DNA of 64,000 nucleotides from Mesostigma viride (taxonomy: Eukaryota > Streptophyta > Mesostigmatophyceae > Mesostigmatales > Mesostigmataceae). The notes beneath the pieces are model-generated. The model was given only the letters and a program-made list of their open reading frames with translations, made no database searches and was not told where the DNA came from. The position numbers and the translations under genes were made by a program. The stretch spans positions 2,910,837 through 2,974,836 of the forward strand of contig RPFO01000213.1 of NCBI GenBank assembly GCA_009746045.1, in the 5' to 3' direction. This document shows positions 1 through 64,000 of the stretch, piece by piece; position 1 is the stretch's first letter, and each line of letters opens with the position of its first letter.

Positions 1-15
1 ACGTGAACATTCGCC

Positions 16-189
16 TTAGGAGGCACGACGATAACACGGCGATTGTGTGTTTGGGTCTGGAGGAATGGAGGATGAGAGCCAGGTCTTCCATGATGCCGCG
101 GAGAAGGTGGTTGATTGGATGATGGGTTGGTCAAATCTTGACGTTCGCATATTCAACCGTCTGACGTCTGATTTCCTTCTTAGGGGAAG
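16..189 (-). pseudogene. C-terminal half of a small ORF split by the Gypsy insertion
   Basis: Reading the minus strand across the Gypsy element, with one copy of the 5-bp target duplication removed, the open frame at 11852-12033 continues without a stop into 189-16 and ends in a TAA. The joined ORF would be about 118 codons. I do not recognise the protein; it is rich in Arg, Ser and Pro. Because no domain is visible, the frame continuity may be chance, and the region may be leader or promoter DNA of the plus-strand gene that starts at 12321. Confidence 0.3.
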
Positions 190-770
190 TGTTACGTCCC
201 GGCCCAGACACACCTAGCCTGAGCTACGTAGCGAAAGACCCTTCTTGCCGGAATCAGGAATAATCCAAGATAGCCTAAAGTAGGTTGCGCTTCACGACGT
301 GAGTCGTGAGATATCTGGCATCACGGCTTAATGCCAAGCTAATTAGTTCACACTTATAATGGCTAGCAATACCAATTACAAATGGATAATGCCCCGGGCT
401 CAATGTGTAGGCGTATTCGCACTTATCAATCATTAAACCAAGAGGACGAGACTCTCGTCCTCGGACCAATTTAACCTAGGTTGATTGCGGCGCAGATACA
501 TGCCAATTTCCCTGGACCAATCCAAGCCAAACATTCCACGTAGGATCCGGGCCGACATCGACCCTCAACTACAGGATCCACGCCTAGTACTACGAATGGA
601 CTCAGAACTGACGCGGCGCCACCGCACCGGTCCTAAAAGGGCAACCTAGGACCAAAATAACTAGTCCAATTCACACAAGAGTCAATGTCCATAAAACTTA
701 GTACAACGGCCACAAGGCCTTAGTAATTTATTCCATTGTTACGTCCGACCTAAAGGGCCGGGACGTAACA
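190..770 (-). repeat. 3' LTR of the Gypsy element
   Basis: Direct repeat of 11270-11851. It begins TGTTACGTCCCGGCCC and ends with the exact inverse complement of those 16 bases. A further TGTTACGTCC lies at about 738-747, so the last 33 bases can fold into a hairpin. The TG...CA ends are canonical. Confidence 0.95.
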
Positions 771-786
771 CTCCTCCCCCCCACGG
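771..786 (-). other. Polypurine tract of the Gypsy element
   Basis: Immediately inside the 3' LTR the minus strand reads a G-rich purine run (GTGGGGGGGGAGGAG). This is the expected primer for plus-strand DNA synthesis and confirms the element's orientation. Confidence 0.8.
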
Positions 787-1071
787 GGGTCGGTAGTCCC
801 TACCGTACAAAGGTATAATAGGATCACACAACAAGACTACTATGAGAGTACTATGTCCCGACCTCGGTTCACCCGCAGGTCAGTAATGCCAGTTCCTCTA
901 GAGGTCGATACACAAGCCCAACCCTGACGTAGTAGCCAAAACCTTGGGGATTGGACTCCGCTATCCATCCCGAACTAAACGATTTACTCTAGCGTCCACC
1001 GCTAGTAGCCCGCCGCAGCTGCTGGGCCTCAAGGAGAGCCCGTCGCCCCGCAGGGGTCATGATATGAGTCA

Positions 1072-3532
1072 TCACCCCTGGATGCGCACGTAGGTCCGCC
1101 TCGAAGGCGATCTGATATGGGGACGTCTTCTGCCGACCCAACCGGGACAGCTCGACCCACGTGCCCGGGGCCACATGGCCAGGAACCCGGCGAGGTACTG
1201 GGGGTGGGTAAAGAGAAGGGTCAGCGCCGACCAATCCGCCACCCCACAGCGGTGATCACGAACAAACTGCACCCCCATCATGAAAACTTCGGTGCGCACG
1301 TGATCCTCAAGGATGGTTGCCCTGGGGGCCCCTACAATGTCCGGCACCACCCGACCCAGGAAGGCGCGCCCTTCCGCCGGGGCCACCTTGGGCGGCGTAA
1401 CCACGTGCCCCACTCCATCCACCTGATACCTCCAATCCCACCATTCCTCGGTGCCGAACCGCACCGTGTTGCCCACCGTCCGGGGAAAACGAAGGTCGTC
1501 AGGTTGCGGCAAGGGCAGCGGCGCCTGTGGGAAGAAGGTGATCTCGAGTTGTTCCCAGTAAGCACCCCGGTCAACCGCGCACCAAGGGCCCGCTTGAAAA
1601 ACCAAAGGGGCGGGCAGGTGCATACCAGGAGGGACCGGGAACAAGGGACCCTCGAACACCACACACAACTTCTCCGTGCGAGGCCCCGGCCCACCGTGTC
1701 TTACGGTCCTTCCCGGAATGGTTCGTATGAAGTCCCCCAACGACCACTCCTCATGTGAGGCTGCCCGGGAAGCGGCCTCGTAGCCTACTGAGGTGGCGAC
1801 TGAATGATCGCCCTGGCGCCCGAGCTGGTCCAACATCCGCTGTATGAGACCCTGCCCTGATTGCACCGCTGCCACGAGTGTCTCAATGGTAACCACGGGC
1901 TCCGCCGGCACCATGACACCCGCCACGCTGGGACCCTCCGCGGCATTCCGTACGGTATGCAAGCACGGTCCCTCCGCGGGAAGATGCGAATGTCGGTCCG
2001 AGGTAGTAGGTCTGCTGGGTCCCTCCGCAGGACGTGACATCGACGGTTCAGCCTGGGCAGGCCGGTGACGAGGCTCCAAGGAGACCAAGAAGTGGGGCTC
2101 CGGTGGGACCTCTTCCACTCGGGAGCGAGGCTCCAGGGAGACATGAAAGGTAGTCTCTTCTTGGCCCGCATCGGGCGGGTTGCTAGCGGGAACCTCATCA
2201 ATAGGCTCCTCTCTAGCCGGCCGTTCGGCCATGGCCACCGCGGCCTCTGTCGGATCCGTTCGCCGTCGCCGATTCTCCCGCTCTTGCTCCAACTACCGCC
2301 GACCCCCACGTGCGCTCCCATTGCCGATCCGCTGGTCGGCGAGGGGTGGGACGCTTGGCGAGCGGGGCGTACCTCAGTCCCGGAGTCCGAGCGGGAACGC
2401 GAACGTGAGGGCGGGATGGCGAGCGACGACGTGCCTGCCCCTCCGGAACACGTCGAGGAACGGCTTGGCTGTCCCCACCCCATCCGGTCGCCCTTGGAAG
2501 ACTCCGCGTCTCGCGCCCTAGAGGTCGCCCCCAGCCCGTCGCCGGCGGTGGCGCCTCATACGAGGCACAGGACGGCTTCTTCCGCCGCTCCCCTGGGAAC
2601 CCCGAGACGGCGGATCCCGCGGAGGGGAACGAGAGGGAGGGTGGTGTGGAGGATGGTCTTCGTCGTCGGAACTGGAGTCATATCCCTCACTCCCATCATC
2701 CTGGTCCTCCTCGTCCATCGCCACAATGTGATCCAGAGCCTGCCGCAACGAATACTGCCCTTCTCGCATGCATTTCTGACCCCGTAGCGCCCCTTCTGGC
2801 GGAAGATACCGGGGGAAGTGGTATTCCAGCAGCTTTCGCACTGGAGGTGGAAGTAAGAGGAGAAGGAGCCGTGGGAACGCCAGCCCGCCTCAAGCGTGTT
2901 CATGCACCCGTGACAGGCGCATTCCCGCTCATGTGTCTCCCATCGGTCCCAACCACCACTCCGTTGCGCGCAGCCGTGCGGGTCTCGATCCGGAATCTCA
3001 CGTTGCGCCTCACGAACCCTCGGAAAGTCTCCATCTGCGCAGGACCGACTCGCGCCATGATAGAATCAGCGCGGAGGTGCGACGGCATTTGATTACGACG
3101 ACGCCGTCGTCGTTCCACCAGGGCTTCCCCCTCTCGACCGTAGTCACGCAAGAACACCCGAGGATTGAACGTCTCCTCGTGCAGCTCCTTTACCAGCGCC
3201 AACGTACGCGCGTCCGGAGCTCCAGGCCTTGACGAGGTTTCTTGCCGGCGCTCGCGACTAGAGGAGGGCCCCGTCTGTCCGCCACCATCTCTCGAGCCCC
3301 CGGCCCCTGGTGCATCCCTTCGGACCGCAGGCTCTCCGCGAGCTATCTGCGTCCTTACCCCCGCTTCCGGTTCTGGGACCTCCGGATCGTCGGGTATATC
3401 CATGTCGACCAAATCCCCCTCACTGGACTCCCCTCTGCACCCGGAATCCTGCGTCAGCAGCCTCCACGGCGCCGACGGAAGTCTGGTCTCTGGGAAGCGC
3501 CTCCGCGGCGTCCCCCTGTACAGCCCACACAC
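1072..3532 (-). pseudogene. Third ORF of the Gypsy element, downstream of pol (unknown)
   Basis: After the pol stop at 3616 a long coding-like stretch follows in three or four overlapping frame segments (3532-2900, about 2903-2518, 2483-1785, 2292-1072), which look like one protein of about 800 residues broken by single-base shifts. The first part is charged, with a run of about six Arg; the middle has an acidic patch (DEEDQDDGSEGYDSSSDDED) followed by Pro/Arg/Ser repeats. The last part is more globular, rich in Trp, Phe, Pro and Val. The position is that of env in env-carrying Gypsy elements, but I see no signal peptide, no clear membrane segment and no furin-like site, so I do not call it an envelope. 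It could be a captured gene or an accessory RNA-binding protein. Confidence 0.5.
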
Positions 3533-3615
3533 AAGATGTCAGGGCGTTAGTCGACGCGTACCAAATACCTGGCTCACGCACCACCCTCACCCTACACCCT
3601 ACCGGCTGTGGTCTG

Positions 3616-5312
3616 CTAACGCAACTGGTGCGTCTTCTTGTATGCTTCTAGTAAGCGGGCGCACCCCGCTAACTCGGTAGCGGTGCGCCAGGAGTCCTCA
3701 GACTCGTGTTGTGCGAATCGCCATCGCACCCGATATTGTCGCTGGACCCCTCGTCCCCGTTTGACATCCCGGTGACCCACGATTGCGGCCACCTCGTCCT
3801 CCTGTTCCCCCGTATCAGGATTGAACTCCAGTGGGGCTGGGGGATTGACCCTACCCTGAATGGTGTTCTGGTGATACAACTTGAGCTGGTCACGGTGGAA
3901 ACGGTTGGACGTGAGGTTCCATGACACTGGAATGTCCACCTGGAACATGACGTCATCGAACTTGGTGAGGACCTTGTAGGGTCCCAGGAACATGGGTCGG
4001 AGCTTAGTCTTCAGCTCCTTCTCCACCTTGTGCGAAAATCGCCCGATCTGCGGGCCCTCAACCAGGACCCAATCGCCCACCTCGATGGACGGCGCCCTGG
4101 GATCCCGCTTGCCGGCTGTCCTCTCCAGATACCGCGCTGCCGCTGCGCGATAGCCCTGAACCGCGCTGTTATGCGCTTGGTGCATCCGCTGCAGCAACCG
4201 GTCGACCCCTTGCAGGGTATCCAGCTTGACCTGATCCTCTCCCAGCTCGTGGCTCCCAAGCAAGTCGAGCGGTGTGAGAGGGTGTCGGCCGGAGTTGAGG
4301 AAAAAGGGGGTGAACCCATGGGCGGCCTGGGGGGCATTGTTCAGGGAAAACTCCACCAAGCCCAGAAGTTCTTCCCAATTGCTGCCCACCGTGTCGGTGT
4401 AGTGTCGCATGGTCTCTTGCACCGTGCGGTTCAACCGCTCCACCAGGTGCGACGACGAGCTGTGATAGGCCGTGCCCAGCGACACCTTGGTGCCCAGTTG
4501 CTCGAAGAACTCCTGCCAGAATTTGGCCGTGAAGAGCTTGTCGCGGTCAGAGATGAACTGCCGGCTGAGCCCATGAAACCGAAAACGTGCGTCAGGTATA
4601 TCTTGGCGCACTCCTCCGCTGTGAGGTCGACCGGACACGGGGCCAGGTGACACATGCGCGTCAGGCGGTCCACAAACACCAAGACCATGCTGTTGCCGTT
4701 CTTCGTCTTCTTGAACGGGCCGATGAAGTCCATCATGATAGAATCCCAAGGACCCATAGGATCCGGCAGCGTCTTAGGGACGGCCTGAGAGCCCGTGTTC
4801 CTGGACTTCATGATCTGACACGAGGGGCACTGGCGCACATACGTCTCGATATACTCCTTCATCCCTGGCCAGTAGAAGTGCTTACGTGCCCGGGGAAGGA
4901 GACGGTGGCTTCCCTGATGTCCGCCCAGGAGAGAATCATGGAGCTCGTGAAGCAAGGCAGCCCTACAGAGCTCAGGAACATACAGCCGCCATTCCTCCGG
5001 CTGGGGACTCACGAACAGTTTCCCCTCCTGGAACTTGCAAGGATAGGCCCCCATCTGCTGGGGATGTGCCCGGATGGCTTCAAGTGCTGCTTCCTCCGTG
5101 ATTGTGAAACGGCTGATCAGCATCTCCAAGTCCGACGTGACTGTGAACGCGTCCGCCGCCGGTTCTGCCGCATCCGTACCCGCCTGGTTGACGAATTCTG
5201 AGAAGACTGTGGGAGGGCCGAGCGGCTGAAGCTGAAAAATTCCCTGGGGCGGCACCACATGACTAAGGGGCACTCGCGCATGCGACCCCTCCCCCTCCCC
5301 GGGGGTGTCCAC
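3616..5312 (-). pseudogene. Gypsy integrase with zinc-binding N-terminus and chromodomain
   Basis: Two frame segments, 5312-4431 and 4749-3616, joined by a one-base shift near 4600-4700. The N-terminal H2C2 zinc module is seen (HELHDSLLGGH, then CPSC). The core has D in MMDFIGPF, D in FISDRDKLF and E in HLVERLNRT; 35 residues separate the second D and the E, the canonical DD35E spacing. A GPY-type C-terminal module (RPMFLGPYKVL) follows. The last about 60 residues (DEVAAIVGHRDVKRGRG, then YRVRWRF and EDSWRTA) match a chromodomain, which in chromoviruses directs insertion to particular chromatin. The terminal stop is at 3616. Confidence 0.88.
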
Positions 5313-5360
5313 GTCCTCGTGGGCTCGTGGTGAACCGTCTCCTCCGGGAGGGGTGACAGG

Positions 5361-7540
5361 TCATCCATGGTGGTGTGCCCAAGATGAAACAAGTGGCGGG
5401 CCGGGGGACCGTGGTTCCACACCGTAGGCGGTCCCCGGGGCGGCCACTGGGACACAGGTGGTATGCAGCACGTCCATGTCCTCGTAGAACCAGTAGTCTG
5501 CCCGTCGCGAGAGAGCGTCGGGCACCACATTGTCCGCGCCCTTGACATATTGGATCTTGAACGGCGCGAACTGTGACAGGTACTCCATCCACCGCGCCTG
5601 GCGGGGCGTCAAGTTGGGCTGCACCAGGAGGTGGGTGAGCGGCCGGTGGTCCGTGTGGATCACCAGGCGATGGGGGTCGAGATCCCCCTGCTCACTGATG
5701 GCCACCGAAAACTGGGCCCCCAAGAGATGATGACGCCACGTGTGGCAGCTGTAGACGACTGCCAGGAGTTCCTGCTGATGCACTGGATAATTCCGCTCCG
5801 CCGGAATCATCGTTCGTGAGATGTACTCGATGGGCTGAAGGCCCTTGCCGTGGTCCTGCAGGAGAACACCCCCGATGGCCACCTTGCTGGCGTCCGTAGC
5901 CACGACGAAAGGAAGGGCCGGGTCCGGCAGGATAAGGACTGGCGCTGTGGTGAGGTGGCGCTTGAGCGCCTCGAAAGCCTGTTGGCACTGCTCAGCCCAA
6001 AGGAACGGAGTACCCTTTTTGAGAAGAGCATTGATCGGGGCGGCGATGGTGGCGAACCGCGGGATGAACCGGCGGTAGTAAGATGCCAATCCCAGGAAGC
6101 TGCGACCCCTTTCACGTCCGTAGGGACAGGCCATTGCTGGACAGACTCGATCTTCTCAGGGTCGGTCGCGATGCCGTCCGCGGACAGGGTATGACCTAGA
6201 AACGGCACGCAGCGGCCGGCGCGCACCTTGGCCTTCCGCGCCGAAAGGTGCTCATCCTCCATGATCTGCAGCACGGCGTCCACATCCTCCAGGTGCTCCT
6301 CGAACGTCTTGGAGTACACCAGGATGTCGTCCAGATACGCCAGCGCGCACGTGCGCTTGTAGGTCCAGGGCGGGCGCGCTCCCTTCTGCGGGTCCGCCAG
6401 GTCCTGGAGACCTGCGGCAGGTGGGCTGTACCCATCACCGGACGGAGGATGTCATTCATCAGCATCTGGAAGGACGCGGCGAGTTACACAGCCCCATTGC
6501 CGCCACCCGAAACTGATAGTGACCGAAGGGCGTAGCGAACGCGGTCTTGTGGCAGTCTTCTGGCGCGATGCGCAGCTGCCAAAACCCGTCCGCACAGTCG
6601 ATGACGGTGAAACACGTCGCCCCCTGGACACGGTTGAAGATGTCGTCGATCCGCGGTAGAGGATACCGGGACTTGACGGTGATGGCGTTCAGCTTCCGGT
6701 AGTCAGTCACCAGACGCCACTTGCCTCCTGGCTTGGGAACGAGCAGCACGCCCGCTGAGAAGGGGCTGTTGCTGGGTTCAATGAGCCCAGCGTCGAGCAG
6801 TGAAATGAGGATCTTCTTGAGCTCCACCAGCTCGACTGGGCCCATGCGGTACATGGGAGACACAGTAGGCCCGGAACCCTCCTGGAGCTGGACACGATGT
6901 AACACCGATCGATTGGGAGGGAACTGGGGGTGCGATCGCGAAGAGGGCAGTGCGCTTCTCCAGGACGGCATTGAACCGCGCCAGCTCGTCCGGTGTGAAC
7001 CCAGCACCAATCTCGTTAAGCAGAGCCTGAGTGCTGTCCAGGTCTATGCGATACATCGCGTACTCCTTGCCCTTCCGGAGCTGGCGCGCCAGCGTCTTGC
7101 TACTCATCAGGATCTGGGACGCTGGTCGGGGCCCGTCCGCCGAGCGCTCGTGTGTAATGTTATGGACCTCCGCGGCCTGTGCCCTATACTCGCTGTCTGG
7201 GCACCAGAAGGAACCATCCGGAAACCAAACCACCCGCCGGCGCACACTGATGTCCACATCCTGCTTGTCCAGCCAGTCCACTCCAATGATGATGTCGGCA
7301 GCGCCCAACGGCGCAATAGTCGCCACCAGGTCCACCGGCGTGCCCTGCAGTACACCCTTGATGTCTGCTAGGCCCGGCGATTGGTGTCGCCGACCGTCTG
7401 AGTAGGTGACATATACTGCCGTGGTGTGAGGTCGGGTACCAGGCCCAGCCGACGCACCAGGGCCTCGTTGATGAAGGACGTGGAGGCGCCGGTGTCGACC
7501 AGGAACTTCACGTCCATGATCGTTTTCTCCTTCAAATACG
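5361..7540 (-). pseudogene. Gypsy protease, reverse transcriptase and RNase H
   Basis: The retropepsin active site reads FLVDTGASTSF near 7500, at the end of the Gag frame; its second half (GAADIIIGVDWL) lies in the next frame (7335-6778). RT spans about 6900-6050: VPKPGGKWRLVTDYRKLNAI, the VIDCADGFWQL stretch, then YLDDILVYSKTFEEHL near 6320, the YxDD catalytic motif. RNase H follows in 6134-5361 (VVATDASKVAIGGVLLQ, ELLAVVYSCHTWR, HTDHRPLTHLL, GADNVVPDALSR). At least six frame breaks occur, mostly one-base losses, so no continuous Pol can be read as the sequence stands. The domain order PR-RT-RH is normal for Gypsy. Confidence 0.9.
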
Positions 7541-9663
7541 GATCAAGGACGGTGGGAGGGACCAGTAACCCTCCGCTGAAAAGAAACAGATGCCGCGAAT
7601 CTCCTTGAGATGCACGCGCCGCCGGTTGGGTGGACGCGTCTGCGGCCACGTTATTGACGTCTACCTCTACTCTAATTGACTCCGCGTCTGGGCTACCATC
7701 TGATTTTTCTACCCTATCCCCTACCCCGGGACCCAAGCCCATGGGCAGGGCTACTACTCCCGAGGAGCGGTGGGACGGGAGGCCGCCTCGCCCGACCACC
7801 CGCCCTCTTCCCCCCCTCCTCCTCTTCGTCAGCCCCCTCCTCGTCGTCATACTCGTAGCCAGCCACTGCCTGCGTTTGGCCGGAAGAGGAGGACTGTCGC
7901 CGCGCCTCAATCTCGTTGACCGCGCGCAACACACCCTTGGTAGAGCTGGTCGCGGGGGTCGCGGCTGCTGGTACTGCGTCGGGACCTGTCTGGCGTGCTG
8001 CAGGCGAGCCGCACGCTCACCCGCGTTGCGGGGTCGGTCCCGAGGGCCGGAGGAGTCGGGGCGGCTGCCGAAGGCCGGGCCGGAGAAACGAACGCTGGGT
8101 GTCCCTTCTCCTGCCCCGCGACCGGCGTTCTTGCCCCGGAGCTTGGGGCAGTCGCGCTTGAGGTGCCCCACCTCACTGCACATGAAGCAGCGCGCCTTGC
8201 TAGCATCGATCGCGTTGACGCCAAGGTCAGTGTAGCCATCATCAGGGTCGTCGGGGTACTCCTCCTCCTCCTCGCCGGTGAGCTCCGTAGAGTACATCTG
8301 GTTCACCCGTCGCGGACCTGCAGTGGCTGACCTGAAGAAACGGCGCACCGAGGGTGCGCGCCCGCGAGACACCACGTCGGCCACCTGCAGAAGGTATCTC
8401 TGGATATTCAGGATGTCCCACTCCTTCCAGGGGACCTCAGCGTAGTGTTTGAATACCTCGTCCTGCAGCTCGGGGCTGAGCGCCTCGATGAATCTGATCT
8501 TGTACTCGTACCAGGTCATGTCGGTTAGATAAGCGGCGCTGGACTCAAACTTGGACAGAAACTCGCGATATGGGGTGGTCCCCTGGCGCAGCTTGCCGAA
8601 AGCGATCCGCTCGTGGAGCTCCGCGTCTGGGGGTATCAGCTTGCGGCGCACCCGGTCCATCAGCTCCTCCACGGTTTGCGGGTATGACTGGGATGCGATG
8701 CTCTCACAGTTCAGGATGCTCACCACCGAGGGGTCCATGCAGGTGTTAACCACATGTGGGATCAAATCGCAGGTGGCCAGTTCCCAGCTGTTGTGATTGC
8801 ACCAAACGGTATACTGCTGTTGCCACATGCGTCCCCATTCGTCGACCTCTCGCGGTTTCATATCCGCGTGCAGCTTGGGTACATTCTTGAAGGTAGGCAT
8901 CGGTGGGGCCTTTACCGTGTTAAGCTTAGGCCCCCGACCTCTCTGTAGGAGATGGAGCCGAATGTTGGAGGCTGCGACCGCGGGAGAGATCCGGATCTGT
9001 CCGGTGTGCCGTGTGTCCGGCGCACCTGTACCGACGAGGGGTGTTCGTACCCCGGGTCATCCAGTGCCACCCTGCTGAAACTGAGGTTGCCAGCAGGCGC
9101 AGGCGAGGGGACCGCGCTTCGGTCAAGCACCCGTGGGCGCTGCGGTTGAGGTGCCGGGCGCTGGGCTGGCGTGTGAGCCTCCTCGTCGCGGGTGGTGACA
9201 CTGCTCCGGGTCTCCTCTGGGCTGGTCCGTGGTCTATGAGTACCAACGGGCGGGCCCTGCGTGACAGATCCCTCGTCCGCCTCGTTAGTCCCTTCCAGGT
9301 CATCGAACTCGCCATCTGCCCCTGGGACCTCCCCTTCCTCGTCCGAATACCATAGCGCCGTGGGTAACAGGGACGTGCTGCCGAAGGACACTCTGCGTCT
9401 GCCCCGGTGTGGGGGACCCGGTGGAGGTCCCTGGGGCCGCCCCCGACCTGCCCAAGGATGCGTTGGCCGCCCGGTGCCTGGCTGCTGCTGGCGGTAGTGC
9501 AGGGTATCTCCATTCTCGTCTCCCTGCTGCTCTGGATCCGGTGGTAGCCATTGTGGTCTCGTCTGGGGTTGTTGCTGCTGCATCCGGGGTTGCTGCTGTT
9601 GCCATTGCTGCTGTGGTGACCGTTGCTGCTGCTGATGCTGCCTCTGCTGTTGCTGCTGCTGCG

Positions 9664-9706
<43 letters not shown>

Positions 9707-9719
9707 TTGCTGTTGCTGT

Positions 9720-9787
<68 letters not shown>

Positions 9788-10069
9788 GTACTCTGGGAGC
9801 CTCTCTCGGTCGTTCCTGTCATCTCCCTGCCTGGTTAAGGCGTCTATATTGTCCCCATCCGCTGGGGAGCTAGGTCTGGATCGTAGGGAGCCTTCCACAG
9901 GTCTCTCCATGACCTCACCTGTACCTGTCTCTACTTGTGGTGGTACCTCTAGCCCTTCTGTACCGTGCTCGTGGTTGTCTACCGGTTCTATCTCTCTATT
10001 ATCTGGGTCTCTCTCCCTAAGCTCGTCTTCTGTCTCTCTGGCGTTCCTTGTTTGGTACCGTGTTGGCAT
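7541..10069 (-). pseudogene. Gypsy Gag with long polyglutamine and CCHC zinc knuckle
   Basis: Gag starts at 10069 (MPTRYQTRN). The first about 385 residues are low complexity, charged, with a polyQ run of around forty residues encoded by a CAG/CAA mix (about 9660-9790) and further Q/P-rich sequence. A one-base shift near 8910 leads into the Gag core (8900 down), recognisable as a retrotransposon capsid by its Trp-rich helices and by one CX2CX4HX4C zinc knuckle (CFMCSEVGHLKRDC, near 8170). A basic, Gly/Arg-rich tail follows, then the protease. The length is unusual: the disordered polyQ N-terminus roughly doubles a normal Gag. Confidence 0.8.
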
Positions 10070-10196
10070 GGTGCTCGTACCGGTACCTTACACAGCAGGC
10101 ATCACCTCCCCAGGAAGAAGAGAGAGAGAAAGAGCAACCACGTGCTATGGATCTATAGATATAGAATCTAGTATCACTTCCTAGTAATAGTATCCT

Positions 10197-10536
10197 CTAC
10201 TGTTTGCTAGGGCCAATGGTCAGCTGAGAGAAGGTAACTGTAACTGCTGTCCCCTCCCCCTGGCTGCTGAGCGTGGGTGGCTTGGAGCATTCACGAGTGA
10301 TGTGCATCCCCTCAGGCAATGGCATATGTTCCCTAACAAACCTATCTGCATCTGCTAATGTTATCAAACCCTTTCCACTTAGCACTAGAGCCTTGGGACA
10401 ATATCTTATCTTTTATGTGTTCCTCACAAGTCTTCCAGCTGTAGAATATAGCAGGTCTACCCTTATCCCCGTCGTGAGCTACTGCATAGTAAGGATATCC
10501 AGACTGTCCACCCTTGTTTATTTTACGTCGGGGCAT
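10197..10536 (-). pseudogene. Viroplasmin / RNase H1 N-terminal-like small ORF in the Gypsy leader
   Basis: The ORF at 10536-10342 reads YPYYAVAHDGDKGRPAIFYS then W-x2-C, and after a one-base extra at about 10365 continues in the 10385-10197 frame as LADADRFVREHMPL. The pattern YYAV...G...IFYSW..CEEHIKD...AKWKGF...A..FVRE matches the hybrid-binding domain found at the N-terminus of eukaryotic RNase H1 and in caulimovirus viroplasmin, which binds RNA-DNA hybrids or dsRNA. Here it stands alone between the 5' LTR and Gag. About 110 residues; the frame break makes it non-functional as read unless that break is an assembly error. Confidence 0.65.
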
Positions 10537-10955
10537 GTTACATCATAGTCTGGCAGCGGCTTGCAAGCAGGAGAGAAAGGGGAAACCCAGGCTACCTCTA
10601 ATGCAGTGACCTTAAACAAACGAGGAGAGAGCACGGAGTGTAGTACAGCACACGCCCCCAGCCATCCGCGGCAAAGAGGCTATACAACGATTACACGGAG
10701 GTAAACACCGTCAACACAGTCGGCAACAGCCAGACGGTATTCACCCCCACAACATGTAAAACAACGAATGGTTGTCGTCCGCAACTTCCATTCGAACCAA
10801 CGACATTCACACCCTATAGAGGCACAACGTATAACGAGAACCCCTACGCGTGCGAACCCGGAGAGGAAGCGAGCATGCCAGCTAGCCTTCCACAGGCATA
10901 GCTTGTATCCTATCTAGGGGACGCACCATAATCGATGACGTTAAATCCTCCTGAG
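10537..10955 (-). other. Untranslated leader of the Gypsy element, no gene seen
   Basis: Between the viroplasmin-like ORF and the tandem leader motifs I see no convincing ORF and no RNA gene. It is transcribed leader if the 5' LTR promoter is used. Confidence 0.5.
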
Positions 10956-11160
10956 CTGGCCGCCACCCGGTGTCGTTGAAGGCAAGCCCTGGCCGCCACT
11001 AGGTGTCGTTGAAAACAGGAGAGCTGAACGCTATCGTTTACAGCACCTCACCACAGGACTATTGCTAGCCCCGCCGAGTATCCCAGACTGGCCGCTTGCT
11101 GGCTAGGTCGTCGTTGAATCCCTTTACGGGCTGGCCGCCGACCAGTCAGCAGTCGTTGAA
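10956..11160 (-). repeat. Four spaced copies of a leader motif
   Basis: On the plus strand a unit starting CTGGCCGCC and ending GTCGTTGAA occurs at about 10956-10980, 10989-11013, 11088-11118 and 11131-11160, with variable middles. Lying in the 5' leader just inside the LTR, this could be an RNA packaging or dimerisation array; that role is inference. Confidence 0.6.
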
Positions 11161-11255
11161 TTCCGGAACCTCTACCTACGTCAAACTCAGCCTTGGTATC
11201 CTAATTGGCTCACTAACCCTCTCCGCGAGAGTTAGCTAACCTTTCCAGCACATTT

Positions 11256-11268
11256 CCTCCGATAACCA
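11256..11268 (-). other. Candidate primer-binding site of the Gypsy element
   Basis: One base inside the 5' LTR the minus strand reads TGGTTATCGGAGG, which begins TGG as expected for pairing to a tRNA CCA end. It resembles but does not equal the initiator-Met site TGGTATCAGAGC; the priming tRNA is not identified. Confidence 0.5.
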
Positions 11269-11269
11269 G

Positions 11270-11851
11270 TGTTACGTCCCGGCCCAGACACACCTAGCCT
11301 GAGCTACGTAGCGAAAGACCCTTCTTGCCGGAATTAGGAATAATCCAAGATAGCCTAAAGTAGGTTGCGCTTCACGACGTGAGTCGTGAGATATCTGGCA
11401 TCACGGCTTAATGCCAAGCTAATTAGTTCACACTTATAATGGCTAGCAATACCAATTACAAATGGATAATGCCCCGGGCTCAATGTGTAGGCGTATTCGC
11501 ACTTATCAATCATTAAACCAAGAGGACGAGACTCTCGTCCTCGGACCAATTTAACCTAGGTTGATTGCGGCGCAGATACATGCCAATTTCCCTGGACCAA
11601 TCCAAGCCAAACATTCCACGTAGGATCCGGGCCGACATCGACCCTCAACTACAGGATCCACGCCTAGTACTACGAATGGACTCAGGACTGACGCGGCGCC
11701 ACCGCACCGGTGCCTAAAAGGGCAACCTAGGACCAAAATAACTAGTCCAATTCACACAAGAGTCAATGTCCATAAAACTTAGTACAACGGCCACAAGGCC
11801 TTAGTAATTTATTCCATTGTTACGTCCGACCTAAAGGGCCGGGACGTAACA
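11270..11851 (-). repeat. 5' LTR of the Gypsy element
   Basis: Direct repeat of 190-770 with 16-bp perfect inverted ends. It should carry the promoter for the minus-strand transcript. The adjacent 11852-11856 GGAAG is the target duplication. Confidence 0.95.
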
Positions 11852-12033
11852 GGAAGTTTCAAGATGGTTGACCGTGCAAGGCAGTCCAGGAACCAGCTAT
11901 CCCTTTCCATGGCCAGTCCGATCGCACGCATGATTAAGGAGGGCCCTCTTCCGCGCAACCTTGCCTCGAGATTTCGAAAATACCGTGAAGGGCTCGACCG
12001 AAAATCAGCAGCGATTTCCCATTCGCGAACCAC
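11852..12033 (-). pseudogene. N-terminal half of the ORF split by the Gypsy element
   Basis: A minus-strand ORF starts at 12033 (MVREWEIAADF) and runs into the 5' LTR. Without the insertion it would continue at 189-16. It diverges from the plus-strand gene at 12321, so the 290 bp between could be a shared promoter. No domain is recognised. Confidence 0.3.
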
Positions 12034-12320
12034 TTATGGGTCGACGGAGTTGGTAACGGAATTTTTTTGCATTTCCTTGCCAAATGATTCTTTATGAGGG
12101 ACATAGAGTTGTTTGTATAGAGAGTGAATTGACGAAAGTTGCGACGGCGGTCGCATCTTTTAGTGCGTCGTTCTCTTGTTATGAATCTCTGTTCATTCTG
12201 AATTATAACGTTGTTTGTACCTTGACATAATGATGCATTTTTTGTATTGAGTTGCGACGTGGGGCGCATCTTCCTGCTGACTCGTATGATTTTTCCAATT
12301 TTTTTGTTTTGTTGTTGCAG
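12034..12320 (+). promoter_or_regulatory. Upstream region and 5' intron end of the unknown gene
   Basis: AT-rich DNA with T-rich tracts ending in a pyrimidine run and a CAG acceptor immediately before the ATG at 12321, so the first coding exon appears to follow an intron in the 5' UTR. The upstream exon and transcription start are not identifiable. Confidence 0.4.
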
Positions 12321-15300
12321 ATGGAAAAGGGCGGCCCTACATCGCAGGTGGTCGGCGACTCTCCCCCTAGGGGGGAAGGGTCTGAAGGGCAACCAGTTCA
12401 GGCCCAAGGCGCCTCCTCACAACAGCCTCCTCACAAGCGTGCAAGGGAGGGCACGCCGCCCCCAATGGTGGAATCTGGTGTCAGCTTTGCCGCGGTCGCT
12501 GGGAAGGATGAGTACCACGGTGGTGGTGAGATGGTGGACGATCCGGTTGCGCAGTTTCAGATTGCGCGGTTTCAGCGACTCGCGAATGGCACTCGTGAAC
12601 AGCAACTCGCGCTGTACCAAGGCATCCTTAATGACTTAACCCTGAAGTCGCAAAGGTGCCTTATTATCTCTCCAAAAGCAATTTCATGCCTCGTATCGAA
12701 ACCATGCTCTTGCAGGAGCAAAGGGCGGCTCGGTGGGCTCAGAATCCGACAGTAGCCGCCGCGCCCTCCCATGCCGCGCCTGCCGCAGTAGCCCAAAAGA
12801 GGGGGGAGAGTGTGCACGAGTCGGCCGCAGTGCCCTCAACCGCAAGGGATCCCCCCGCGACTTCCAAGCCGGTCGCGACGGGCGATATGCCCCCGCCGCG
12901 GCGAAGGGAAAGGGGGAAGGGGGTCGATGGAGGGGAAGACGATGTTTTCGAAATGACGCAGAGCAATTTGGAAGGTGGCGGGCCGATCTTCGTAAGTCTC
13001 CGCTTATTTAATTGATGTCGTGAAATACAATAAGCATTTTTTTGCAATATTCGCCAGAAATGTCATTTCCGACAACTAAGCGGATTTTTACTTTCCGTTG
13101 AAATGTTCGCAGGGCCGGCAAGAGCTGGATGTGGGTGCAAGAGAAGCCCGCTCAATGGCGGGAAGCACCCAGGTACATGAGTGCGTCAGACTCTCCGCAG
13201 TTTACTTGTAATGAAATGGTTTGCGTGCGTATATCCTTGTTTATTTTTGTAGTAATTTTTTTCTTGTGAATGGACAATCGCGTTTGCTATTTTTACAGGG
13301 AAGTCCGGTCGAGCAGCAAGAGGGCGGTGAGAGGAGGGGAAGTGGATCTTACGGTGGTTCCACTGCAGCAGAGGGGGGAAGGGTAAGTTACCGTTGACTT
13401 ACAAATTGAAAGTTTAGGTTCGTCCTCAATTGACAGAGTTACGACGGCCGGCGTTTCTCTACACTTTTCTTACATTAAAAATCTTCCGTTGATAATGTTC
13501 TTGCAGGAAGCCGGTCGTCAGGGTGGGGCAAATCTCCAGGGAGAGGGGGCTATCGCTGTCGGTGAGCCTGTGTCAGAGGGCGTGGTTGGAAGCGACGGCG
13601 ATACTGCGAAAATGACACGCTTTAAGGAGCAAGCGGATGCTTATCAACTGAAGAAGTTGGCAAAGTGGGTTGTGGCCGAGGTGAGAACGGAAGAAGCCCC
13701 ACCTGAGGTACGGAACCAGATGATGATTCTCCATCAAGTCGCTGAGTTGATCGTGAAGAATGCGTGCCGGCCCGATGGCGCCACACAGCCTGAGGAAATC
13801 CCGAGCGCCAAGGCCTTGATAAAGTGGATGCAGGAGAAGTGGAGAACCTGTTCGAGGGCAAAGGGAAGGAGAGGAAGTGTAAACTGTTGACGGTGACGGA
13901 GAAGGACGCCAAGACTCTGATCAAGATGTTGAAGGAACACGATGCCCGCCGGGACAAGTCTCCGAAGATCGCGAAGGGGTCGAAGAAAGCGGCTGAAGCA
14001 GCAGCGGTTGAGGGGAATGAGGTAAGTCTACCTCTGTTGTGAGGGGGGCTTTGTTCTTGAGGTCCACGTTTCATGTAGGTTGCGACGGCCGGCGTTTCTT
14101 AAGTGTGACATTTACTTTATTCCTTTTGGTTATGCTTTCCTGATTTTTTCCTATCATTGTTAAGGGGAATGAGGTAAGTGTACCTCTGTTGTGAGGGGGC
14201 TTCTTGAGATCCAGGTTTCATGTAGGTTGCGACGGCCGGCGTTTCTTAAGTGTGACACTTACTTCCTTTTGACTATGTTTTCCTGATTTTTTCGCATCAC
14301 GGTTGAGGGAAATGAGCCAAGTGTACCTCTGTTGTGAGGGGGGCTTTGATATTGAGGTTCAGGTTTCATGTAGGTTGCGACGGCCGGCGTTTCTCAAGTG
14401 TGACATTTACTTTATTCCTTTTGGTTATGCTTTCCTGATTTTTTCGCATCACTGCAGTACGTGCAGGCCGAGAGGGCGACCCACGCGGCCATCCTGTACT
14501 CAATCAGCCTCGACCAGCACGCGCGCAGCTCGGATTTGGAAATAGCGAGTACGTGGACTGCTGCCGTCGACGAATTCCAGAAGGGACTCTCCGAAGCACT
14601 TGCGACCCACAAGGGGAAGGCGCTGAAGGGAAAGGGGAAAGGAAAGGAGGTGGAGGTTGCGGATGCTCCCGTGTCTCTGCTTGAGAAATGGGAGAAGTCC
14701 CCGGTGTCGCAGGATGATGATGACATCCTGGATGTGAACGATGAGATCGCGAAGGGCAAACGGTTGCGGAAGCAGCTTGCCGTTCAGCCTCGGGACCTCG
14801 ATGAGATGTCCAAAGCCTTGGTGCATCGAAATCGGGTGTGGACAAGGAACCTGTTCGTGGGGCCTCAGAAGCTCCTCGCACGAGACTTGCATCTGTCTAG
14901 AGCCGAGCAGAACGCCACCATTTTTGCAAACTCGGAGTCCGACTACGGCCACGACAAGCTGGTGATTCCTGTGTGGCGGTACTCGTTCCAGTTTTTGGCT
15001 GACCGGTGCCCCAACACTTTTCATGACTGGATGAAAAAGGAAGGCACCCAGCGTCAGCTCGCGCAACTCTTCGGGGAGATGGGGGGGCACGGACAATGAA
15101 GGCTGGCTACGCTCGCGCAATGACTGACAAAGAGATTGATATCTACCTGCGAACGAGCTCGGCCAAGGGAATGGCCGAAGCTGCTTCCACCGCGGTTCTG
15201 ACAGGACCGGCCGATATTCTGGACGATCTTAAGCCCGTGGACGTGAGAAAGGCCGCGCTTTTGGACAGTTTGTGCAAGTCCGCCTGGGAGATGGCTCCAC

Positions 15301-18300
15301 TCGAGAAGAAGCCACCGTTGCCGCCAGCCATTTGCGGCTTTCTCGTGCTGGACGGGAACCACTTTACCACACTCATCAAATCGGTGAAATTCGAACTGGT
15401 CACCGACAATATGACGGTGGACCAAAGATCTGTGTGGTACAAGGCAATGCTGAATGGTTTCATGAAGGCGGAAAAGCTCAGGGTCGTTGCGCGGGGAGGG
15501 AGTTACGTTAAATAGTGCCGGAACCTTTTGCCGCCTGAGGCAAATCGGTCCGTAACACTATTTTGCCCGGAATAACCACTTCCGAGCACCCAAGTTAATT
15601 CGGCCGAATTAACTTGGGTGCTCGGAAGTGGTTATTCCGGGCAAAATAGTGTTACGGACCGATTTGCCTCAGGCGGCAAAAGGTTCCGGCACTATTTAAC
15701 GTAACTAAAACCTGGCCTCGTGGAGGGGGACGAAGAGCCCGAGACATCCGCCTAGGCCGCTGAGCACGCACCACTAAATGCGCCGGAGCTGCCTCAGTGA
15801 GGATTCGAACCCCTGACCTCCAAGGTGCACGGGTTTTAGTTACGTTAAATAGTGCCGGAACCTTTTGCCGCCTGAGGCAAATCGGTCCGTAACACTATTT
15901 TGCCCGGAATAACCACTTCCGAGCACCCAAGTTAATTCGGCCAAATTAACTTGGGTGCTCGGAAGTGGTTATTCCGGGCAAAATAGTGTTACGGACCGAT
16001 TTGCCTCAGGCGGCAAAAGGTTCCGGCACTATTTAACGTAACTAAAACCCGTGCACCTTGGAGGTCAGGGGTTCGAATCCTCACTGAGGCAGCTCCGGCG
16101 CATTTAGTGGTGCGTGCTCAGCGGCCTAGGCAGATGTCTCGGGCTCTTCGTCCCCCCTCCACGAGGCCAGGTTTTAGTTACGTTAAATAGTGCCGGAACC
16201 TTTTGCCGCCTGAGGCCGAATTAACTTGGGTGCTCGGAAGTGGTTATTCCGGGCAAAATAGTGTTACGGACCGATTTGCCTCAGGCGGCAAAAGGTTCCG
16301 GCACTATTTAACGTAACTGAGGGAAGGAGCAGGAGGTCACGAAGACCGTGGCCGCGGCGAAGCTGGAGGAGTGGGCAACTGATTGGACGAATTTCGGGGG
16401 GGTGGACGTGCAGATGCTCAAGGGTGAGACCATCCTGCCGACCTGGTGGCAGATCCGTGAACAGAAGGTAAGCCAGGTTGCGACCGCCGGCGTTTCTATA
16501 AGTGGTTTTCTTGTGTTAATTTCAGTATGCCATTAGTTCGGTCAAGATGCGACCGCCGGCGTTTCTATAAGGGGTTTTCATGTTCCACCTTAGTATGCCA
16601 TATTTTGGTCAAGATGCGACCGCCGGCGTTTCTGTGAGTCGCTTTATTGTTCTCAGTTGAGTTGTGCTTATTTGGGAGGACTGTCGATGTGTCTCTGCGC
16701 GTTTTTGCCATACGGCGATGCAGGTTTCCGAACAAGTCGGCGAGATGATCGGCATTGTCAGGCAGCTCGGGAACGCCATGAACGCGGAGGACACAGCCCA
16801 AGCCAAGGCAACGTGGGGCTCAGCGCTGGGCGATGTGCACCGGGCCTACCAGGCATATGGACCCCTCAAGAGAGGGAAGGGCGTGTCTCTCCCAACTCCT
16901 CTGTACGGCAAGATCTGGGCGATTGTGAAGCCCTTTTGGCAGAAAGGAGAGCAAGCCAAGGCCGAAGGGGACGGCGCCGGCGACAAGGCAGGGGGGGCTG
17001 AAGAGACGGACAAGTGGGGGCCGGACCAGAAGAACTTCATGCAGCGCTGGCTGTTCTGGTGTGAGGACCCTTTGAAGCCCGTTGTCGACGGCAAGCCGGC
17101 GATCGCACAGGATATCGCGGCTCGGCAAGACTTCCTTGACGCGCGCCCTAAAGACAAGGCGCACGAACTGTCCATTTTCACCGCGCATCGGGAACTTGCG
17201 AGTTTCCAGTACTTCGACAGCCTGATCCAAGCGCCGATCATGTCCGGTGAGGCCCCTCCCAGCAACCTGATAAAAATAATGGAAGTCGCCAAGAATTTGA
17301 TAGAGGCGGCAAAGCAATTCGCCCACATCAAGTTCCTGGAGAACCCCATCCTGATGGCCGCTTGCAAACAACTAAACGGGACTTTCGACCCCGTATTGGT
17401 GAGGGAGCACGTGTTTGGCGTGAAGCTGAAGGGCACCTTCGCCACGGACCTCGACAAGTTCATCGCCGACTGCCGCCTGACCAGAGACTTTTGGCGGGTG
17501 GTCGTCACGGCCACGAGGGCGATCATTCTCACGCTGAGGGACCTTCCGCCGGCTAAAAGGAAAGTGGTCGACCAGAAGGACTGGAAGTTCCCGAGAGGGC
17601 TGCTCGCTTCCCACCCCCGTCATTTGTATGACGATTTGGGGGTGAAGACCAAACATCTGCTGGGTGTGCCACAGGAGGCGGCGGCGGAGGTCGAGAAGGA
17701 GGTCGAGGAGGCGGCGGAGGAGGGGACTACCAAGGCCAAGAAGGGGTGGCGGGACAGGTTGGAAGCCTACAGCGATTGGAAGGGGGTGAGGATGGGATCC
17801 GACTGGATCGCATACAGGACAATGACATGGATGGAAAACGAAAAAAGAAAGGATCTGGTGGTGACGAAGGTGGTGGACGAGTTGTGCACGGGGTCTGACA
17901 AAATTCCTCGGTCGCTGAAGGACCAGGCGTTTGCTGTGCTGGACCTGGCAGCTGACAGCAACGAGAAGTGGAGGAACCTGCGCGAGTGGGACCCAGACTG
18001 CATTCCGGAGGAGAGCAACATTCCCAAACCCTCCTCGCATTTGAGCCCGGTCGTGTGGGATGTGGTTGACAAGATGACCAACGCCCTTTTTAGGGGACCG
18101 TGCAGAGTTCTGCTGGTGTTCGGGGAGCCCGCCCATATCCGCCGGTGGAAGCGCCTGGTCCGCCTTATCAAATATTGGCTTGTTGAAGATGGGTGGGAAG
18201 GCCTCGCCTACTTTTCCGACGACGATTCTTCGTCTGATGAGGATGATGATTCGGAGAAGGGGGAAGAGGGGGAGGAGGAAGAGGGGGAGGCGGATGAGGA

Positions 18301-20148
18301 TGAGGATGAGAAGGAGGAGGATCATGAGGAGGACGAGGAGGACGAGGAGGACGAGGAGGACGAGGAGGAGGATCATGCTGATCGGCACCCGCCCGGGGTG
18401 GGTGGGGGGCAGGCGGAGGGGGAGAAAGGGGATGGGGATGGGGAGAAGGGAGGAGGGGGGGGGGGAGAGGGACGGGGGAGGAGATGGAAGGGGAGGGAAA
18501 AAGCGCAGTCGGGGTGATGGAGGCTCGCGTGAGGAGACAATGGGGGGGGATGAAGACAAAAGGGGGGGAGGTAAGCGCCAGCGTGCTGGTGAAGGAGACT
18601 CGAGGCCTGTCGTTGGCAACGCCGGCGGGCGTATCTGTGATGAGGGGGATCGCCAGCAGGAAGGAGGCTCGCGGCCTGTTACTGGAAACGCCGGCGGGCG
18701 TATCTGTGATGAGGAGGGGGATCGCCAGCAGGAAGGAGGCTCGCAGCCTGTTACTGGTAACGCCGGCGGGCGTATCTGTGATGAGGATGGGGATCGCCAG
18801 CAGGAAGCAGGCTCGCGGCCTGTTACTGGTAGCGCCGGCGGGCGTTCCCGATTTACGGGAGGCGGTCGTGTCCGACAGATGGGAATGAGGCCTCGTCAGG
18901 ATTCATGGGGACCCCCGGTTGAGGGGACCCCCGCCCTCGCCTCGGTTTCTTTGGGTCTGGGTGACGATCCCGTACCGTCGTCAGGAAGGACGGTTGTGAT
19001 GACTTTGCCCCCCCGCTCGACGGGGATGGAGCAATGCCCGGACACGATACTGCTGAATGAGGATGACGATCCGGACCCGTCGGCTGACACGGATTTTGTT
19101 GCGAGCACCCCACTGCAGAAGAGGGTATTGGAGGCTCGTAACGTGGAGGGTCCGCCGACAGTCTCAGGTGGAGGGCCGGCGTTTGCCGGATTGATGCGCC
19201 CGACTGAGGTGGTCGATGTTGAGGCGCCGCCAGGGACATCGGCCGGACACTATACCGCATTGATGGATCCCTTCGATCGACCAAGGATGCCCTTCCACGC
19301 TCCAACGGTACATTCGGCCGGTAAATTTCATTTTCAATAAACGAGTTTAATAAGTATATTTCTACATAAGTTTTTTTGCATCAGTCCATGGCTTCATTGA
19401 TTTCTCACACGACCCTTCCGTATTCATGTTAATTGGCATCTGCTTACGTGCAGGGAAAGGCGAAGAAGAAACTCCAGTTCGGTTTCCCCGTGGATCCGCG
19501 TCTGGGACTGTGTCCGGAGAGGCCTGCCGTGTTGTTGGCCAGGCCGCGGTCGGCGCACCAGTTGCACAACCGGGGGCGGGAGGGGCCTCCCTCCCACTCA
19601 ACGCACCAACCCACGCACCAGCCTTACCGTGCGGTCAGCCAGAAAAAACGTACGAAGAGTTGATGGCAGAGGCGGCGGCTGCGCAGGGGCAGAAGGCAAA
19701 ACGTCGGGGAGGGGGCAGGCGAGGGGCGGGGCAGGAGACGGAGGGTGCCGACGAACCTGCACAGCCGCAGAAGGGTGGTGGTCAGGGCAGAGATGCGACG
19801 GCCGAAAACCGAATCAGGGACGTTCGGCCGGACGTCCGGATGCGCTTTATGGATGGCGCGAAACTGAGTCGCGGAGGTTGGAGTTCGAAATGGGTAGACG
19901 AGGTGTGCATAAACTGGGAGCACAAGTACCCCAAGAAGGAAGATTTTCTGCTCTTTGGCACCCTCCTGGGCAAAGAGAGGGAGAAGGTGGTGATCAGATG
20001 GTTTGATGAAGGGCACGACCTCGGTTGGAGTAATGAGTGCGAGCAAAAGTTTCGTTTCCCTCTGAAGTTCGCTAGAGAACATGTTACTCTCCTGAAGGAA
20101 GGCGCCAGCTGGGACAACATTCCTTCATATCGATCTGGCAAGCGATGA
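12321..20148 (+). CDS. Seven-exon gene of unknown function
   Basis: Exons by GT–AG sites and frame: 12321-12991, 13113-13172, 13299-13382, 13507-14021, 14458-16467 (interrupted by an insertion at 15501-16318), 16734-19320 and 19454-20148. The first introns are phase 0; exons 2 and 3 are 60 and 84 bp. Single-base losses appear near 12650, 13840 and 15080 (the last in a G7 run), and a further shift lies near 18450. The protein would be roughly 1,900 residues. It has a disordered Pro/Ala N-terminus, helical Lys-rich middle segments, a large globular part in exon 6, a Glu/Asp run at about 18230-18375, a tandem 20-24 residue repeat at about 18590-18850, and a final globular domain (WSSKWVDEVCINWEHKYPKK). 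I recognise no family. It may be a host gene or the gene of a large transposon whose ends I cannot see. Confidence 0.6.
14022..14457 (+). repeat. Intron 4 built of three tandem units with repeated splice donors
   Basis: Three units of about 130-150 bp follow one another. The first two start with a copy of the exon end and donor (GGGGAATGAGGTAAGT) and the third with a degraded copy lacking the GTAAG (GGAAATGAGCCAAGTG). All three share a TTGCGACGGCCGGCGTTTCT core (about 14080, 14227, 14375) and a pyrimidine-rich tail. The true acceptor is probably the CAG at 14455-14457. Confidence 0.8.
15790..15878 (-). ncRNA. Inverted copy of the tRNA-like segment
   Basis: Same A-box-like and B-box sequences as 16003-16091 on the opposite strand, at the junction of spacer S and palindrome P2. 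The two would be transcribed from the palindrome outward. Confidence 0.45.
16003..16091 (+). ncRNA. tRNA-like segment across the palindrome/spacer junction
   Basis: A 7-bp acceptor-like stem can form between GCCTCAG (16003-16009) and CTGAGGC (16084-16090). An A-box-like CGGCAAAAGG lies near 16011 and an exact B box GGTTCGAATCC at 16070-16080, giving a complete internal Pol III promoter layout. The D and anticodon arms are not convincing, so this is a tRNA-derived sequence rather than a working tRNA. Confidence 0.5.
16468..16733 (+). repeat. Intron 5 with three copies of the GCGACCGCCGGCGTTTCT motif
   Basis: Donor GTAAG at 16468 and acceptor CAG at 16731-16733. Three spaced copies of a 20-bp core at about 16478, 16548 and 16615, each followed by a similar T-rich stretch; the same core (CGG for CCG) is in introns 3 and 4. 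Confidence 0.75.
18590..18850 (+). repeat. In-frame coding minisatellite in exon 6
   Basis: About four units of 60-72 bp encoding variants of GSRPVTGNAGGRICDEEGD. Unit length changes are multiples of three, so the frame is kept, which argues that this part is (or was recently) translated. Confidence 0.7.
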
Positions 20149-20650
20149 TGGGCGAGGACTTTGCACGAAATCGCGTTTTGCACGTAATTGCCCACCGCAA
20201 CGTGGAGAAATGCAGATGTACATAGTAGTTGGTTCAGTGACCGTGACTTTGGGCAGTTTAGTAGTTGGGGTGACGTGTCCAATGTATATATGGTGGGGCG
20301 CGTCCAAGGGGGTCCACGCTGATTGAGCACTTGCATGTGTTCTTTCAACATATTCGGACATGTATGAAATGAATAAATTGTTTGGACGATTGCAAATTGA
20401 TTGATTGAAGAATGACATACCATTAATAATTGAAAAATGTAAAACCTCATTGTGAATTTGTACTTCAAACTTTCACATGCATGCCCCAAATTGTGCATTT
20501 GTGCAGGTTTTAATTATGAGAAGTAGCATTTCTCTACAAATATTGAGAAATTTAGGGGCACTTGGGGTTGTTGGCCATGTTCATTCATGATAAAATGGAC
20601 TTTTTATGCTGTAAAATCATATTCCACTAGTCCAAAACGCTGCTTTCATG
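20149..20650 (+). terminator. 3' untranslated region and poly(A) signal of the unknown gene
   Basis: Non-coding AT-rich DNA after the TGA at 20148, with an AATAAA at 20372-20377. No other feature is seen. Confidence 0.4.
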
Positions 20651-20679
20651 ACGTCAAAAGTACCAGCAATGGCCCTAGG

Positions 20680-21580
20680 TTGGAGCAGTAGATGTTGGGG
20701 ACGCCCCGATATGCCGCCAAATGTGGCGGTGTGGCACTTTTTTTGGCAAAATGTGGCGGTGCCACCCACTTTGACAGGGCACCCAAGAAGCCACAATTTG
20801 GCCGTGCTGTTCTACTTTGTAGTTTCGTTTCGCCACAGGGTGGCCGTGCCTGAAGTTCACTCTAGTACAGGTTACGCCACAATTGGCGGTGTCAGCCGGT
20901 CTTCCGGCCGGCGTTCCGCCACAAGCCTCCCTAGTACTAGAACTACTATGAGTACTACTATGACTGACTGACTTACTGACTGCATAGTGCATGTACGTAG
21001 AGCCCGGCCAAGTGCCAAGTGGCAAGTGGCCCGCTCCCAGAGACCAGAGTGCACTGTGCAGACTGCAGCTTGTGTGCATTTTCACTTTTCAGGCTTCAGC
21101 TGGCTGGCGGCCTGGCGGCTGGCGCCTCAGTTATTAAGTCACTCACCAGCCATGTAGTAGTATGTATCGTTGTTGTTAATTTACCAAGTACGCCCGGCGC
21201 CGATGCCCGGCTGAGACGGAGACGCTCGCCCGTACAGGCATTCACGCCTTAAGTTGGGTTCGAGGTTTTTGGTCAACCCAACTTCAGGCGTGAACCCAAC
21301 TTAAGGCGTGAATGATTCTACTAAATTCTACTAGTTTGAAATTAAAATTACTTAAACATACTATTCTTAACTACTTTGAACTTGGAATGCCAGTACGGCG
21401 CCGCGCCGCGCTGACCCCGCTGCCGGTAGGGTCATTTGCTGCACCAAAAAGCCAGCCCGCCACACGTGGCCGTGCCAAGCACAATTTTTATTGGCTTAAA
21501 GCCACACATTGGCCGAGTAAACTTAAGTTTTCATAGTTCGAAACGCCACAAGTGGCCTAGCGCCACTAGTAACGGAAACC
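20680..21580. repeat. Possible non-autonomous DNA element with GCCAC/GTGGC clusters
   Basis: Many copies of GCCAC and GTGGC in both orientations cluster at 20710-20900 and 21455-21570 around a middle without them, as in subterminal repeats of DNA transposons. I could not find matching terminal inverted repeats or a target duplication. No ORF of interest. Confidence 0.3.
21240..21313. repeat. 22-bp perfect inverted repeat
   Basis: Arms 21240-21261 and 21292-21313 (ATTCACGCCTTAAGTTGGG...) are exact inverse complements, with a partly matching internal copy between them. It lies inside the GCCAC-rich region. Confidence 0.8.
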
Positions 21581-21669
21581 TTAAAAAAAACACTGCTACA
21601 GATACTCCCAACAGAGTTATGTTTCTAATTAATTAATTAATTAAATCATGTGTGCAGACGGCACCACCC

Positions 21670-23110
21670 TCTTAATTTGAGGACAATGAACACGCATGCA
21701 GACATGGCTTGATTGCCTCATGCGCGCCTGGCGATTGAGGCCCGAGTGGTGGGGCACGAGGTCAGCAAGAAGACAGAGACCCTGGCGGTTGGGCTCACTC
21801 AGCCACCGCCCGACCTCTTCCTCCTTGATGGCTCTCGCGACCAGTACCGGGGCCGCGTCAAGCTAGCTGCTGGGTAGCTTACTTCCCAGCTCCGAGGCCG
21901 ACGTGGACCACCGTATCTCCCTCGCCTGGCACGCTTTACGCCAATACAGGGCCCTGTGGCGCAAGCCCTTGCATGGGCAAGCTAGAGAAACAGGACCTTG
22001 TCGTCAGATCAGAAAGCAACAAACGTGAAAACGCTAGCTGCCGAAATCTGAGATTCCGCGGAATACAGAAAGTAAGAAAGCCCAGAAGCTACCAGCAAGG
22101 AATCGAACATAGGACCTTTGGCATGATTTCGCGGCTGCGTGAGTCTCCTGATCCGAAGGCATCTCACTTAACTTTTTCGAAAAAGCCTACTCTGCGAAAA
22201 ACCTCTTTACCGGAGAGGGGTGCCAATATGTTCCATATTGCTGAATCTATCGAAGATGACTCACCACTAGACCTAGGTACACAGGAGTACTACGCACGAA
22301 CCCACATGCACAATATATTCTGGTATCACCAAAGCAAGCTAGCGGGTTGACCACGGCTGGAATCTGGTTGTAGTGTGACGAACAAACCTAGAGGACGTAG
22401 CCGAAACTAACTAATATATCAACCAATCTTACATTGTCGTCAGATCAGAAAGCAACAAACATGAAAATGCTAGCGGCCCAAATCTGTTGATAAGTTCAGT
22501 GGTCCTTCCTGTCCTCACGTGCGGGGCCGAGACGTACGTGGACCCTCACAGCCGACCTTGCTATTTAAAGGCGGAGGGCGCGGTCACCAACATTGCTGCG
22601 GTCAACTTTCCGTGTGGGCTGTGCCGCACACGTCCGCAAGGAGGACTTGTCCCTAGGCATGCCACTTATCACCGGCACCATCAAGCAGCGTCGACTGCGA
22701 CTATCAGGGCACTTAGCTCGCACCAACCAGACGTAGACACATCTCGTGGCCCCTCCGCAGGGCTGGGACCTGCTCAGCCTTGCAGGCACCTCCTCACGTG
22801 GGACGGGCCCAGCAATGCTAGACGCCGCAAGGCCCGCACTTTTAAGGAGCAGTTATAGTTGAGGACATGGGGGGCCTTGGCATCTCCGTGATAATTTTGA
22901 AAAAAGATTATGGACAAGGCCAAGTGGGCTCAGGTTATAGAGGACAATGACCCCCGGCCCCGCAGTGGGGAAGCCGCGTGTATGCACGCGCAGGATGCAT
23001 GCTATAGGCGAGACCCCTAGGGTCTGGCACACTCTAGATAAAGACCAGTACGGATTGTTTGTAACTAGATAGAATAGACTGGTAGGATTGTATCCTTTGC
23101 CGATGCACCC
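21670..23110 (+). pseudogene. LINE fragment (type B), interrupted
   Basis: Coding remnants in shifting frames: EARVVGHEVSKKTETLAV, then VDHRISLAWHALRQYRALW (about 21890-21960), and after an interruption VVLPVLTCGAET (about 22500) and TIKQRRLRLSGHLARTNQ (about 22680). This is the region after the RT active site in APE-type LINEs. The 5' part with endonuclease and catalytic motif is missing. The tail from 22860 to 23110 is non-coding. Confidence 0.6.
21998..22486. repeat. 53-bp direct repeats flanking a 383-bp segment inside LINE B
   Basis: 21998-22050 and 22434-22486 match at all but about five positions (TTGTCGTCAGATCAGAAAGC at the start). The segment between interrupts the LINE coding sequence and includes a tRNA-like stretch around 22090-22120 in minus orientation. 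It could be a small LTR-like unit or a partial tandem duplication. Confidence 0.55.
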
Positions 23111-23117
23111 ATCCATC

Positions 23118-24020
23118 CATTAAATTAAACTAAATTAAACTATAACATGCCTCCATTGGGAGATCATGTAGCACATATTCTACGCAGTTCCCTTGCTGGA
23201 TGGGTGGGGGTGGACGAAGCCGCGGAATCGAACGAACCTAACTCAAAGCTTTCTAGTCTAGAAAATCCTAACAGTCTACACTACTCACTCAGCGAAACGC
23301 CCCGTTCCTCTTGGGGGGAGGTGGCTTGCCCACAGGGGCTTGCGTGTGGGCCTGGACAATCTATACTGCCACCTCTTCTTGTTCTGCAGTCCAAAGAAGG
23401 GAGAGGGTCGAGTGGATGCGGTGTTCAAACTGAGCTGGGACCACTAGGTCGGCCAGCAACATCTGCTGGGTTTCGTTCATGGCAGGTTCAGCCTAGCTTC
23501 CTGGGATCGAAATTATGTCCTTGGGGCCAGGCCAGGTAGAGATATGCCGCCCTGGTTGGCCAAGCCGCTGGGGGCCGGCCAGACCAAGGGCGGTGTCTCA
23601 GTACCTGACTGGTGCGAGCAATTAAGATGTCCTACAAATGCTATCCTTAGTACTCTGCCTAATCTCGTCCGAAATACGAGGCATACCCTGATACAAATAC
23701 TCTAATGACCTATGCTTGGTGGAAAACCCTACATTCGGGACAGCTGTCGGAGCATCGATCCTGCAAACCGTGCCGTCTAGCTTAGCCGCCAGCATGTGTC
23801 CGTGAGTGTCCACGCCTCGGCGCCATACGTAAGCACCGTGAGGACGAGGACCTTGAAGAGCATGCGCTTGCGGTGCTCGCCCAGGCCCTTCGAGCGCCAG
23901 TAGGTGTTGAGCGAACGGAGCCTGGCCCAGGCCAGGCCGATGCGGATGTCCACATCGTCAGCGGTGTCGGGGAGCATGCTCCCCAACAGTTTGAAGTGGT
24001 CACGGAACTGGATCCTCAGT
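23118..24020 (-). mobile_element. 5'-truncated LINE A copy
   Basis: Minus-strand homologue of the 3' half of the LINE at 52.7-63.8 kb: LPDTADDVDIRIGLAWARLRS and SKGLGEHRKRMLFKVLVLTV near 23990-23830, then the GHLAR-type tail, 3' UTR, and a TTTAA-type repeat tail at 23118-23145. Several frame shifts; clearly dead. Confidence 0.75.
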
Positions 24021-24223
24021 CCTGTCTAGCAGCGGCGCGGCAGCCCAGGTTGGCCAATACGACGATTCGTCAAATACGTCGGCCTCAAAATACGAGTATT
24101 TTACGTGGAGCCTGGCAGAATACGTCACCATAATACGTGGCAGTGTGCAGCATCCATGGTTATGAATGGGCCTTTAGGGTTTAGGCCTTAGGGGCATAGT
24201 TATGCATGGATATCTGTACATAA
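24021..24223. other. Spacer with repeated AATACG words
   Basis: Several AATACG/CGTATT words (24056-24145) between the LINE copy and the Gypsy remnant. No gene. Confidence 0.4.
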
Positions 24224-25930
24224 TTAATTATGGTGGAAGGCATAATTTAATCTGCACCATTCCTTGCACTTATTCCCTACCAGCCTGCCATAAATTTTTA
24301 CTGCATGTGCACATATGCGACGGTGATCAATAAGACATCCATCCAGCAACTCCTGGAACTCACCCCTGAACTCACCACCCTGGTCCGTGACTACCTCCGC
24401 GGGAGCCCCAAGCCTGGTTATGATGTCCGCAAAATGCTTCGCTGTGGTAGCGGCATGCTTGTCAGCAATGGGGATCAACTCAACCCATTAATTGCTAAAG
24501 CTCTCCACGCATACCATGAGTCCATGACATGCATAGAGGTTGCCGTCAGGGCTCTCCTGAAACGGCCCGCACAGATCGACGTGCCAGCGATAAAACAAGC
24601 CCTTGATGGGAAGCGACATCAGCTCCTTGGCACCATGATCTGCGCTAAAGTTAGCCTTGGTTCGAGCACACGGGACACAGCTGGCCACGACCTGGGCCAC
24701 CGTGTGTCGAATGTTATTCCACCAATAGCTGGTCCGTACGAGGCTGCATATGATCGTGCGATTGCCACCCAAGTGTCAGACCATACCGCTCGTGGTACGC
24801 CTGCACTATAGCAGCGCGCTTGTCAGGCCGGCGGTGGGACGACCACCCTACGCTTGCCTAACAGCTTGTACAAAACCCCATGCAACTTCCCAACCATAGG
24901 TTGCAGCCCTGTGCTGCACCCTGTTCAACTCCATCGCCTTCTGAGCAGGAGTCCAATCGACTGAAGTAGGAGTCAAAACAGAACCCTGCACTTGCTCCAA
25001 GACTCGACCATCGAGCCAGATATCAGCGGTGCAGCAATCAGCAACTGAGAGAGCTAGTCGCGCTAAGAGAGCCTGCACAGCGATCATGCAGCTGAGCACT
25101 GCAGAGAAGGATCAATGTCAAAGGACAGAGACCTTAGTACCCTCTTCCATAGCGCACACAGCTTTGGATGGCGTGAATATGGCGACGGCCGCACCGGGTC
25201 GTCGCTGGTGCCGAAGTCCGCCACAGAGTACTCGACACTGCGCCACCACGCCTCCTCCTCATCGTTGGCCGCATACCCAGCAGCGTTCACCACAGAACCA
25301 GACGAGCCCTCGGCACCCATGGCCCGGGCTCCAGTGTGGTCAACAGTGGTAGGCATGGCGTATCGGGATAGCACATCGGCGTTGACATGATCCTTGCCAG
25401 CCCGATGCACAATGGTCATGTGGTATGTACTCCTGGATAATCATGGCCCATCGGGCGAGCTTACCCGTCAGGTTGGTGTTGGACTGTTGGTCATCAGCCT
25501 CTGAAGCAGCTGGTGGTCGGTCACCAGAGTAAACACGCGCCCAAATAAATACGGGCGAAAGTGCTTGATGGCCCACACCACAGCCAGTGCCTCCCCCACA
25601 TAGGAAGAATGCCGGCTCTCCGCTGCGTTGTTGCTGCGACTAGCATAAGCAATAACGTGCTCGCGCCCATCACCATCCTTTTGCGCCAAGACCGCACCCA
25701 GTCCTACCTTGGACCAGTCGGTATACTCTGATTTGGCACTCCGCAAAGGACCAGTGGGTATACAACACAAATGGCAAAGCATAGTCAGGGGCGCGCAGAA
25801 TCGGTGCCGACGTGAGCTCCTGCTTAATCGTCTCGATGGCGCGTTGCTGTGCGGGTCCCCACTACGCAGCATTAATGGTTTCCTATCGTTGCTGACAGCC
25901 TCGGCGATATATAATGTATGCATGCAAGCC
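24224..25930 (-). pseudogene. Ty3/Gypsy pol remnant (RNase H and integrase)
   Basis: Minus-strand fragments in several frames. RNase H: SKVGLGAVLAQKDGDGREHV, EALAVVWAIKHFRPYLFG, DHQLLQRL (25720-25480), then VHRAGKDHVNADVLSRYAMP (about 25400). Integrase: SYWWNNIRHTVAQVV...CVPCARTKA (zinc module), WHVDLCGPF and VTDQGGEFRGEF (first two catalytic Asp). The sequence is cut before the third catalytic residue and no LTR is visible. It is a different Gypsy lineage from the element at 190-11851. Confidence 0.75.
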
Positions 25931-26119
25931 GCCTAGCATGTGGCACACGCGCATGTGCGCCCATAATGGCCCCCCATGGATGATGCCTTCAGAATTTAGC
26001 CACGCCATGCCTATAATGGGACCCCCATGGATGTTGCATTAAGAATTTAGCCATGCTATTCTGATCAGACACTCCGCAAAGGTGAAAACCTTTGCGTTCA
26101 GTGCCGGGCCGCGGAAAAC

Positions 26120-26260
26120 GCGGAAAACGCGATCTACAAATGAATCCGACCTGAATCGAACTGGGGACCTCTCGCACCAAATTTTGCTGACAATAGGACG
26201 GACGTCTCCGGTTACCATGGCATCGCCAACTTACACCTACAGTCATCCGCAAAATTTCTC
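26120..26260 (-). ncRNA. tRNA-like / SINE-like segment
   Basis: On the minus strand an A-box-like TGGTAACCGG and a B-box-like AGTTCGATTC are about 45 bases apart. No full cloverleaf can be drawn. Probably a tRNA-derived SINE head or tRNA pseudogene. Confidence 0.3.
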
Positions 26261-26279
26261 CTGTCCGGGGAGTGATCCA

Positions 26280-26575
26280 TGCTATGCCTACGCAGAGAGA
26301 TGCTCTCTGTCGAGAAGCCATGCCCTAGCTCTTGTATAGCCATGCTGATCTTCCCCACCTATGCCGGGCTCCACTTATAGCTGGGAGTTGCCCGAGACTC
26401 TGGGTGGTGCAGGTGCCCTAGTGCACCTAGAGCAAGTGTTGTTTACATTCCCACCCTTGCAGGAAGTAGCCTAGAATGTATTATAGGCGATATGCCCCTT
26501 CTCAGGGATATGTGCTGCATATTCTCCCAACGGAGGTATGTTACAATTTAATTTAATTTGATTTAATGCAAGCCG
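26280..26575 (+). repeat. Dispersed repeat ending in a TTTAA tail
   Basis: Shares sequence in inverse orientation with about 31940-32180 (the GCCATGCCCTAGC start and the CATATGCCCCTTCTCAGGGA portion) and ends like LINE A copies with the AATATTCTCCCAACGGAGG-type end and a TTTAA repeat. Probably a SINE using the LINE A 3' end. Confidence 0.5.
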
Positions 26576-27599
26576 CATGCATGCATGTGACCATACACAT
26601 GGCAATCGACGCACATCTAGCTGGTGCTAGGCATGCATACGTGCACATGCACCTGGCTGAGACATCTATGCATGAAACTTATGTTTGATGCAGATATTGG
26701 TTGGTGTATATTTCACTCATGCAATATTGCAGGGATGGTAGCCTTCAGGAACAAAAGTTTTAAACCTTGACCAGGTTCATCAACAAGTTATACAGATCGA
26801 CGTGACGTAACTCACATGCGTATACACGCTCGTGCCACTTGGTCTGCGAACATTTCTACAGCTCCCACGCACTGGGGTGGCGGGGGCAGCAGCCAGCAAT
26901 CGCTGCATACGTAGCAAGCAGTTCAATCTAGGGGTACTTACTTGTGTCCCATCGCTCCCATGAGAAGCTAGTGGGCCTGGCCTGGGCTCCGAGACAAACA
27001 TGACTCTCTACACCGCTGGCAGATTTCAGCAGCTGAAACCAGCAGAAGTCTTAGTCCGGCCAAATTCCGCTAGCACCCACCTGCTGCACGGAACCAGGCC
27101 GCAAGCTGTTGCACCATGAGCGGGCCATAGCTTGTGGTATGCAGTGTATTAAAACGTGGTCACGGATAAGCACATGGCTTGACACAGAGGGCTGCACAGA
27201 TGCCTTACACGACAAAGAGCACAAGGGGGTGCAGGCTGTGCTGGGTGTCACTGGAACGCAAGTAGTTGGATGCGACGCCATCTATGGCCTGATATGTAGA
27301 CGCTACGATCTCCCGCTATCCAGCTGACATGCTCACGCAAGTACACACATATAAGGAGATTATACAGTGCTAAGCTGCCAGCGTTATAAGGTGCCAACAG
27401 GTTACAGGAAATGGGCAAGGCAGTATGAAAAAATACTACTGGTAGTATGTCTTCAAAACGAAGGCATGGTACCCAACAAGCTTGGCTCGAGATAAGCTTA
27501 GGTATATTTAGTTGGCGTATATAGTCGGGGGGATGCAAAATGGAATGATGACCACTACGAGCGGACGTGTTGATGGAATGACTAAAGCCCAGCGTAGGC
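26576..27599. other. No gene recognised
   Basis: About 1 kb without a convincing ORF, repeat or RNA gene. Short ORFs here look random. Confidence 0.5.
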
Positions 27600-28250
27600 C
27601 CCATATCCATGCTGCCAACTGCGAGATTCGCTGAAAATGCGAAGTTGACGAAACACGCAGCAGTGCCACAAATACGCCTAATGCACCCGAACCAGACGAT
27701 TGTCAGATGCCCTGCGCTCCTGAAGGATTTAGTCCATCAACCGAAGATCGATTCAAGCACATTTAGAATCATGCTTGCCAGGTGGAAAGACCGGCGCGCT
27801 TTGGCAGCAAACATTTGTCGACGAGGACATGCAGCTAACTTTCCCAAGGCAATACCCAGGAACATACAATTTTTTATTGACCTAGTGGTGACGCCCATCC
27901 AATGCCCTTGATTGAAAAGTGTTTCGATCGTTTGAGTAAAGGATGAATACTCGGTCTGGGTGTACACTACCACTTGGAAGAAAATCGGCGTTCGTGCTTG
28001 CTACCTCTCTGTGCAGAGGATTAACGTTCTTCTCCCCACAGCCGTGATGGCGCACAAATCGGTTGAGCGAATGCGACGATGCTCTATTAAAATAAACCAA
28101 TGCTGCTTTGCGACCTGGTAGCGATCCTCTGGGCCAACATACAAAGTACTTGGTGTGGCTGGCCATGGAGATTCAAGTAATCTTGCACGAAACCTTGGAC
28201 TTGAAGATGTCGTCGTTGGCCCTTGCGGATGAGGTGGTGGCAAAAACAAA
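27600..28250 (-). pseudogene. Possible remnant of an L1-like LINE RT C-terminus
   Basis: Minus-strand fragments read TLYVGPEDRYQVAKQHWF, then ICAITAVGRRTLILCTER, then ETLFNQGHWMG. The spacing of W..LI......AVGRR and a later F.Q/W-G recalls the 'LS.aGR...' region after the RT of plant-type L1 elements. Weak, with frame breaks. Confidence 0.35.
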
Positions 28251-28297
28251 AATAACAATATATACAACAATACCCTCTGCTGCCGTCATCACCATCA

Positions 28298-28371
28298 GCT
28301 CTGTTAGCTCAGTTGGTTAGAGCACCGTGCTAATAACGCGGGGGTCACAAGTTCGATCCTTGTACGGAGCA
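28298..28371 (+). tRNA. tRNA-Ile(AAT)
   Basis: A full cloverleaf can be drawn. Acceptor GCTCTGT pairs with ACGGAGC (one G-T). D arm GCTC/GAGC with an AGTTGGTTA loop. Anticodon stem CCGTG/CGCGG closes the loop CTAATAA, so the anticodon is AAT. T arm ACAAG/CTTGT with loop TTCGATC, discriminator A. There is no intron and no encoded CCA. The A box (TAGCTCAGTTGG) and B box (AGTTCGATCCT) are good, and a T5 run at 28376 serves as Pol III terminator. It reads isoleucine codons AUU/AUC after A34 to inosine editing. Confidence 0.93.
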
Positions 28372-28380
28372 TTCATTTTT

Positions 28381-28880
28381 AATTCTCAGCCGTGTGGGGC
28401 TTTCCTCACCCCCCCTAATCGATTTTTGTTTCACAAATTTTTCTTTTTCCCCCCTACCTTTTCGGCCGTAGCCATTTCAGACCTCTTCTTCAGACTGACC
28501 AAATCCCTCGAGTCAGTAAGTAAATACTTGTTGTTACGTCGCGTAACTTTTGTTGTTGTTACAGGCGTGAATTGGGTCCTCGGTTGCCTCAACCATTCCG
28601 AAACAGTCCGCTGACTTTCCTATGCTTACGTGTAGTTAGGGGCTTTTGACCGGTGGTCGCACGGTCCCGTGACGTGGCAATTGTACACATAGTACTGTGG
28701 GCCGGTGCAGTCGCGCCGCGCTGCGTACTTTAGTAGTGGTACTTATCATTACGTATAGATCTGGACGTGCGTTGGTCCTATAGGTGAGGATCGATGTCGG
28801 CCCGAGCATACATGCATGTCGGCGGTCATTTATGCAGCCGTTGTCCTTTGTGAATTGCACTCGGCGTGTGTTATGGACGG
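28381..28880. other. No gene recognised
   Basis: T- and C-rich sequence after the tRNA, then unique DNA. No ORF or repeat that I can support. Confidence 0.5.
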
Positions 28881-29415
28881 ATTCGTAACACATAGTAGCT
28901 CGGGTCATGGCATAGGAGGCAGCGTTGGATAGCATTTGTAGGACACCTTGCTCGCACCAGCCAGGTCGACACCGCCCTTGGTCTGGCCGGCCCCCAGCGG
29001 CTTGGCCAACCAGGGCGGCATATCTTGACCTGGCCTGGCCCCAAGGACATTCCCAGGAAGCTAGGTAAACCTGCCATGAACTACATCCACATGTTGCTGG
29101 CCGACCTAGTGGTCCCAGCTCAGTTTGAACACCACATCCACTCCCTCTCCCTTCTTTGGACTGGCATGGAGAACAAGAAGAGGTGGCAGAAGATTTTCCA
29201 GGCTCACACGGCAGCCCCTGTGGGCAAGCCACCCCCCCCCAAGAGGAAGGGGCGTTTTGCTGAGTAGTGTAGTTAGGATTTTCTAGACTAGATGATAGCT
29301 TAAGAGTTAGGGGGTTAGAGTTAGGTTAGTTCGATTACGCGGCTTCTTCCACCTCCACCCATCCAGCAAGGAATATGTGCTACTTGATCTCCCGACGGAG
29401 CGTAGTAGTGTTTCC
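28881..29415 (+). mobile_element. LINE A 3' fragment
   Basis: Plus-strand match to the LINE A C-terminus: FVGHLARTSQVDTALGLAG (in frame pieces), then HMLLADLVVPAQFEHHIHSL and a Lys/Pro-rich end to a TAG near 29267, followed by the shared 3' UTR. The TTTAA tail is lost. This copy lacks the SINE-like insertion seen at 63144-63430 and so shows the empty site. Confidence 0.7.
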
Positions 29416-29676
29416 TTCGTAATACCCTGCATTGAATCGGTGTATGGCACTGATATTGTAATCGAATGTACAAGAAAGCATTGAGAACATGCCAACGGGA
29501 ATTACTAGCTTGTACAAGAAGGCATTGAGAACTGAATCGTCGCGTCCCAGGTCTTATCCTCAATATAGCTCCTCATCACTAGGTACCCTCACTAGTTTAG
29601 GTAAAGTCAGGCGAGGCTCTTGGGTAGGTCGTGAGCGAGACAGTCAGAGGCGTAACACTTGCCTGTCATCAATTAA

Positions 29677-31929
29677 GGGGAGGGGACATGCCTAAAGGGC
29701 ACTTTTCTGGAAACCATACCTATGCATGTGCAAAAAATCCAATGATGATTGGGGACCATAAATATGATTAAAAAAAAATTTTCCAGCCACTTGGGGGGGG
29801 TACTAGCCCCCACCATACACCGGTAACGCGCTAAAAATAGAAAAAGACGCTATTTTAGTCACATTTTCCCTAGGACAATGGGCAAACATATTGGGACCAA
29901 ATCATATATTCCCGCATAGTTCCCCCACTTTTGAGAAATTCTACCTAATTGGGACCAAGAAATAAGAATGTTTACTCACGTTGATGGATTTCCCGCAAAA
30001 CAGGTACTTTTTTAATCCAAAAAAAAAAAATCAAATCATAAACACATCATATCGTGCTCCACCATATATTCCCAAATATTACAGGTGGGGGGACATGCAG
30101 CCCCAAATTTTCAGGTCATTCTGACGAGCGCAGCTCTAGTTGATGGATTTCCTAGGTAGCCACCTGTGACGAAGCTAAGGGAGGTTTCTTAGTGTATCTT
30201 ACACCATAAACACCCCTTTATCCATCCAAACCATGCAAAAACTGGCCAAACCACATGCTGCCAACCTCTGCACATACGGTACCTCCTATGTTCAAGGTTT
30301 GACGCCATTCTGACAAGAACTGCCCAAGTTACAACCATTCCAAGACGGCCACCCATGTGGACTCTACAAGGAAATTAGAGTAACCATTCAGCCACACTAG
30401 CACCTCCTTCTTCATCAAGGACATCTGCAAACTGACCAAAGCACACATAATTAACTCTTGCACGCTGACGGCAACGCATGCTCAACGTGGGGGGTCATTG
30501 TGACAAGAACTACTCAAGTTGATGGGTTTCCTATATGACCACCTGACAAGGCGCTAAGGACCACTCAGTAAGTTAGTAACCCCACAGTGCCACTTCGTAT
30601 GCCATCCAACATGCACCAAAACCATGCTGAGTATGTTTACAATGTACGAAGGGGTGGCCACGCTCCTCATATGTCTTCATCATCCCTCCAGCATGGCCAG
30701 CCTTGTAAATATGTTCATAGCCTTGACGATGGTAGCCCTAATATGCCTAAGCAGCATTTCCTATGTTTCTCCTAGGTTAGAGTGTAAGGTTGATGAAAAC
30801 CAAGCTAATCAACTCAACAACACCTCCTAAACTGTCCTCCCCGGCATGGATGACAAACTGGGACTATGGAGGGCAAGGAACCAAGTAGGAACATGGTATA
30901 TATAGCTTGCATGCAGTCATGCATGTCAACCATGGTTGGCTCAGCACATTGTAGTCTTGTCACATCATCATAACAAAGGAAAGCTCAAACAACCATTGGT
31001 GACAGCTATCTACATGCAGTCACACATATGCAATATCTCCAACATCATCATCACTAAAACACTTCCATCCCTGCACGATAAAATTCAAAGAAACCATTGG
31101 CGGCCCTTCAGCGCATGAGCGCTGTGATGCCGCTGAGAACAAGAAGCGTCCATACGCACAACATCCTTGCCGGAACACGTTTTATGAAATGCCTTATACC
31201 TTCCCGAAGAGCTATAGGCTGCGACTGAAGCGGCCCTGATCACGACATCAACGAAAACAATCTAAAGCTGCCAGGTATTCGACAACACAACGGCAAGCGA
31301 CGGCGAGATAGCTGGCGGAAACGGCCCAAAAAGAACGCAAAAAACCTCGAACGATGAGCTCATAGAAGAAAGCACTGATAGCAGATAACATTCGCGACAA
31401 ACCTGTACCTCGCTCTCGTAAATCCCTCGCCCAGGCGCGCAACAACCGCCGTTCTTCCATGGACAGGTCAGACACGCACTGCGCAGGTCTGAACAATTAC
31501 TTACCGATTATGGCCGAAAATCTGGCAAAAAGCACCAGCTCGGTTTAGAATTCGATGCAAAGGGTATTAACGCCTGCTTCACGGTCAAAACAACCCTAAA
31601 AACCGCGATTTTACTGCCGCTATCATGAATTCTATTTTATTCCGCGCGACCAAAAAATTCAGATTACCCCCCATGCCGATGGCATTAAAAAACAACAGCG
31701 ATATTGTAAACCAGCTGATTTCCGCCACAAACTAACATCATAAACTCATCGTCTTTTAGATTCGAGTAAAATTTTTGCATTTCGCCTGCCCTAGTGTGGT
31801 AGTTTCGCCTGAACGCAGTCGCCATGGCCACTTCTGCAATGGGTGCGCGCACCGTGCACGTGAAATTTATGACCTTCGGTACCGGCGCGAATTTTTTGGC
31901 GCCAAAAAATTCGGGCATGTCCCGTCCCC
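29677..31929. mobile_element. Non-autonomous TTAA-type DNA transposon, copy R1
   Basis: Left end GGGGAGGGGACATGCC and right end, read inversely, GGGGACGGGACATGCC form a terminal inverted repeat of about 16 bp. A TTAA precedes the left end (29673-29676); the right flank reads ATGATTAA, so the duplication is imperfect. It is homologous along its length to copy R2 (32508-33885 plus 51495-52051). Near the right end is a perfect 24-bp palindrome centred on GGCGCC. No transposase ORF. TTAA target choice is typical of piggyBac-type elements; the family is inferred. Confidence 0.6.
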
Positions 31930-31939
31930 ATGATTAATT

Positions 31940-32180
31940 GATTAGGAACATGACTCCGTTGGGAGTACATGTACTGAGCACATATCCCTGAGAAGGGGCA
32001 TATGGCTTTTAATACATTCTTTTGGGCTACTTCCAGCAAGGGTAGGATGTAAACTCCACTTGCTCTAGGTGCACCAAGGGCACCTGCACCACCATGATCT
32101 ATCGGAGCGTTGGGGGCCCGGCATGGGGTGGAAGATCAGCATGGCTTTATATATACAAAAGCTAGTAGGGCATGGCTTCT
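31940..32180 (-). repeat. Inverse copy of the dispersed repeat at 26280-26575
   Basis: Shared blocks in inverse orientation include the CATATCCCTGAGAAGGGGCAT stretch and the CTTGCTCTAGGTGCACC block. No coding. Confidence 0.45.
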
Positions 32181-32189
32181 CAAGCCCCC

Positions 32190-32400
32190 CCCCCCCCAAG
32201 CGGAAGGGGCGTTTTTGCTGAGTAGTGTAGGAGTAGTTAGGATTATTCTAGACTAGTTAGACAGCTTAAGTAGAGTTAGCAATTAGTTTGATTACGCGGC
32301 TTCGCCCACCTCTACCCATCCAGCAAGGAATATGTGCTACATGATATCCCAACGGAGTCATGTTATAATTTAATTTAATTTAATTTAATGGCTTCTCAGC
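32190..32400 (+). repeat. LINE A 3' end with TTTAA tail
   Basis: Starts in the C-run before GCGGAAGGGGCGTTT, contains the GATTACGCGGCTTC block and CAAGGAATATGTGCTACATG, and ends in four to five TTTAA units (32362-32389). Confidence 0.65.
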
Positions 32401-33901
32401 ACAGAGTAGCTCTCTGCATGAGCACAGCATAACTAAATAAAGCTAGGCATCATCTGGTCCAGCTAGGCAACGTCACCAAGATGCTGCGCAAGGCCCAATT
32501 TTGTTAAGGGGACGGGACACATTGAAAGTGCACTTTTCTGGAAAACAGACCTGTGCATGGGATCAAAATCCAGTTATGCTTGGGAACCATAAATATGTGA
32601 AAAAAAAAATTCCAGCCACTTGGGGGTGGTACTACCCCCCAGCATGACCCAGTTATGAGCTAAAAATAGAAAAAGACGCTATTTTTGGCCGATTTTTCCT
32701 AGGAGACTGGGCAAACCAAAAGTGACCAAACCACATATTTTCCTAAAATCCTCACCCTTGCAAATAAATCTGGCTACTCAGGACCACAAAATAAGCACGT
32801 TTAGACTATTTGATGGGGTTTAGCCCAAAACACGTATTTTTTTTGTCCTAAAAAAATAAATCAAACAGTAGACACATGAAACAATTTCAGTGATGACATT
32901 TATACTAGGCCTAGGGTGGGATCTTGACTCTCTAGGCCTAGGCCGGAATTTGACTCTCACAAAGTTTGAGCTCATTCTGAGCACGTTTACTCATGTTGAT
33001 GGGTGTAAACATGAAAAAAAAAAATGACAGAAAATCCCGGTTATGAGCACAAACAACAGACCTATTACACCCTAGCCCACCACCAACTGGGCCAAACCAA
33101 GTCAAATTAATTCATTTATGATGTTAAAAAGCTTGCCACAAAATCCCAGGTCATTCTGAACTAGTTTGCCCTTAGTACATCATGTTATAGCTGCCACCCT
33201 GCATGCTTGGTACACCGTGGCATGAGGGACACCACAAGCACATTCCTAAGCTTGCCCCCTGCAAATGGGGCAGAAGCACATAAAGCAAATGCTAGAAGCT
33301 TGAAGAAGACATCCACCGACTCTTAAATCATTACGCAAGCAGGCATGACCACTTGCGGGAATCACCTCATAGCTAATACCCAGTCATGATGCTAAAGGAC
33401 AAAAGGGCCATCCTTGAATATTGTCATAATAAGCACCTGATCCTTATCATCTAGGAAGCCCCAGCCATGTTTAATGGAAGCAAAACATATAGGAAGGAGA
33501 TAACTATATCACACATGCTCACCTTCCCTACAACTTCACACCTTGTTTTCCAGCAGGCTGAAGAGCCAAGACAAGCGTTTATGAGCTCGCCAGCTCCTTG
33601 CAACGTTGATGCCGCTCCCAGGCAGCTAGGGTCCTTGACTACGCAATATACAATGTCAACCATATGAAAAACTCCATAAAACAAAGTGTAGCAGAGCCGC
33701 AAAACTGCCCAATCAACTCTTGCTAGCTTTATTAAGAAGCATGGCATACGCAGCATAAGGCAAAACATTGAAACCTGCGGAAAATCAGATAGCGCAACTG
33801 CAACAAGTGGCGAACAAAATAGCAAGAACACCCGGAATCGGCGCCAAAGCTTCATGCCAGGAACATTTAGAGCGCAAACAGACTGCACTAGGAACTCGGT
33901 T

Positions 33902-34260
33902 GAGAATTTATTCTCAAAAAATTCTCAAAAATTCTCACATATTCTCAAAAATCAACAAAAAACTGAGAATAATTCTCAATCACTGAGAATTTTTGAGAAT
34001 TTTTCTGAGAATATTGAGAAGAATTGAGAATAAATGAGAATTTTTTGCGAATTATTCTCAAAAATTGAGAATAATTCTCAATCACTGAGAATTTGCCTGA
34101 GAATGACTGAAAAAAGCTGAAAATATATTCTCAATATTCTCAGGTCCAAAATTCTCAGGGAAACCCAAGGACCCGAGAAAAATGAGAATATCACAAGGAC
34201 CCAAAAAACGGAGAAAAACACAAGGACCCAAAAAACGGAGAAAAACACAAGTCCCAAGAA
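33902..34260. repeat. Left subterminal repeat array of the CACTA element
   Basis: More than fifteen ATTCTCA words in both orientations between 33902 and 34160, followed by a tandem of about 29 bp (CACAAGGACCCAAAAAACGG). In characterised CACTA elements such arrays bind the TnpA-type protein; here that is inference. Confidence 0.85.
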
Positions 34261-34391
34261 AACCATCACATCGAAACGAGCATTGCAAACTTTATTAAAA
34301 TTATATTCTGATTTGGCACGCCGCAAATATGCATGGCAGGTGCAAAATAACCACTGAAACAATAGCGTTGTGTGCGGCCGTATGCCAAAAA

Positions 34392-37300
34392 TCAAAAGTC
34401 TTCCTCAGACTCATCACTGGTTTGATACCCATCATCCTCATCAGTATTCTCATCATCTGTCTCCCTATAGTTCACATCAGCACGCAGTCTCCCACTCGAC
34501 CGCGTTCCCACAGATTGTGGTGGCACCGTTGCCGGAGCAGAACTTGGACCTGCCTCCGGGGCATCAGTCCCCTTGCGCTTTGTGCCTGGCCCAGCCCTTG
34601 GCGCTGCAGGTGCCTTGCCCTTGCCAAGGGGTGGCTTGGGTGCTTTGGTTTGACCCGCCTTCTTCTTCTTCTTCTTCGTCGTCGTCTTCTCGACAGTCTC
34701 CGCCGGCACTTCATCATCAGGGATATCAAGCACAGGCAGAGGATCCCAATCAGCCTCGAGGGAGCGCGTCACAACATTACTCAAAGGGCCCTGCGCGTCA
34801 TTGACCATGTTCCACGGCAGCTTGGCTGGAATCACCACCATTTCAGGCGCAAACGACTTGTCGACCACATACCCCACTGAACTGACCGATGTTGGCAAAA
34901 CAAACTTGGGGCTACGTGGGGCGTCGGCACTGCTGATCACAATCAACCTCTCACTAGGAAGGTGAGCGACATGACCAGGGTCGAAAAGCTCAACCCTCAG
35001 CACCAACTGCTTGGGCCATTCTACAGTAGGTGCAACTAGGGTCGTCTGCAAAATGTGCGTGATTACCCCAAACCCCAACTCACGATCCGGCCCATGGTAT
35101 GCAATCCCAGAATTACGGTGCCGAATGGCTTGTGTATTGTCGGCATGCTCGGTACGGTAGTTGAAGCCGTACATTCTGACTTTGTCAAATTCATCCGCAC
35201 ATTGGTTCACGCCTGCCACAGCTGCCTTGATGCGCTCAGGCACCAGAGGCGCCTCGTTCAATGCAGCCCAATGCTGCACGTAACCCAACTCCTTGCAGTA
35301 GTGCGCCCTGCATACAGAACATGCATGCAAGCACAATAGCAGGTACACAACAGCGTTACTATGGTCAACAATTAAGTTTGAGGGCCAAAAATGCAAAGCT
35401 TGTCATCACCAAAACACTCAAACAGCTGGACTACTATGCAAAAAACAACGTATGGAGTCCGCATCCGCAAAGCCTGATAAACTTTAACTAGCAAATGTCC
35501 AAAACCAGGGGCGAGCTTACCAGTACTCCTGGTCACCATTCTTCTCCGGATCGGTGTAAGTCGCGCGCTGCAGTGCATCCCCCACCAACAGCGCCCGCAC
35601 CTCCTCAAGCTCGCCTGAAGAAAAGCGGTAATGATTTTGGCGTCGGCGGCGGCCCAGCTCAACCATGCGCGAGGGGTCGGTGGTCAAAACATCCCAAACG
35701 TAGTACTTGCTCTTAATCTGCACAATGTGACATCAGATGCACCCACACATGGAGGGAAAAAGAAGACATGCTATCAGAAAGGATGCATGGCAAGAAAAAA
35801 CCAAGCAAAACTGCAAACGACTCAACCGAACAAAAAAAAATCACAATCAAAACAATCATATACAGTGAGAAACTACTTACCCCGGTCTGCTCATGGATGA
35901 AGTATGACAGGTACGTCAGCTCCTCGAACTCGTTGAATGAACGCTGGATGGACTTCTCCACATTTACATTAGACATATGGCCCGCTGTGACCGCCTGCAT
36001 CTCACGCTCACCCCAGGCCATGTTCCGACCGTCAGGAAGGCCGAGCTCGGATAGCTGGGCTGCCAAATGTGTTGCAGCATGCATTGAGCGGGACATTTCA
36101 CTGGCGGGAATCACCCGCTCCATGGCCACCTGACCGCACCATCATCTTCCCTACTTCATCGAGCTGCCCCTGCGTTAAAACACGGCCGCTGAAGGCACAG
36201 TCCCAGGCTGCGGAAGCTTCAAGGAACGCGCTCCGTGCGCGCGGATGCAAACGACCGCGCAGCAAAACCGGCAGATACTTGCACCAATAAACAATCTTAT
36301 CGTGGGTCTTGGCCTTGTGCTCTGGCTTCCCTTGCGCCAGCAGCCCAACGATGTTTCCCGTGAAGCAGTCTGGCAAGGACATGTTGATGTGCCTCTCAAG
36401 ATCTGCATAAAAGAACATGCCCACATAAAATAGCAACACAAACTGTGAGATTTAAGCCACATCTTTTAACGGAAAACACTTAATTAAACATGCAACCAAC
36501 TGTAAACAGCTAACAACAGGAGAAGTGAGAGTTAGCTTCAGACATTTTGATCCATTTAATAACCAAGGATTAAGTAGCTACAAGGACATGCATTGAAATG
36601 GAAAAGTCTTTTAATGAACGAGCACTTGGAATAAGCATTCTGTTGAAATAAACTTTTATAAGCAGCATGGACTATGAAATCATAACCATGCTCAGCCGCA
36701 CAACTCACCACAGATCTCGTTCTTCTCGCTCTTGGACAGCTGAAAAGCTGGCTGAGTGCCCTTGTACTTGACTGTGGTCTTCTCCGTTCCATCAGCAGCA
36801 ACCGTTGTGGTCTCCTCCTTGGTCATCCACAAGTCAGGGCTCAGATTGAGATCCTTGAGGCGATGCCGTACCGACCTGGTGGCAGCTTCACCTGCATGTG
36901 CACGTACCCAAATACGCAACCATAAAAACACATAAAAAAAAGTTTAGTAAGTTCCTTTTGGCCATAAGGTGGCATGCGTGCAGCAAACTTCCAAGACTAA
37001 AAATACCAGACAGTTCAACAATGACAAAAATCAAATATCTTACCACTCGTGCAATTCCCGAGGCGAAGGAAGAAATTCGAAGCCAGGTGGAACTCGTCAA
37101 TGGCATTCCGGCATTGCAGGGCTGGCCAGTACGGAAGCCGCGAAAAGGCCTCAGGTAGGCGCTCGTTGTCCTCACAATGGTTCAGATATTCATCATAAGT
37201 CATGTCACCCGGGTCGGGCTGCGTGGTAACACGACGTGGGTCAGTGTCAGGGAGCATGCGGTCATTGCCCAGGAATACAATCTTGCCCTTTGAAAAATAC

Positions 37301-38586
37301 GTCCCCTTCCACTTTGGGCCATGTTTTAAACACCCGTCATACCCTGCATCCGGCATGTTGATCAGCTTTGCAAATGCGGGATAGTCATGCATGGTCATCA
37401 GCAGCACCACACGTATGAATGCAGTTTGGAACTCCCCCTTGGCGTCGTCAAGTACATCACATATATAAAACCCTTTGAAAAGCTCTATTAGCTCGTCTAC
37501 GAATAGGTCCAAGAAGATGCGCATCTTTTGGGGGGCTCGCCCTCGGTGTGCTCCCACCAGGAGGACCATGGGGCAGAAATGCTTGTTGATGTGGGCCCAC
37601 TCAGGCAGATTGAAAAAACAGACCATGCATGCGGCCAGCAGGAATATGTGTCCAGCCAGTAGCGAGGGCATACACCGTCAAAGCAGCATCCGATGAAAAG
37701 ATTTCTCGGATCAGATGCAAGCTCAGGGAACAAGTCCAAAAGCCGCTGCCAGGCCCTTGTATCTGCACTCAGGGACGCACAAGAAAACAGTTCAAACCAA
37801 GGAAAAAAGCAAACATGCACGCAAAACTTAGTCCAGGTGCCTTGCTGCACGAGCCAGAGCCACAAATCAGCATACCTTGAGGATCAACAGCAGCGGTGCA
37901 CAAGAACAAGCTTTCAAGGGAAATATTTTTTAAAAAAGGGACATTAAAAAAGCGGAAACGACAGCGCCAAACTGACCTTTAATCCCGTGGATCTTCTTCT
38001 GCGGGTGGTCAGGCTCTTTGCTTCGGTTCTCCGCCGCGTACCTAAATGCTTTGGCCATCACCGGTATTCTGAAAAGGCCCCTGATCCGGTCCTTCAGGGA
38101 AAACTTGCGAACCTGCCGATGCGGTCTGGTGGTCACAACCGTCTCTCCACTCCGGTCTTCATAGGTCTCATACCGGTTCAGCTTGCAAACGGGGCATTGC
38201 TTTACAGTCTTGTCTTTATACAGATACTCGTCGCATGGGCACGCATCGTACACTTGGTAACCCAGCCCTAAATTATTCATCACAGACTTTGCCTTGGCCA
38301 CCGACGCTGGAAACTGGTTGCCCGGTGGTAGTATGTCAGAGAAAAACTTAAAGAGCTCATCGGCAAACACGGCGGATGCGCTGTTCTTGCCAAGCAGAGA
38401 CAGGAGTTCCAAAGACGTGGCGAGGGCCATCTTAGACGACCCGGGATAGAGGGGTGTGTCCGCACGAATGCTTTGCACAGTTTCCTCGAAATTGCGGGCA
38501 AAATCACGGGCCTCCTGCTCAGGCCCGCCATCGGCAGGCATGCCACCCATCATGTAGTCATCGACAGACCCGTGCATGCTCGCCAT
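34392..38586 (-). CDS. CACTA transposase, TNP2 family, six exons
   Basis: Exons on the minus strand: 38586-37977, 37762-37044, 36891-36709, 36402-35881, 35717-35521 and 35307-34392. All junctions are GT–AG and joined codons keep the frame. Total is 3,147 nt, about 1,049 codons. Exon 1 has the cysteine signature YQVYDACPCDEYLYKD...CPVCKLNRY of TNP2 transposases. Exon 2 carries the core: FPELASDPRNLFIGCCFDGV, FNLPEWAHI, FYICDVLDD, MTMHDYPAFAKLI. The last exon ends in a Lys-rich run and an acidic tail. Two frame faults remain, a one-base loss near 37600 and a one-base gain near 36130, which cancel in length. The ATG follows directly after an AG, suggesting a 5' UTR intron. The protein should cut and rejoin element ends in the nucleus. 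Confidence 0.85.
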
Positions 38587-39739
38587 CTGGAACCGATAAA
38601 ACAAGTTAAACAACAAGGCTGAAAACGTGTGAGAGGGCCTGCATCAAGTCAAGATGATGCAGGCCCTCCCACCCTACGTCATGATGGCTGCCCGAGCTAC
38701 CTACATTCCAGAAGGAAGATGGTCAATCAGTCATGATGGCGGCACTGTCGCTATGGCTGTCCTTAGCGCAGGTCTCCCAAATTGTAAGGTAGATACACCG
38801 TGTGGTTGTTGTCCCGGTTGCGTGAGAAGGCCCAAACCTCGTGCGAAGGTCCAAACGGTGCAGTGTCGTGTGGCCGTTGCTAAGGTAAGAGATCCGATTT
38901 TTTTTAACAATAAAATTAGTTTTAAAACAAGGCAGCCGCATACTGTATGTGACGAGCCTGGCACCACCGCGACGTGTTTCACTCTGGTGAATGGAATGAG
39001 ATTCCTGCCGGCAAAATACAACGACTAGGATCCAACAAGATCAATCTCTGAACGTCCAGATTTTTTTTGCGTCGCGCAATAGAGTTTTGGTCGATAGCAA
39101 AGAAGCGCTTCCGTACTAGACGAATTTAGATAAATTAGTGTGGGTGGTTCCGCTTACAGCACTGTTGATAGCAGCTGATTTAGACCAATTAGTCATTCCG
39201 GTGTGCTGAAACAAACTTGGACCAACTAAGGAGAGACGTGAGATGTCAGGCACGATATTCTTAGTTTTTTCCAATCATAATGATTTCTTCACAGTTACGA
39301 AACAGGCGTGGGAATAAGTAAGCGTTGGATAGCACGCGCTGTAAGATAGTGACCTTGCTTGAGTGACTGACGGTTGCGAAGGTACCAAAGGTTCCGAATC
39401 CGATTCCCTCCAGGCAATTGCGTCAGCCGCTGCATGTGCCCAGGGACCACTTTTGCCGCAATTTCGAATTTCCGGCGCGGTGAGCTTTTTTTGGCCGTCC
39501 GATTTTCGCAGTGCAAGATTCCTTGCACGTTGCGCCTGCTGTTGGCAGTGGCCGCGCCAACTGCCAACAGCCAAGGCAACTGCAAACGACAAAGAACTTG
39601 GAAAGGCGCGGTGTTTGAAAACCTCCATCGCGTCTTGCTCCTCCACTGGAAGTTAACAGGAAGCTCTGAAATTTGACACTGGAGATTTGATCGTGAGATG
39701 GTGATTCTGATGCTGTGCTCGTGAGATGGTGATTCTAGG
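38587..39739. promoter_or_regulatory. Divergent intergenic region of the two CACTA genes
   Basis: About 1.15 kb between the transposase start and the second gene, presumably with both promoters. It holds a GTTGGCAGT...ACTGCCAAC inverted repeat near 39540-39570 and a 20-bp tandem (CGTGAGATGGTGATTCT) at about 39691-39737 just before the second gene. No ORF I can support. Confidence 0.45.
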
Positions 39740-42700
39740 ATGGGCAAACATCATCCGCAGCCTGTACAGGTAGCTTCCGATGAGGTGAAGAAGCGATTCT
39801 TGCAGAACAAGTTCTTGGAGGAGGGGCAGCCCAAAGTTTGCGTCAGTCCCCTAGAATATCGGTCAACGCTGCGCAGGCAGATCGCCGTCCTGAGCGAGCG
39901 TTATCTCGCGCCGGGGATTGTTAGAAAATACCAGGACGAGAACCATTTCCAGGCCTGCGTTGCCCGTTTGCTCGTAATTTGTCCTTGGGCTGGGGCGCTG
40001 GCAGCGTCAGAGTTTCAGGCTGCAAAAGCTACTTATGCAGCCAGTCTAGAAAAGTTCAAGACAGGAAATCGGAAGCAACCGCCCCTCGAACCGACACAGT
40101 TGACAGCCGCCCAGTACATTGCATGAGGCGCAGTGGTCCCGATAACTCTCAAACCACAAGGACAAGAATGTGAAGAGTCCTAGTGACGATGACGACAATG
40201 AGGGTCCCCCACGGAAGATGAGGAAAAAACAAGCGAAAGAGCGGGTCAGCACAGTCAATGCCGACTCGCCCACCGGCAGCAGCCGGCAGCCTCTGAGTTC
40301 CCTGACGAACATCGTCGCTTTCGAGAATGCCGCCAAGGTAAATTTTGCTATTCGAAAATCTTTTGTTTTATTTATCGTTTGCTGGTGGCCAGCGCCGCCA
40401 GTGTCATAATTATTTAATGAAACTACCAATGCGTCAGTGTACCTGGCCCCTCAGTGTACTCGCTGAAGCATTAACTCCCCTTCATTTCGTATCAATGCTC
40501 TCTTGTGCAGACCGACGAGATCAAGCCGATGGACATCCAAACGACGCAGAACGACCACATCGAAAGGCTCGAGCGCGAGCTAGCTGGCGGAGGCGAAAAT
40601 GCGGAGGGCTGCAGCGGCCACCGCAGGGCCCCCAGCTCAGCCGTTGATGCAGAAATCAGCCGCGGGGCCCACTATTTTCATCACGCCACCACTCCCGCCA
40701 GCAGCCTTTGCTGCTAGCAAAGCGAAGGAGTGCCTCATTGCAGTCCAAGATGGTCCATCTGCCAAGGCTGCTTTTGTACCGGCCGTGAAGAAGGTGGAAA
40801 ATTCTGCCCGCAAGGAGGGGGGTGAGGGTGACCAGGTGGGAAAGAAGATGGGCGAGACGGCGGCCGGGGAGATGGCGGAAAAGAAGGTGGCCGGGACGGG
40901 GGGAAAGAAGGCGGGCGAGGTGGGGGGAAAGAAGGCGGGCGAGGTGGGGGGAAAGAAGGCAGACGGCAAGGCGAGTGAGGTGGCGGGCGACAAGGCAGGC
41001 AACCTGGCGGCCCAGAAAGGGGGCAAGAAGGCAGCCAAGCAGGCAGAAGGCTCCCCCCCTCTTGACCTGGGCCTGCAACATTTTCTTGCTGCGCTTTCTA
41101 CCAAGGCCACGGTGCGGGATCCACCGGCACAACCAGAGGTTGGCCTTTTTGTGGCCCAGCGCTACCTTCTGGTTCTGCCGGACGAGCCGAGCTCGATCAT
41201 TTGGGAGATCGGCAAGATACAAGCGCACAATCCACGGAAAAAGAAAAGTCCGTGGGAAATCAAGTTTGTGGATTATTCCGGGCATGCAGACAGCTGTCTA
41301 CATACAATGCTCCCCTGGACAATTTGCCGCAGGGTGGAGATAGCAAGGAGCTGCATGCCTGGGTGGTCCTGGACAATGTTGTCCAGGATGACCTCGTCAA
41401 CTACGGCAAAGTCAAGCGCCGCCAGTGGTACGCCAAGTGCCAGGTCAAGGCAGAGGAAGAGCGTCAGCTAAAGAAGCAAGAAAAGAAGAAGAAGAGGATG
41501 GCAGACGAGGAGGAGGGTGGGGACAGTGAGGGGGAGGAGGCGGAGGACGGGAGGGAGGCGGAGACGGAGGGGGGAGCAGAGGTCAAAGCCAAGGCCAAAG
41601 CGGAGGCGAACTCCAAAGCCGAGCCGGAGGCCAAGGCCAAAGCACAGGTGGAGGCTCAGGCCAAAGCGCAGGCGGAGGCCAAGGCCAAAGCGCAGGCGGA
41701 GGCCAAGGCCAAAGCGGAGGCCAAAGCGGAGGCGGAGGCCAAGGCCAAAGCGGAGGCGGAGGCCAAGGCCAAAGCGGAGGCGGAGGCCAAAGCCAAAGCG
41801 GAGGCGGAGGCCAAGGCCAAGGCCAAAGCGGACAGCATGGGGTTTTCTAAGGACCAGGGTAGCGATGGGGCCGTTGCCTCGGGGGGGGGGGCGCTGCCGT
41901 GCAACTTCACATCGCCACTTCATGCAATGCGGCAGCCTGCTTTCTGGGATGCTGAACCACCAGAGCCGCCAGCCCTGACGGAAGCGGAGGTGGAATTGGC
42001 AAGGCTGGAGGCGTTGATCATGAGGCAAAAGGCCCTTGTTCAGCGGCAAAGGAATGCTGATGTCTCGATGTCAAGTCACACGATGACAGCAACATCGGTA
42101 GGTGCTCACAGAGTTGCGGTTGTCAGAGTTTTTTTTTTTTATCGTCGTTGATCTGCATGAAATGAATTTATGAATGTGCTAGTATGTTGTGTGAGAGTTG
42201 TGTATTCAGCGCCATCAAATGGTTTTCCGATATCTTGTTTCCATTTCTTTGCAGGTTGACTGGACGCGCCAAGAGAGAGCCATGGGGCGCCATGCTGGTG
42301 ATGACTCAGACAGTGATGATGACAGTGTGGGCTCTTCCGGGGTGTCCTCACCACTCAAGGTATTTTGGTTTCGGTTACAGTACTCGTGTTGTTTTTTAGT
42401 TTACATAAGAATGTGTGTGCAAGGGAAATTTGTTGTTGCATTCTTTGTGACATCTGCTATACCTGTTCCAATGAGGGCATGCAGAGGCATTAATCATTTA
42501 TTCCATCAATCATACAAAGGGAGCGGTTGCAGGGGGTAAATCTTTTTTGGGTGTTGGGGGCAGGCATCAGTTTTTTTTTTTTTTTAGGGGCGGCAGGCAT
42601 CTTTCATTTAATTTTTTGATTGATATGGCCGGGGGCAGGCAGGTAAGGTTATTGTTCCTTACTTTTCAGTGGGGAAGTGAATGGGTATTATTTTTCATTG

Positions 42701-43029
42701 GGGCACCCCACCACATCCATTTATGCATGCCACCCCACCACATTTATGTAGGCAAGGAATTGTCAAGGAAGCAAGGTAGGGGTTTTGTGCACAGGTACAT
42801 AGGTTAGCTCCTCGTTTCTTCATGCTAGCCTTCTGGATGTGATGTTTTTGTGGTGCAGAAGCTCGGGATGCCAACAAAGTGGGAATCATTGACGAGTAAG
42901 GAGCTCAAGATATCAAGGAGACAACCAGCGCAGGCCAGAAAGCGGGAGAATCCGGACCATGGTCGCTCGAGCCTGCCGTTATCTTGTCCGCGTGTTCGAG
43001 TCGTTCAGGATGATGAAGATGAATGGTGA
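39740..43029 (+). CDS. Second CACTA gene (TnpA-like position), four exons
   Basis: Exons 39740-40337, 40511-42097, 42255-42359 and 42859-43029, all phase 0 with GT–AG introns. The N-terminus is globular (LSERYLAPGIVRKYQDENHF). Then comes a basic stretch, Lys/Gly repeats (about 40850-41040), a domain containing VAQRYLLVLPDEPSSIIWEI and KFVDYSGH, and a long coiled-coil-like Ala/Lys/Glu run (41580-41835). Serine/acidic and Arg-rich C-terminal exons end at DEDEW. Frame faults are seen near 40110, 40160, 40590 and 41270. No DNA-binding family is recognised. By position it should be the accessory protein that binds the subterminal repeats; that is inferred. Confidence 0.6.
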
Positions 43030-43175
43030 TGGAAATGTGTATCCTTGTGCATTGAAATTATGGCTGGCTTACGTGTAGAGCGACTAGATGACCTAGACGG
43101 TGGGGCCGGAAACAGCATGCTTGATCAGGGCGTGTGTTTCGAGCCTAACTGGCCGGGAGTGTCTAGTGGTGAGCA
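43030..43175 (+). other. 3' flank of the second CACTA gene
   Basis: Non-coding DNA between the stop codon and the Copia insertion; the gene's poly(A) region may have been displaced by the insertion. Confidence 0.4.
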
Positions 43176-43180
43176 CCATT

Positions 43181-43781
43181 TGTTATATTGTGGGCTCGCA
43201 GTCACATAAAGTATTGGAATTTGGTTATGCTCGGAATTGGCTAAGTCCGGAGGTCAGCCGGCAGCGCCGCGCTGAGGTTTATTTGCTGGGCCGGCGGTCA
43301 GTGGGAATTTATGTGTACGGTCAGGCAACGGGTCGTAGGTTCTGGCTGTGGGCTATTTTGGGTTCTGGCCATTACCGTTCGTTCCGTGGGCAACCTTGGT
43401 TCCGTACCGTTTGTCCAGGCATGCAGTGGGGAGGATCTCGGTTGCGGTGCGTTATGTTGTGGAGTGTCGTTTGGGAATTATGTTGGTGTATTTCGGTTGG
43501 TTTGTACTTGGGTACGTTCTCAGGCCCACGCCGTTGCTCAGCGTTGGGTGAAGCCACAGAGCTACTCGCAGTGATGACCTACAGCGGAGCATTGAGTCAA
43601 AGCTGTTTGGCGGCGTGAAAGGCCGACACGCAGGAGAAAGCTTTGAATCACGTTGCAGCAAATGCTGTCAATGGCCGACGTTGTCGACATGTCCGGGGCT
43701 GGGCGCTGAGCGAGTAATCTATTTTGTTACGTCTTTTTATTATTCGGAAATACAATACACTTAAAGAATTTTATTTTAACA
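43181..43781 (+). repeat. 5' LTR of Copia-1
   Basis: 601 bp, TG...CA ends, about 99.3% identical to 49497-50098 by eye. It contains the promoter for the gag-pol transcript. The first bases inside (43782 on, TGTACTAGGTTGGGGCC) should be the primer site, but they do not start with TGG and I cannot name the tRNA. Confidence 0.95.
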
Positions 43782-43818
43782 TGTACTAGGTTGGGGCCGT
43801 AATTTTACAGCATAAAAC

Positions 43819-45046
43819 ATGGCAGCGTCAGCTGGGAGAAAACGGAAAGCAATTCATAGTGATCCGTCGACATGGGCCGCTGACCTACGAGCTGAAAAGG
43901 ATCTGTTAGAACTATTTCGAAAGCGTGTGGAACCCTTGCTAGCGACGCACCCACGCTCGTAGTGCGTGACTATATAGAGAGAATAGAGGCTTTTCTGAAG
44001 GACCATGGTGAGAAGATCAGCAGTGTTTATTCGCTTTTCCGAGATGCCGGTTTGCTGAGCTGCGACAATTTCATTCTCGCATTTACTCTTCGAGCATGCA
44101 AGGATGAGAAGGTAAAACGGCGTCACATCCCAGGTAAGCTGCGTGAGGCGTTGTTGGAGTCGAAGGAGGGCACGACCTCTAGGCTATGCAGCATTTACAC
44201 CTGGGTGCCACAACGGCCTTACTCACTCGATTTACTCAGCCTTCGCAATTTGCGGAATGAGTCTGTGCTCAATGGACTAGAGGTGTCTGAGACAGCGGTG
44301 ATAGACCGTTACGTGAGGATGGCCAAGGACCTGAATTTCCAGACTGTGATGGGAGCCCTGCGTGCAGGCCAAGCCAAGGATGACCTTACCAAGGCAATAG
44401 AGATCATTACCGGCCTGGTAGAAGGGGAGGAGAGGGACATGATTGCACAGCTGAGAGCCCAGGGCAAGCTGACCGAGTCTGGGTTGATGGCCCCTGCCCC
44501 TCCCCCAGCCGCTCCCAATTCTGTGCCCCTCCCTGCACCCTCTGTGCCAAGCACTGTTACCCTGCCAAGCCACAGGATGCAACGGGCAAGGTTGCCGGTG
44601 TCAACAACAGCAAGCCTGCTGGAGTAGGCAACGGTGGCAAGCAGCGTGGTGGAGGCCGTGCCCGTGGTGGCGGGCGCGGTGGCAGACGTGGGCTGTGGCA
44701 GGGCAGGCCATTGGTGCAGCAGCAGAGACAGCAGCAGCATTATGCCCCAGCACAGCAGGCAGGACAGCCGCATTATGCTTCACAGCCGCCGCAGCCGCAG
44801 CAGCAGTTTGCACAGCAGCAGCAACAGCGGCAGCCACAGAGGCAGGAGTCTGGTGCATGCTTCATATGCGGGAGAAAGGGTCACCTGGCACGCACATGCT
44901 ACAATAGGCACGCTGACAGCATGCCAGCTCGCAGCAATAGCAATGCACAGGGCCCTGCCGTGTGTAACCGCTGCAAGCAGCCAGGACACTTTGCACGTGA
45001 CACGCACCTGTGCCCGGCGGCCCAGAGTGGGGGCCGTAGGCAGTGA
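43819..45046 (+). pseudogene. Copia-1 Gag, ending in a UGA in frame with Pol
   Basis: Starts at the ATG 43819 (MAASAGRKRKA), 37 bp after the LTR. Two apparent one-base losses (about 43950 and 44565) move the frame to that of the zinc-knuckle part, which is open to 45043. Helical capsid-like middle (FLKDHGEKISSVYSLFRDA, VIDRYVRMAKDLNFQTV), a Gly/Arg patch, a Gln-rich stretch, then two knuckles: CFICGRKGHLARTC (CX2CX4HX4C) and CNRCKQPGHFARDTHLC (CX2CX4HX7C, unusual). It ends CAG TGA CTAG at 45041-45050, and Pol continues in the same frame. Confidence 0.8.
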
Positions 45047-45050
45047 CTAG
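45044..45050 (+). promoter_or_regulatory. Candidate stop-codon readthrough site UGA-CUAG
   Basis: The Gag stop UGA is followed directly by CUAG, and the downstream frame is open into Pol without another stop. UGA followed by CUAG is the best-known efficient readthrough context in eukaryotes. This would give a Gag-Pol fusion at a low ratio. Confidence 0.6.
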
Positions 45051-45082
45051 GGTCCGGTGGTGAGGGTGAGGCAGCTGGTGAT

Positions 45083-48000
45083 GTGCCAAATATGCGAGCT
45101 AGTGCGGGGCAGCACGGCTCGACCCCCCAGGCTAGCTCACCCCGCCTGGGTGCTCGCGTGGCAGCGCTAGATGAGAGCGCTGGTGAGGAGGGGGACCATG
45201 CAGAGCAGGGGGCAGTTGCAGTAGGGGATGAAGCACTGTCTCAGGGAACGAGGGAGAAGGGGGTTGGAGGAGGTACTGCAGGTGTACACACTGCAGTTCT
45301 GGACGGGCCACCGGTACGAAGGTCCTCCCCACACCCGGGACCTCAGGCACAACAGTCTCAATGTCCATTGGAGGCAGGTGGTACACTCAGTGTACTTAAC
45401 ATGGCAATGAGGTTACACACACGGTTGGGTCATGGCCACGCTGCAGAGCATTGGGCAGCATCACTGGGGTTTTCGGAGCTGGTGGCGACGTGCAGAGAGG
45501 TCTGGCAGAGGTGTAAGCATTGTCAGCGCAATGTGCCTAAGCCGCACAAGTTTCATGCACGTAGACCGGTGCTAGAGAGGGGCCCGGTGCAAGTGGATGT
45601 GCTCAAGTACGATGACAGGGAGTATGTGCTAGCGGTGGGGCGGTTCTCCAGGTTCAAGGCACTAGAGGTGTTGCCACGCAAGCACAAGGAAGAGCTGCTC
45701 ACCAGCCTGCGCTTGGTAAAGGCCAAGTTTGCCGTGGTGTCAACTTTAGAGTGTGACCAGCAGTTCGAGTGTTGCATGAAGGAGCCGGGGTTTGAGCAGA
45801 TTGTGGTGGCGGGTGCGGCAGATCACGAACATCAAGGGTTAGTGGAGAGACATATCAGGACCTCCAAGTTTGTGATGAGTGCTATGGCCAGGATGCGCTC
45901 GCTGTCGTACCGCGATCAGGCTCTGTTGTGCAGGCAGATAGAGGAGCACATGAATCACAGGGTGATGGTCAGGGTACATGTGGATGGTGAGGAGGTAGCC
46001 GTCACGCCCCATGGGTTGGAGATGGGCCTGCTCCCGCTGGAGGCGGTAGAAGCATACCGTGATTGGCTGTGTGACCGGTACCTCAGGCTGGTGGACATGG
46101 ACCTGCGCAGGGGTGATGTGTACGTGCCTAGCGAGGGAGCAAGGGTGTGGGCGTACCGGGAGGGAAGTGCTTTGGAACAGGGTTTGTGGGAGGGCCCTGT
46201 TGTGGTCAAGTCAGTGGACGGTGACCACATGTTGGCGAAGGTTGGGCGTGAGGACCGCCGCTTCGACCGACTACTGGCGTGGAAACACTTGCGGCCGTAC
46301 TACGAGGGGCTAGGTGCGCCAGCAGACCTGCCCCATGAGGAAGGTGCGATGGGCTCCAGCGCGCAGGCTGGAGGTGAGGCGGGGGACCCAGGGACGGCCG
46401 CAAGGGGGGTGAGAGAGGAGACGGGGCCTGATCAGCCTGCGCCCTCTCTTCCGTCGGATGGTGGGTTGCCACTGTCCAATGGCGGTCCAGCCAGTGTGGG
46501 ACCAGGCGGGCTGGGGGTTGCCCCTTCCGCTGATGGTCAGGAGGTGCAGCGCGCGACAATGTTTGCCCGTGTCATTGAGCGGCTGCAGGAAGCCCGGCGG
46601 GCAATCGCGGAACGCGAGCAGCCGGGGGGCACGTTACCACGGGCCGGCGGGGCGGGCAGGCCGTCGGCTGTAGGTGGGGCGCCTCAGGCCGGCGAGGGAG
46701 CCGTAGGAGGGCCACCACAGTCCAGCGAGGCCAATGCAGGGCCAGCCGCAGGTGGAGAGGCACAGGCCGGCGATGCTGGCGCATCGACCGCAGGTGCGGG
46801 GCTACAAGCCGATGGCGCTGATGGGTCGGCTAGCACCCGGCGCGAGTCACTGAGTGGCGGTGATGGCTCCGAGGGCGGCGGCGACGTCGCAATGGAGGCT
46901 GGTAATGAGGTAGCCTCGGTGTCTAAGCTAGTGGATTTTCAGCAGGACGGGCTGGCTGGGTGTCGGTTGGAGGTGGATACTAATGCGGTGGTGTGCTTGC
47001 TAGGTGAAGGGGTAGCTAGGCACTTCCCGCTACAACCGTCCAAGTGGAACTTTGTGGAGGACTTTTCTGGGGTGGTGCGCATGCCGGTAGTGGGCGAGGT
47101 GATGCTGACCATTCTTGGGCGTGACACTCCTTTCTGCGTGCTTGAGGGCTATGATGGGCCGGCGATTCTGGGGCTGCCATTTCTTAATCACCCTGATGTT
47201 GTGATCCAGAGCTCTAGTTTGACCAGGGAGGGCCATGGGTCGATAGAGTTGGAATCGTACAAGGCAGTGCAACCTCTCAGTCTCGTCTCAAGCACCGTGG
47301 CTAGGCTAGCAGCACTGACAGGGACAGAGGGTGTGGCGTGGGGAAAGGATCTCCCGCCAGCGGTAGACCTGGTCATGCCTGCGTTGTTGCATCCATCCAG
47401 CATCGGTATTACCAAGCGGGACATCGCTGCACATTCTCCGATTGGCTATGAGAGGCTGGTACTAGAGATGTCGACGCAGAGTGGTTTCTCCAGCTGGTGG
47501 TGCGCGTTTCACAGGGCGCTGGAGGAGTGGCAGGGGTATGGTGTGTATGAACCAATGGACAGTGTGCCCAAGGGGGCCAAGGTACTTCCTCTCAAGATGG
47601 TGTTGTCTCACAAGGTAAAGGCTGGGGTGGAGGTATGCTATGTGAGGCCGGTGTCGCAGGAGTTTTCGGGAACCAGTGAGCTGGCCAAGGAGGAGCTGTA
47701 CACCCCAGGTCTGGCGTGGGATAGCTTCAGGATTATCACCATGCTGTATCTCGGTTTCCTGGATGAGGGCAGAGACTATGGGTGTGCGTCTATTGATGTC
47801 AAGCGTGCTTTCCCTAACTCTAGCGAGGAGGTGGCGCGTGAGGTGTGGGAAGGCACGTCACCCCTGGTGGTCCAGACACCCTCGTTTTGGATGGAGGAAG
47901 TGAGGGCAGAATTCATGGGCTTGTTGAAGGCCATAGAGGGACTGCAGAGTGCCTCGATTGTGTGGCGTATCACTTTGATGCGTGCTCTGTTTGAGCTGAT

Positions 48001-49009
48001 GACATTCGAGGTATCCCCGTACGACCCTTCGTTGTTTGTGGCACAGACTCCCTCAGGTCCCTTGTTTGTACAATTGCATGGGGATGACCTGCGAGTGGTA
48101 GCACCCCGTGCTGTTCTGCATCAGTTCTATGCAGATCTCGCTAAGCGTTTCCCTGTGGGCGAGCTGCAGGTGGTGGACCAGCAGACTCCGCGTGTCTTCT
48201 GCGGTGTAGTGCAGACCCTGCGAGTGACGTCTGGTAGGCATCAGATGCACCTGGGTATTCCTGACAAGTATCGGGAGGAGCTGATGGGCTCGGTGGATGA
48301 GCTGTGTGCTAAGGGCCTGTGGAGCCGCCTGCGTGGCAAGCTAGGCTGGATGGCGGCAGTGTGTGCGCCCGATCTGGTGGTGCTGAGTAGGACGGTAGAT
48401 GACGTGTTGTCGCAAGTCCATCCGTCGGTTGTGAGGCAGTATGTGGCCGAGAGCCAAGGTGTGGTGCTTTCTGGCCTGTCGGTCTCTCAGCCCGCTGTTC
48501 TTCACTGCTTTGCAGATACGTCGGGTGAGGGCAGGGAACTGACCAAGCTGAGGGCACGGATGGGTGGTCTGTTTGTGCTCTGTAACCCAGGGGGTCGGGG
48601 ATCGCTGTGTGGGTGGTATTCGAGACTGTGCAGGCGTGTGGCAGTTGGCTCTGACACTAACGAGTGCCGTGGTGTGTGTGAGTGTATCAAGGCTTCGCTG
48701 TACCTCGAGCAGTTCTTGCGCTGGATGGGCAAGTGGATGGGTGTCCGTTTGGTGCTGACGACAACTGTGCATACGGATAGCCAGCCGCTTGTGAGCTTTA
48801 TCCTTAACAGCTTGTCCAGGACGCGTGACCTCGATTTCCTGCTGTTGAAGGAGCTGTCTTACGCGGTGAGCGTTCTCCATCTGCCGGGGAGGCTGAACCC
48901 GGCGGACGCGGTGACCAAGCTGTTTGCAGCAGCGCGAGAGCAGTATCGCATCTTGCGGATGGTGATGGCAGGTTCTCTTGGGGATCTGCGGGAGTTGTTG
49001 GTTGTTTGA
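45083..49009 (+). CDS. Copia-1 Pol: integrase, retropepsin, reverse transcriptase, RNase H
   Basis: Open for about 1,308 codons, and in frame back to the UGA at 45044. Residues are counted from 45083. About 111-150: HHCC module (LHTRLGHGH...CKHC). About 170-255: integrase core with D in VQVDVLKYD, D in LECDQQFE and E in QGLVERH; 29 residues lie between the second D and the E. About 350-400: GP-containing C-terminal module (LWEGPVVVKSV). About 410-610: Ala/Gly/Pro-rich linker. About 615-720: retropepsin-like, EVDTNAVVCLLGEG then AILGLPFLNHPDVVIQ. About 820-1100: Copia RT with CASIDVKRAFPNS and LFVQLHGDDLRVVAP. About 1140-1290: RNase H with CFADTS, NECRG and HTDSQPL. No protease motif exists between Gag and integrase. 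Confidence 0.9.
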   Translation: MPNMRASAGQHGSTPQASSPRLGARVAALDESAGEEGDHAEQGAVAVGDEALSQGTREKGVGGGTAGVHTAVLDGPPVRRSSPHPGPQAQQSQCPLEAGGTLSVLNMAMRLHTRLGHGHAAEHWAASLGFSELVATCREVWQRCKHCQRNVPKPHKFHARRPVLERGPVQVDVLKYDDREYVLAVGRFSRFKALEVLPRKHKEELLTSLRLVKAKFAVVSTLECDQQFECCMKEPGFEQIVVAGAADHEHQGLVERHIRTSKFVMSAMARMRSLSYRDQALLCRQIEEHMNHRVMVRVHVDGEEVAVTPHGLEMGLLPLEAVEAYRDWLCDRYLRLVDMDLRRGDVYVPSEGARVWAYREGSALEQGLWEGPVVVKSVDGDHMLAKVGREDRRFDRLLAWKHLRPYYEGLGAPADLPHEEGAMGSSAQAGGEAGDPGTAARGVREETGPDQPAPSLPSDGGLPLSNGGPASVGPGGLGVAPSADGQEVQRATMFARVIERLQEARRAIAEREQPGGTLPRAGGAGRPSAVGGAPQAGEGAVGGPPQSSEANAGPAAGGEAQAGDAGASTAGAGLQADGADGSASTRRESLSGGDGSEGGGDVAMEAGNEVASVSKLVDFQQDGLAGCRLEVDTNAVVCLLGEGVARHFPLQPSKWNFVEDFSGVVRMPVVGEVMLTILGRDTPFCVLEGYDGPAILGLPFLNHPDVVIQSSSLTREGHGSIELESYKAVQPLSLVSSTVARLAALTGTEGVAWGKDLPPAVDLVMPALLHPSSIGITKRDIAAHSPIGYERLVLEMSTQSGFSSWWCAFHRALEEWQGYGVYEPMDSVPKGAKVLPLKMVLSHKVKAGVEVCYVRPVSQEFSGTSELAKEELYTPGLAWDSFRIITMLYLGFLDEGRDYGCASIDVKRAFPNSSEEVAREVWEGTSPLVVQTPSFWMEEVRAEFMGLLKAIEGLQSASIVWRITLMRALFELMTFEVSPYDPSLFVAQTPSGPLFVQLHGDDLRVVAPRAVLHQFYADLAKRFPVGELQVVDQQTPRVFCGVVQTLRVTSGRHQMHLGIPDKYREELMGSVDELCAKGLWSRLRGKLGWMAAVCAPDLVVLSRTVDDVLSQVHPSVVRQYVAESQGVVLSGLSVSQPAVLHCFADTSGEGRELTKLRARMGGLFVLCNPGGRGSLCGWYSRLCRRVAVGSDTNECRGVCECIKASLYLEQFLRWMGKWMGVRLVLTTTVHTDSQPLVSFILNSLSRTRDLDFLLLKELSYAVSVLHLPGRLNPADAVTKLFAAAREQYRILRMVMAGSLGDLRELLVV

Positions 49010-49478
49010 GCTTGGACCCTGTGGAATTTTAGCCTGTGGCCAATTTGAGAACGTTGTTTGGGCCGGGGGTGATCCTTATGCCTGCCCTATACTGATGGTG
49101 ACCCGGCACGGTTGGATAATTTGCTCCATAATTGATTTGGTGGGGGAGTGTCCTTGGTTGAGGACTGGTGCGGTTGGAACGGGTTTGTAATGTGTATGGG
49201 TCGTGTGGGTGTGCCGGGGTCAAGGGTGGTCGTTTAGATCAGTCTTGTATTCTCGCTTGCTTACATGACTTACTTCAGACACTGGCAGTATGTGCAAGGC
49301 GTGAATGGGCGCCAAGTTAGAGGGGTTGGAGCTCCCCTAGTACATAGCGTCTTGTGCGTACTGTCTCCGAGAGTGTTTGTGAGTAACCCTTGGGTGGTGG
49401 TGGATATTGTGAGGATTGTTGGCATGTATGTCGACTGTGGGTTGTGGTTAAGTGGCCGAGTGGTGGATGTGACTGCTC
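49010..49478 (+). other. 3' untranslated region of Copia-1
   Basis: Non-coding DNA between the Pol stop and the polypurine tract. No ORF of interest. Confidence 0.6.
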
Positions 49479-49496
49479 GAAAGAAAAAGGGGCTGG
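49479..49496 (+). other. Polypurine tract of Copia-1
   Basis: GAAAGAAAAAGGGGCTGG ends exactly at the 3' LTR. Confidence 0.8.
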
Positions 49497-50098
49497 TGTT
49501 ATATTGTGGGCTCGCAGTCACATAAAGTATTGGAATTTGGTTATGCTCGGAATTGGCTAAGTCCGGAGGTCAGCCGGCAGCGCCGCGCTGAGGTTTATTT
49601 GCTGGGCCGGCGGTCAGTGGGAATTTATGTGTACGGTCAGGCAACGGGTCGTAGGTTCTGGCTGTGGGCTATTTTGGGTTCTGGCCATTACCGTTCGTTC
49701 CGTGGGCAACCTTGGTTCCGTACCGTTTGTCCAGGCAAGCAGTGGGGAGGATCTCGGTTGCGGTGCGTTATGTTGTGGAGTGTCGTTTGGGAATTATGTT
49801 GGTGTATTTCGGTTGGTTTGTACTTGGGTACGTTCTCAGGCCCACGCCGTTGCTCAGCGTTGGGTGAAGCCACAGAGCTACTCGCAGTGATGACCTACAG
49901 CGGAGCATTGAGTCAAAGCTGTTTGGCGGCGTGAAAGGCCGACACGCAGGAGAAAGCTTTGAATCACGTTGCAGCAAATGCTGTCAATGGCCGACGTTGT
50001 CGACATGTCCGGGGCTGGGCGCTGAGCGAGTAATCTATTTTGTTACGTCTTTATTATTATTCGGAAATACAATACACCTAAAGAATTTTATTTTAACA
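49497..50098 (+). repeat. 3' LTR of Copia-1
   Basis: Direct repeat of 43181-43781, ending TTTTAACA, followed by the CCATT duplication. Confidence 0.95.
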
Positions 50099-50700
50099 CC
50101 ATTGCTGCGATCGCTCTCCCACCATTTACGAGGAAATACCCGCAAATGGAAAACCACTGAAAAGGTAGCTAGTCAGTCATCACGTTAGCCATGCCATGAT
50201 TCCAAACGTCCAAGAACTGCACACGGTGCAAAGGCAAAAAGCCGGAGGACAGCACTTTCAAATGTGCGGCGGGAACCAAAAGCCCGCGGATGCCAGAAAA
50301 CATCGTGTTGCTGCAGCGACGCGACGATGTGGACAACGAATGATATGTTTGCCCATGTTCAAGATATGTTTGCCCATGCCGTGTATTTTGCATGCATATC
50401 ATGAATTTTTGCGTAGTAGGCTGTTCACAGCCATGTCACCCATTCATAACGTATCATTGGAACATCTCTTGATTTTTAAAGTTACGGCTGTTGCTGCTAC
50501 TGCTTGCTTTCTAATGTATGAACTGTATGATTTTCATCCCTTGTATTTCCCTGATTTTCGTATATGTTTGTGGAGCAGAAAAGCGGCCCACCGGCGAAGC
50601 GCCAACGCACCTGGAGCAAGGACTCGTAGTCCCATTTCGGATAACTGCCATGGGTTGCCGGGGCGCTGCATGCCAGGGTGCAGGGATTGCCATATGCAGG

Positions 50701-50856
50701 GATTGCCATATGTAGAATGCCAGAAAACACCGCTAGGTTTCCAATGTAGCAGATTCATTGGATGAGAAATTCAGCATGGTTGCTGAATTTCTCGTCCCAT
50801 GAATCTGCTGTATTGGAAACATGGCTGTATTTTTCAGCATTCTACATATGGCAATC
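50701..50856. repeat. 156-bp imperfect hairpin
   Basis: Outer arms of 20 bp are exact (GATTGCCATATGTAGAATGC and its inverse), and inner arms around AGAAATTCAGCA/TGCTGAATTTCT also pair, with small bulges. Confidence 0.8.
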
Positions 50857-50867
50857 ATACATATAGA

Positions 50868-50940
50868 TAACGGCAGGCTCGAGCTACCATGGTCCGGATT
50901 CTCCCGATTTCTGGCCTGCGCTGGTTGTCTCCTTGATACA
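50868..50940 (-). repeat. Inverse copy of 42911-42983 (second CACTA gene, last exon)
   Basis: 73 bp with only about two mismatches to the coding sequence around ENPDHGRSSLPLS. Sense and antisense copies lie within the same element. Confidence 0.85.
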
Positions 50941-51149
50941 TACCATGGTCCGATGGGAAATGGGAGGCCATTACATACATGGGCCCAGCTAGCAAATGCG
51001 GGGTGGTCAGCAAATGCAGTGAATATTTGTCATCATCAATATGGCATACTATTTTGATAATAAAAGAATTTGTCCTCCTAGCATTGTTTGCAACAATGCT
51101 GATTCTTATGCTGGCAGATTGCCGCTGCTAGCATAAGGTCTATGGTTTG

Positions 51150-51484
51150 CATTTTCTCAGTATTCTCAGTCCCTTGTTATTCTCAGTTTTCTCAATATTC
51201 TCAGTTTTCTCAATATTCTCAGTTTTCTCAATATTCTCAGTTTCCCAATATTCTCAGCCTGTGCACTATTCTCGATCCCCAAGTCCCTTTATTCTCAGGT
51301 ATATTCTCAGGCCATTCTCACCCCTTATTCTCAGATTATTCTCAAAAATTCTCAGCTATTCTCAGCCAATTCTCAGATATTCTCAGATATTCTCAGCATA
51401 TTCTCAGAAATTCTCAGATATTCTCAGTTATTCTCAGGCCATTCTCAGGCAATTCTCAAAAATTCTCAATAAATTCTCAGCCGA
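51150..51484. repeat. Right subterminal repeat array of the CACTA element
   Basis: More than twenty TTCTCA words, nearly all in one orientation, ending next to the right inverted repeat. Confidence 0.88.
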
Positions 51485-52104
51485 GTTCCTAGTGTGGGCG
51501 GTGACATGCGGCAAATGAACGTACCATGGCCGGCTTTATTTCCTACCCAGGCGCGCGAGACAGCCAGCCAGCCATGGATGGCTTGACCGCGAATCGCGCA
51601 GGCCTGAACGATATCATTTCAGAAATGACGGGAAATGGCCGCAGATCGAAGCCGCTTAGGATGTTTTCACGGTTTCCATTACTAAACGCTTCTTCCTGCA
51701 TCAATATAACCCACAAATCTTAAATTTTACCGTCGCAGGCACGCATTCTAAATTAATATATGCGGCCAGATTTTCGGATTAGACCCCCGTGCAAATCTGG
51801 ATTAAGAAAGGCACCGACTTTTCGAATTGTGCATATCTGGCTATGAAACATCATACTAGTACATCGTTTAAAACCACCGGCGTACATTTTTCGCTTGTCG
51901 CCTGGCCGATTAGGCAAATTTTTACGAAACGCACGTCGCCATGGCCACCTCCGCACAAGGTGGGCGCATTGTGCACCACAATTTCACGGTCCGGGGGTAC
52001 CGGCGCGAATTTTTTGGCGCCAAAAAATTCCGATGTGTCGATCCCGTCCCCTTAATTGCACATTAGTAATGAGGATTTGTACGCTGATTTGCCCTATATG
52101 TTTC

Positions 52105-52334
52105 CCACATTATTAGGCACAGGCGCCTGGGCCTAGCCGGGCACCTGGCCCGCACAGATCAGCCAGGTAGACCGTACATCAGATAGACTAGCTGGCACCA
52201 AACCCGCCCAGCCTAGGCGGTATGTCCTCACTCACCTGCATGGCGTGCCCCAGGCCGCGCGCGGCAGGGCAGCCACCCGTGGACTGTTCGTGATAGACTC
52301 GGCATGGACATGTGCTACACTAGACGCGACGGGC
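52105..52334 (+). pseudogene. LINE B C-terminal fragment
   Basis: Reads LAGHLARTDQPGRPYI, similar to the GHLARTNQ end of LINE B at 22.7 kb. Short and broken. Confidence 0.45.
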
Positions 52335-52609
52335 TCACGCCCGGGCAGCCTCCTGGTTTGTCTGTAATATGGAGGCAGACATCTGGTACGCAAGGATAGA
52401 TGGCAAGTAGTGATGAAGGAGACCACCCCCAAGTCTGTGGGGGCTCCGCGTGTGACCGCGTATGGCATGACATAGCGATTCGGGCCGCGGTGCCCAGACC
52501 CCTGTAACTAGGACCTAGATAGCTTACACCACCCATTCCATCCCATGTTCCCCTCCCACTGAGGACTTATGCTCACGTGACGCAGTCATGTGTCTATTAA
52601 TTAATTAAT
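52335..52609 (+). mobile_element. SINE-like element, copy 1
   Basis: About 275 bp, starting TCACGCCCGGGCAGCC and ending in TTAATTAATTAAT. It is about 90% identical by eye to the inverse of 63144-63430. No clear A or B box and no target duplication at this site. Confidence 0.65.
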
Positions 52610-52730
52610 CACCATCTGGTGTGGGGCACATCATAATAGGCACACATGTACATGGCTAAATAATGCTAAGGCATCAGCTGGTAACGAGCCATTCGGCTGC
52701 CAGGCCCTCTGGGCCTGGTCGTCGTCACCA

Positions 52731-52909
52731 TGGCCTCCATGCATGACAAACGCCTCGTGCTGGGAGCACGTCGTCTCCTCCAGCCTAACGACTTCAGCAT
52801 CGACAAGGACTACACGCCGGCTCAACTGAAGGCGAGGAGCGCGGTGTGGAACAGCCCCGACGTCCAGGCGGCTAGGAAGCAACAGGCACCGAGTAAGCGC
52901 GTTACATAA
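52731..52909 (+). CDS. Small ORF, LINE A ORF1-like fragment
   Basis: 59 codons starting MASMHDKRLVLGARRLLQ. The pattern 'LVLGARRLL...FSIDKDYTPAQLKARSAVW' resembles the end of LINE ORF1 proteins (RNA-binding chaperones), where a short acidic 'I-D-x-D' strand precedes an Arg helix. Likely the 5' part of the LINE that follows on the same strand. Confidence 0.45.
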
Positions 52910-53509
52910 GATGCGTCTGCTTCACGGGATGGCTCCTTTGCCGCATTCTTCGATGGTGTTCAGATTAATAACATCCCCGGAGCAGAGTCTCGTCAGGTGT
53001 CTAGCAAGAAGGGTGCTGCCTCTGGTGGTGCCGGTAGGTAGACAACCTTCCTCGTCGGCTCGCGGCTAACAGGCTTCGGGGACAGCCTCTAAACAGTCCC
53101 GTTCCACTACCATGCCTCGACCTAACCGTCGGGTGAAAGCCATGGTGGTGCCGGTATTTCGGGCTACAATTAACCTCATCTGTCAACTGTCAGATTCGTA
53201 AAACCCAACGTTTGCTAGATTACCTACGCCTCGGCGTTGTGCAATCAGCCCCAACCCCGAATACCCCGAGCAAGCGGCAGGCTCGCATCCTACGCTTGCA
53301 GGACAAAATATAAATGCGATGAAAAGCACTGTTTCCTCCGCTTCCCTTCCCCCCCCCCGTTCCACCCCCACCTCCACCCCCCGCCGCATCCATGCACCCC
53401 CATCATCCATCGCCGTTCTCCCCTGGTGGGCCAGCAGGCATCCTTGGCCCTTCAATGCCACCTTCAATGCACGCACATTACTAGCAGACGACGGCCATAG
53501 CTAATAATC

Positions 53510-54242
53510 GGGTATAGAAGAGCTCGTTGCCTTCTGCATAGCCCATCGCGTATCTATTCTAGGCGTTCAAGAGCATCGCCGCTCGGTGCCACTTGGCATG
53601 GTGAGCCCTGATCGCCTGGCGGTTTTACTTCGCTGGCAGCGGTGCGTCAGGCCAAGGTGGTGTTGGTTTTTTGTGTTCGCCGCTGGCAGTTGCTATAGCC
53701 TCAGCACGCTTAAGTTTCTAACCCCACGCCTTATGGTATAGCACATTGCACCTCCGTCGAGGGGCGGTCTAAGCACCACCTCACGGTGGGGGTGGGCTAC
53801 GCACCCTGATAGTGGTCTACCTGAGTTGGAACGCCAGCAGTTCTTCGAGTCCTTGCATAGCCTTGAGGGGGTCACTCCGGCCTCTTTTTGGTTATGCTGC
53901 TCGACGCCAATGCCACGCTCCCCGTGGGCACTGCTGGCAGTCGCTTTGCGCCTGCTGACACGGCTGCGAACGACAACACTCCCCTGTTTTCTGCCTTTTT
54001 GCGGGATAGCGGGATGATTGCTGTCAACTGCATGCCACTTCCAACGTCCCTCACAGGACTTGGTCACTTTTCGTGGCCCTAACGGGCGTCAGGCCTGTTT
54101 GGACTACGTGGTGGTACGGCAGCCCAGGTGCACCTCGGTTCTGGACACCCGAGTGTTTGACACGCCCACCACGGTGTGCTCTGACCACCGGTTGGTGCGC
54201 GCGACCATTCGGCTCCGGTTCCAGGTCCCCGCGCGCGCCGCG
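53510..54242 (+). pseudogene. LINE A ORF2, AP-endonuclease part
   Basis: APE-type endonuclease motifs in order: VSILGVQEHR near 53560, LLDANATL near 53905, then CLDYVVV near 54095 and SDHRLVRATI near 54180, the expected E, D/N, and SDH residues. Frames shift between them. The ORF is interrupted by Copia-2 at 54242 and resumes at 60932. The endonuclease would nick target DNA to prime reverse transcription. Confidence 0.7.
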
Positions 54243-54686
54243 AGTTGAACGCCCTTCACCGCTGGCTATAGCACGCCGGCGATGGAGACGGGATTTTTGT
54301 TGTTTGGGGAACCGATTGTGGGAGGCTGAGCCCGCAGCCGCCACTGATTGCTATTGAACCCTTGCAGCTGCAGCCAGGCCGCAAGGAGCTCAGCGGCGCG
54401 GCGCTAACCGATAAGGCATGCTCGAGCCTAGCTCTAACCCGAGACTACCGGTAGGCTACCCGATAGTGCATGCTCGAGCCTCTACGTACCCGAGACTACC
54501 GGCACTCAGCGGATCTGTGCTACCGAGGGCGACGGTTCTCTGACCGTCCCGGCGCGCACTGGCTTCCGTACCTTGCTTAGGCACCGACTAGCATCTAGAC
54601 ACCAATCTTTGATGCCCACCTGACTAGGCGCCCAGGCCGGCGACTACCGGCCAGCCAGCGGATAGATGCCACTCGGGAGCACAACT
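54243..54686 (-). repeat. 3' LTR of Copia-2
   Basis: 444 bp, near-identical to 60486-60926. The two differ chiefly by four or five indels of 2-4 bp and about one substitution. A purine tract (AAAAAGAAAGTATGGG on the minus strand, 54687-54702) abuts it inside. Confidence 0.92.
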
Positions 54687-55023
54687 CCCATACTTTCTTT
54701 TTAAATAATTATCATAAATTATTTAAAGCGAGGGGCAATAGGGTAGCACTGACCCTACGTACGTTCAAGTAGAGAAACACGTAACGGCACACTGGCCGTC
54801 CCCAAATCCTAAACCCCAAGGAGGGTGCCCTACGCTGGGATCTGAGCACGCCAAAAACACCCGGGCTTTGCTCCCGGCCTCCTTTTCTACTTGGGTGCAA
54901 CTGCACCACATGCATCATTATTAGGCACACTGGCCGCCTGTCAGGTCTAGGGAAATGTATTCACAGATGAAAGAAGCGCCCATTCCCATGCAAAAAGACG
55001 ACAGGTCACACGGTAAAAAAAAC

Positions 55024-56934
55024 TCATGTCATCATGAGCTGCCGCAGCAGCTTGTACTGAGGCCCCGACAGCATCGCTGGCTTGGTCAAGGCATCGGCAA
55101 TATTCTCGCTCTCGGGGATCCACCGCCGCTCATCCAACACCGTGGCGGACTCGGCCAACACAAGGTAATCTAGTTTGGTGGTGGAGGCGAGCGGGTTATT
55201 CAGAAACTCAATTATTGACTTGCTATCTGTGCACAGCCGCATGCGGAGCGACAGCGCCACGCGGGCCTTATCCGCAATCCATTGCAAAAGATGCTGCACA
55301 TAACACGCATGGGTCGACAGCGGAAATGAACGCGCGACACTCCGCGCGATTGCTGTCTACCACTACCCGCTGATGGATGCGGCTATACCAGTCGACAATA
55401 GTGGGCTGCCCAGTGGGGCTATCAAGAAAAAAGATGGCCGCCTCCCGCGCGCGCAGCTGCGTGATGGTACGCGACTCCAGGTTCGCGTCAGAGTAAATGG
55501 TCATTGCCACCGGGCGGGTGATATCAACCCCCCACACGCGCAGGCCCGGTGACGCCAAGACTTGCGTCCGAAGATGCTGCGCTCCCATGCCCGCAAGCAC
55601 GGCGTCGGGCGCACGCGCGTAGATGGACAGGTCGGGTCGCACCGTGCCCGCGAGCCACCCCAGCTGGCCGCGCAATTGCGGTCCCGCGGACGCATCCAGC
55701 CGCTCAGGCAGCGATTGCGCGAGCTTGTCGGCGTATTCCTGCTTGGCCGCCATGTCAATGCACCAGCCAACCGGTGTGCGGTGCAAAGTGTAGGTTAGGC
55801 CACAGAAAGGGACGGGGGTGTCGGGGTCCAGCCACAACGTGCGGCTAGTGGGCAAAAGCTTGGCCACAGCGGTTATGAACTGCCGGACCCACGCCCGGGG
55901 TCCAATAAGCCGCCAGTCATCCCCATGCCATTGCATGAACGCGGGCTCGTGTGGGTTGGGTGTGTGGATGTGAAAGAGGTTGCTATCGATGCGGGAAAAC
56001 ACCGCCCCCATGCTAGCAAAGATGCGTTCAGCCGTCTTGCGAAAGATGATGGGGCTAGACTGCAGGCCCTCCACACCAAGGAGAAGCCGCAAGTACACAC
56101 ACCGCAGCTCCCCCTGCCACACCAAAGGGACCTTGACCACGTGCCACGCCACACTTCCTCGGCCACTGCCGGGTCGCTATGGAGAAAGGCCCGCTGAAAA
56201 TCTGAGCAGGCCATGGCATAGTCCAACCCCCGATCCAACAGCCCCAAGAACACCGATGTTAACACCCGGCTAGTGGTCTGCGACAGCCCGGGCGTAAACA
56301 ATTCCTCCTCCGACAACTCAGACGAGCCCCTAAACTCCGTGACACAGGGCCGTACATGAAATGTGACAGGGTCAGTGGGGAGGACCTGCTTATACTTGAG
56401 CACAAACTTCAAGTTCAGCTTTACCGCCCCTTGCGGCACCTCCATCAACTCCCCATACACCCCATACATCGCCCACTCCAGCTGCGCGCGCAAGAAAGCC
56501 GCGCGCCACTTATGGAACTTGACAGGGTCACGGCAGTCCTCCTTAAACTGCGGATAACTAACAGGAGATTTAGTGGCGATGCTCCAGGGAAAAATGCCAA
56601 GACTGCTGGGGTGACACTTCTGCGGCTGCGTGACATCGGCTACCAGCGGCTCTGCCGTATATTCCGCCCCGCGAATGGCCCCTACTGCAGTGGCATAATC
56701 CTCAGGGTGATTAATAGCCTCGGGGGGACCCCGGCCCGTGAGGGCTGCAAGCGCTACGTGATATTGGTACAAGCCTATGCTCCCCACCCCCTCGAGGGTC
56801 ACCAAGCCGGCTGACACAGAAAACCCGGGGAGGGAAACAAAAGGGTTACCTATGAGGGTGATCCCCTTGTAACCCTCTAGCACTTGCACAGGGACATCTA
56901 CCCCTAGGATGGGCATGAGCACCTGCCCAGCCAC
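55024..56934 (-). pseudogene. Copia-2 protease end, reverse transcriptase and RNase H
   Basis: Frames 56934-55873, 56152-55268 and 55299-55024. It begins with the second half of the retropepsin (VLMPILGVDVPVQVLEG, TLIGNPF). RT follows: YAMACSDFQRAFLHS near 56200 and FMQWHGDDWRLIGP near 55920, the same HGDD as in Copia-1. RNase H has TIYSDANLESRT, SNRAECRAF and LCTDSKSIIEFL. The last part (RRWIPESENIADALTKP) is the normal Copia C-terminus. Three frame segments joined by one-base shifts near 56140 and 55290. Confidence 0.85.
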
Positions 56935-58579
56935 CTTATAGCCCGCTGCCCGTCAAACCCCGCAACCTCCTTCCAACTACTGGGCAGCAAAGGGTAATAG
57001 GCCTCGGCCGCCGCCGGGCTCGTGATAGACACGCCTGCCATGGTATCTATGGCCGCAATATGCCTAGAGGGAACATCATGAGCTTCAGTCACAACCGTGG
57101 GGCACTTATCTGGCATGACGCGGCTGACTTGTGCCGCACCCCCCGCTGCCGCCGCCTTGAGCTTGTCCGCCTTGAGCAGCTGTCGGAGGACGTGGGCCAG
57201 CTGGGAGCCCACGCCCGCGCCTGACGATGTGTCCGGCGCCGCCACGGTGGGCGCTGCTGGGGTCGCGGGGAGGGGCTGAGGTAGCGCCCCCGCGTCGACC
57301 CCGGGGACTTGCTCCGGCGCGGCGCCTGCAGGGGGGTGGGCAACAAGCGCATCATGCACAGCCACCCCAAGTGGGGTGGGTAGGACAGGTTCCAGCCGGG
57401 CCCGCTTGGCCGGCCGGCTATCCACATCCCAACCGAGCTGGCGGCTGTGCTCCTTGGCCGCCTGGACCTGGGCATCGGACGCCTTGTACCGATACACCTT
57501 ATCCCACGGGATGAGATAGTCCCTATGCTCCCAGTGCACCTTCACCCGCCTATGCACCCAGTCCAAATCCACCACCATGCCTGGCCCTTGCATCTGCCCC
57601 CGCTTGCCAAAGGAATTCTCCTTGTGAAACAAGACCAACTCCCCCAGCTCCCACTCCTGCGACAAGTCAGGCTGGGTGCGGTCTAACTGCCGCCTAACCT
57701 CAGCGGTGGTAGCGAGGTGGGCCTCCCAATGGTCTGCCACGTCCGGAGGGTAAATGCCCGACTGCAGCCCCCGCGCGGTAATAAGACCTAGTCCCTGGGG
57801 CAGCTTGAAAAGCACCTGGCTGTTGTACTTGTCCATGAGCAAGCGGCACCACAGCGCGCGTTGTGCATAAGGCTGCCCCGCGGGCTTGAATCCTAACCCG
57901 CTGGCCTGCTGCTTGGCTGCCATGCCCTTTACGCTGCTGATGTGCCTATCAATCAGCCCCAAGTTGCCATGGTCCTGCCGCCCAGCAATAACCACCATCT
58001 CACAGCCCTCCCGCCCCACAATGCAATCAAATTGTTGGTCCAACATGACCTCAGAAATGGGAAAGAAGTGAGACATGGCAATGCGCAGCCCCCGCCACAA
58101 GGACTCCTCTACCATGCTTGGCAGGGGCTCGATGGCTAGGAACTTGGTATAGCGATCCATCAAGACCAAATAATAGTCCCCCTCCTCCAAATGCATGACA
58201 TCCCCAACTAACCTCGATCCCCGGTACGGGGAAGGAGTCTTATAGCATGCCAGCGCCTACGCTTCTTCCTGACACTTGCGCATGCGTGGCACTCCTCTAA
58301 CTCCGCCTGAGCGACCTTCAACCCTGGCGCCCCCATAAGCCGAGTCGCCCAGTCTAGCGTTTGCCCCGCCACATGACCCACCGCAAGGTGAATCTGGTGA
58401 GCAAGCATCCGCAATCCTATGGCCGTGGGGGTGGTGCCATCCCCTTCTATGCTAGGCACCTGCCCCGCCAAGCTCTCTGCATGTGCATTCCTGTCGGCAA
58501 TGTGCTCTAGTGAGGCCTTACTGAGGCGGCGACCCAACTCCACGTCTACGTGAGGGTCTACCGCGGCATCTGCCGGCAC
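56904..58579 (-). pseudogene. Copia-2 integrase and N-terminal half of retropepsin
   Basis: HHCC module in 58579-58208 (HQIHLAVGHVAG...CHAC). A one-base loss near 58245 leads into 58230-56904. Core: D in RLVGDVMHLEE, D in EVMLDQQFD, and an Asp where Glu is expected (LGLIDRHISS), 29 residues after the second D. C-terminal module with GQMQGPGMVVDLDWVHRR, then a Pro/Ala linker, then AAIDTMAGVSITSPAAAEAY, the retropepsin active-site segment. A one-base loss near 56935 separates it from the rest of the protease. Confidence 0.82.
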
Positions 58580-58775
58580 TATCTCACCTGCATGAAGGGG
58601 TGAGCTCCGGAAGGGCGTGTTCAGGCTCTATTGCGACCACGCTGGGCACGCACTCCTGATCAGCGGCAGCACTTGCACTTCCATTCTGAACCACTGACGT
58701 GGGAACATTAGGACTACAAGGCACAGCATCCTCACGCCTAGCCGACTCACCGCGACACACATCACCTCTATGACG

Positions 58776-60438
58776 TCACTTGGGCATGGCTGGCCGTGGG
58801 GCGCGGCATGTGTTGGGGTCGTGTCCAGGAAGCCGAACCGCCCAGCAGCGCCGGCACACTCGAGTCGCCTTGCCGAGGTCCAGCCGCAGCGTGCAGTTGG
58901 CCTCGGTGTGCCCCACGCCGGTGCACCGCTCGCAGACGACCTCCTCCTTGGGGACGCCAAGCAATAGCCCTAGCAATTGTAACCATTGGAGTCACTGCCG
59001 CTAAGGCAGCCATGCCTAGAATGTTCGCCTAGCTGTGCCAACATACCTATATAGTCACGTGCCGCCAACGCACGGTACACAACCAGCCATAGCCTTAGCC
59101 TACAGCCATGTAGTCCTAGTACAGCCATGCTACGCCCGTGCTATGGTCAGATTACTTGCCCACGCTATACTTGTTATGCCCCGCTTACATGGGTCTTATT
59201 GCACCCACAGTTTGCCGGATCGTTAGCCTGTCCTTTTAGTTAGCGCGCCCGATTGCAGCTCAGTGTGGCATGCCTTTGGCATGAAGGACACTGGGGGTCT
59301 CTGCCCTTTCTCCTGTGGTGCACACACAGGGATTAAAAGCACTTCAGTGCTCCGTGACTCCCCAACGGGAGCACGTGTTTAATTGGGGACGCCACCCTGC
59401 TGCTGTTGCTGCCTGCCAGTGCCGCCCTCCTGTCGAGGCTGCTTGCCCTGACCGCCTCCCGGCCCGCGTTTGCTGGACGCGTTCTGGTTGTGCCGACCAC
59501 CGCGAGCTCGGCGTTTGCCACCCAACATTCGCACCACATTGTCGGCCACCGTCGTGGACAGCTGGGTAACAAGAGTGGTCAAGTCCGACAGAGAAGCTGC
59601 TGGCGGGGTCGAGGCAGGCACAGGGTTTACCTGAGCAACTGTCGGCAGCTTGTTGTTACGCCTGGGGCCGCCCCGGTCCTTGAACATCTCTCGGAGGTGC
59701 GCCATGGCCGCGTTGAACCGTTTCTGGTCGTCCGGGGTGCCCACTACCACGGAAGAAGCTAGCGCAATTTTCATGCCGAGACCGGCCTTGACATTGGCAC
59801 GGCTCTCTGCATGGCGTCAGCCCCAGCGCATCCAGAACTGCGCTGAGTAAATATTCGCTACTCATGTGCATGCTTCAAGACACCCTTGCTCCGGACCTGG
59901 GCCGCGAATCTGGCCATGTCCGAGCTGAGGTATTTGGGGTCAAGCGACAGGTTGCGCACCAGCGCCTGCCCCTCCTTTTCGGCTTTTCCTCGTCAGGAAA
60001 GCTTGAGGTGTCGAGCACCTCCTGCAGGGCCTTCACTGTGTCGGGCCAGGTCCACGCCTCTTTGCTGGCGTTGATAATGACCCCTCGCACGTCCGCATTA
60101 CCCGTAGCCTCGTTGCATACCTCTGACCGGCGCAGCTTGGTGAGGAAAACTGCGTCGGACAGTTCGTTGTAGTCCTGCCGGAGCTCGCCCAGGCTGTTAA
60201 TAAACTCCTCCACGGCGGACGGCGTCAGAATTTCTGGCAGCTTACTTGGCAGCTCTTCTTTCTTGAAAACTTTCCGGGCAGTTGCATGGTGCTGACTGCT
60301 GCCCCGGAGCTGTGCTGACCGAGCCACCAGCTGGCTCAGTCGCCACGGTGGCTGCGCCACTCCCATCCGCCGGAGTTGATGCTTGCGTTGATCCCTGGTC
60401 CTGGTTTGGAGCTGGCGTTCGCTCCGCGCCACGCGCCA
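58776..60438 (-). pseudogene. Copia-2 Gag, interrupted by a 423-bp insertion
   Basis: Likely start at 60438 (MARGAERTP). Capsid-like helical part (EEFINSLGELRQDYNELSDA, KEAWTWPDTVKALQEVL), then about 59774-59395 (DDQKRFNAAMAHLREMFKD, with a basic Gln-rich end), then after the insertion 58947-58776 with two knuckles: CERCTGVGHTEANC (CX2CX4HX4C) and CRRCWAVRLPGHDPNTC (CX2CX7HX4C). Removing the insertion and one 12-bp duplication joins ...GGVP to KEEVV... in frame. Other frame faults remain near 60290 and 59880. Confidence 0.72.
58960..59382. mobile_element. 423-bp insertion with 12-bp target duplication
   Basis: Flanked by TTGGGGACGCCA at 58948-58959 and 59383-59394. Contains repeated AGCCATG words and an inverted GTGCTCC...GGGAGCAC pair near the right end. 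No ORF. The long duplication suggests a retroposon; no poly(A) or TTAA tail is seen, so the class is open. Confidence 0.7.
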
Positions 60439-60485
60439 TGAGCCCAGAAAAATGGTCAACGGTAATGTTGACTGTTGTGAATACA

Positions 60486-60926
60486 AGTTGAACGCCCTTC
60501 ACCGCTGGCTAGCACGCCGGCGATGGAGACGGGATTTTTGTTGTTTGGGGAACCGATTGTGGGAGGCTGAGCCCGCAGCCGCCACTGATTGCTATTGAAC
60601 CCTTGCAGCTGGCCAGGCTGCAAGGAGCTCAGCGGCGCGGCGCTAACCGATAAGGCATGCTCGAGCCTAGCTCTAACCCGAGACTACCGGTAGGCTACCC
60701 GATAGTGCATGCTCGAGCCTCTACGTACCCGAGACTACCGGCACTCAGCGGATCTGTGCTATACCGAGGGCGACGGTTCTCTGACCGTCCCGGCGCGCAC
60801 TGGCTTCCGTACCTTGCTTAGGCACCGACTAGCATCTAGACACCAATCTTTGATGCCCACCTGACTAGGCGCCCAGGCCGGCGACTACCGGCCAGCGGAT
60901 AGTAGATGCCACTCGGGAGCACAACT
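60486..60926 (-). repeat. 5' LTR of Copia-2
   Basis: 441 bp, AGTTG...CAACT ends; partner of 54243-54686. The first inner bases on the minus strand are TGTATTCACAACAG, the expected place of the primer site; the tRNA is not identified. Confidence 0.92.
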
Positions 60927-60931
60927 CCGCG

Positions 60932-63143
60932 CCCCAATGGTCCGCCCTGACTGGTCTGCTCTACGCCCGGTCCAGGGAGATCCTGAGGACTGGACGGACG
61001 CCGAGCACGCGCGGAACCGGTGCCGACTGGAGTACCTAGACTGTAGCTGTCGGCCCTGGATGCCCGGGCGGACGTCGACGAGCTGGACCAGGGTGCCCCC
61101 AACGCCGCCATTTTTGCGGGCTTTGCGGCCCGTGCCCCGTCGCTGGCGGCCCGGCACCTGCCGGTCATGCCCCACCGCCGCCCCGGCCCGCTCTACCGCC
61201 AGGACCCCAAGGTCTTGGCCGCCCGGCACCGCCTCAAGCATAACCGAGACCCGCTGCAGACACCAGTGCATGCTCAAGGCCGCCCTCGTGGAGGCCTACG
61301 AGCACGCTCAGGACGCGGAGGCGGCCCAGTGCATCGCAGTTGCCAAGGCCTGCCAAGCTCGCAACCAGGGCAAGGACATGTGGTATCACCTCGACCGGCT
61401 CGGCGGCCGGCGGCAGCGCACCCCGGTGGAGCAGTGAGCACACGGGGGACGGCACGGCGCCGGTCGGTCAGCCTTGACCGCTGGTAATTGGCCCACAATG
61501 TTTCCTTGACCGGTGGGGCTCGCGCCCCCCCCCCGCCGCTTCACCCCGAGACGGCCGCCCGCCTCGGGGTTGCCGGACGTACCCCGCCGCCGCCAGCACC
61601 CCCCTCCTCGGCCGCGGACTACCAAGTCCCCGCCGCCTTGCAGCAGGGCTGCCTTCAATGCCACCAACGACGTCGTCCACCCCTTCACTTTGAAGGAATT
61701 GGACGGCGCCCTTGCTCGCCTGCGGTACGATGCGGCGGTCGGTGCCGACCACCTAATTTCTGCTGAGCTGCTGAAGACCCCTGATCCGGCGGTTAGGGAT
61801 CTTCTGCTGGCGTTCTGCAACCGTGTCCTGCTTTCTGATGAGCCTCCGCCTGCTGAGTGGCAGACGGCCATCCGCGTCATGCTGTACAAGAAGGGCTCTG
61901 CTGCTGCTGACCCCGGTAACTACCGGGGTGTCTGCCTCCAGAGCGCCGCGCTGAAGGTCTTCATGCGCATGATGCTGCACAGGCTCCGCGCCGCGCTGGA
62001 CCCACACCTGCTGCATGGGTGAGTCTCAGATGGGTTTCCGTCGTGGTCGTAACACTGTCATGGCTGTGTTTGTCGCGCGCCAGTTGATGGAGGAGGTGCG
62101 TCGCCTTTGCCCTGACAGTTTGCCGCTGGTCTTCATTTTTGTTGACTATATTGATCAAGGCCTTTGACACGGTCCTCTGGGAGGCTCTTTGGGCCATCCT
62201 AGCTCTGGATCGGGTGCATGCCACCAGCGTTTATTGCTGCCATCCGTCGACTGTATGAGGGCTCACAGGCCGTAGTGCGGACAGTCTGCGGAAGGCACCA
62301 CCCCACCATTCCCCCTTCACCACGGGGTGTGGCAAGGTTGTGTCCTGTCCCCATACCTGTTAATGATTGTCGTGGATCACGTCATATGCGCCGGGCACGT
62401 GCGCGCTTTACTGCTCGTAAGGGGTTCGAGCCAGGCTTGGACATCCTTAACGAGAAAGAGCACGGCGGGGCTAAACCTGGTTACGGCCTGGCAGACCTGA
62501 TTTATGCGGATGACACCACCCTCATCGCGAGCCCCGAGCACATTCAGACCTGGCTGGACTGTCTGGGCCTGCATGGAGGCGCGGGCGGTGGGGTTGGAGA
62601 TTAGTGTCAAAACTGAGGCGATGGTGATTGGGGCCTCCAGCACCCCGCCTCGGCCGCGCCTGCTCGACGGGACGGAACTGTTGGGGAGCTGGCTCCCTGA
62701 CACCGCCGACGATGTGAACATCCGCATCGGCCTGGCCTGGGCTAGGCTTCGTTCGCTCAACACCTACTGGCGCTCCAAGGGCCTGGGCGAGCACCGCAAG
62801 CGCATATGCTCTTCAAGGTCCTCGTCCTCACGGTGCTCACGTATGGCGCCGAGGCGTGGACACTCACACCCACACTGGCAGCTAAGCTATAGACGGCACA
62901 GTTTACAGGATGCTCCGACAGGTCCTGAACGTAGGGTTTTCCAAGCGCCCGTCATTAGAGTCTTTGTATCAGGGCATGCCTCGTATTTCGGACGAGATTA
63001 GACAGCGTTAAATAGCATTTGTAGGACACCTTGCTCGCACCAGCCAGGTCGACACCGCCCTTGGTCTGGCAGGCCCCCAGCGGCTTGGCCAGCCAGGGCG
63101 GCATATTCTGACCTGCATGGCCTGGCCCCAAGGGCATTCCCAA
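60932..63143 (+). pseudogene. LINE A ORF2, reverse transcriptase and C-terminus
   Basis: Continuation of the endonuclease at 53510-54242. RT motifs in order: FTLKELDGALARLRYDAAVG and ADHLISAELLK (61690-61780), EWQTAIRVMLYKKGSAAADP then NYRGVCLQS (61855-61940), SQMGFRRGRNT (62025), KAFDTVLWEAL (62160), LADLIYADDTTLIASPEH (62485, catalytic YADD), and DTADDVNIRIGLAWARLRSL (62700). After that VGHLARTSQVDTALGLAG. Frames shift repeatedly. The LINE ends with a TTTAA-repeat tail at 63806, a style seen in RTE and related clades. Confidence 0.8.
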
Positions 63144-63430
63144 ATTAATTAATTAATTAATTAATAGACACGTGACTGCGTCACGTGAGCATAAGCCCTC
63201 AGTGGGAGCGGAACATGGGATGGAATGGATGGTATAAGCTATCTAGGTCCTAGTTACAGGGGTGTGGGCACCGCGGCCCGAATCGCTATGAATGCCATAC
63301 TTGCCGGTCACACGCGGAGCTGCCCCCACAACAGGCTTGGGGGTGGTCTCCTTCATCACTACTTGCCATCTATCCTTGCGCACCATCTGCCTCCATATTA
63401 CAGACAAACCAGGAGGCTGCCCGGGGGTGA
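63144..63430 (-). mobile_element. SINE-like element, copy 2, with 10-bp target duplication
   Basis: Inserted in the LINE A C-terminal region: GCATTCCCAA occurs at 63134-63143 and again at 63431-63440. In minus orientation it starts TCACCCCCGGGCAGCC and ends in an (ATTA) tail. Homologue of 52335-52609. The LINE copy at 28881-29415 lacks it. Confidence 0.8.
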
Positions 63431-63440
63431 GCATTCCCAA

Positions 63441-63806
63441 AAGGGTAGGGGAACATGTCACAAACTACATCCAGATGTTGCTGGATGACCTACTGGTCCC
63501 ATCCCTGCAGTTTGAATACCGCATCCACTCTCTCTCCCTTCTTTGGACTGCCATCAGAACAAGACGCGGTGCATGCAGAAGATAGTCAAGGCTCACACGC
63601 CCGACCCTGTGGGCAAGCCACCTCCCCCCAAGAGGCGGAGGCGGTTTGATGAGTAGGGTAGTTAGGATTTTTCTAGACTAGATAGATTAGCGTTAGGTTA
63701 GTTATTAGATTACGCGGCTCTCTCCACTCCACCATCCATCAAGGAATATGTGCTACATGATCTCCCAACGGAGGCATGTTATAGTTTAATTTAATTTAAT
63801 TTAATC
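63441..63806 (+). mobile_element. LINE A 3' end
   Basis: C-terminal coding end, 3' UTR with GATTACGCGGCTC and CAAGGAATATGTGCTACATG, then a TTTAA-type tail at 63783-63806. The same end occurs at 23118, 26575, 29400 and 32390. Confidence 0.75.
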
Positions 63807-64000
63807 AGCTGGTAGAGGTAGGTTAACGTAAAGGATTTACGTTAGATGGATAGAGATGGTTACGCTCTTTCCAACGGCACCTTGAAAGCCTCATTTGGTT
63901 ACGGGAAGTAAAAGTTATGACGTTTCCTAGTAGGCTGACAGCCTAGGCAGTGCCGACAGTGCCGCGCACCAATGTGGGCGCGTACGGACACAGGATGTAC

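Follow-up and report, generated by a model that had tools for sequence, protein, structure and literature searches.

Domain order is used to separate the superfamilies of LTR retrotransposons. Gmr1-type Gypsy elements carry the integrase (IN) ahead of a Gypsy reverse transcriptase (RT) with the protease (PR) still first, and they offer a precedent for an altered order of Pol domains. Tca2 is kin to Copia and has the canonical domain order. In its description from Candida albicans, a UGA separates Gag and Pol (PMC2194720). Dinoflagellate DIRS elements are described as differing in domain order (De Mendoza et al. 2018, PMC5890265), a different case from the lineage reported here. In the account of Llorens et al. 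(2009, PMC2642776), Ty1/Copia proteases usually carry an ILS motif, whereas almost all others carry ILG. Elements with an unexpected domain order were, according to the procedure given by Neumann et al. (2019, PMC6317226), removed in every case as likely mispredictions.

In the genome of Mesostigma viride, a search for RVT_2 gave at least 150 matches, all of those listed being above the cut-off. Five loci were fetched and four of these scanned as canonical Copia controls (L047-L050), L051 being left out as a near-copy of L048 by reading. All four have Pol_BBD, which covers the protease, then rve, then RVT_2, in keeping with the PR-before-IN order that the first-pass annotation had taken as canonical. 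They have 220-259 aa between IN and RT, an LLS motif in four of four, DSA rather than DSG at the protease active site in three of four, and matches to SH3_retrovirus and gag_pre-integrase throughout, the latter mostly below the cut-off.

The order differs in the window, that is, the whole 64,000-nucleotide stretch of DNA analyzed here (contig RPFO01000213.1, positions 2,910,837 to 2,974,836). Element 1, at 43181-50098 on the plus strand, is a recent LTR retrotransposon with the order Gag-IN-PR-RT-RNase H (RH). The two LTRs and target-site duplication expected of Ty1/Copia are present: a 5' LTR with TG...CA ends (43181-43781) that is 99.5% identical by self-BLAST to the 3' LTR (49497-50098), the ends of both being set by reading, and a 5-bp duplication, CCATT, at 43176-43180 and 50099-50103. 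A polypurine tract read from the sequence lies at 49479-49496 (ends approximate). Pol is a 1,308-aa ORF at 45083-49009, open throughout, with an HHCC integrase at residues ~107-410, EVDTNA at 630-635, ILGLPFL at 695-701, and an RVT_2 match at 827-1032.

Five additional families in this genome (L011, L041, L042, L044, and L045) and an outside protein, P0001, have the same order as element 1. In the five families, IN, then PR, then RT were read in sequence, the integrase of L042 lying in two other frames. In P0001 the Pfam matches follow the same order, with rve at 214-265 (E 0.15), gag-asp_proteas at 557-628 (0.086), and RVT_2 at 751-923 (0.014), all below the cut-off. This distribution shows that we are not dealing with one rearranged copy, and it supports the first-pass annotation in placing the protease between IN and RT. 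Pol is open, as that annotation stated, but Gag of this copy has two frame changes. No relatives were found in viral or prokaryote contigs.

Gag (43819-45046, plus strand, from translations) ends in two CCHC knuckles (zf-CCHC, E 4e-9, two stretches in the Pfam scan of pieces) and a TGA at 45044-45046. Because its frame changes twice, the window copy cannot be claimed as autonomous. The first change is missing from both of the other copies read, the second is common to both, and L053, from another family, has Gag in one open frame. The knuckles and Pol share one frame across a UGA-CUAG at 45044-45050 (plus strand), a putative readthrough signal. All five families whose stop falls within the locus have a UGA there, Gag and Pol being in frame with each other (L042 was uninformative and left out of this count); the bases after the stop are CUAG in three of the five and CGU or CUU in the others. 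Tca2 is alike in having a UGA at this position, and UGA-CUAG is reported as a readthrough motif demonstrated in mammalian genes (PMC4132726). Pol would then be made by readthrough of the UGA behind the Gag knuckles.

The integrase (45401-46312, plus strand, placed by profile and spacing) has the HHCC motif and the acidic residues D172, D225, and E255, so the Ty1/Copia trait of an HHCC and DDE integrase before RT is found here too. The H, H, C, and C are invariant in all six rows of alignment A5; L041 and L042 have an Asp in place of the Glu. The last two acids are 29 residues apart in the window, L011, L044, L045, and L042, and by eye also in L041, in contrast to 35 (by eye) in canonical L047. 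Judged by its sequence the integrase is divergent. Pfam matched rve weakly in three of six members and Agenet in one; against the PDB, profile A5 had 23 matches at E<=10, with 0.11 as the best E, and 21 of them were chains of integrase or Pol, covering positions 38-172 of the profile at most. The C-terminal part may be SH3/Tudor-like. Unlike the canonical elements, the lineage gave no Pfam match to gag_pre-integrase, SH3_retrovirus, or Pol_BBD, either in the window Pol (E<=10) or in five other Pols (E<=1). Behind the integrase lies a low-complexity, fast-evolving linker of ~200 residues (46313-46909, plus strand), and no Pfam match was found in 46310-46890.

The RT (47453-48337, plus strand) is of Copia type, matching RVT_2 at E 2e-12 in the piece scan and 9e-12 with the whole Pol, and its active site reads HGDD where canonical elements have HVDD. 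When the RT of the family was aligned to canonical Copia RT with hhalign, E was 3.4e-12 and none of 60 shuffles scored equally, at an identity of 21-27%. RVT_2 is above the Pfam cut-off in the window element, L044, and L045 and below it in P0001, with no match at E<=1 in L041 or L011. RH (48338-48952, plus strand) is predicted by position and conserved acidic residues in the alignment, and its region gave no Pfam match. The lineage thus resembles Ty1/Copia (L047-L050) in its CCHC Gag, HHCC integrase ahead of RT, and RVT_2-type RT, and it differs from Ty3/Gypsy in having a Copia-type RT and an integrase ahead of RT, not behind RH. In the profile searches that the first-pass annotation had proposed, RVT_2 was above the cut-off in element 1, rve was weak in the three of six members it matched, and no single PR reached a Pfam cut-off.

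The domain between IN and RT (46910-47317, plus strand, identified from motifs, profiles, and dN/dS), with D632-T633-N634-A635 and ILG at 695-697, is a conserved retropepsin-like sequence. Upstream of the integrase, Pfam at E<=10 gave no protease in any of the pieces scanned (two from Gag, one with the knuckles, and one from the knuckles to IN), in line with the earlier claim that no retropepsin lies between the knuckles and HHCC. The sole protease match among the element 1 pieces was a weak one to gag-asp_proteas (E 0.22, in 46892-47290), in a scan where HMMER filters remove most matches above E about 0.1. The same Pfam family is in register in four of seven PR sequences (best E 0.0028, for the P0001 piece; none above the cut-off), and the PRs of L045, L041, and L042 had no Pfam protease match at E<=1. 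All seven sequences keep the D, T, and A of DTxA without variation, and likewise the Gly of the ILG motif; they lack the Gly of a D[TS]G active site, where N, D, M, or Q stands instead, and have ILG, LIG, or LLG some 60 residues past the active site. By this ILG motif the protease is not of Copia type, a point that had gone unremarked in the first-pass annotation.

A profile of the seven PR sequences (A2), run against 177,635 PDB sequences, gave six matches at E<=10, all of them retropepsins: DDI1 (E 0.092, the best), DDI2 (0.33), one HIV-1 protease, and three protease or tethered-dimer protease entries. The DDI1 and DDI2 matches have the catalytic Asp in register and extend from it to beyond ILG. 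Column-shuffled PR sequences gave three matches to unrelated enzymes (best E 0.41) and no retropepsin, the IN-PR linker matched one antibody chain, and a canonical Copia PR profile matched one unrelated chain; since even the latter found no retropepsin, strong E-values are usually absent for such proteases. Two AlphaFold models of PR (four rows), the structure prediction proposed in the first-pass annotation, were both poor, with pLDDT 48 and 62; they gave no confirmation of a retropepsin beta barrel with its flap, and no retropepsin was among the structure matches listed for them. One could suppose that an unrelated beta domain has come by DTxA and ILG through chance and is no retropepsin, but with only retropepsins matched in the PDB, clean controls, and gag-asp_proteas in register in four of the seven sequences, we regard this as very unlikely.

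Compared with L045, the window element has a dN/dS of 0.12 for PR (core 0.10), 0.09 for the stretch from PR to RT, 0.07 for RT, and 0.06 for RH, and 0.47 for the IN-PR linker and 0.78 for the N-terminal piece before IN. Part of the high linker value is due to a low linker dS (0.66-0.79; 0.66 where PR has 1.29), alongside a dN of 0.31 versus 0.16. In comparison with L044, the synonymous sites of PR are saturated, and amino-acid identity is 0.78 in PR and 0.74 in RT, falling to 0.54 in the linker. PR is conserved nearly like RT; a conserved stretch joins the two, and a loose linker separates PR from IN. As the PR-RT segment is as conserved as RT itself, PR has no visible loose linker for cleavage on its RT side.

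The lineage has multiplied within the 440-Mb assembly that was searched. A database protein, P0002, is 99% identical to the Pol of element 1 over 77% of the query. With the PR-RT part of the window element as query, matches were full-length, stop-free, and 99-100% identical in at least 18 cases, the window included (18 of 58 scored matches listed). A second family keeps a 1,196-aa frame in 38 of 38 scored matches among those listed, and a piece of element 2, described below, has a 1,249-aa frame in 13 of 118 matches among those listed. At least 13 of the matches listed are confined to query residues 138 to 767-769 and lie in frames of 636-638 aa that start inside PR, and L046, the one of these 13 that was read, changes frame inside PR. 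Since a subfamily whose read member, L046, changes frame there has been amplified, an intact PR in cis seems unneeded for spread, unless the frame change is recoded; such PR-frameshifted copies presumably spread with help in trans or by recoding.

From its conservation, PR would be proteolytically active, and we consider it likely that an active retropepsin sits between IN and RT, whatever its history. The amplification of that subfamily, together with the replacement of the DTG glycine in seven of seven sequences, would also suit a retropepsin relic that is kept for dimerization, folding, or substrate binding, with cleavage left to a protease of the host or one acting in trans, or absent altogether. 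We judge such a relic improbable, however, because the catalytic Asp and Thr are invariant in families 33-39% identical to that of the window, and because three of the four canonical Copia elements scanned here have DSA, not DSG, so that loss of this Gly is no mark of dead elements in this genome. The history of an active PR is a separate matter. The working PR may be the original Copia protease that has moved, or IN may have moved upstream of it, an internal rearrangement with no foreign protease; IN stands before RT as in Copia, and hhalign puts the active sites of the PR family and the canonical Copia PR in register (E 0.055, 5 of 150 shuffles equal). The C-terminal motif is nevertheless of the ILG type, in contrast to the ILS usual in Ty1/Copia (PMC2642776) and the LLS of all four canonical elements here, and having ILG rather than ILS favors protease replacement over a simple move.

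Comparison with the Gypsy elements points in the same direction. DDI1 and DDI2 and the Ty3/Gypsy proteases share with the lineage an ILG-type retropepsin, and fragments of a single Gypsy PR found in the window align slightly better with the PR family than the Copia PR does, in register in both the N half (E 0.0034, 0 of 150 shuffles equal) and the C half (E 0.023, 3 of 150), all of these hhalign matches being of low probability. Other comparisons weigh against an active retropepsin. In the hhalign matrix, the raw score of the PR family against canonical Copia RT (16.7, E 0.11) is on par with that against canonical PR (16.4, E 0.055). When 1,565 translated segments from the window and from L047-L050 were searched by HMMER using the PR profile, it recovered the window's own PRs and neither Gypsy nor canonical Copia proteases at E<=10. 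An ILG-type PR was probably captured and the original PR then lost; the case for capture draws on a single motif and the comparison with one Gypsy protease, and, given an active retropepsin, we hold a simple move to be doubtful rather than remote.

Under replacement by capture, a non-Copia, Gypsy-like retropepsin of the ILG type would have entered the long Copia IN-RT spacer, and the ancestral PR ahead of IN would have been lost later. The resulting lineage, with its Copia-type RT, would replicate as a usual LTR retrotransposon from a Gag-IN-PR-RT-RH polyprotein, UGA readthrough yielding Gag plus a minority of Gag-Pol. PR may dimerize in the particle, excise itself, and cut the polyprotein, including at sites within the loose IN-PR linker.

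Among the open-access papers listed on architecture, algal hosts, and readthrough, no title or abstract opening places a PR between integrase and RT, in line with the first-pass proposal of a previously unrecognized architecture. Whether it defines a separate, superfamily-level lineage with a chimeric Pol, made up of a Copia RT, a D-x29-E/D integrase, and a captured Gly-less DTxA retropepsin of the ILG type, is to us an evenly balanced question; such a lineage could have been overlooked since Pfam barely detects it and collections discard odd orders. A multiplying IN-PR-RT lineage would show that genuine elements can be lost to an order-based filter, that proteases can be exchanged as modules, and that a polyprotein can be processed without a PR adjoining Gag. 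Should the DTxA site prove active, it would also test what the retropepsin loop tolerates.

The window contains a second element of the same architecture as element 1, on the minus strand at 54243-60928, with LTRs 97% identical and with broken Pol frames. Its PR, at 56746-57071, is split between two frames, with PR profile matches in the segments 55876-56952 and 56907-58256. Element 2 groups with L041, an open-frame relative in the genome with 99.4% identity over 4.0 kb.

In all five families in which the stop falls inside the locus, Gag and Pol lie in the same frame and are parted by a single UGA. The UGA and the four bases after it occupy 45044-45050 in the window element; counted on the coding strand, the junction is at position 103 in L044, 102 in L045 (minus strand), 186 in L041 (minus strand), and 1462 in L011, these four being further genome families with the same Gag-IN-PR-RT-RH order. 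CUAG follows the UGA directly on its 3' side in three of the five. Judged from sequence, the stop at the Gag-Pol junction is probably subject to programmed readthrough.

The RT active site reads HGDD in the window element (48077-48088) and its relatives (7/7), whereas HVDD stands there in each of the four RTs compared from canonical Copia elements of this genome. In the integrase of every family read, only 29 residues separate the second Asp from the third acidic residue. This third acid is Asp instead of Glu in L041 and L042, and the L041 family is nonetheless multicopy. Among the four canonical Copia proteases, three (L047, L048, and L049) have DSA in place of DSG; these families have many open copies.

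At least 13 genome matches, all of the same extent, have frames that begin inside the protease; L046, a copy related to the window element and the only one of these matches read, contains a frame change inside this domain.

Elsewhere in the window, a probable Gypsy element (188-11851, minus strand) has LTRs that are 99.5% identical, a poly-Gln stretch near 9570-9787, and a protease split over two frames. ORFs at 34392-38616 (minus strand) presumably resemble an EnSpm/CACTA-like transposon, and Rfam places a tRNA gene at 28298-28371 (plus strand).
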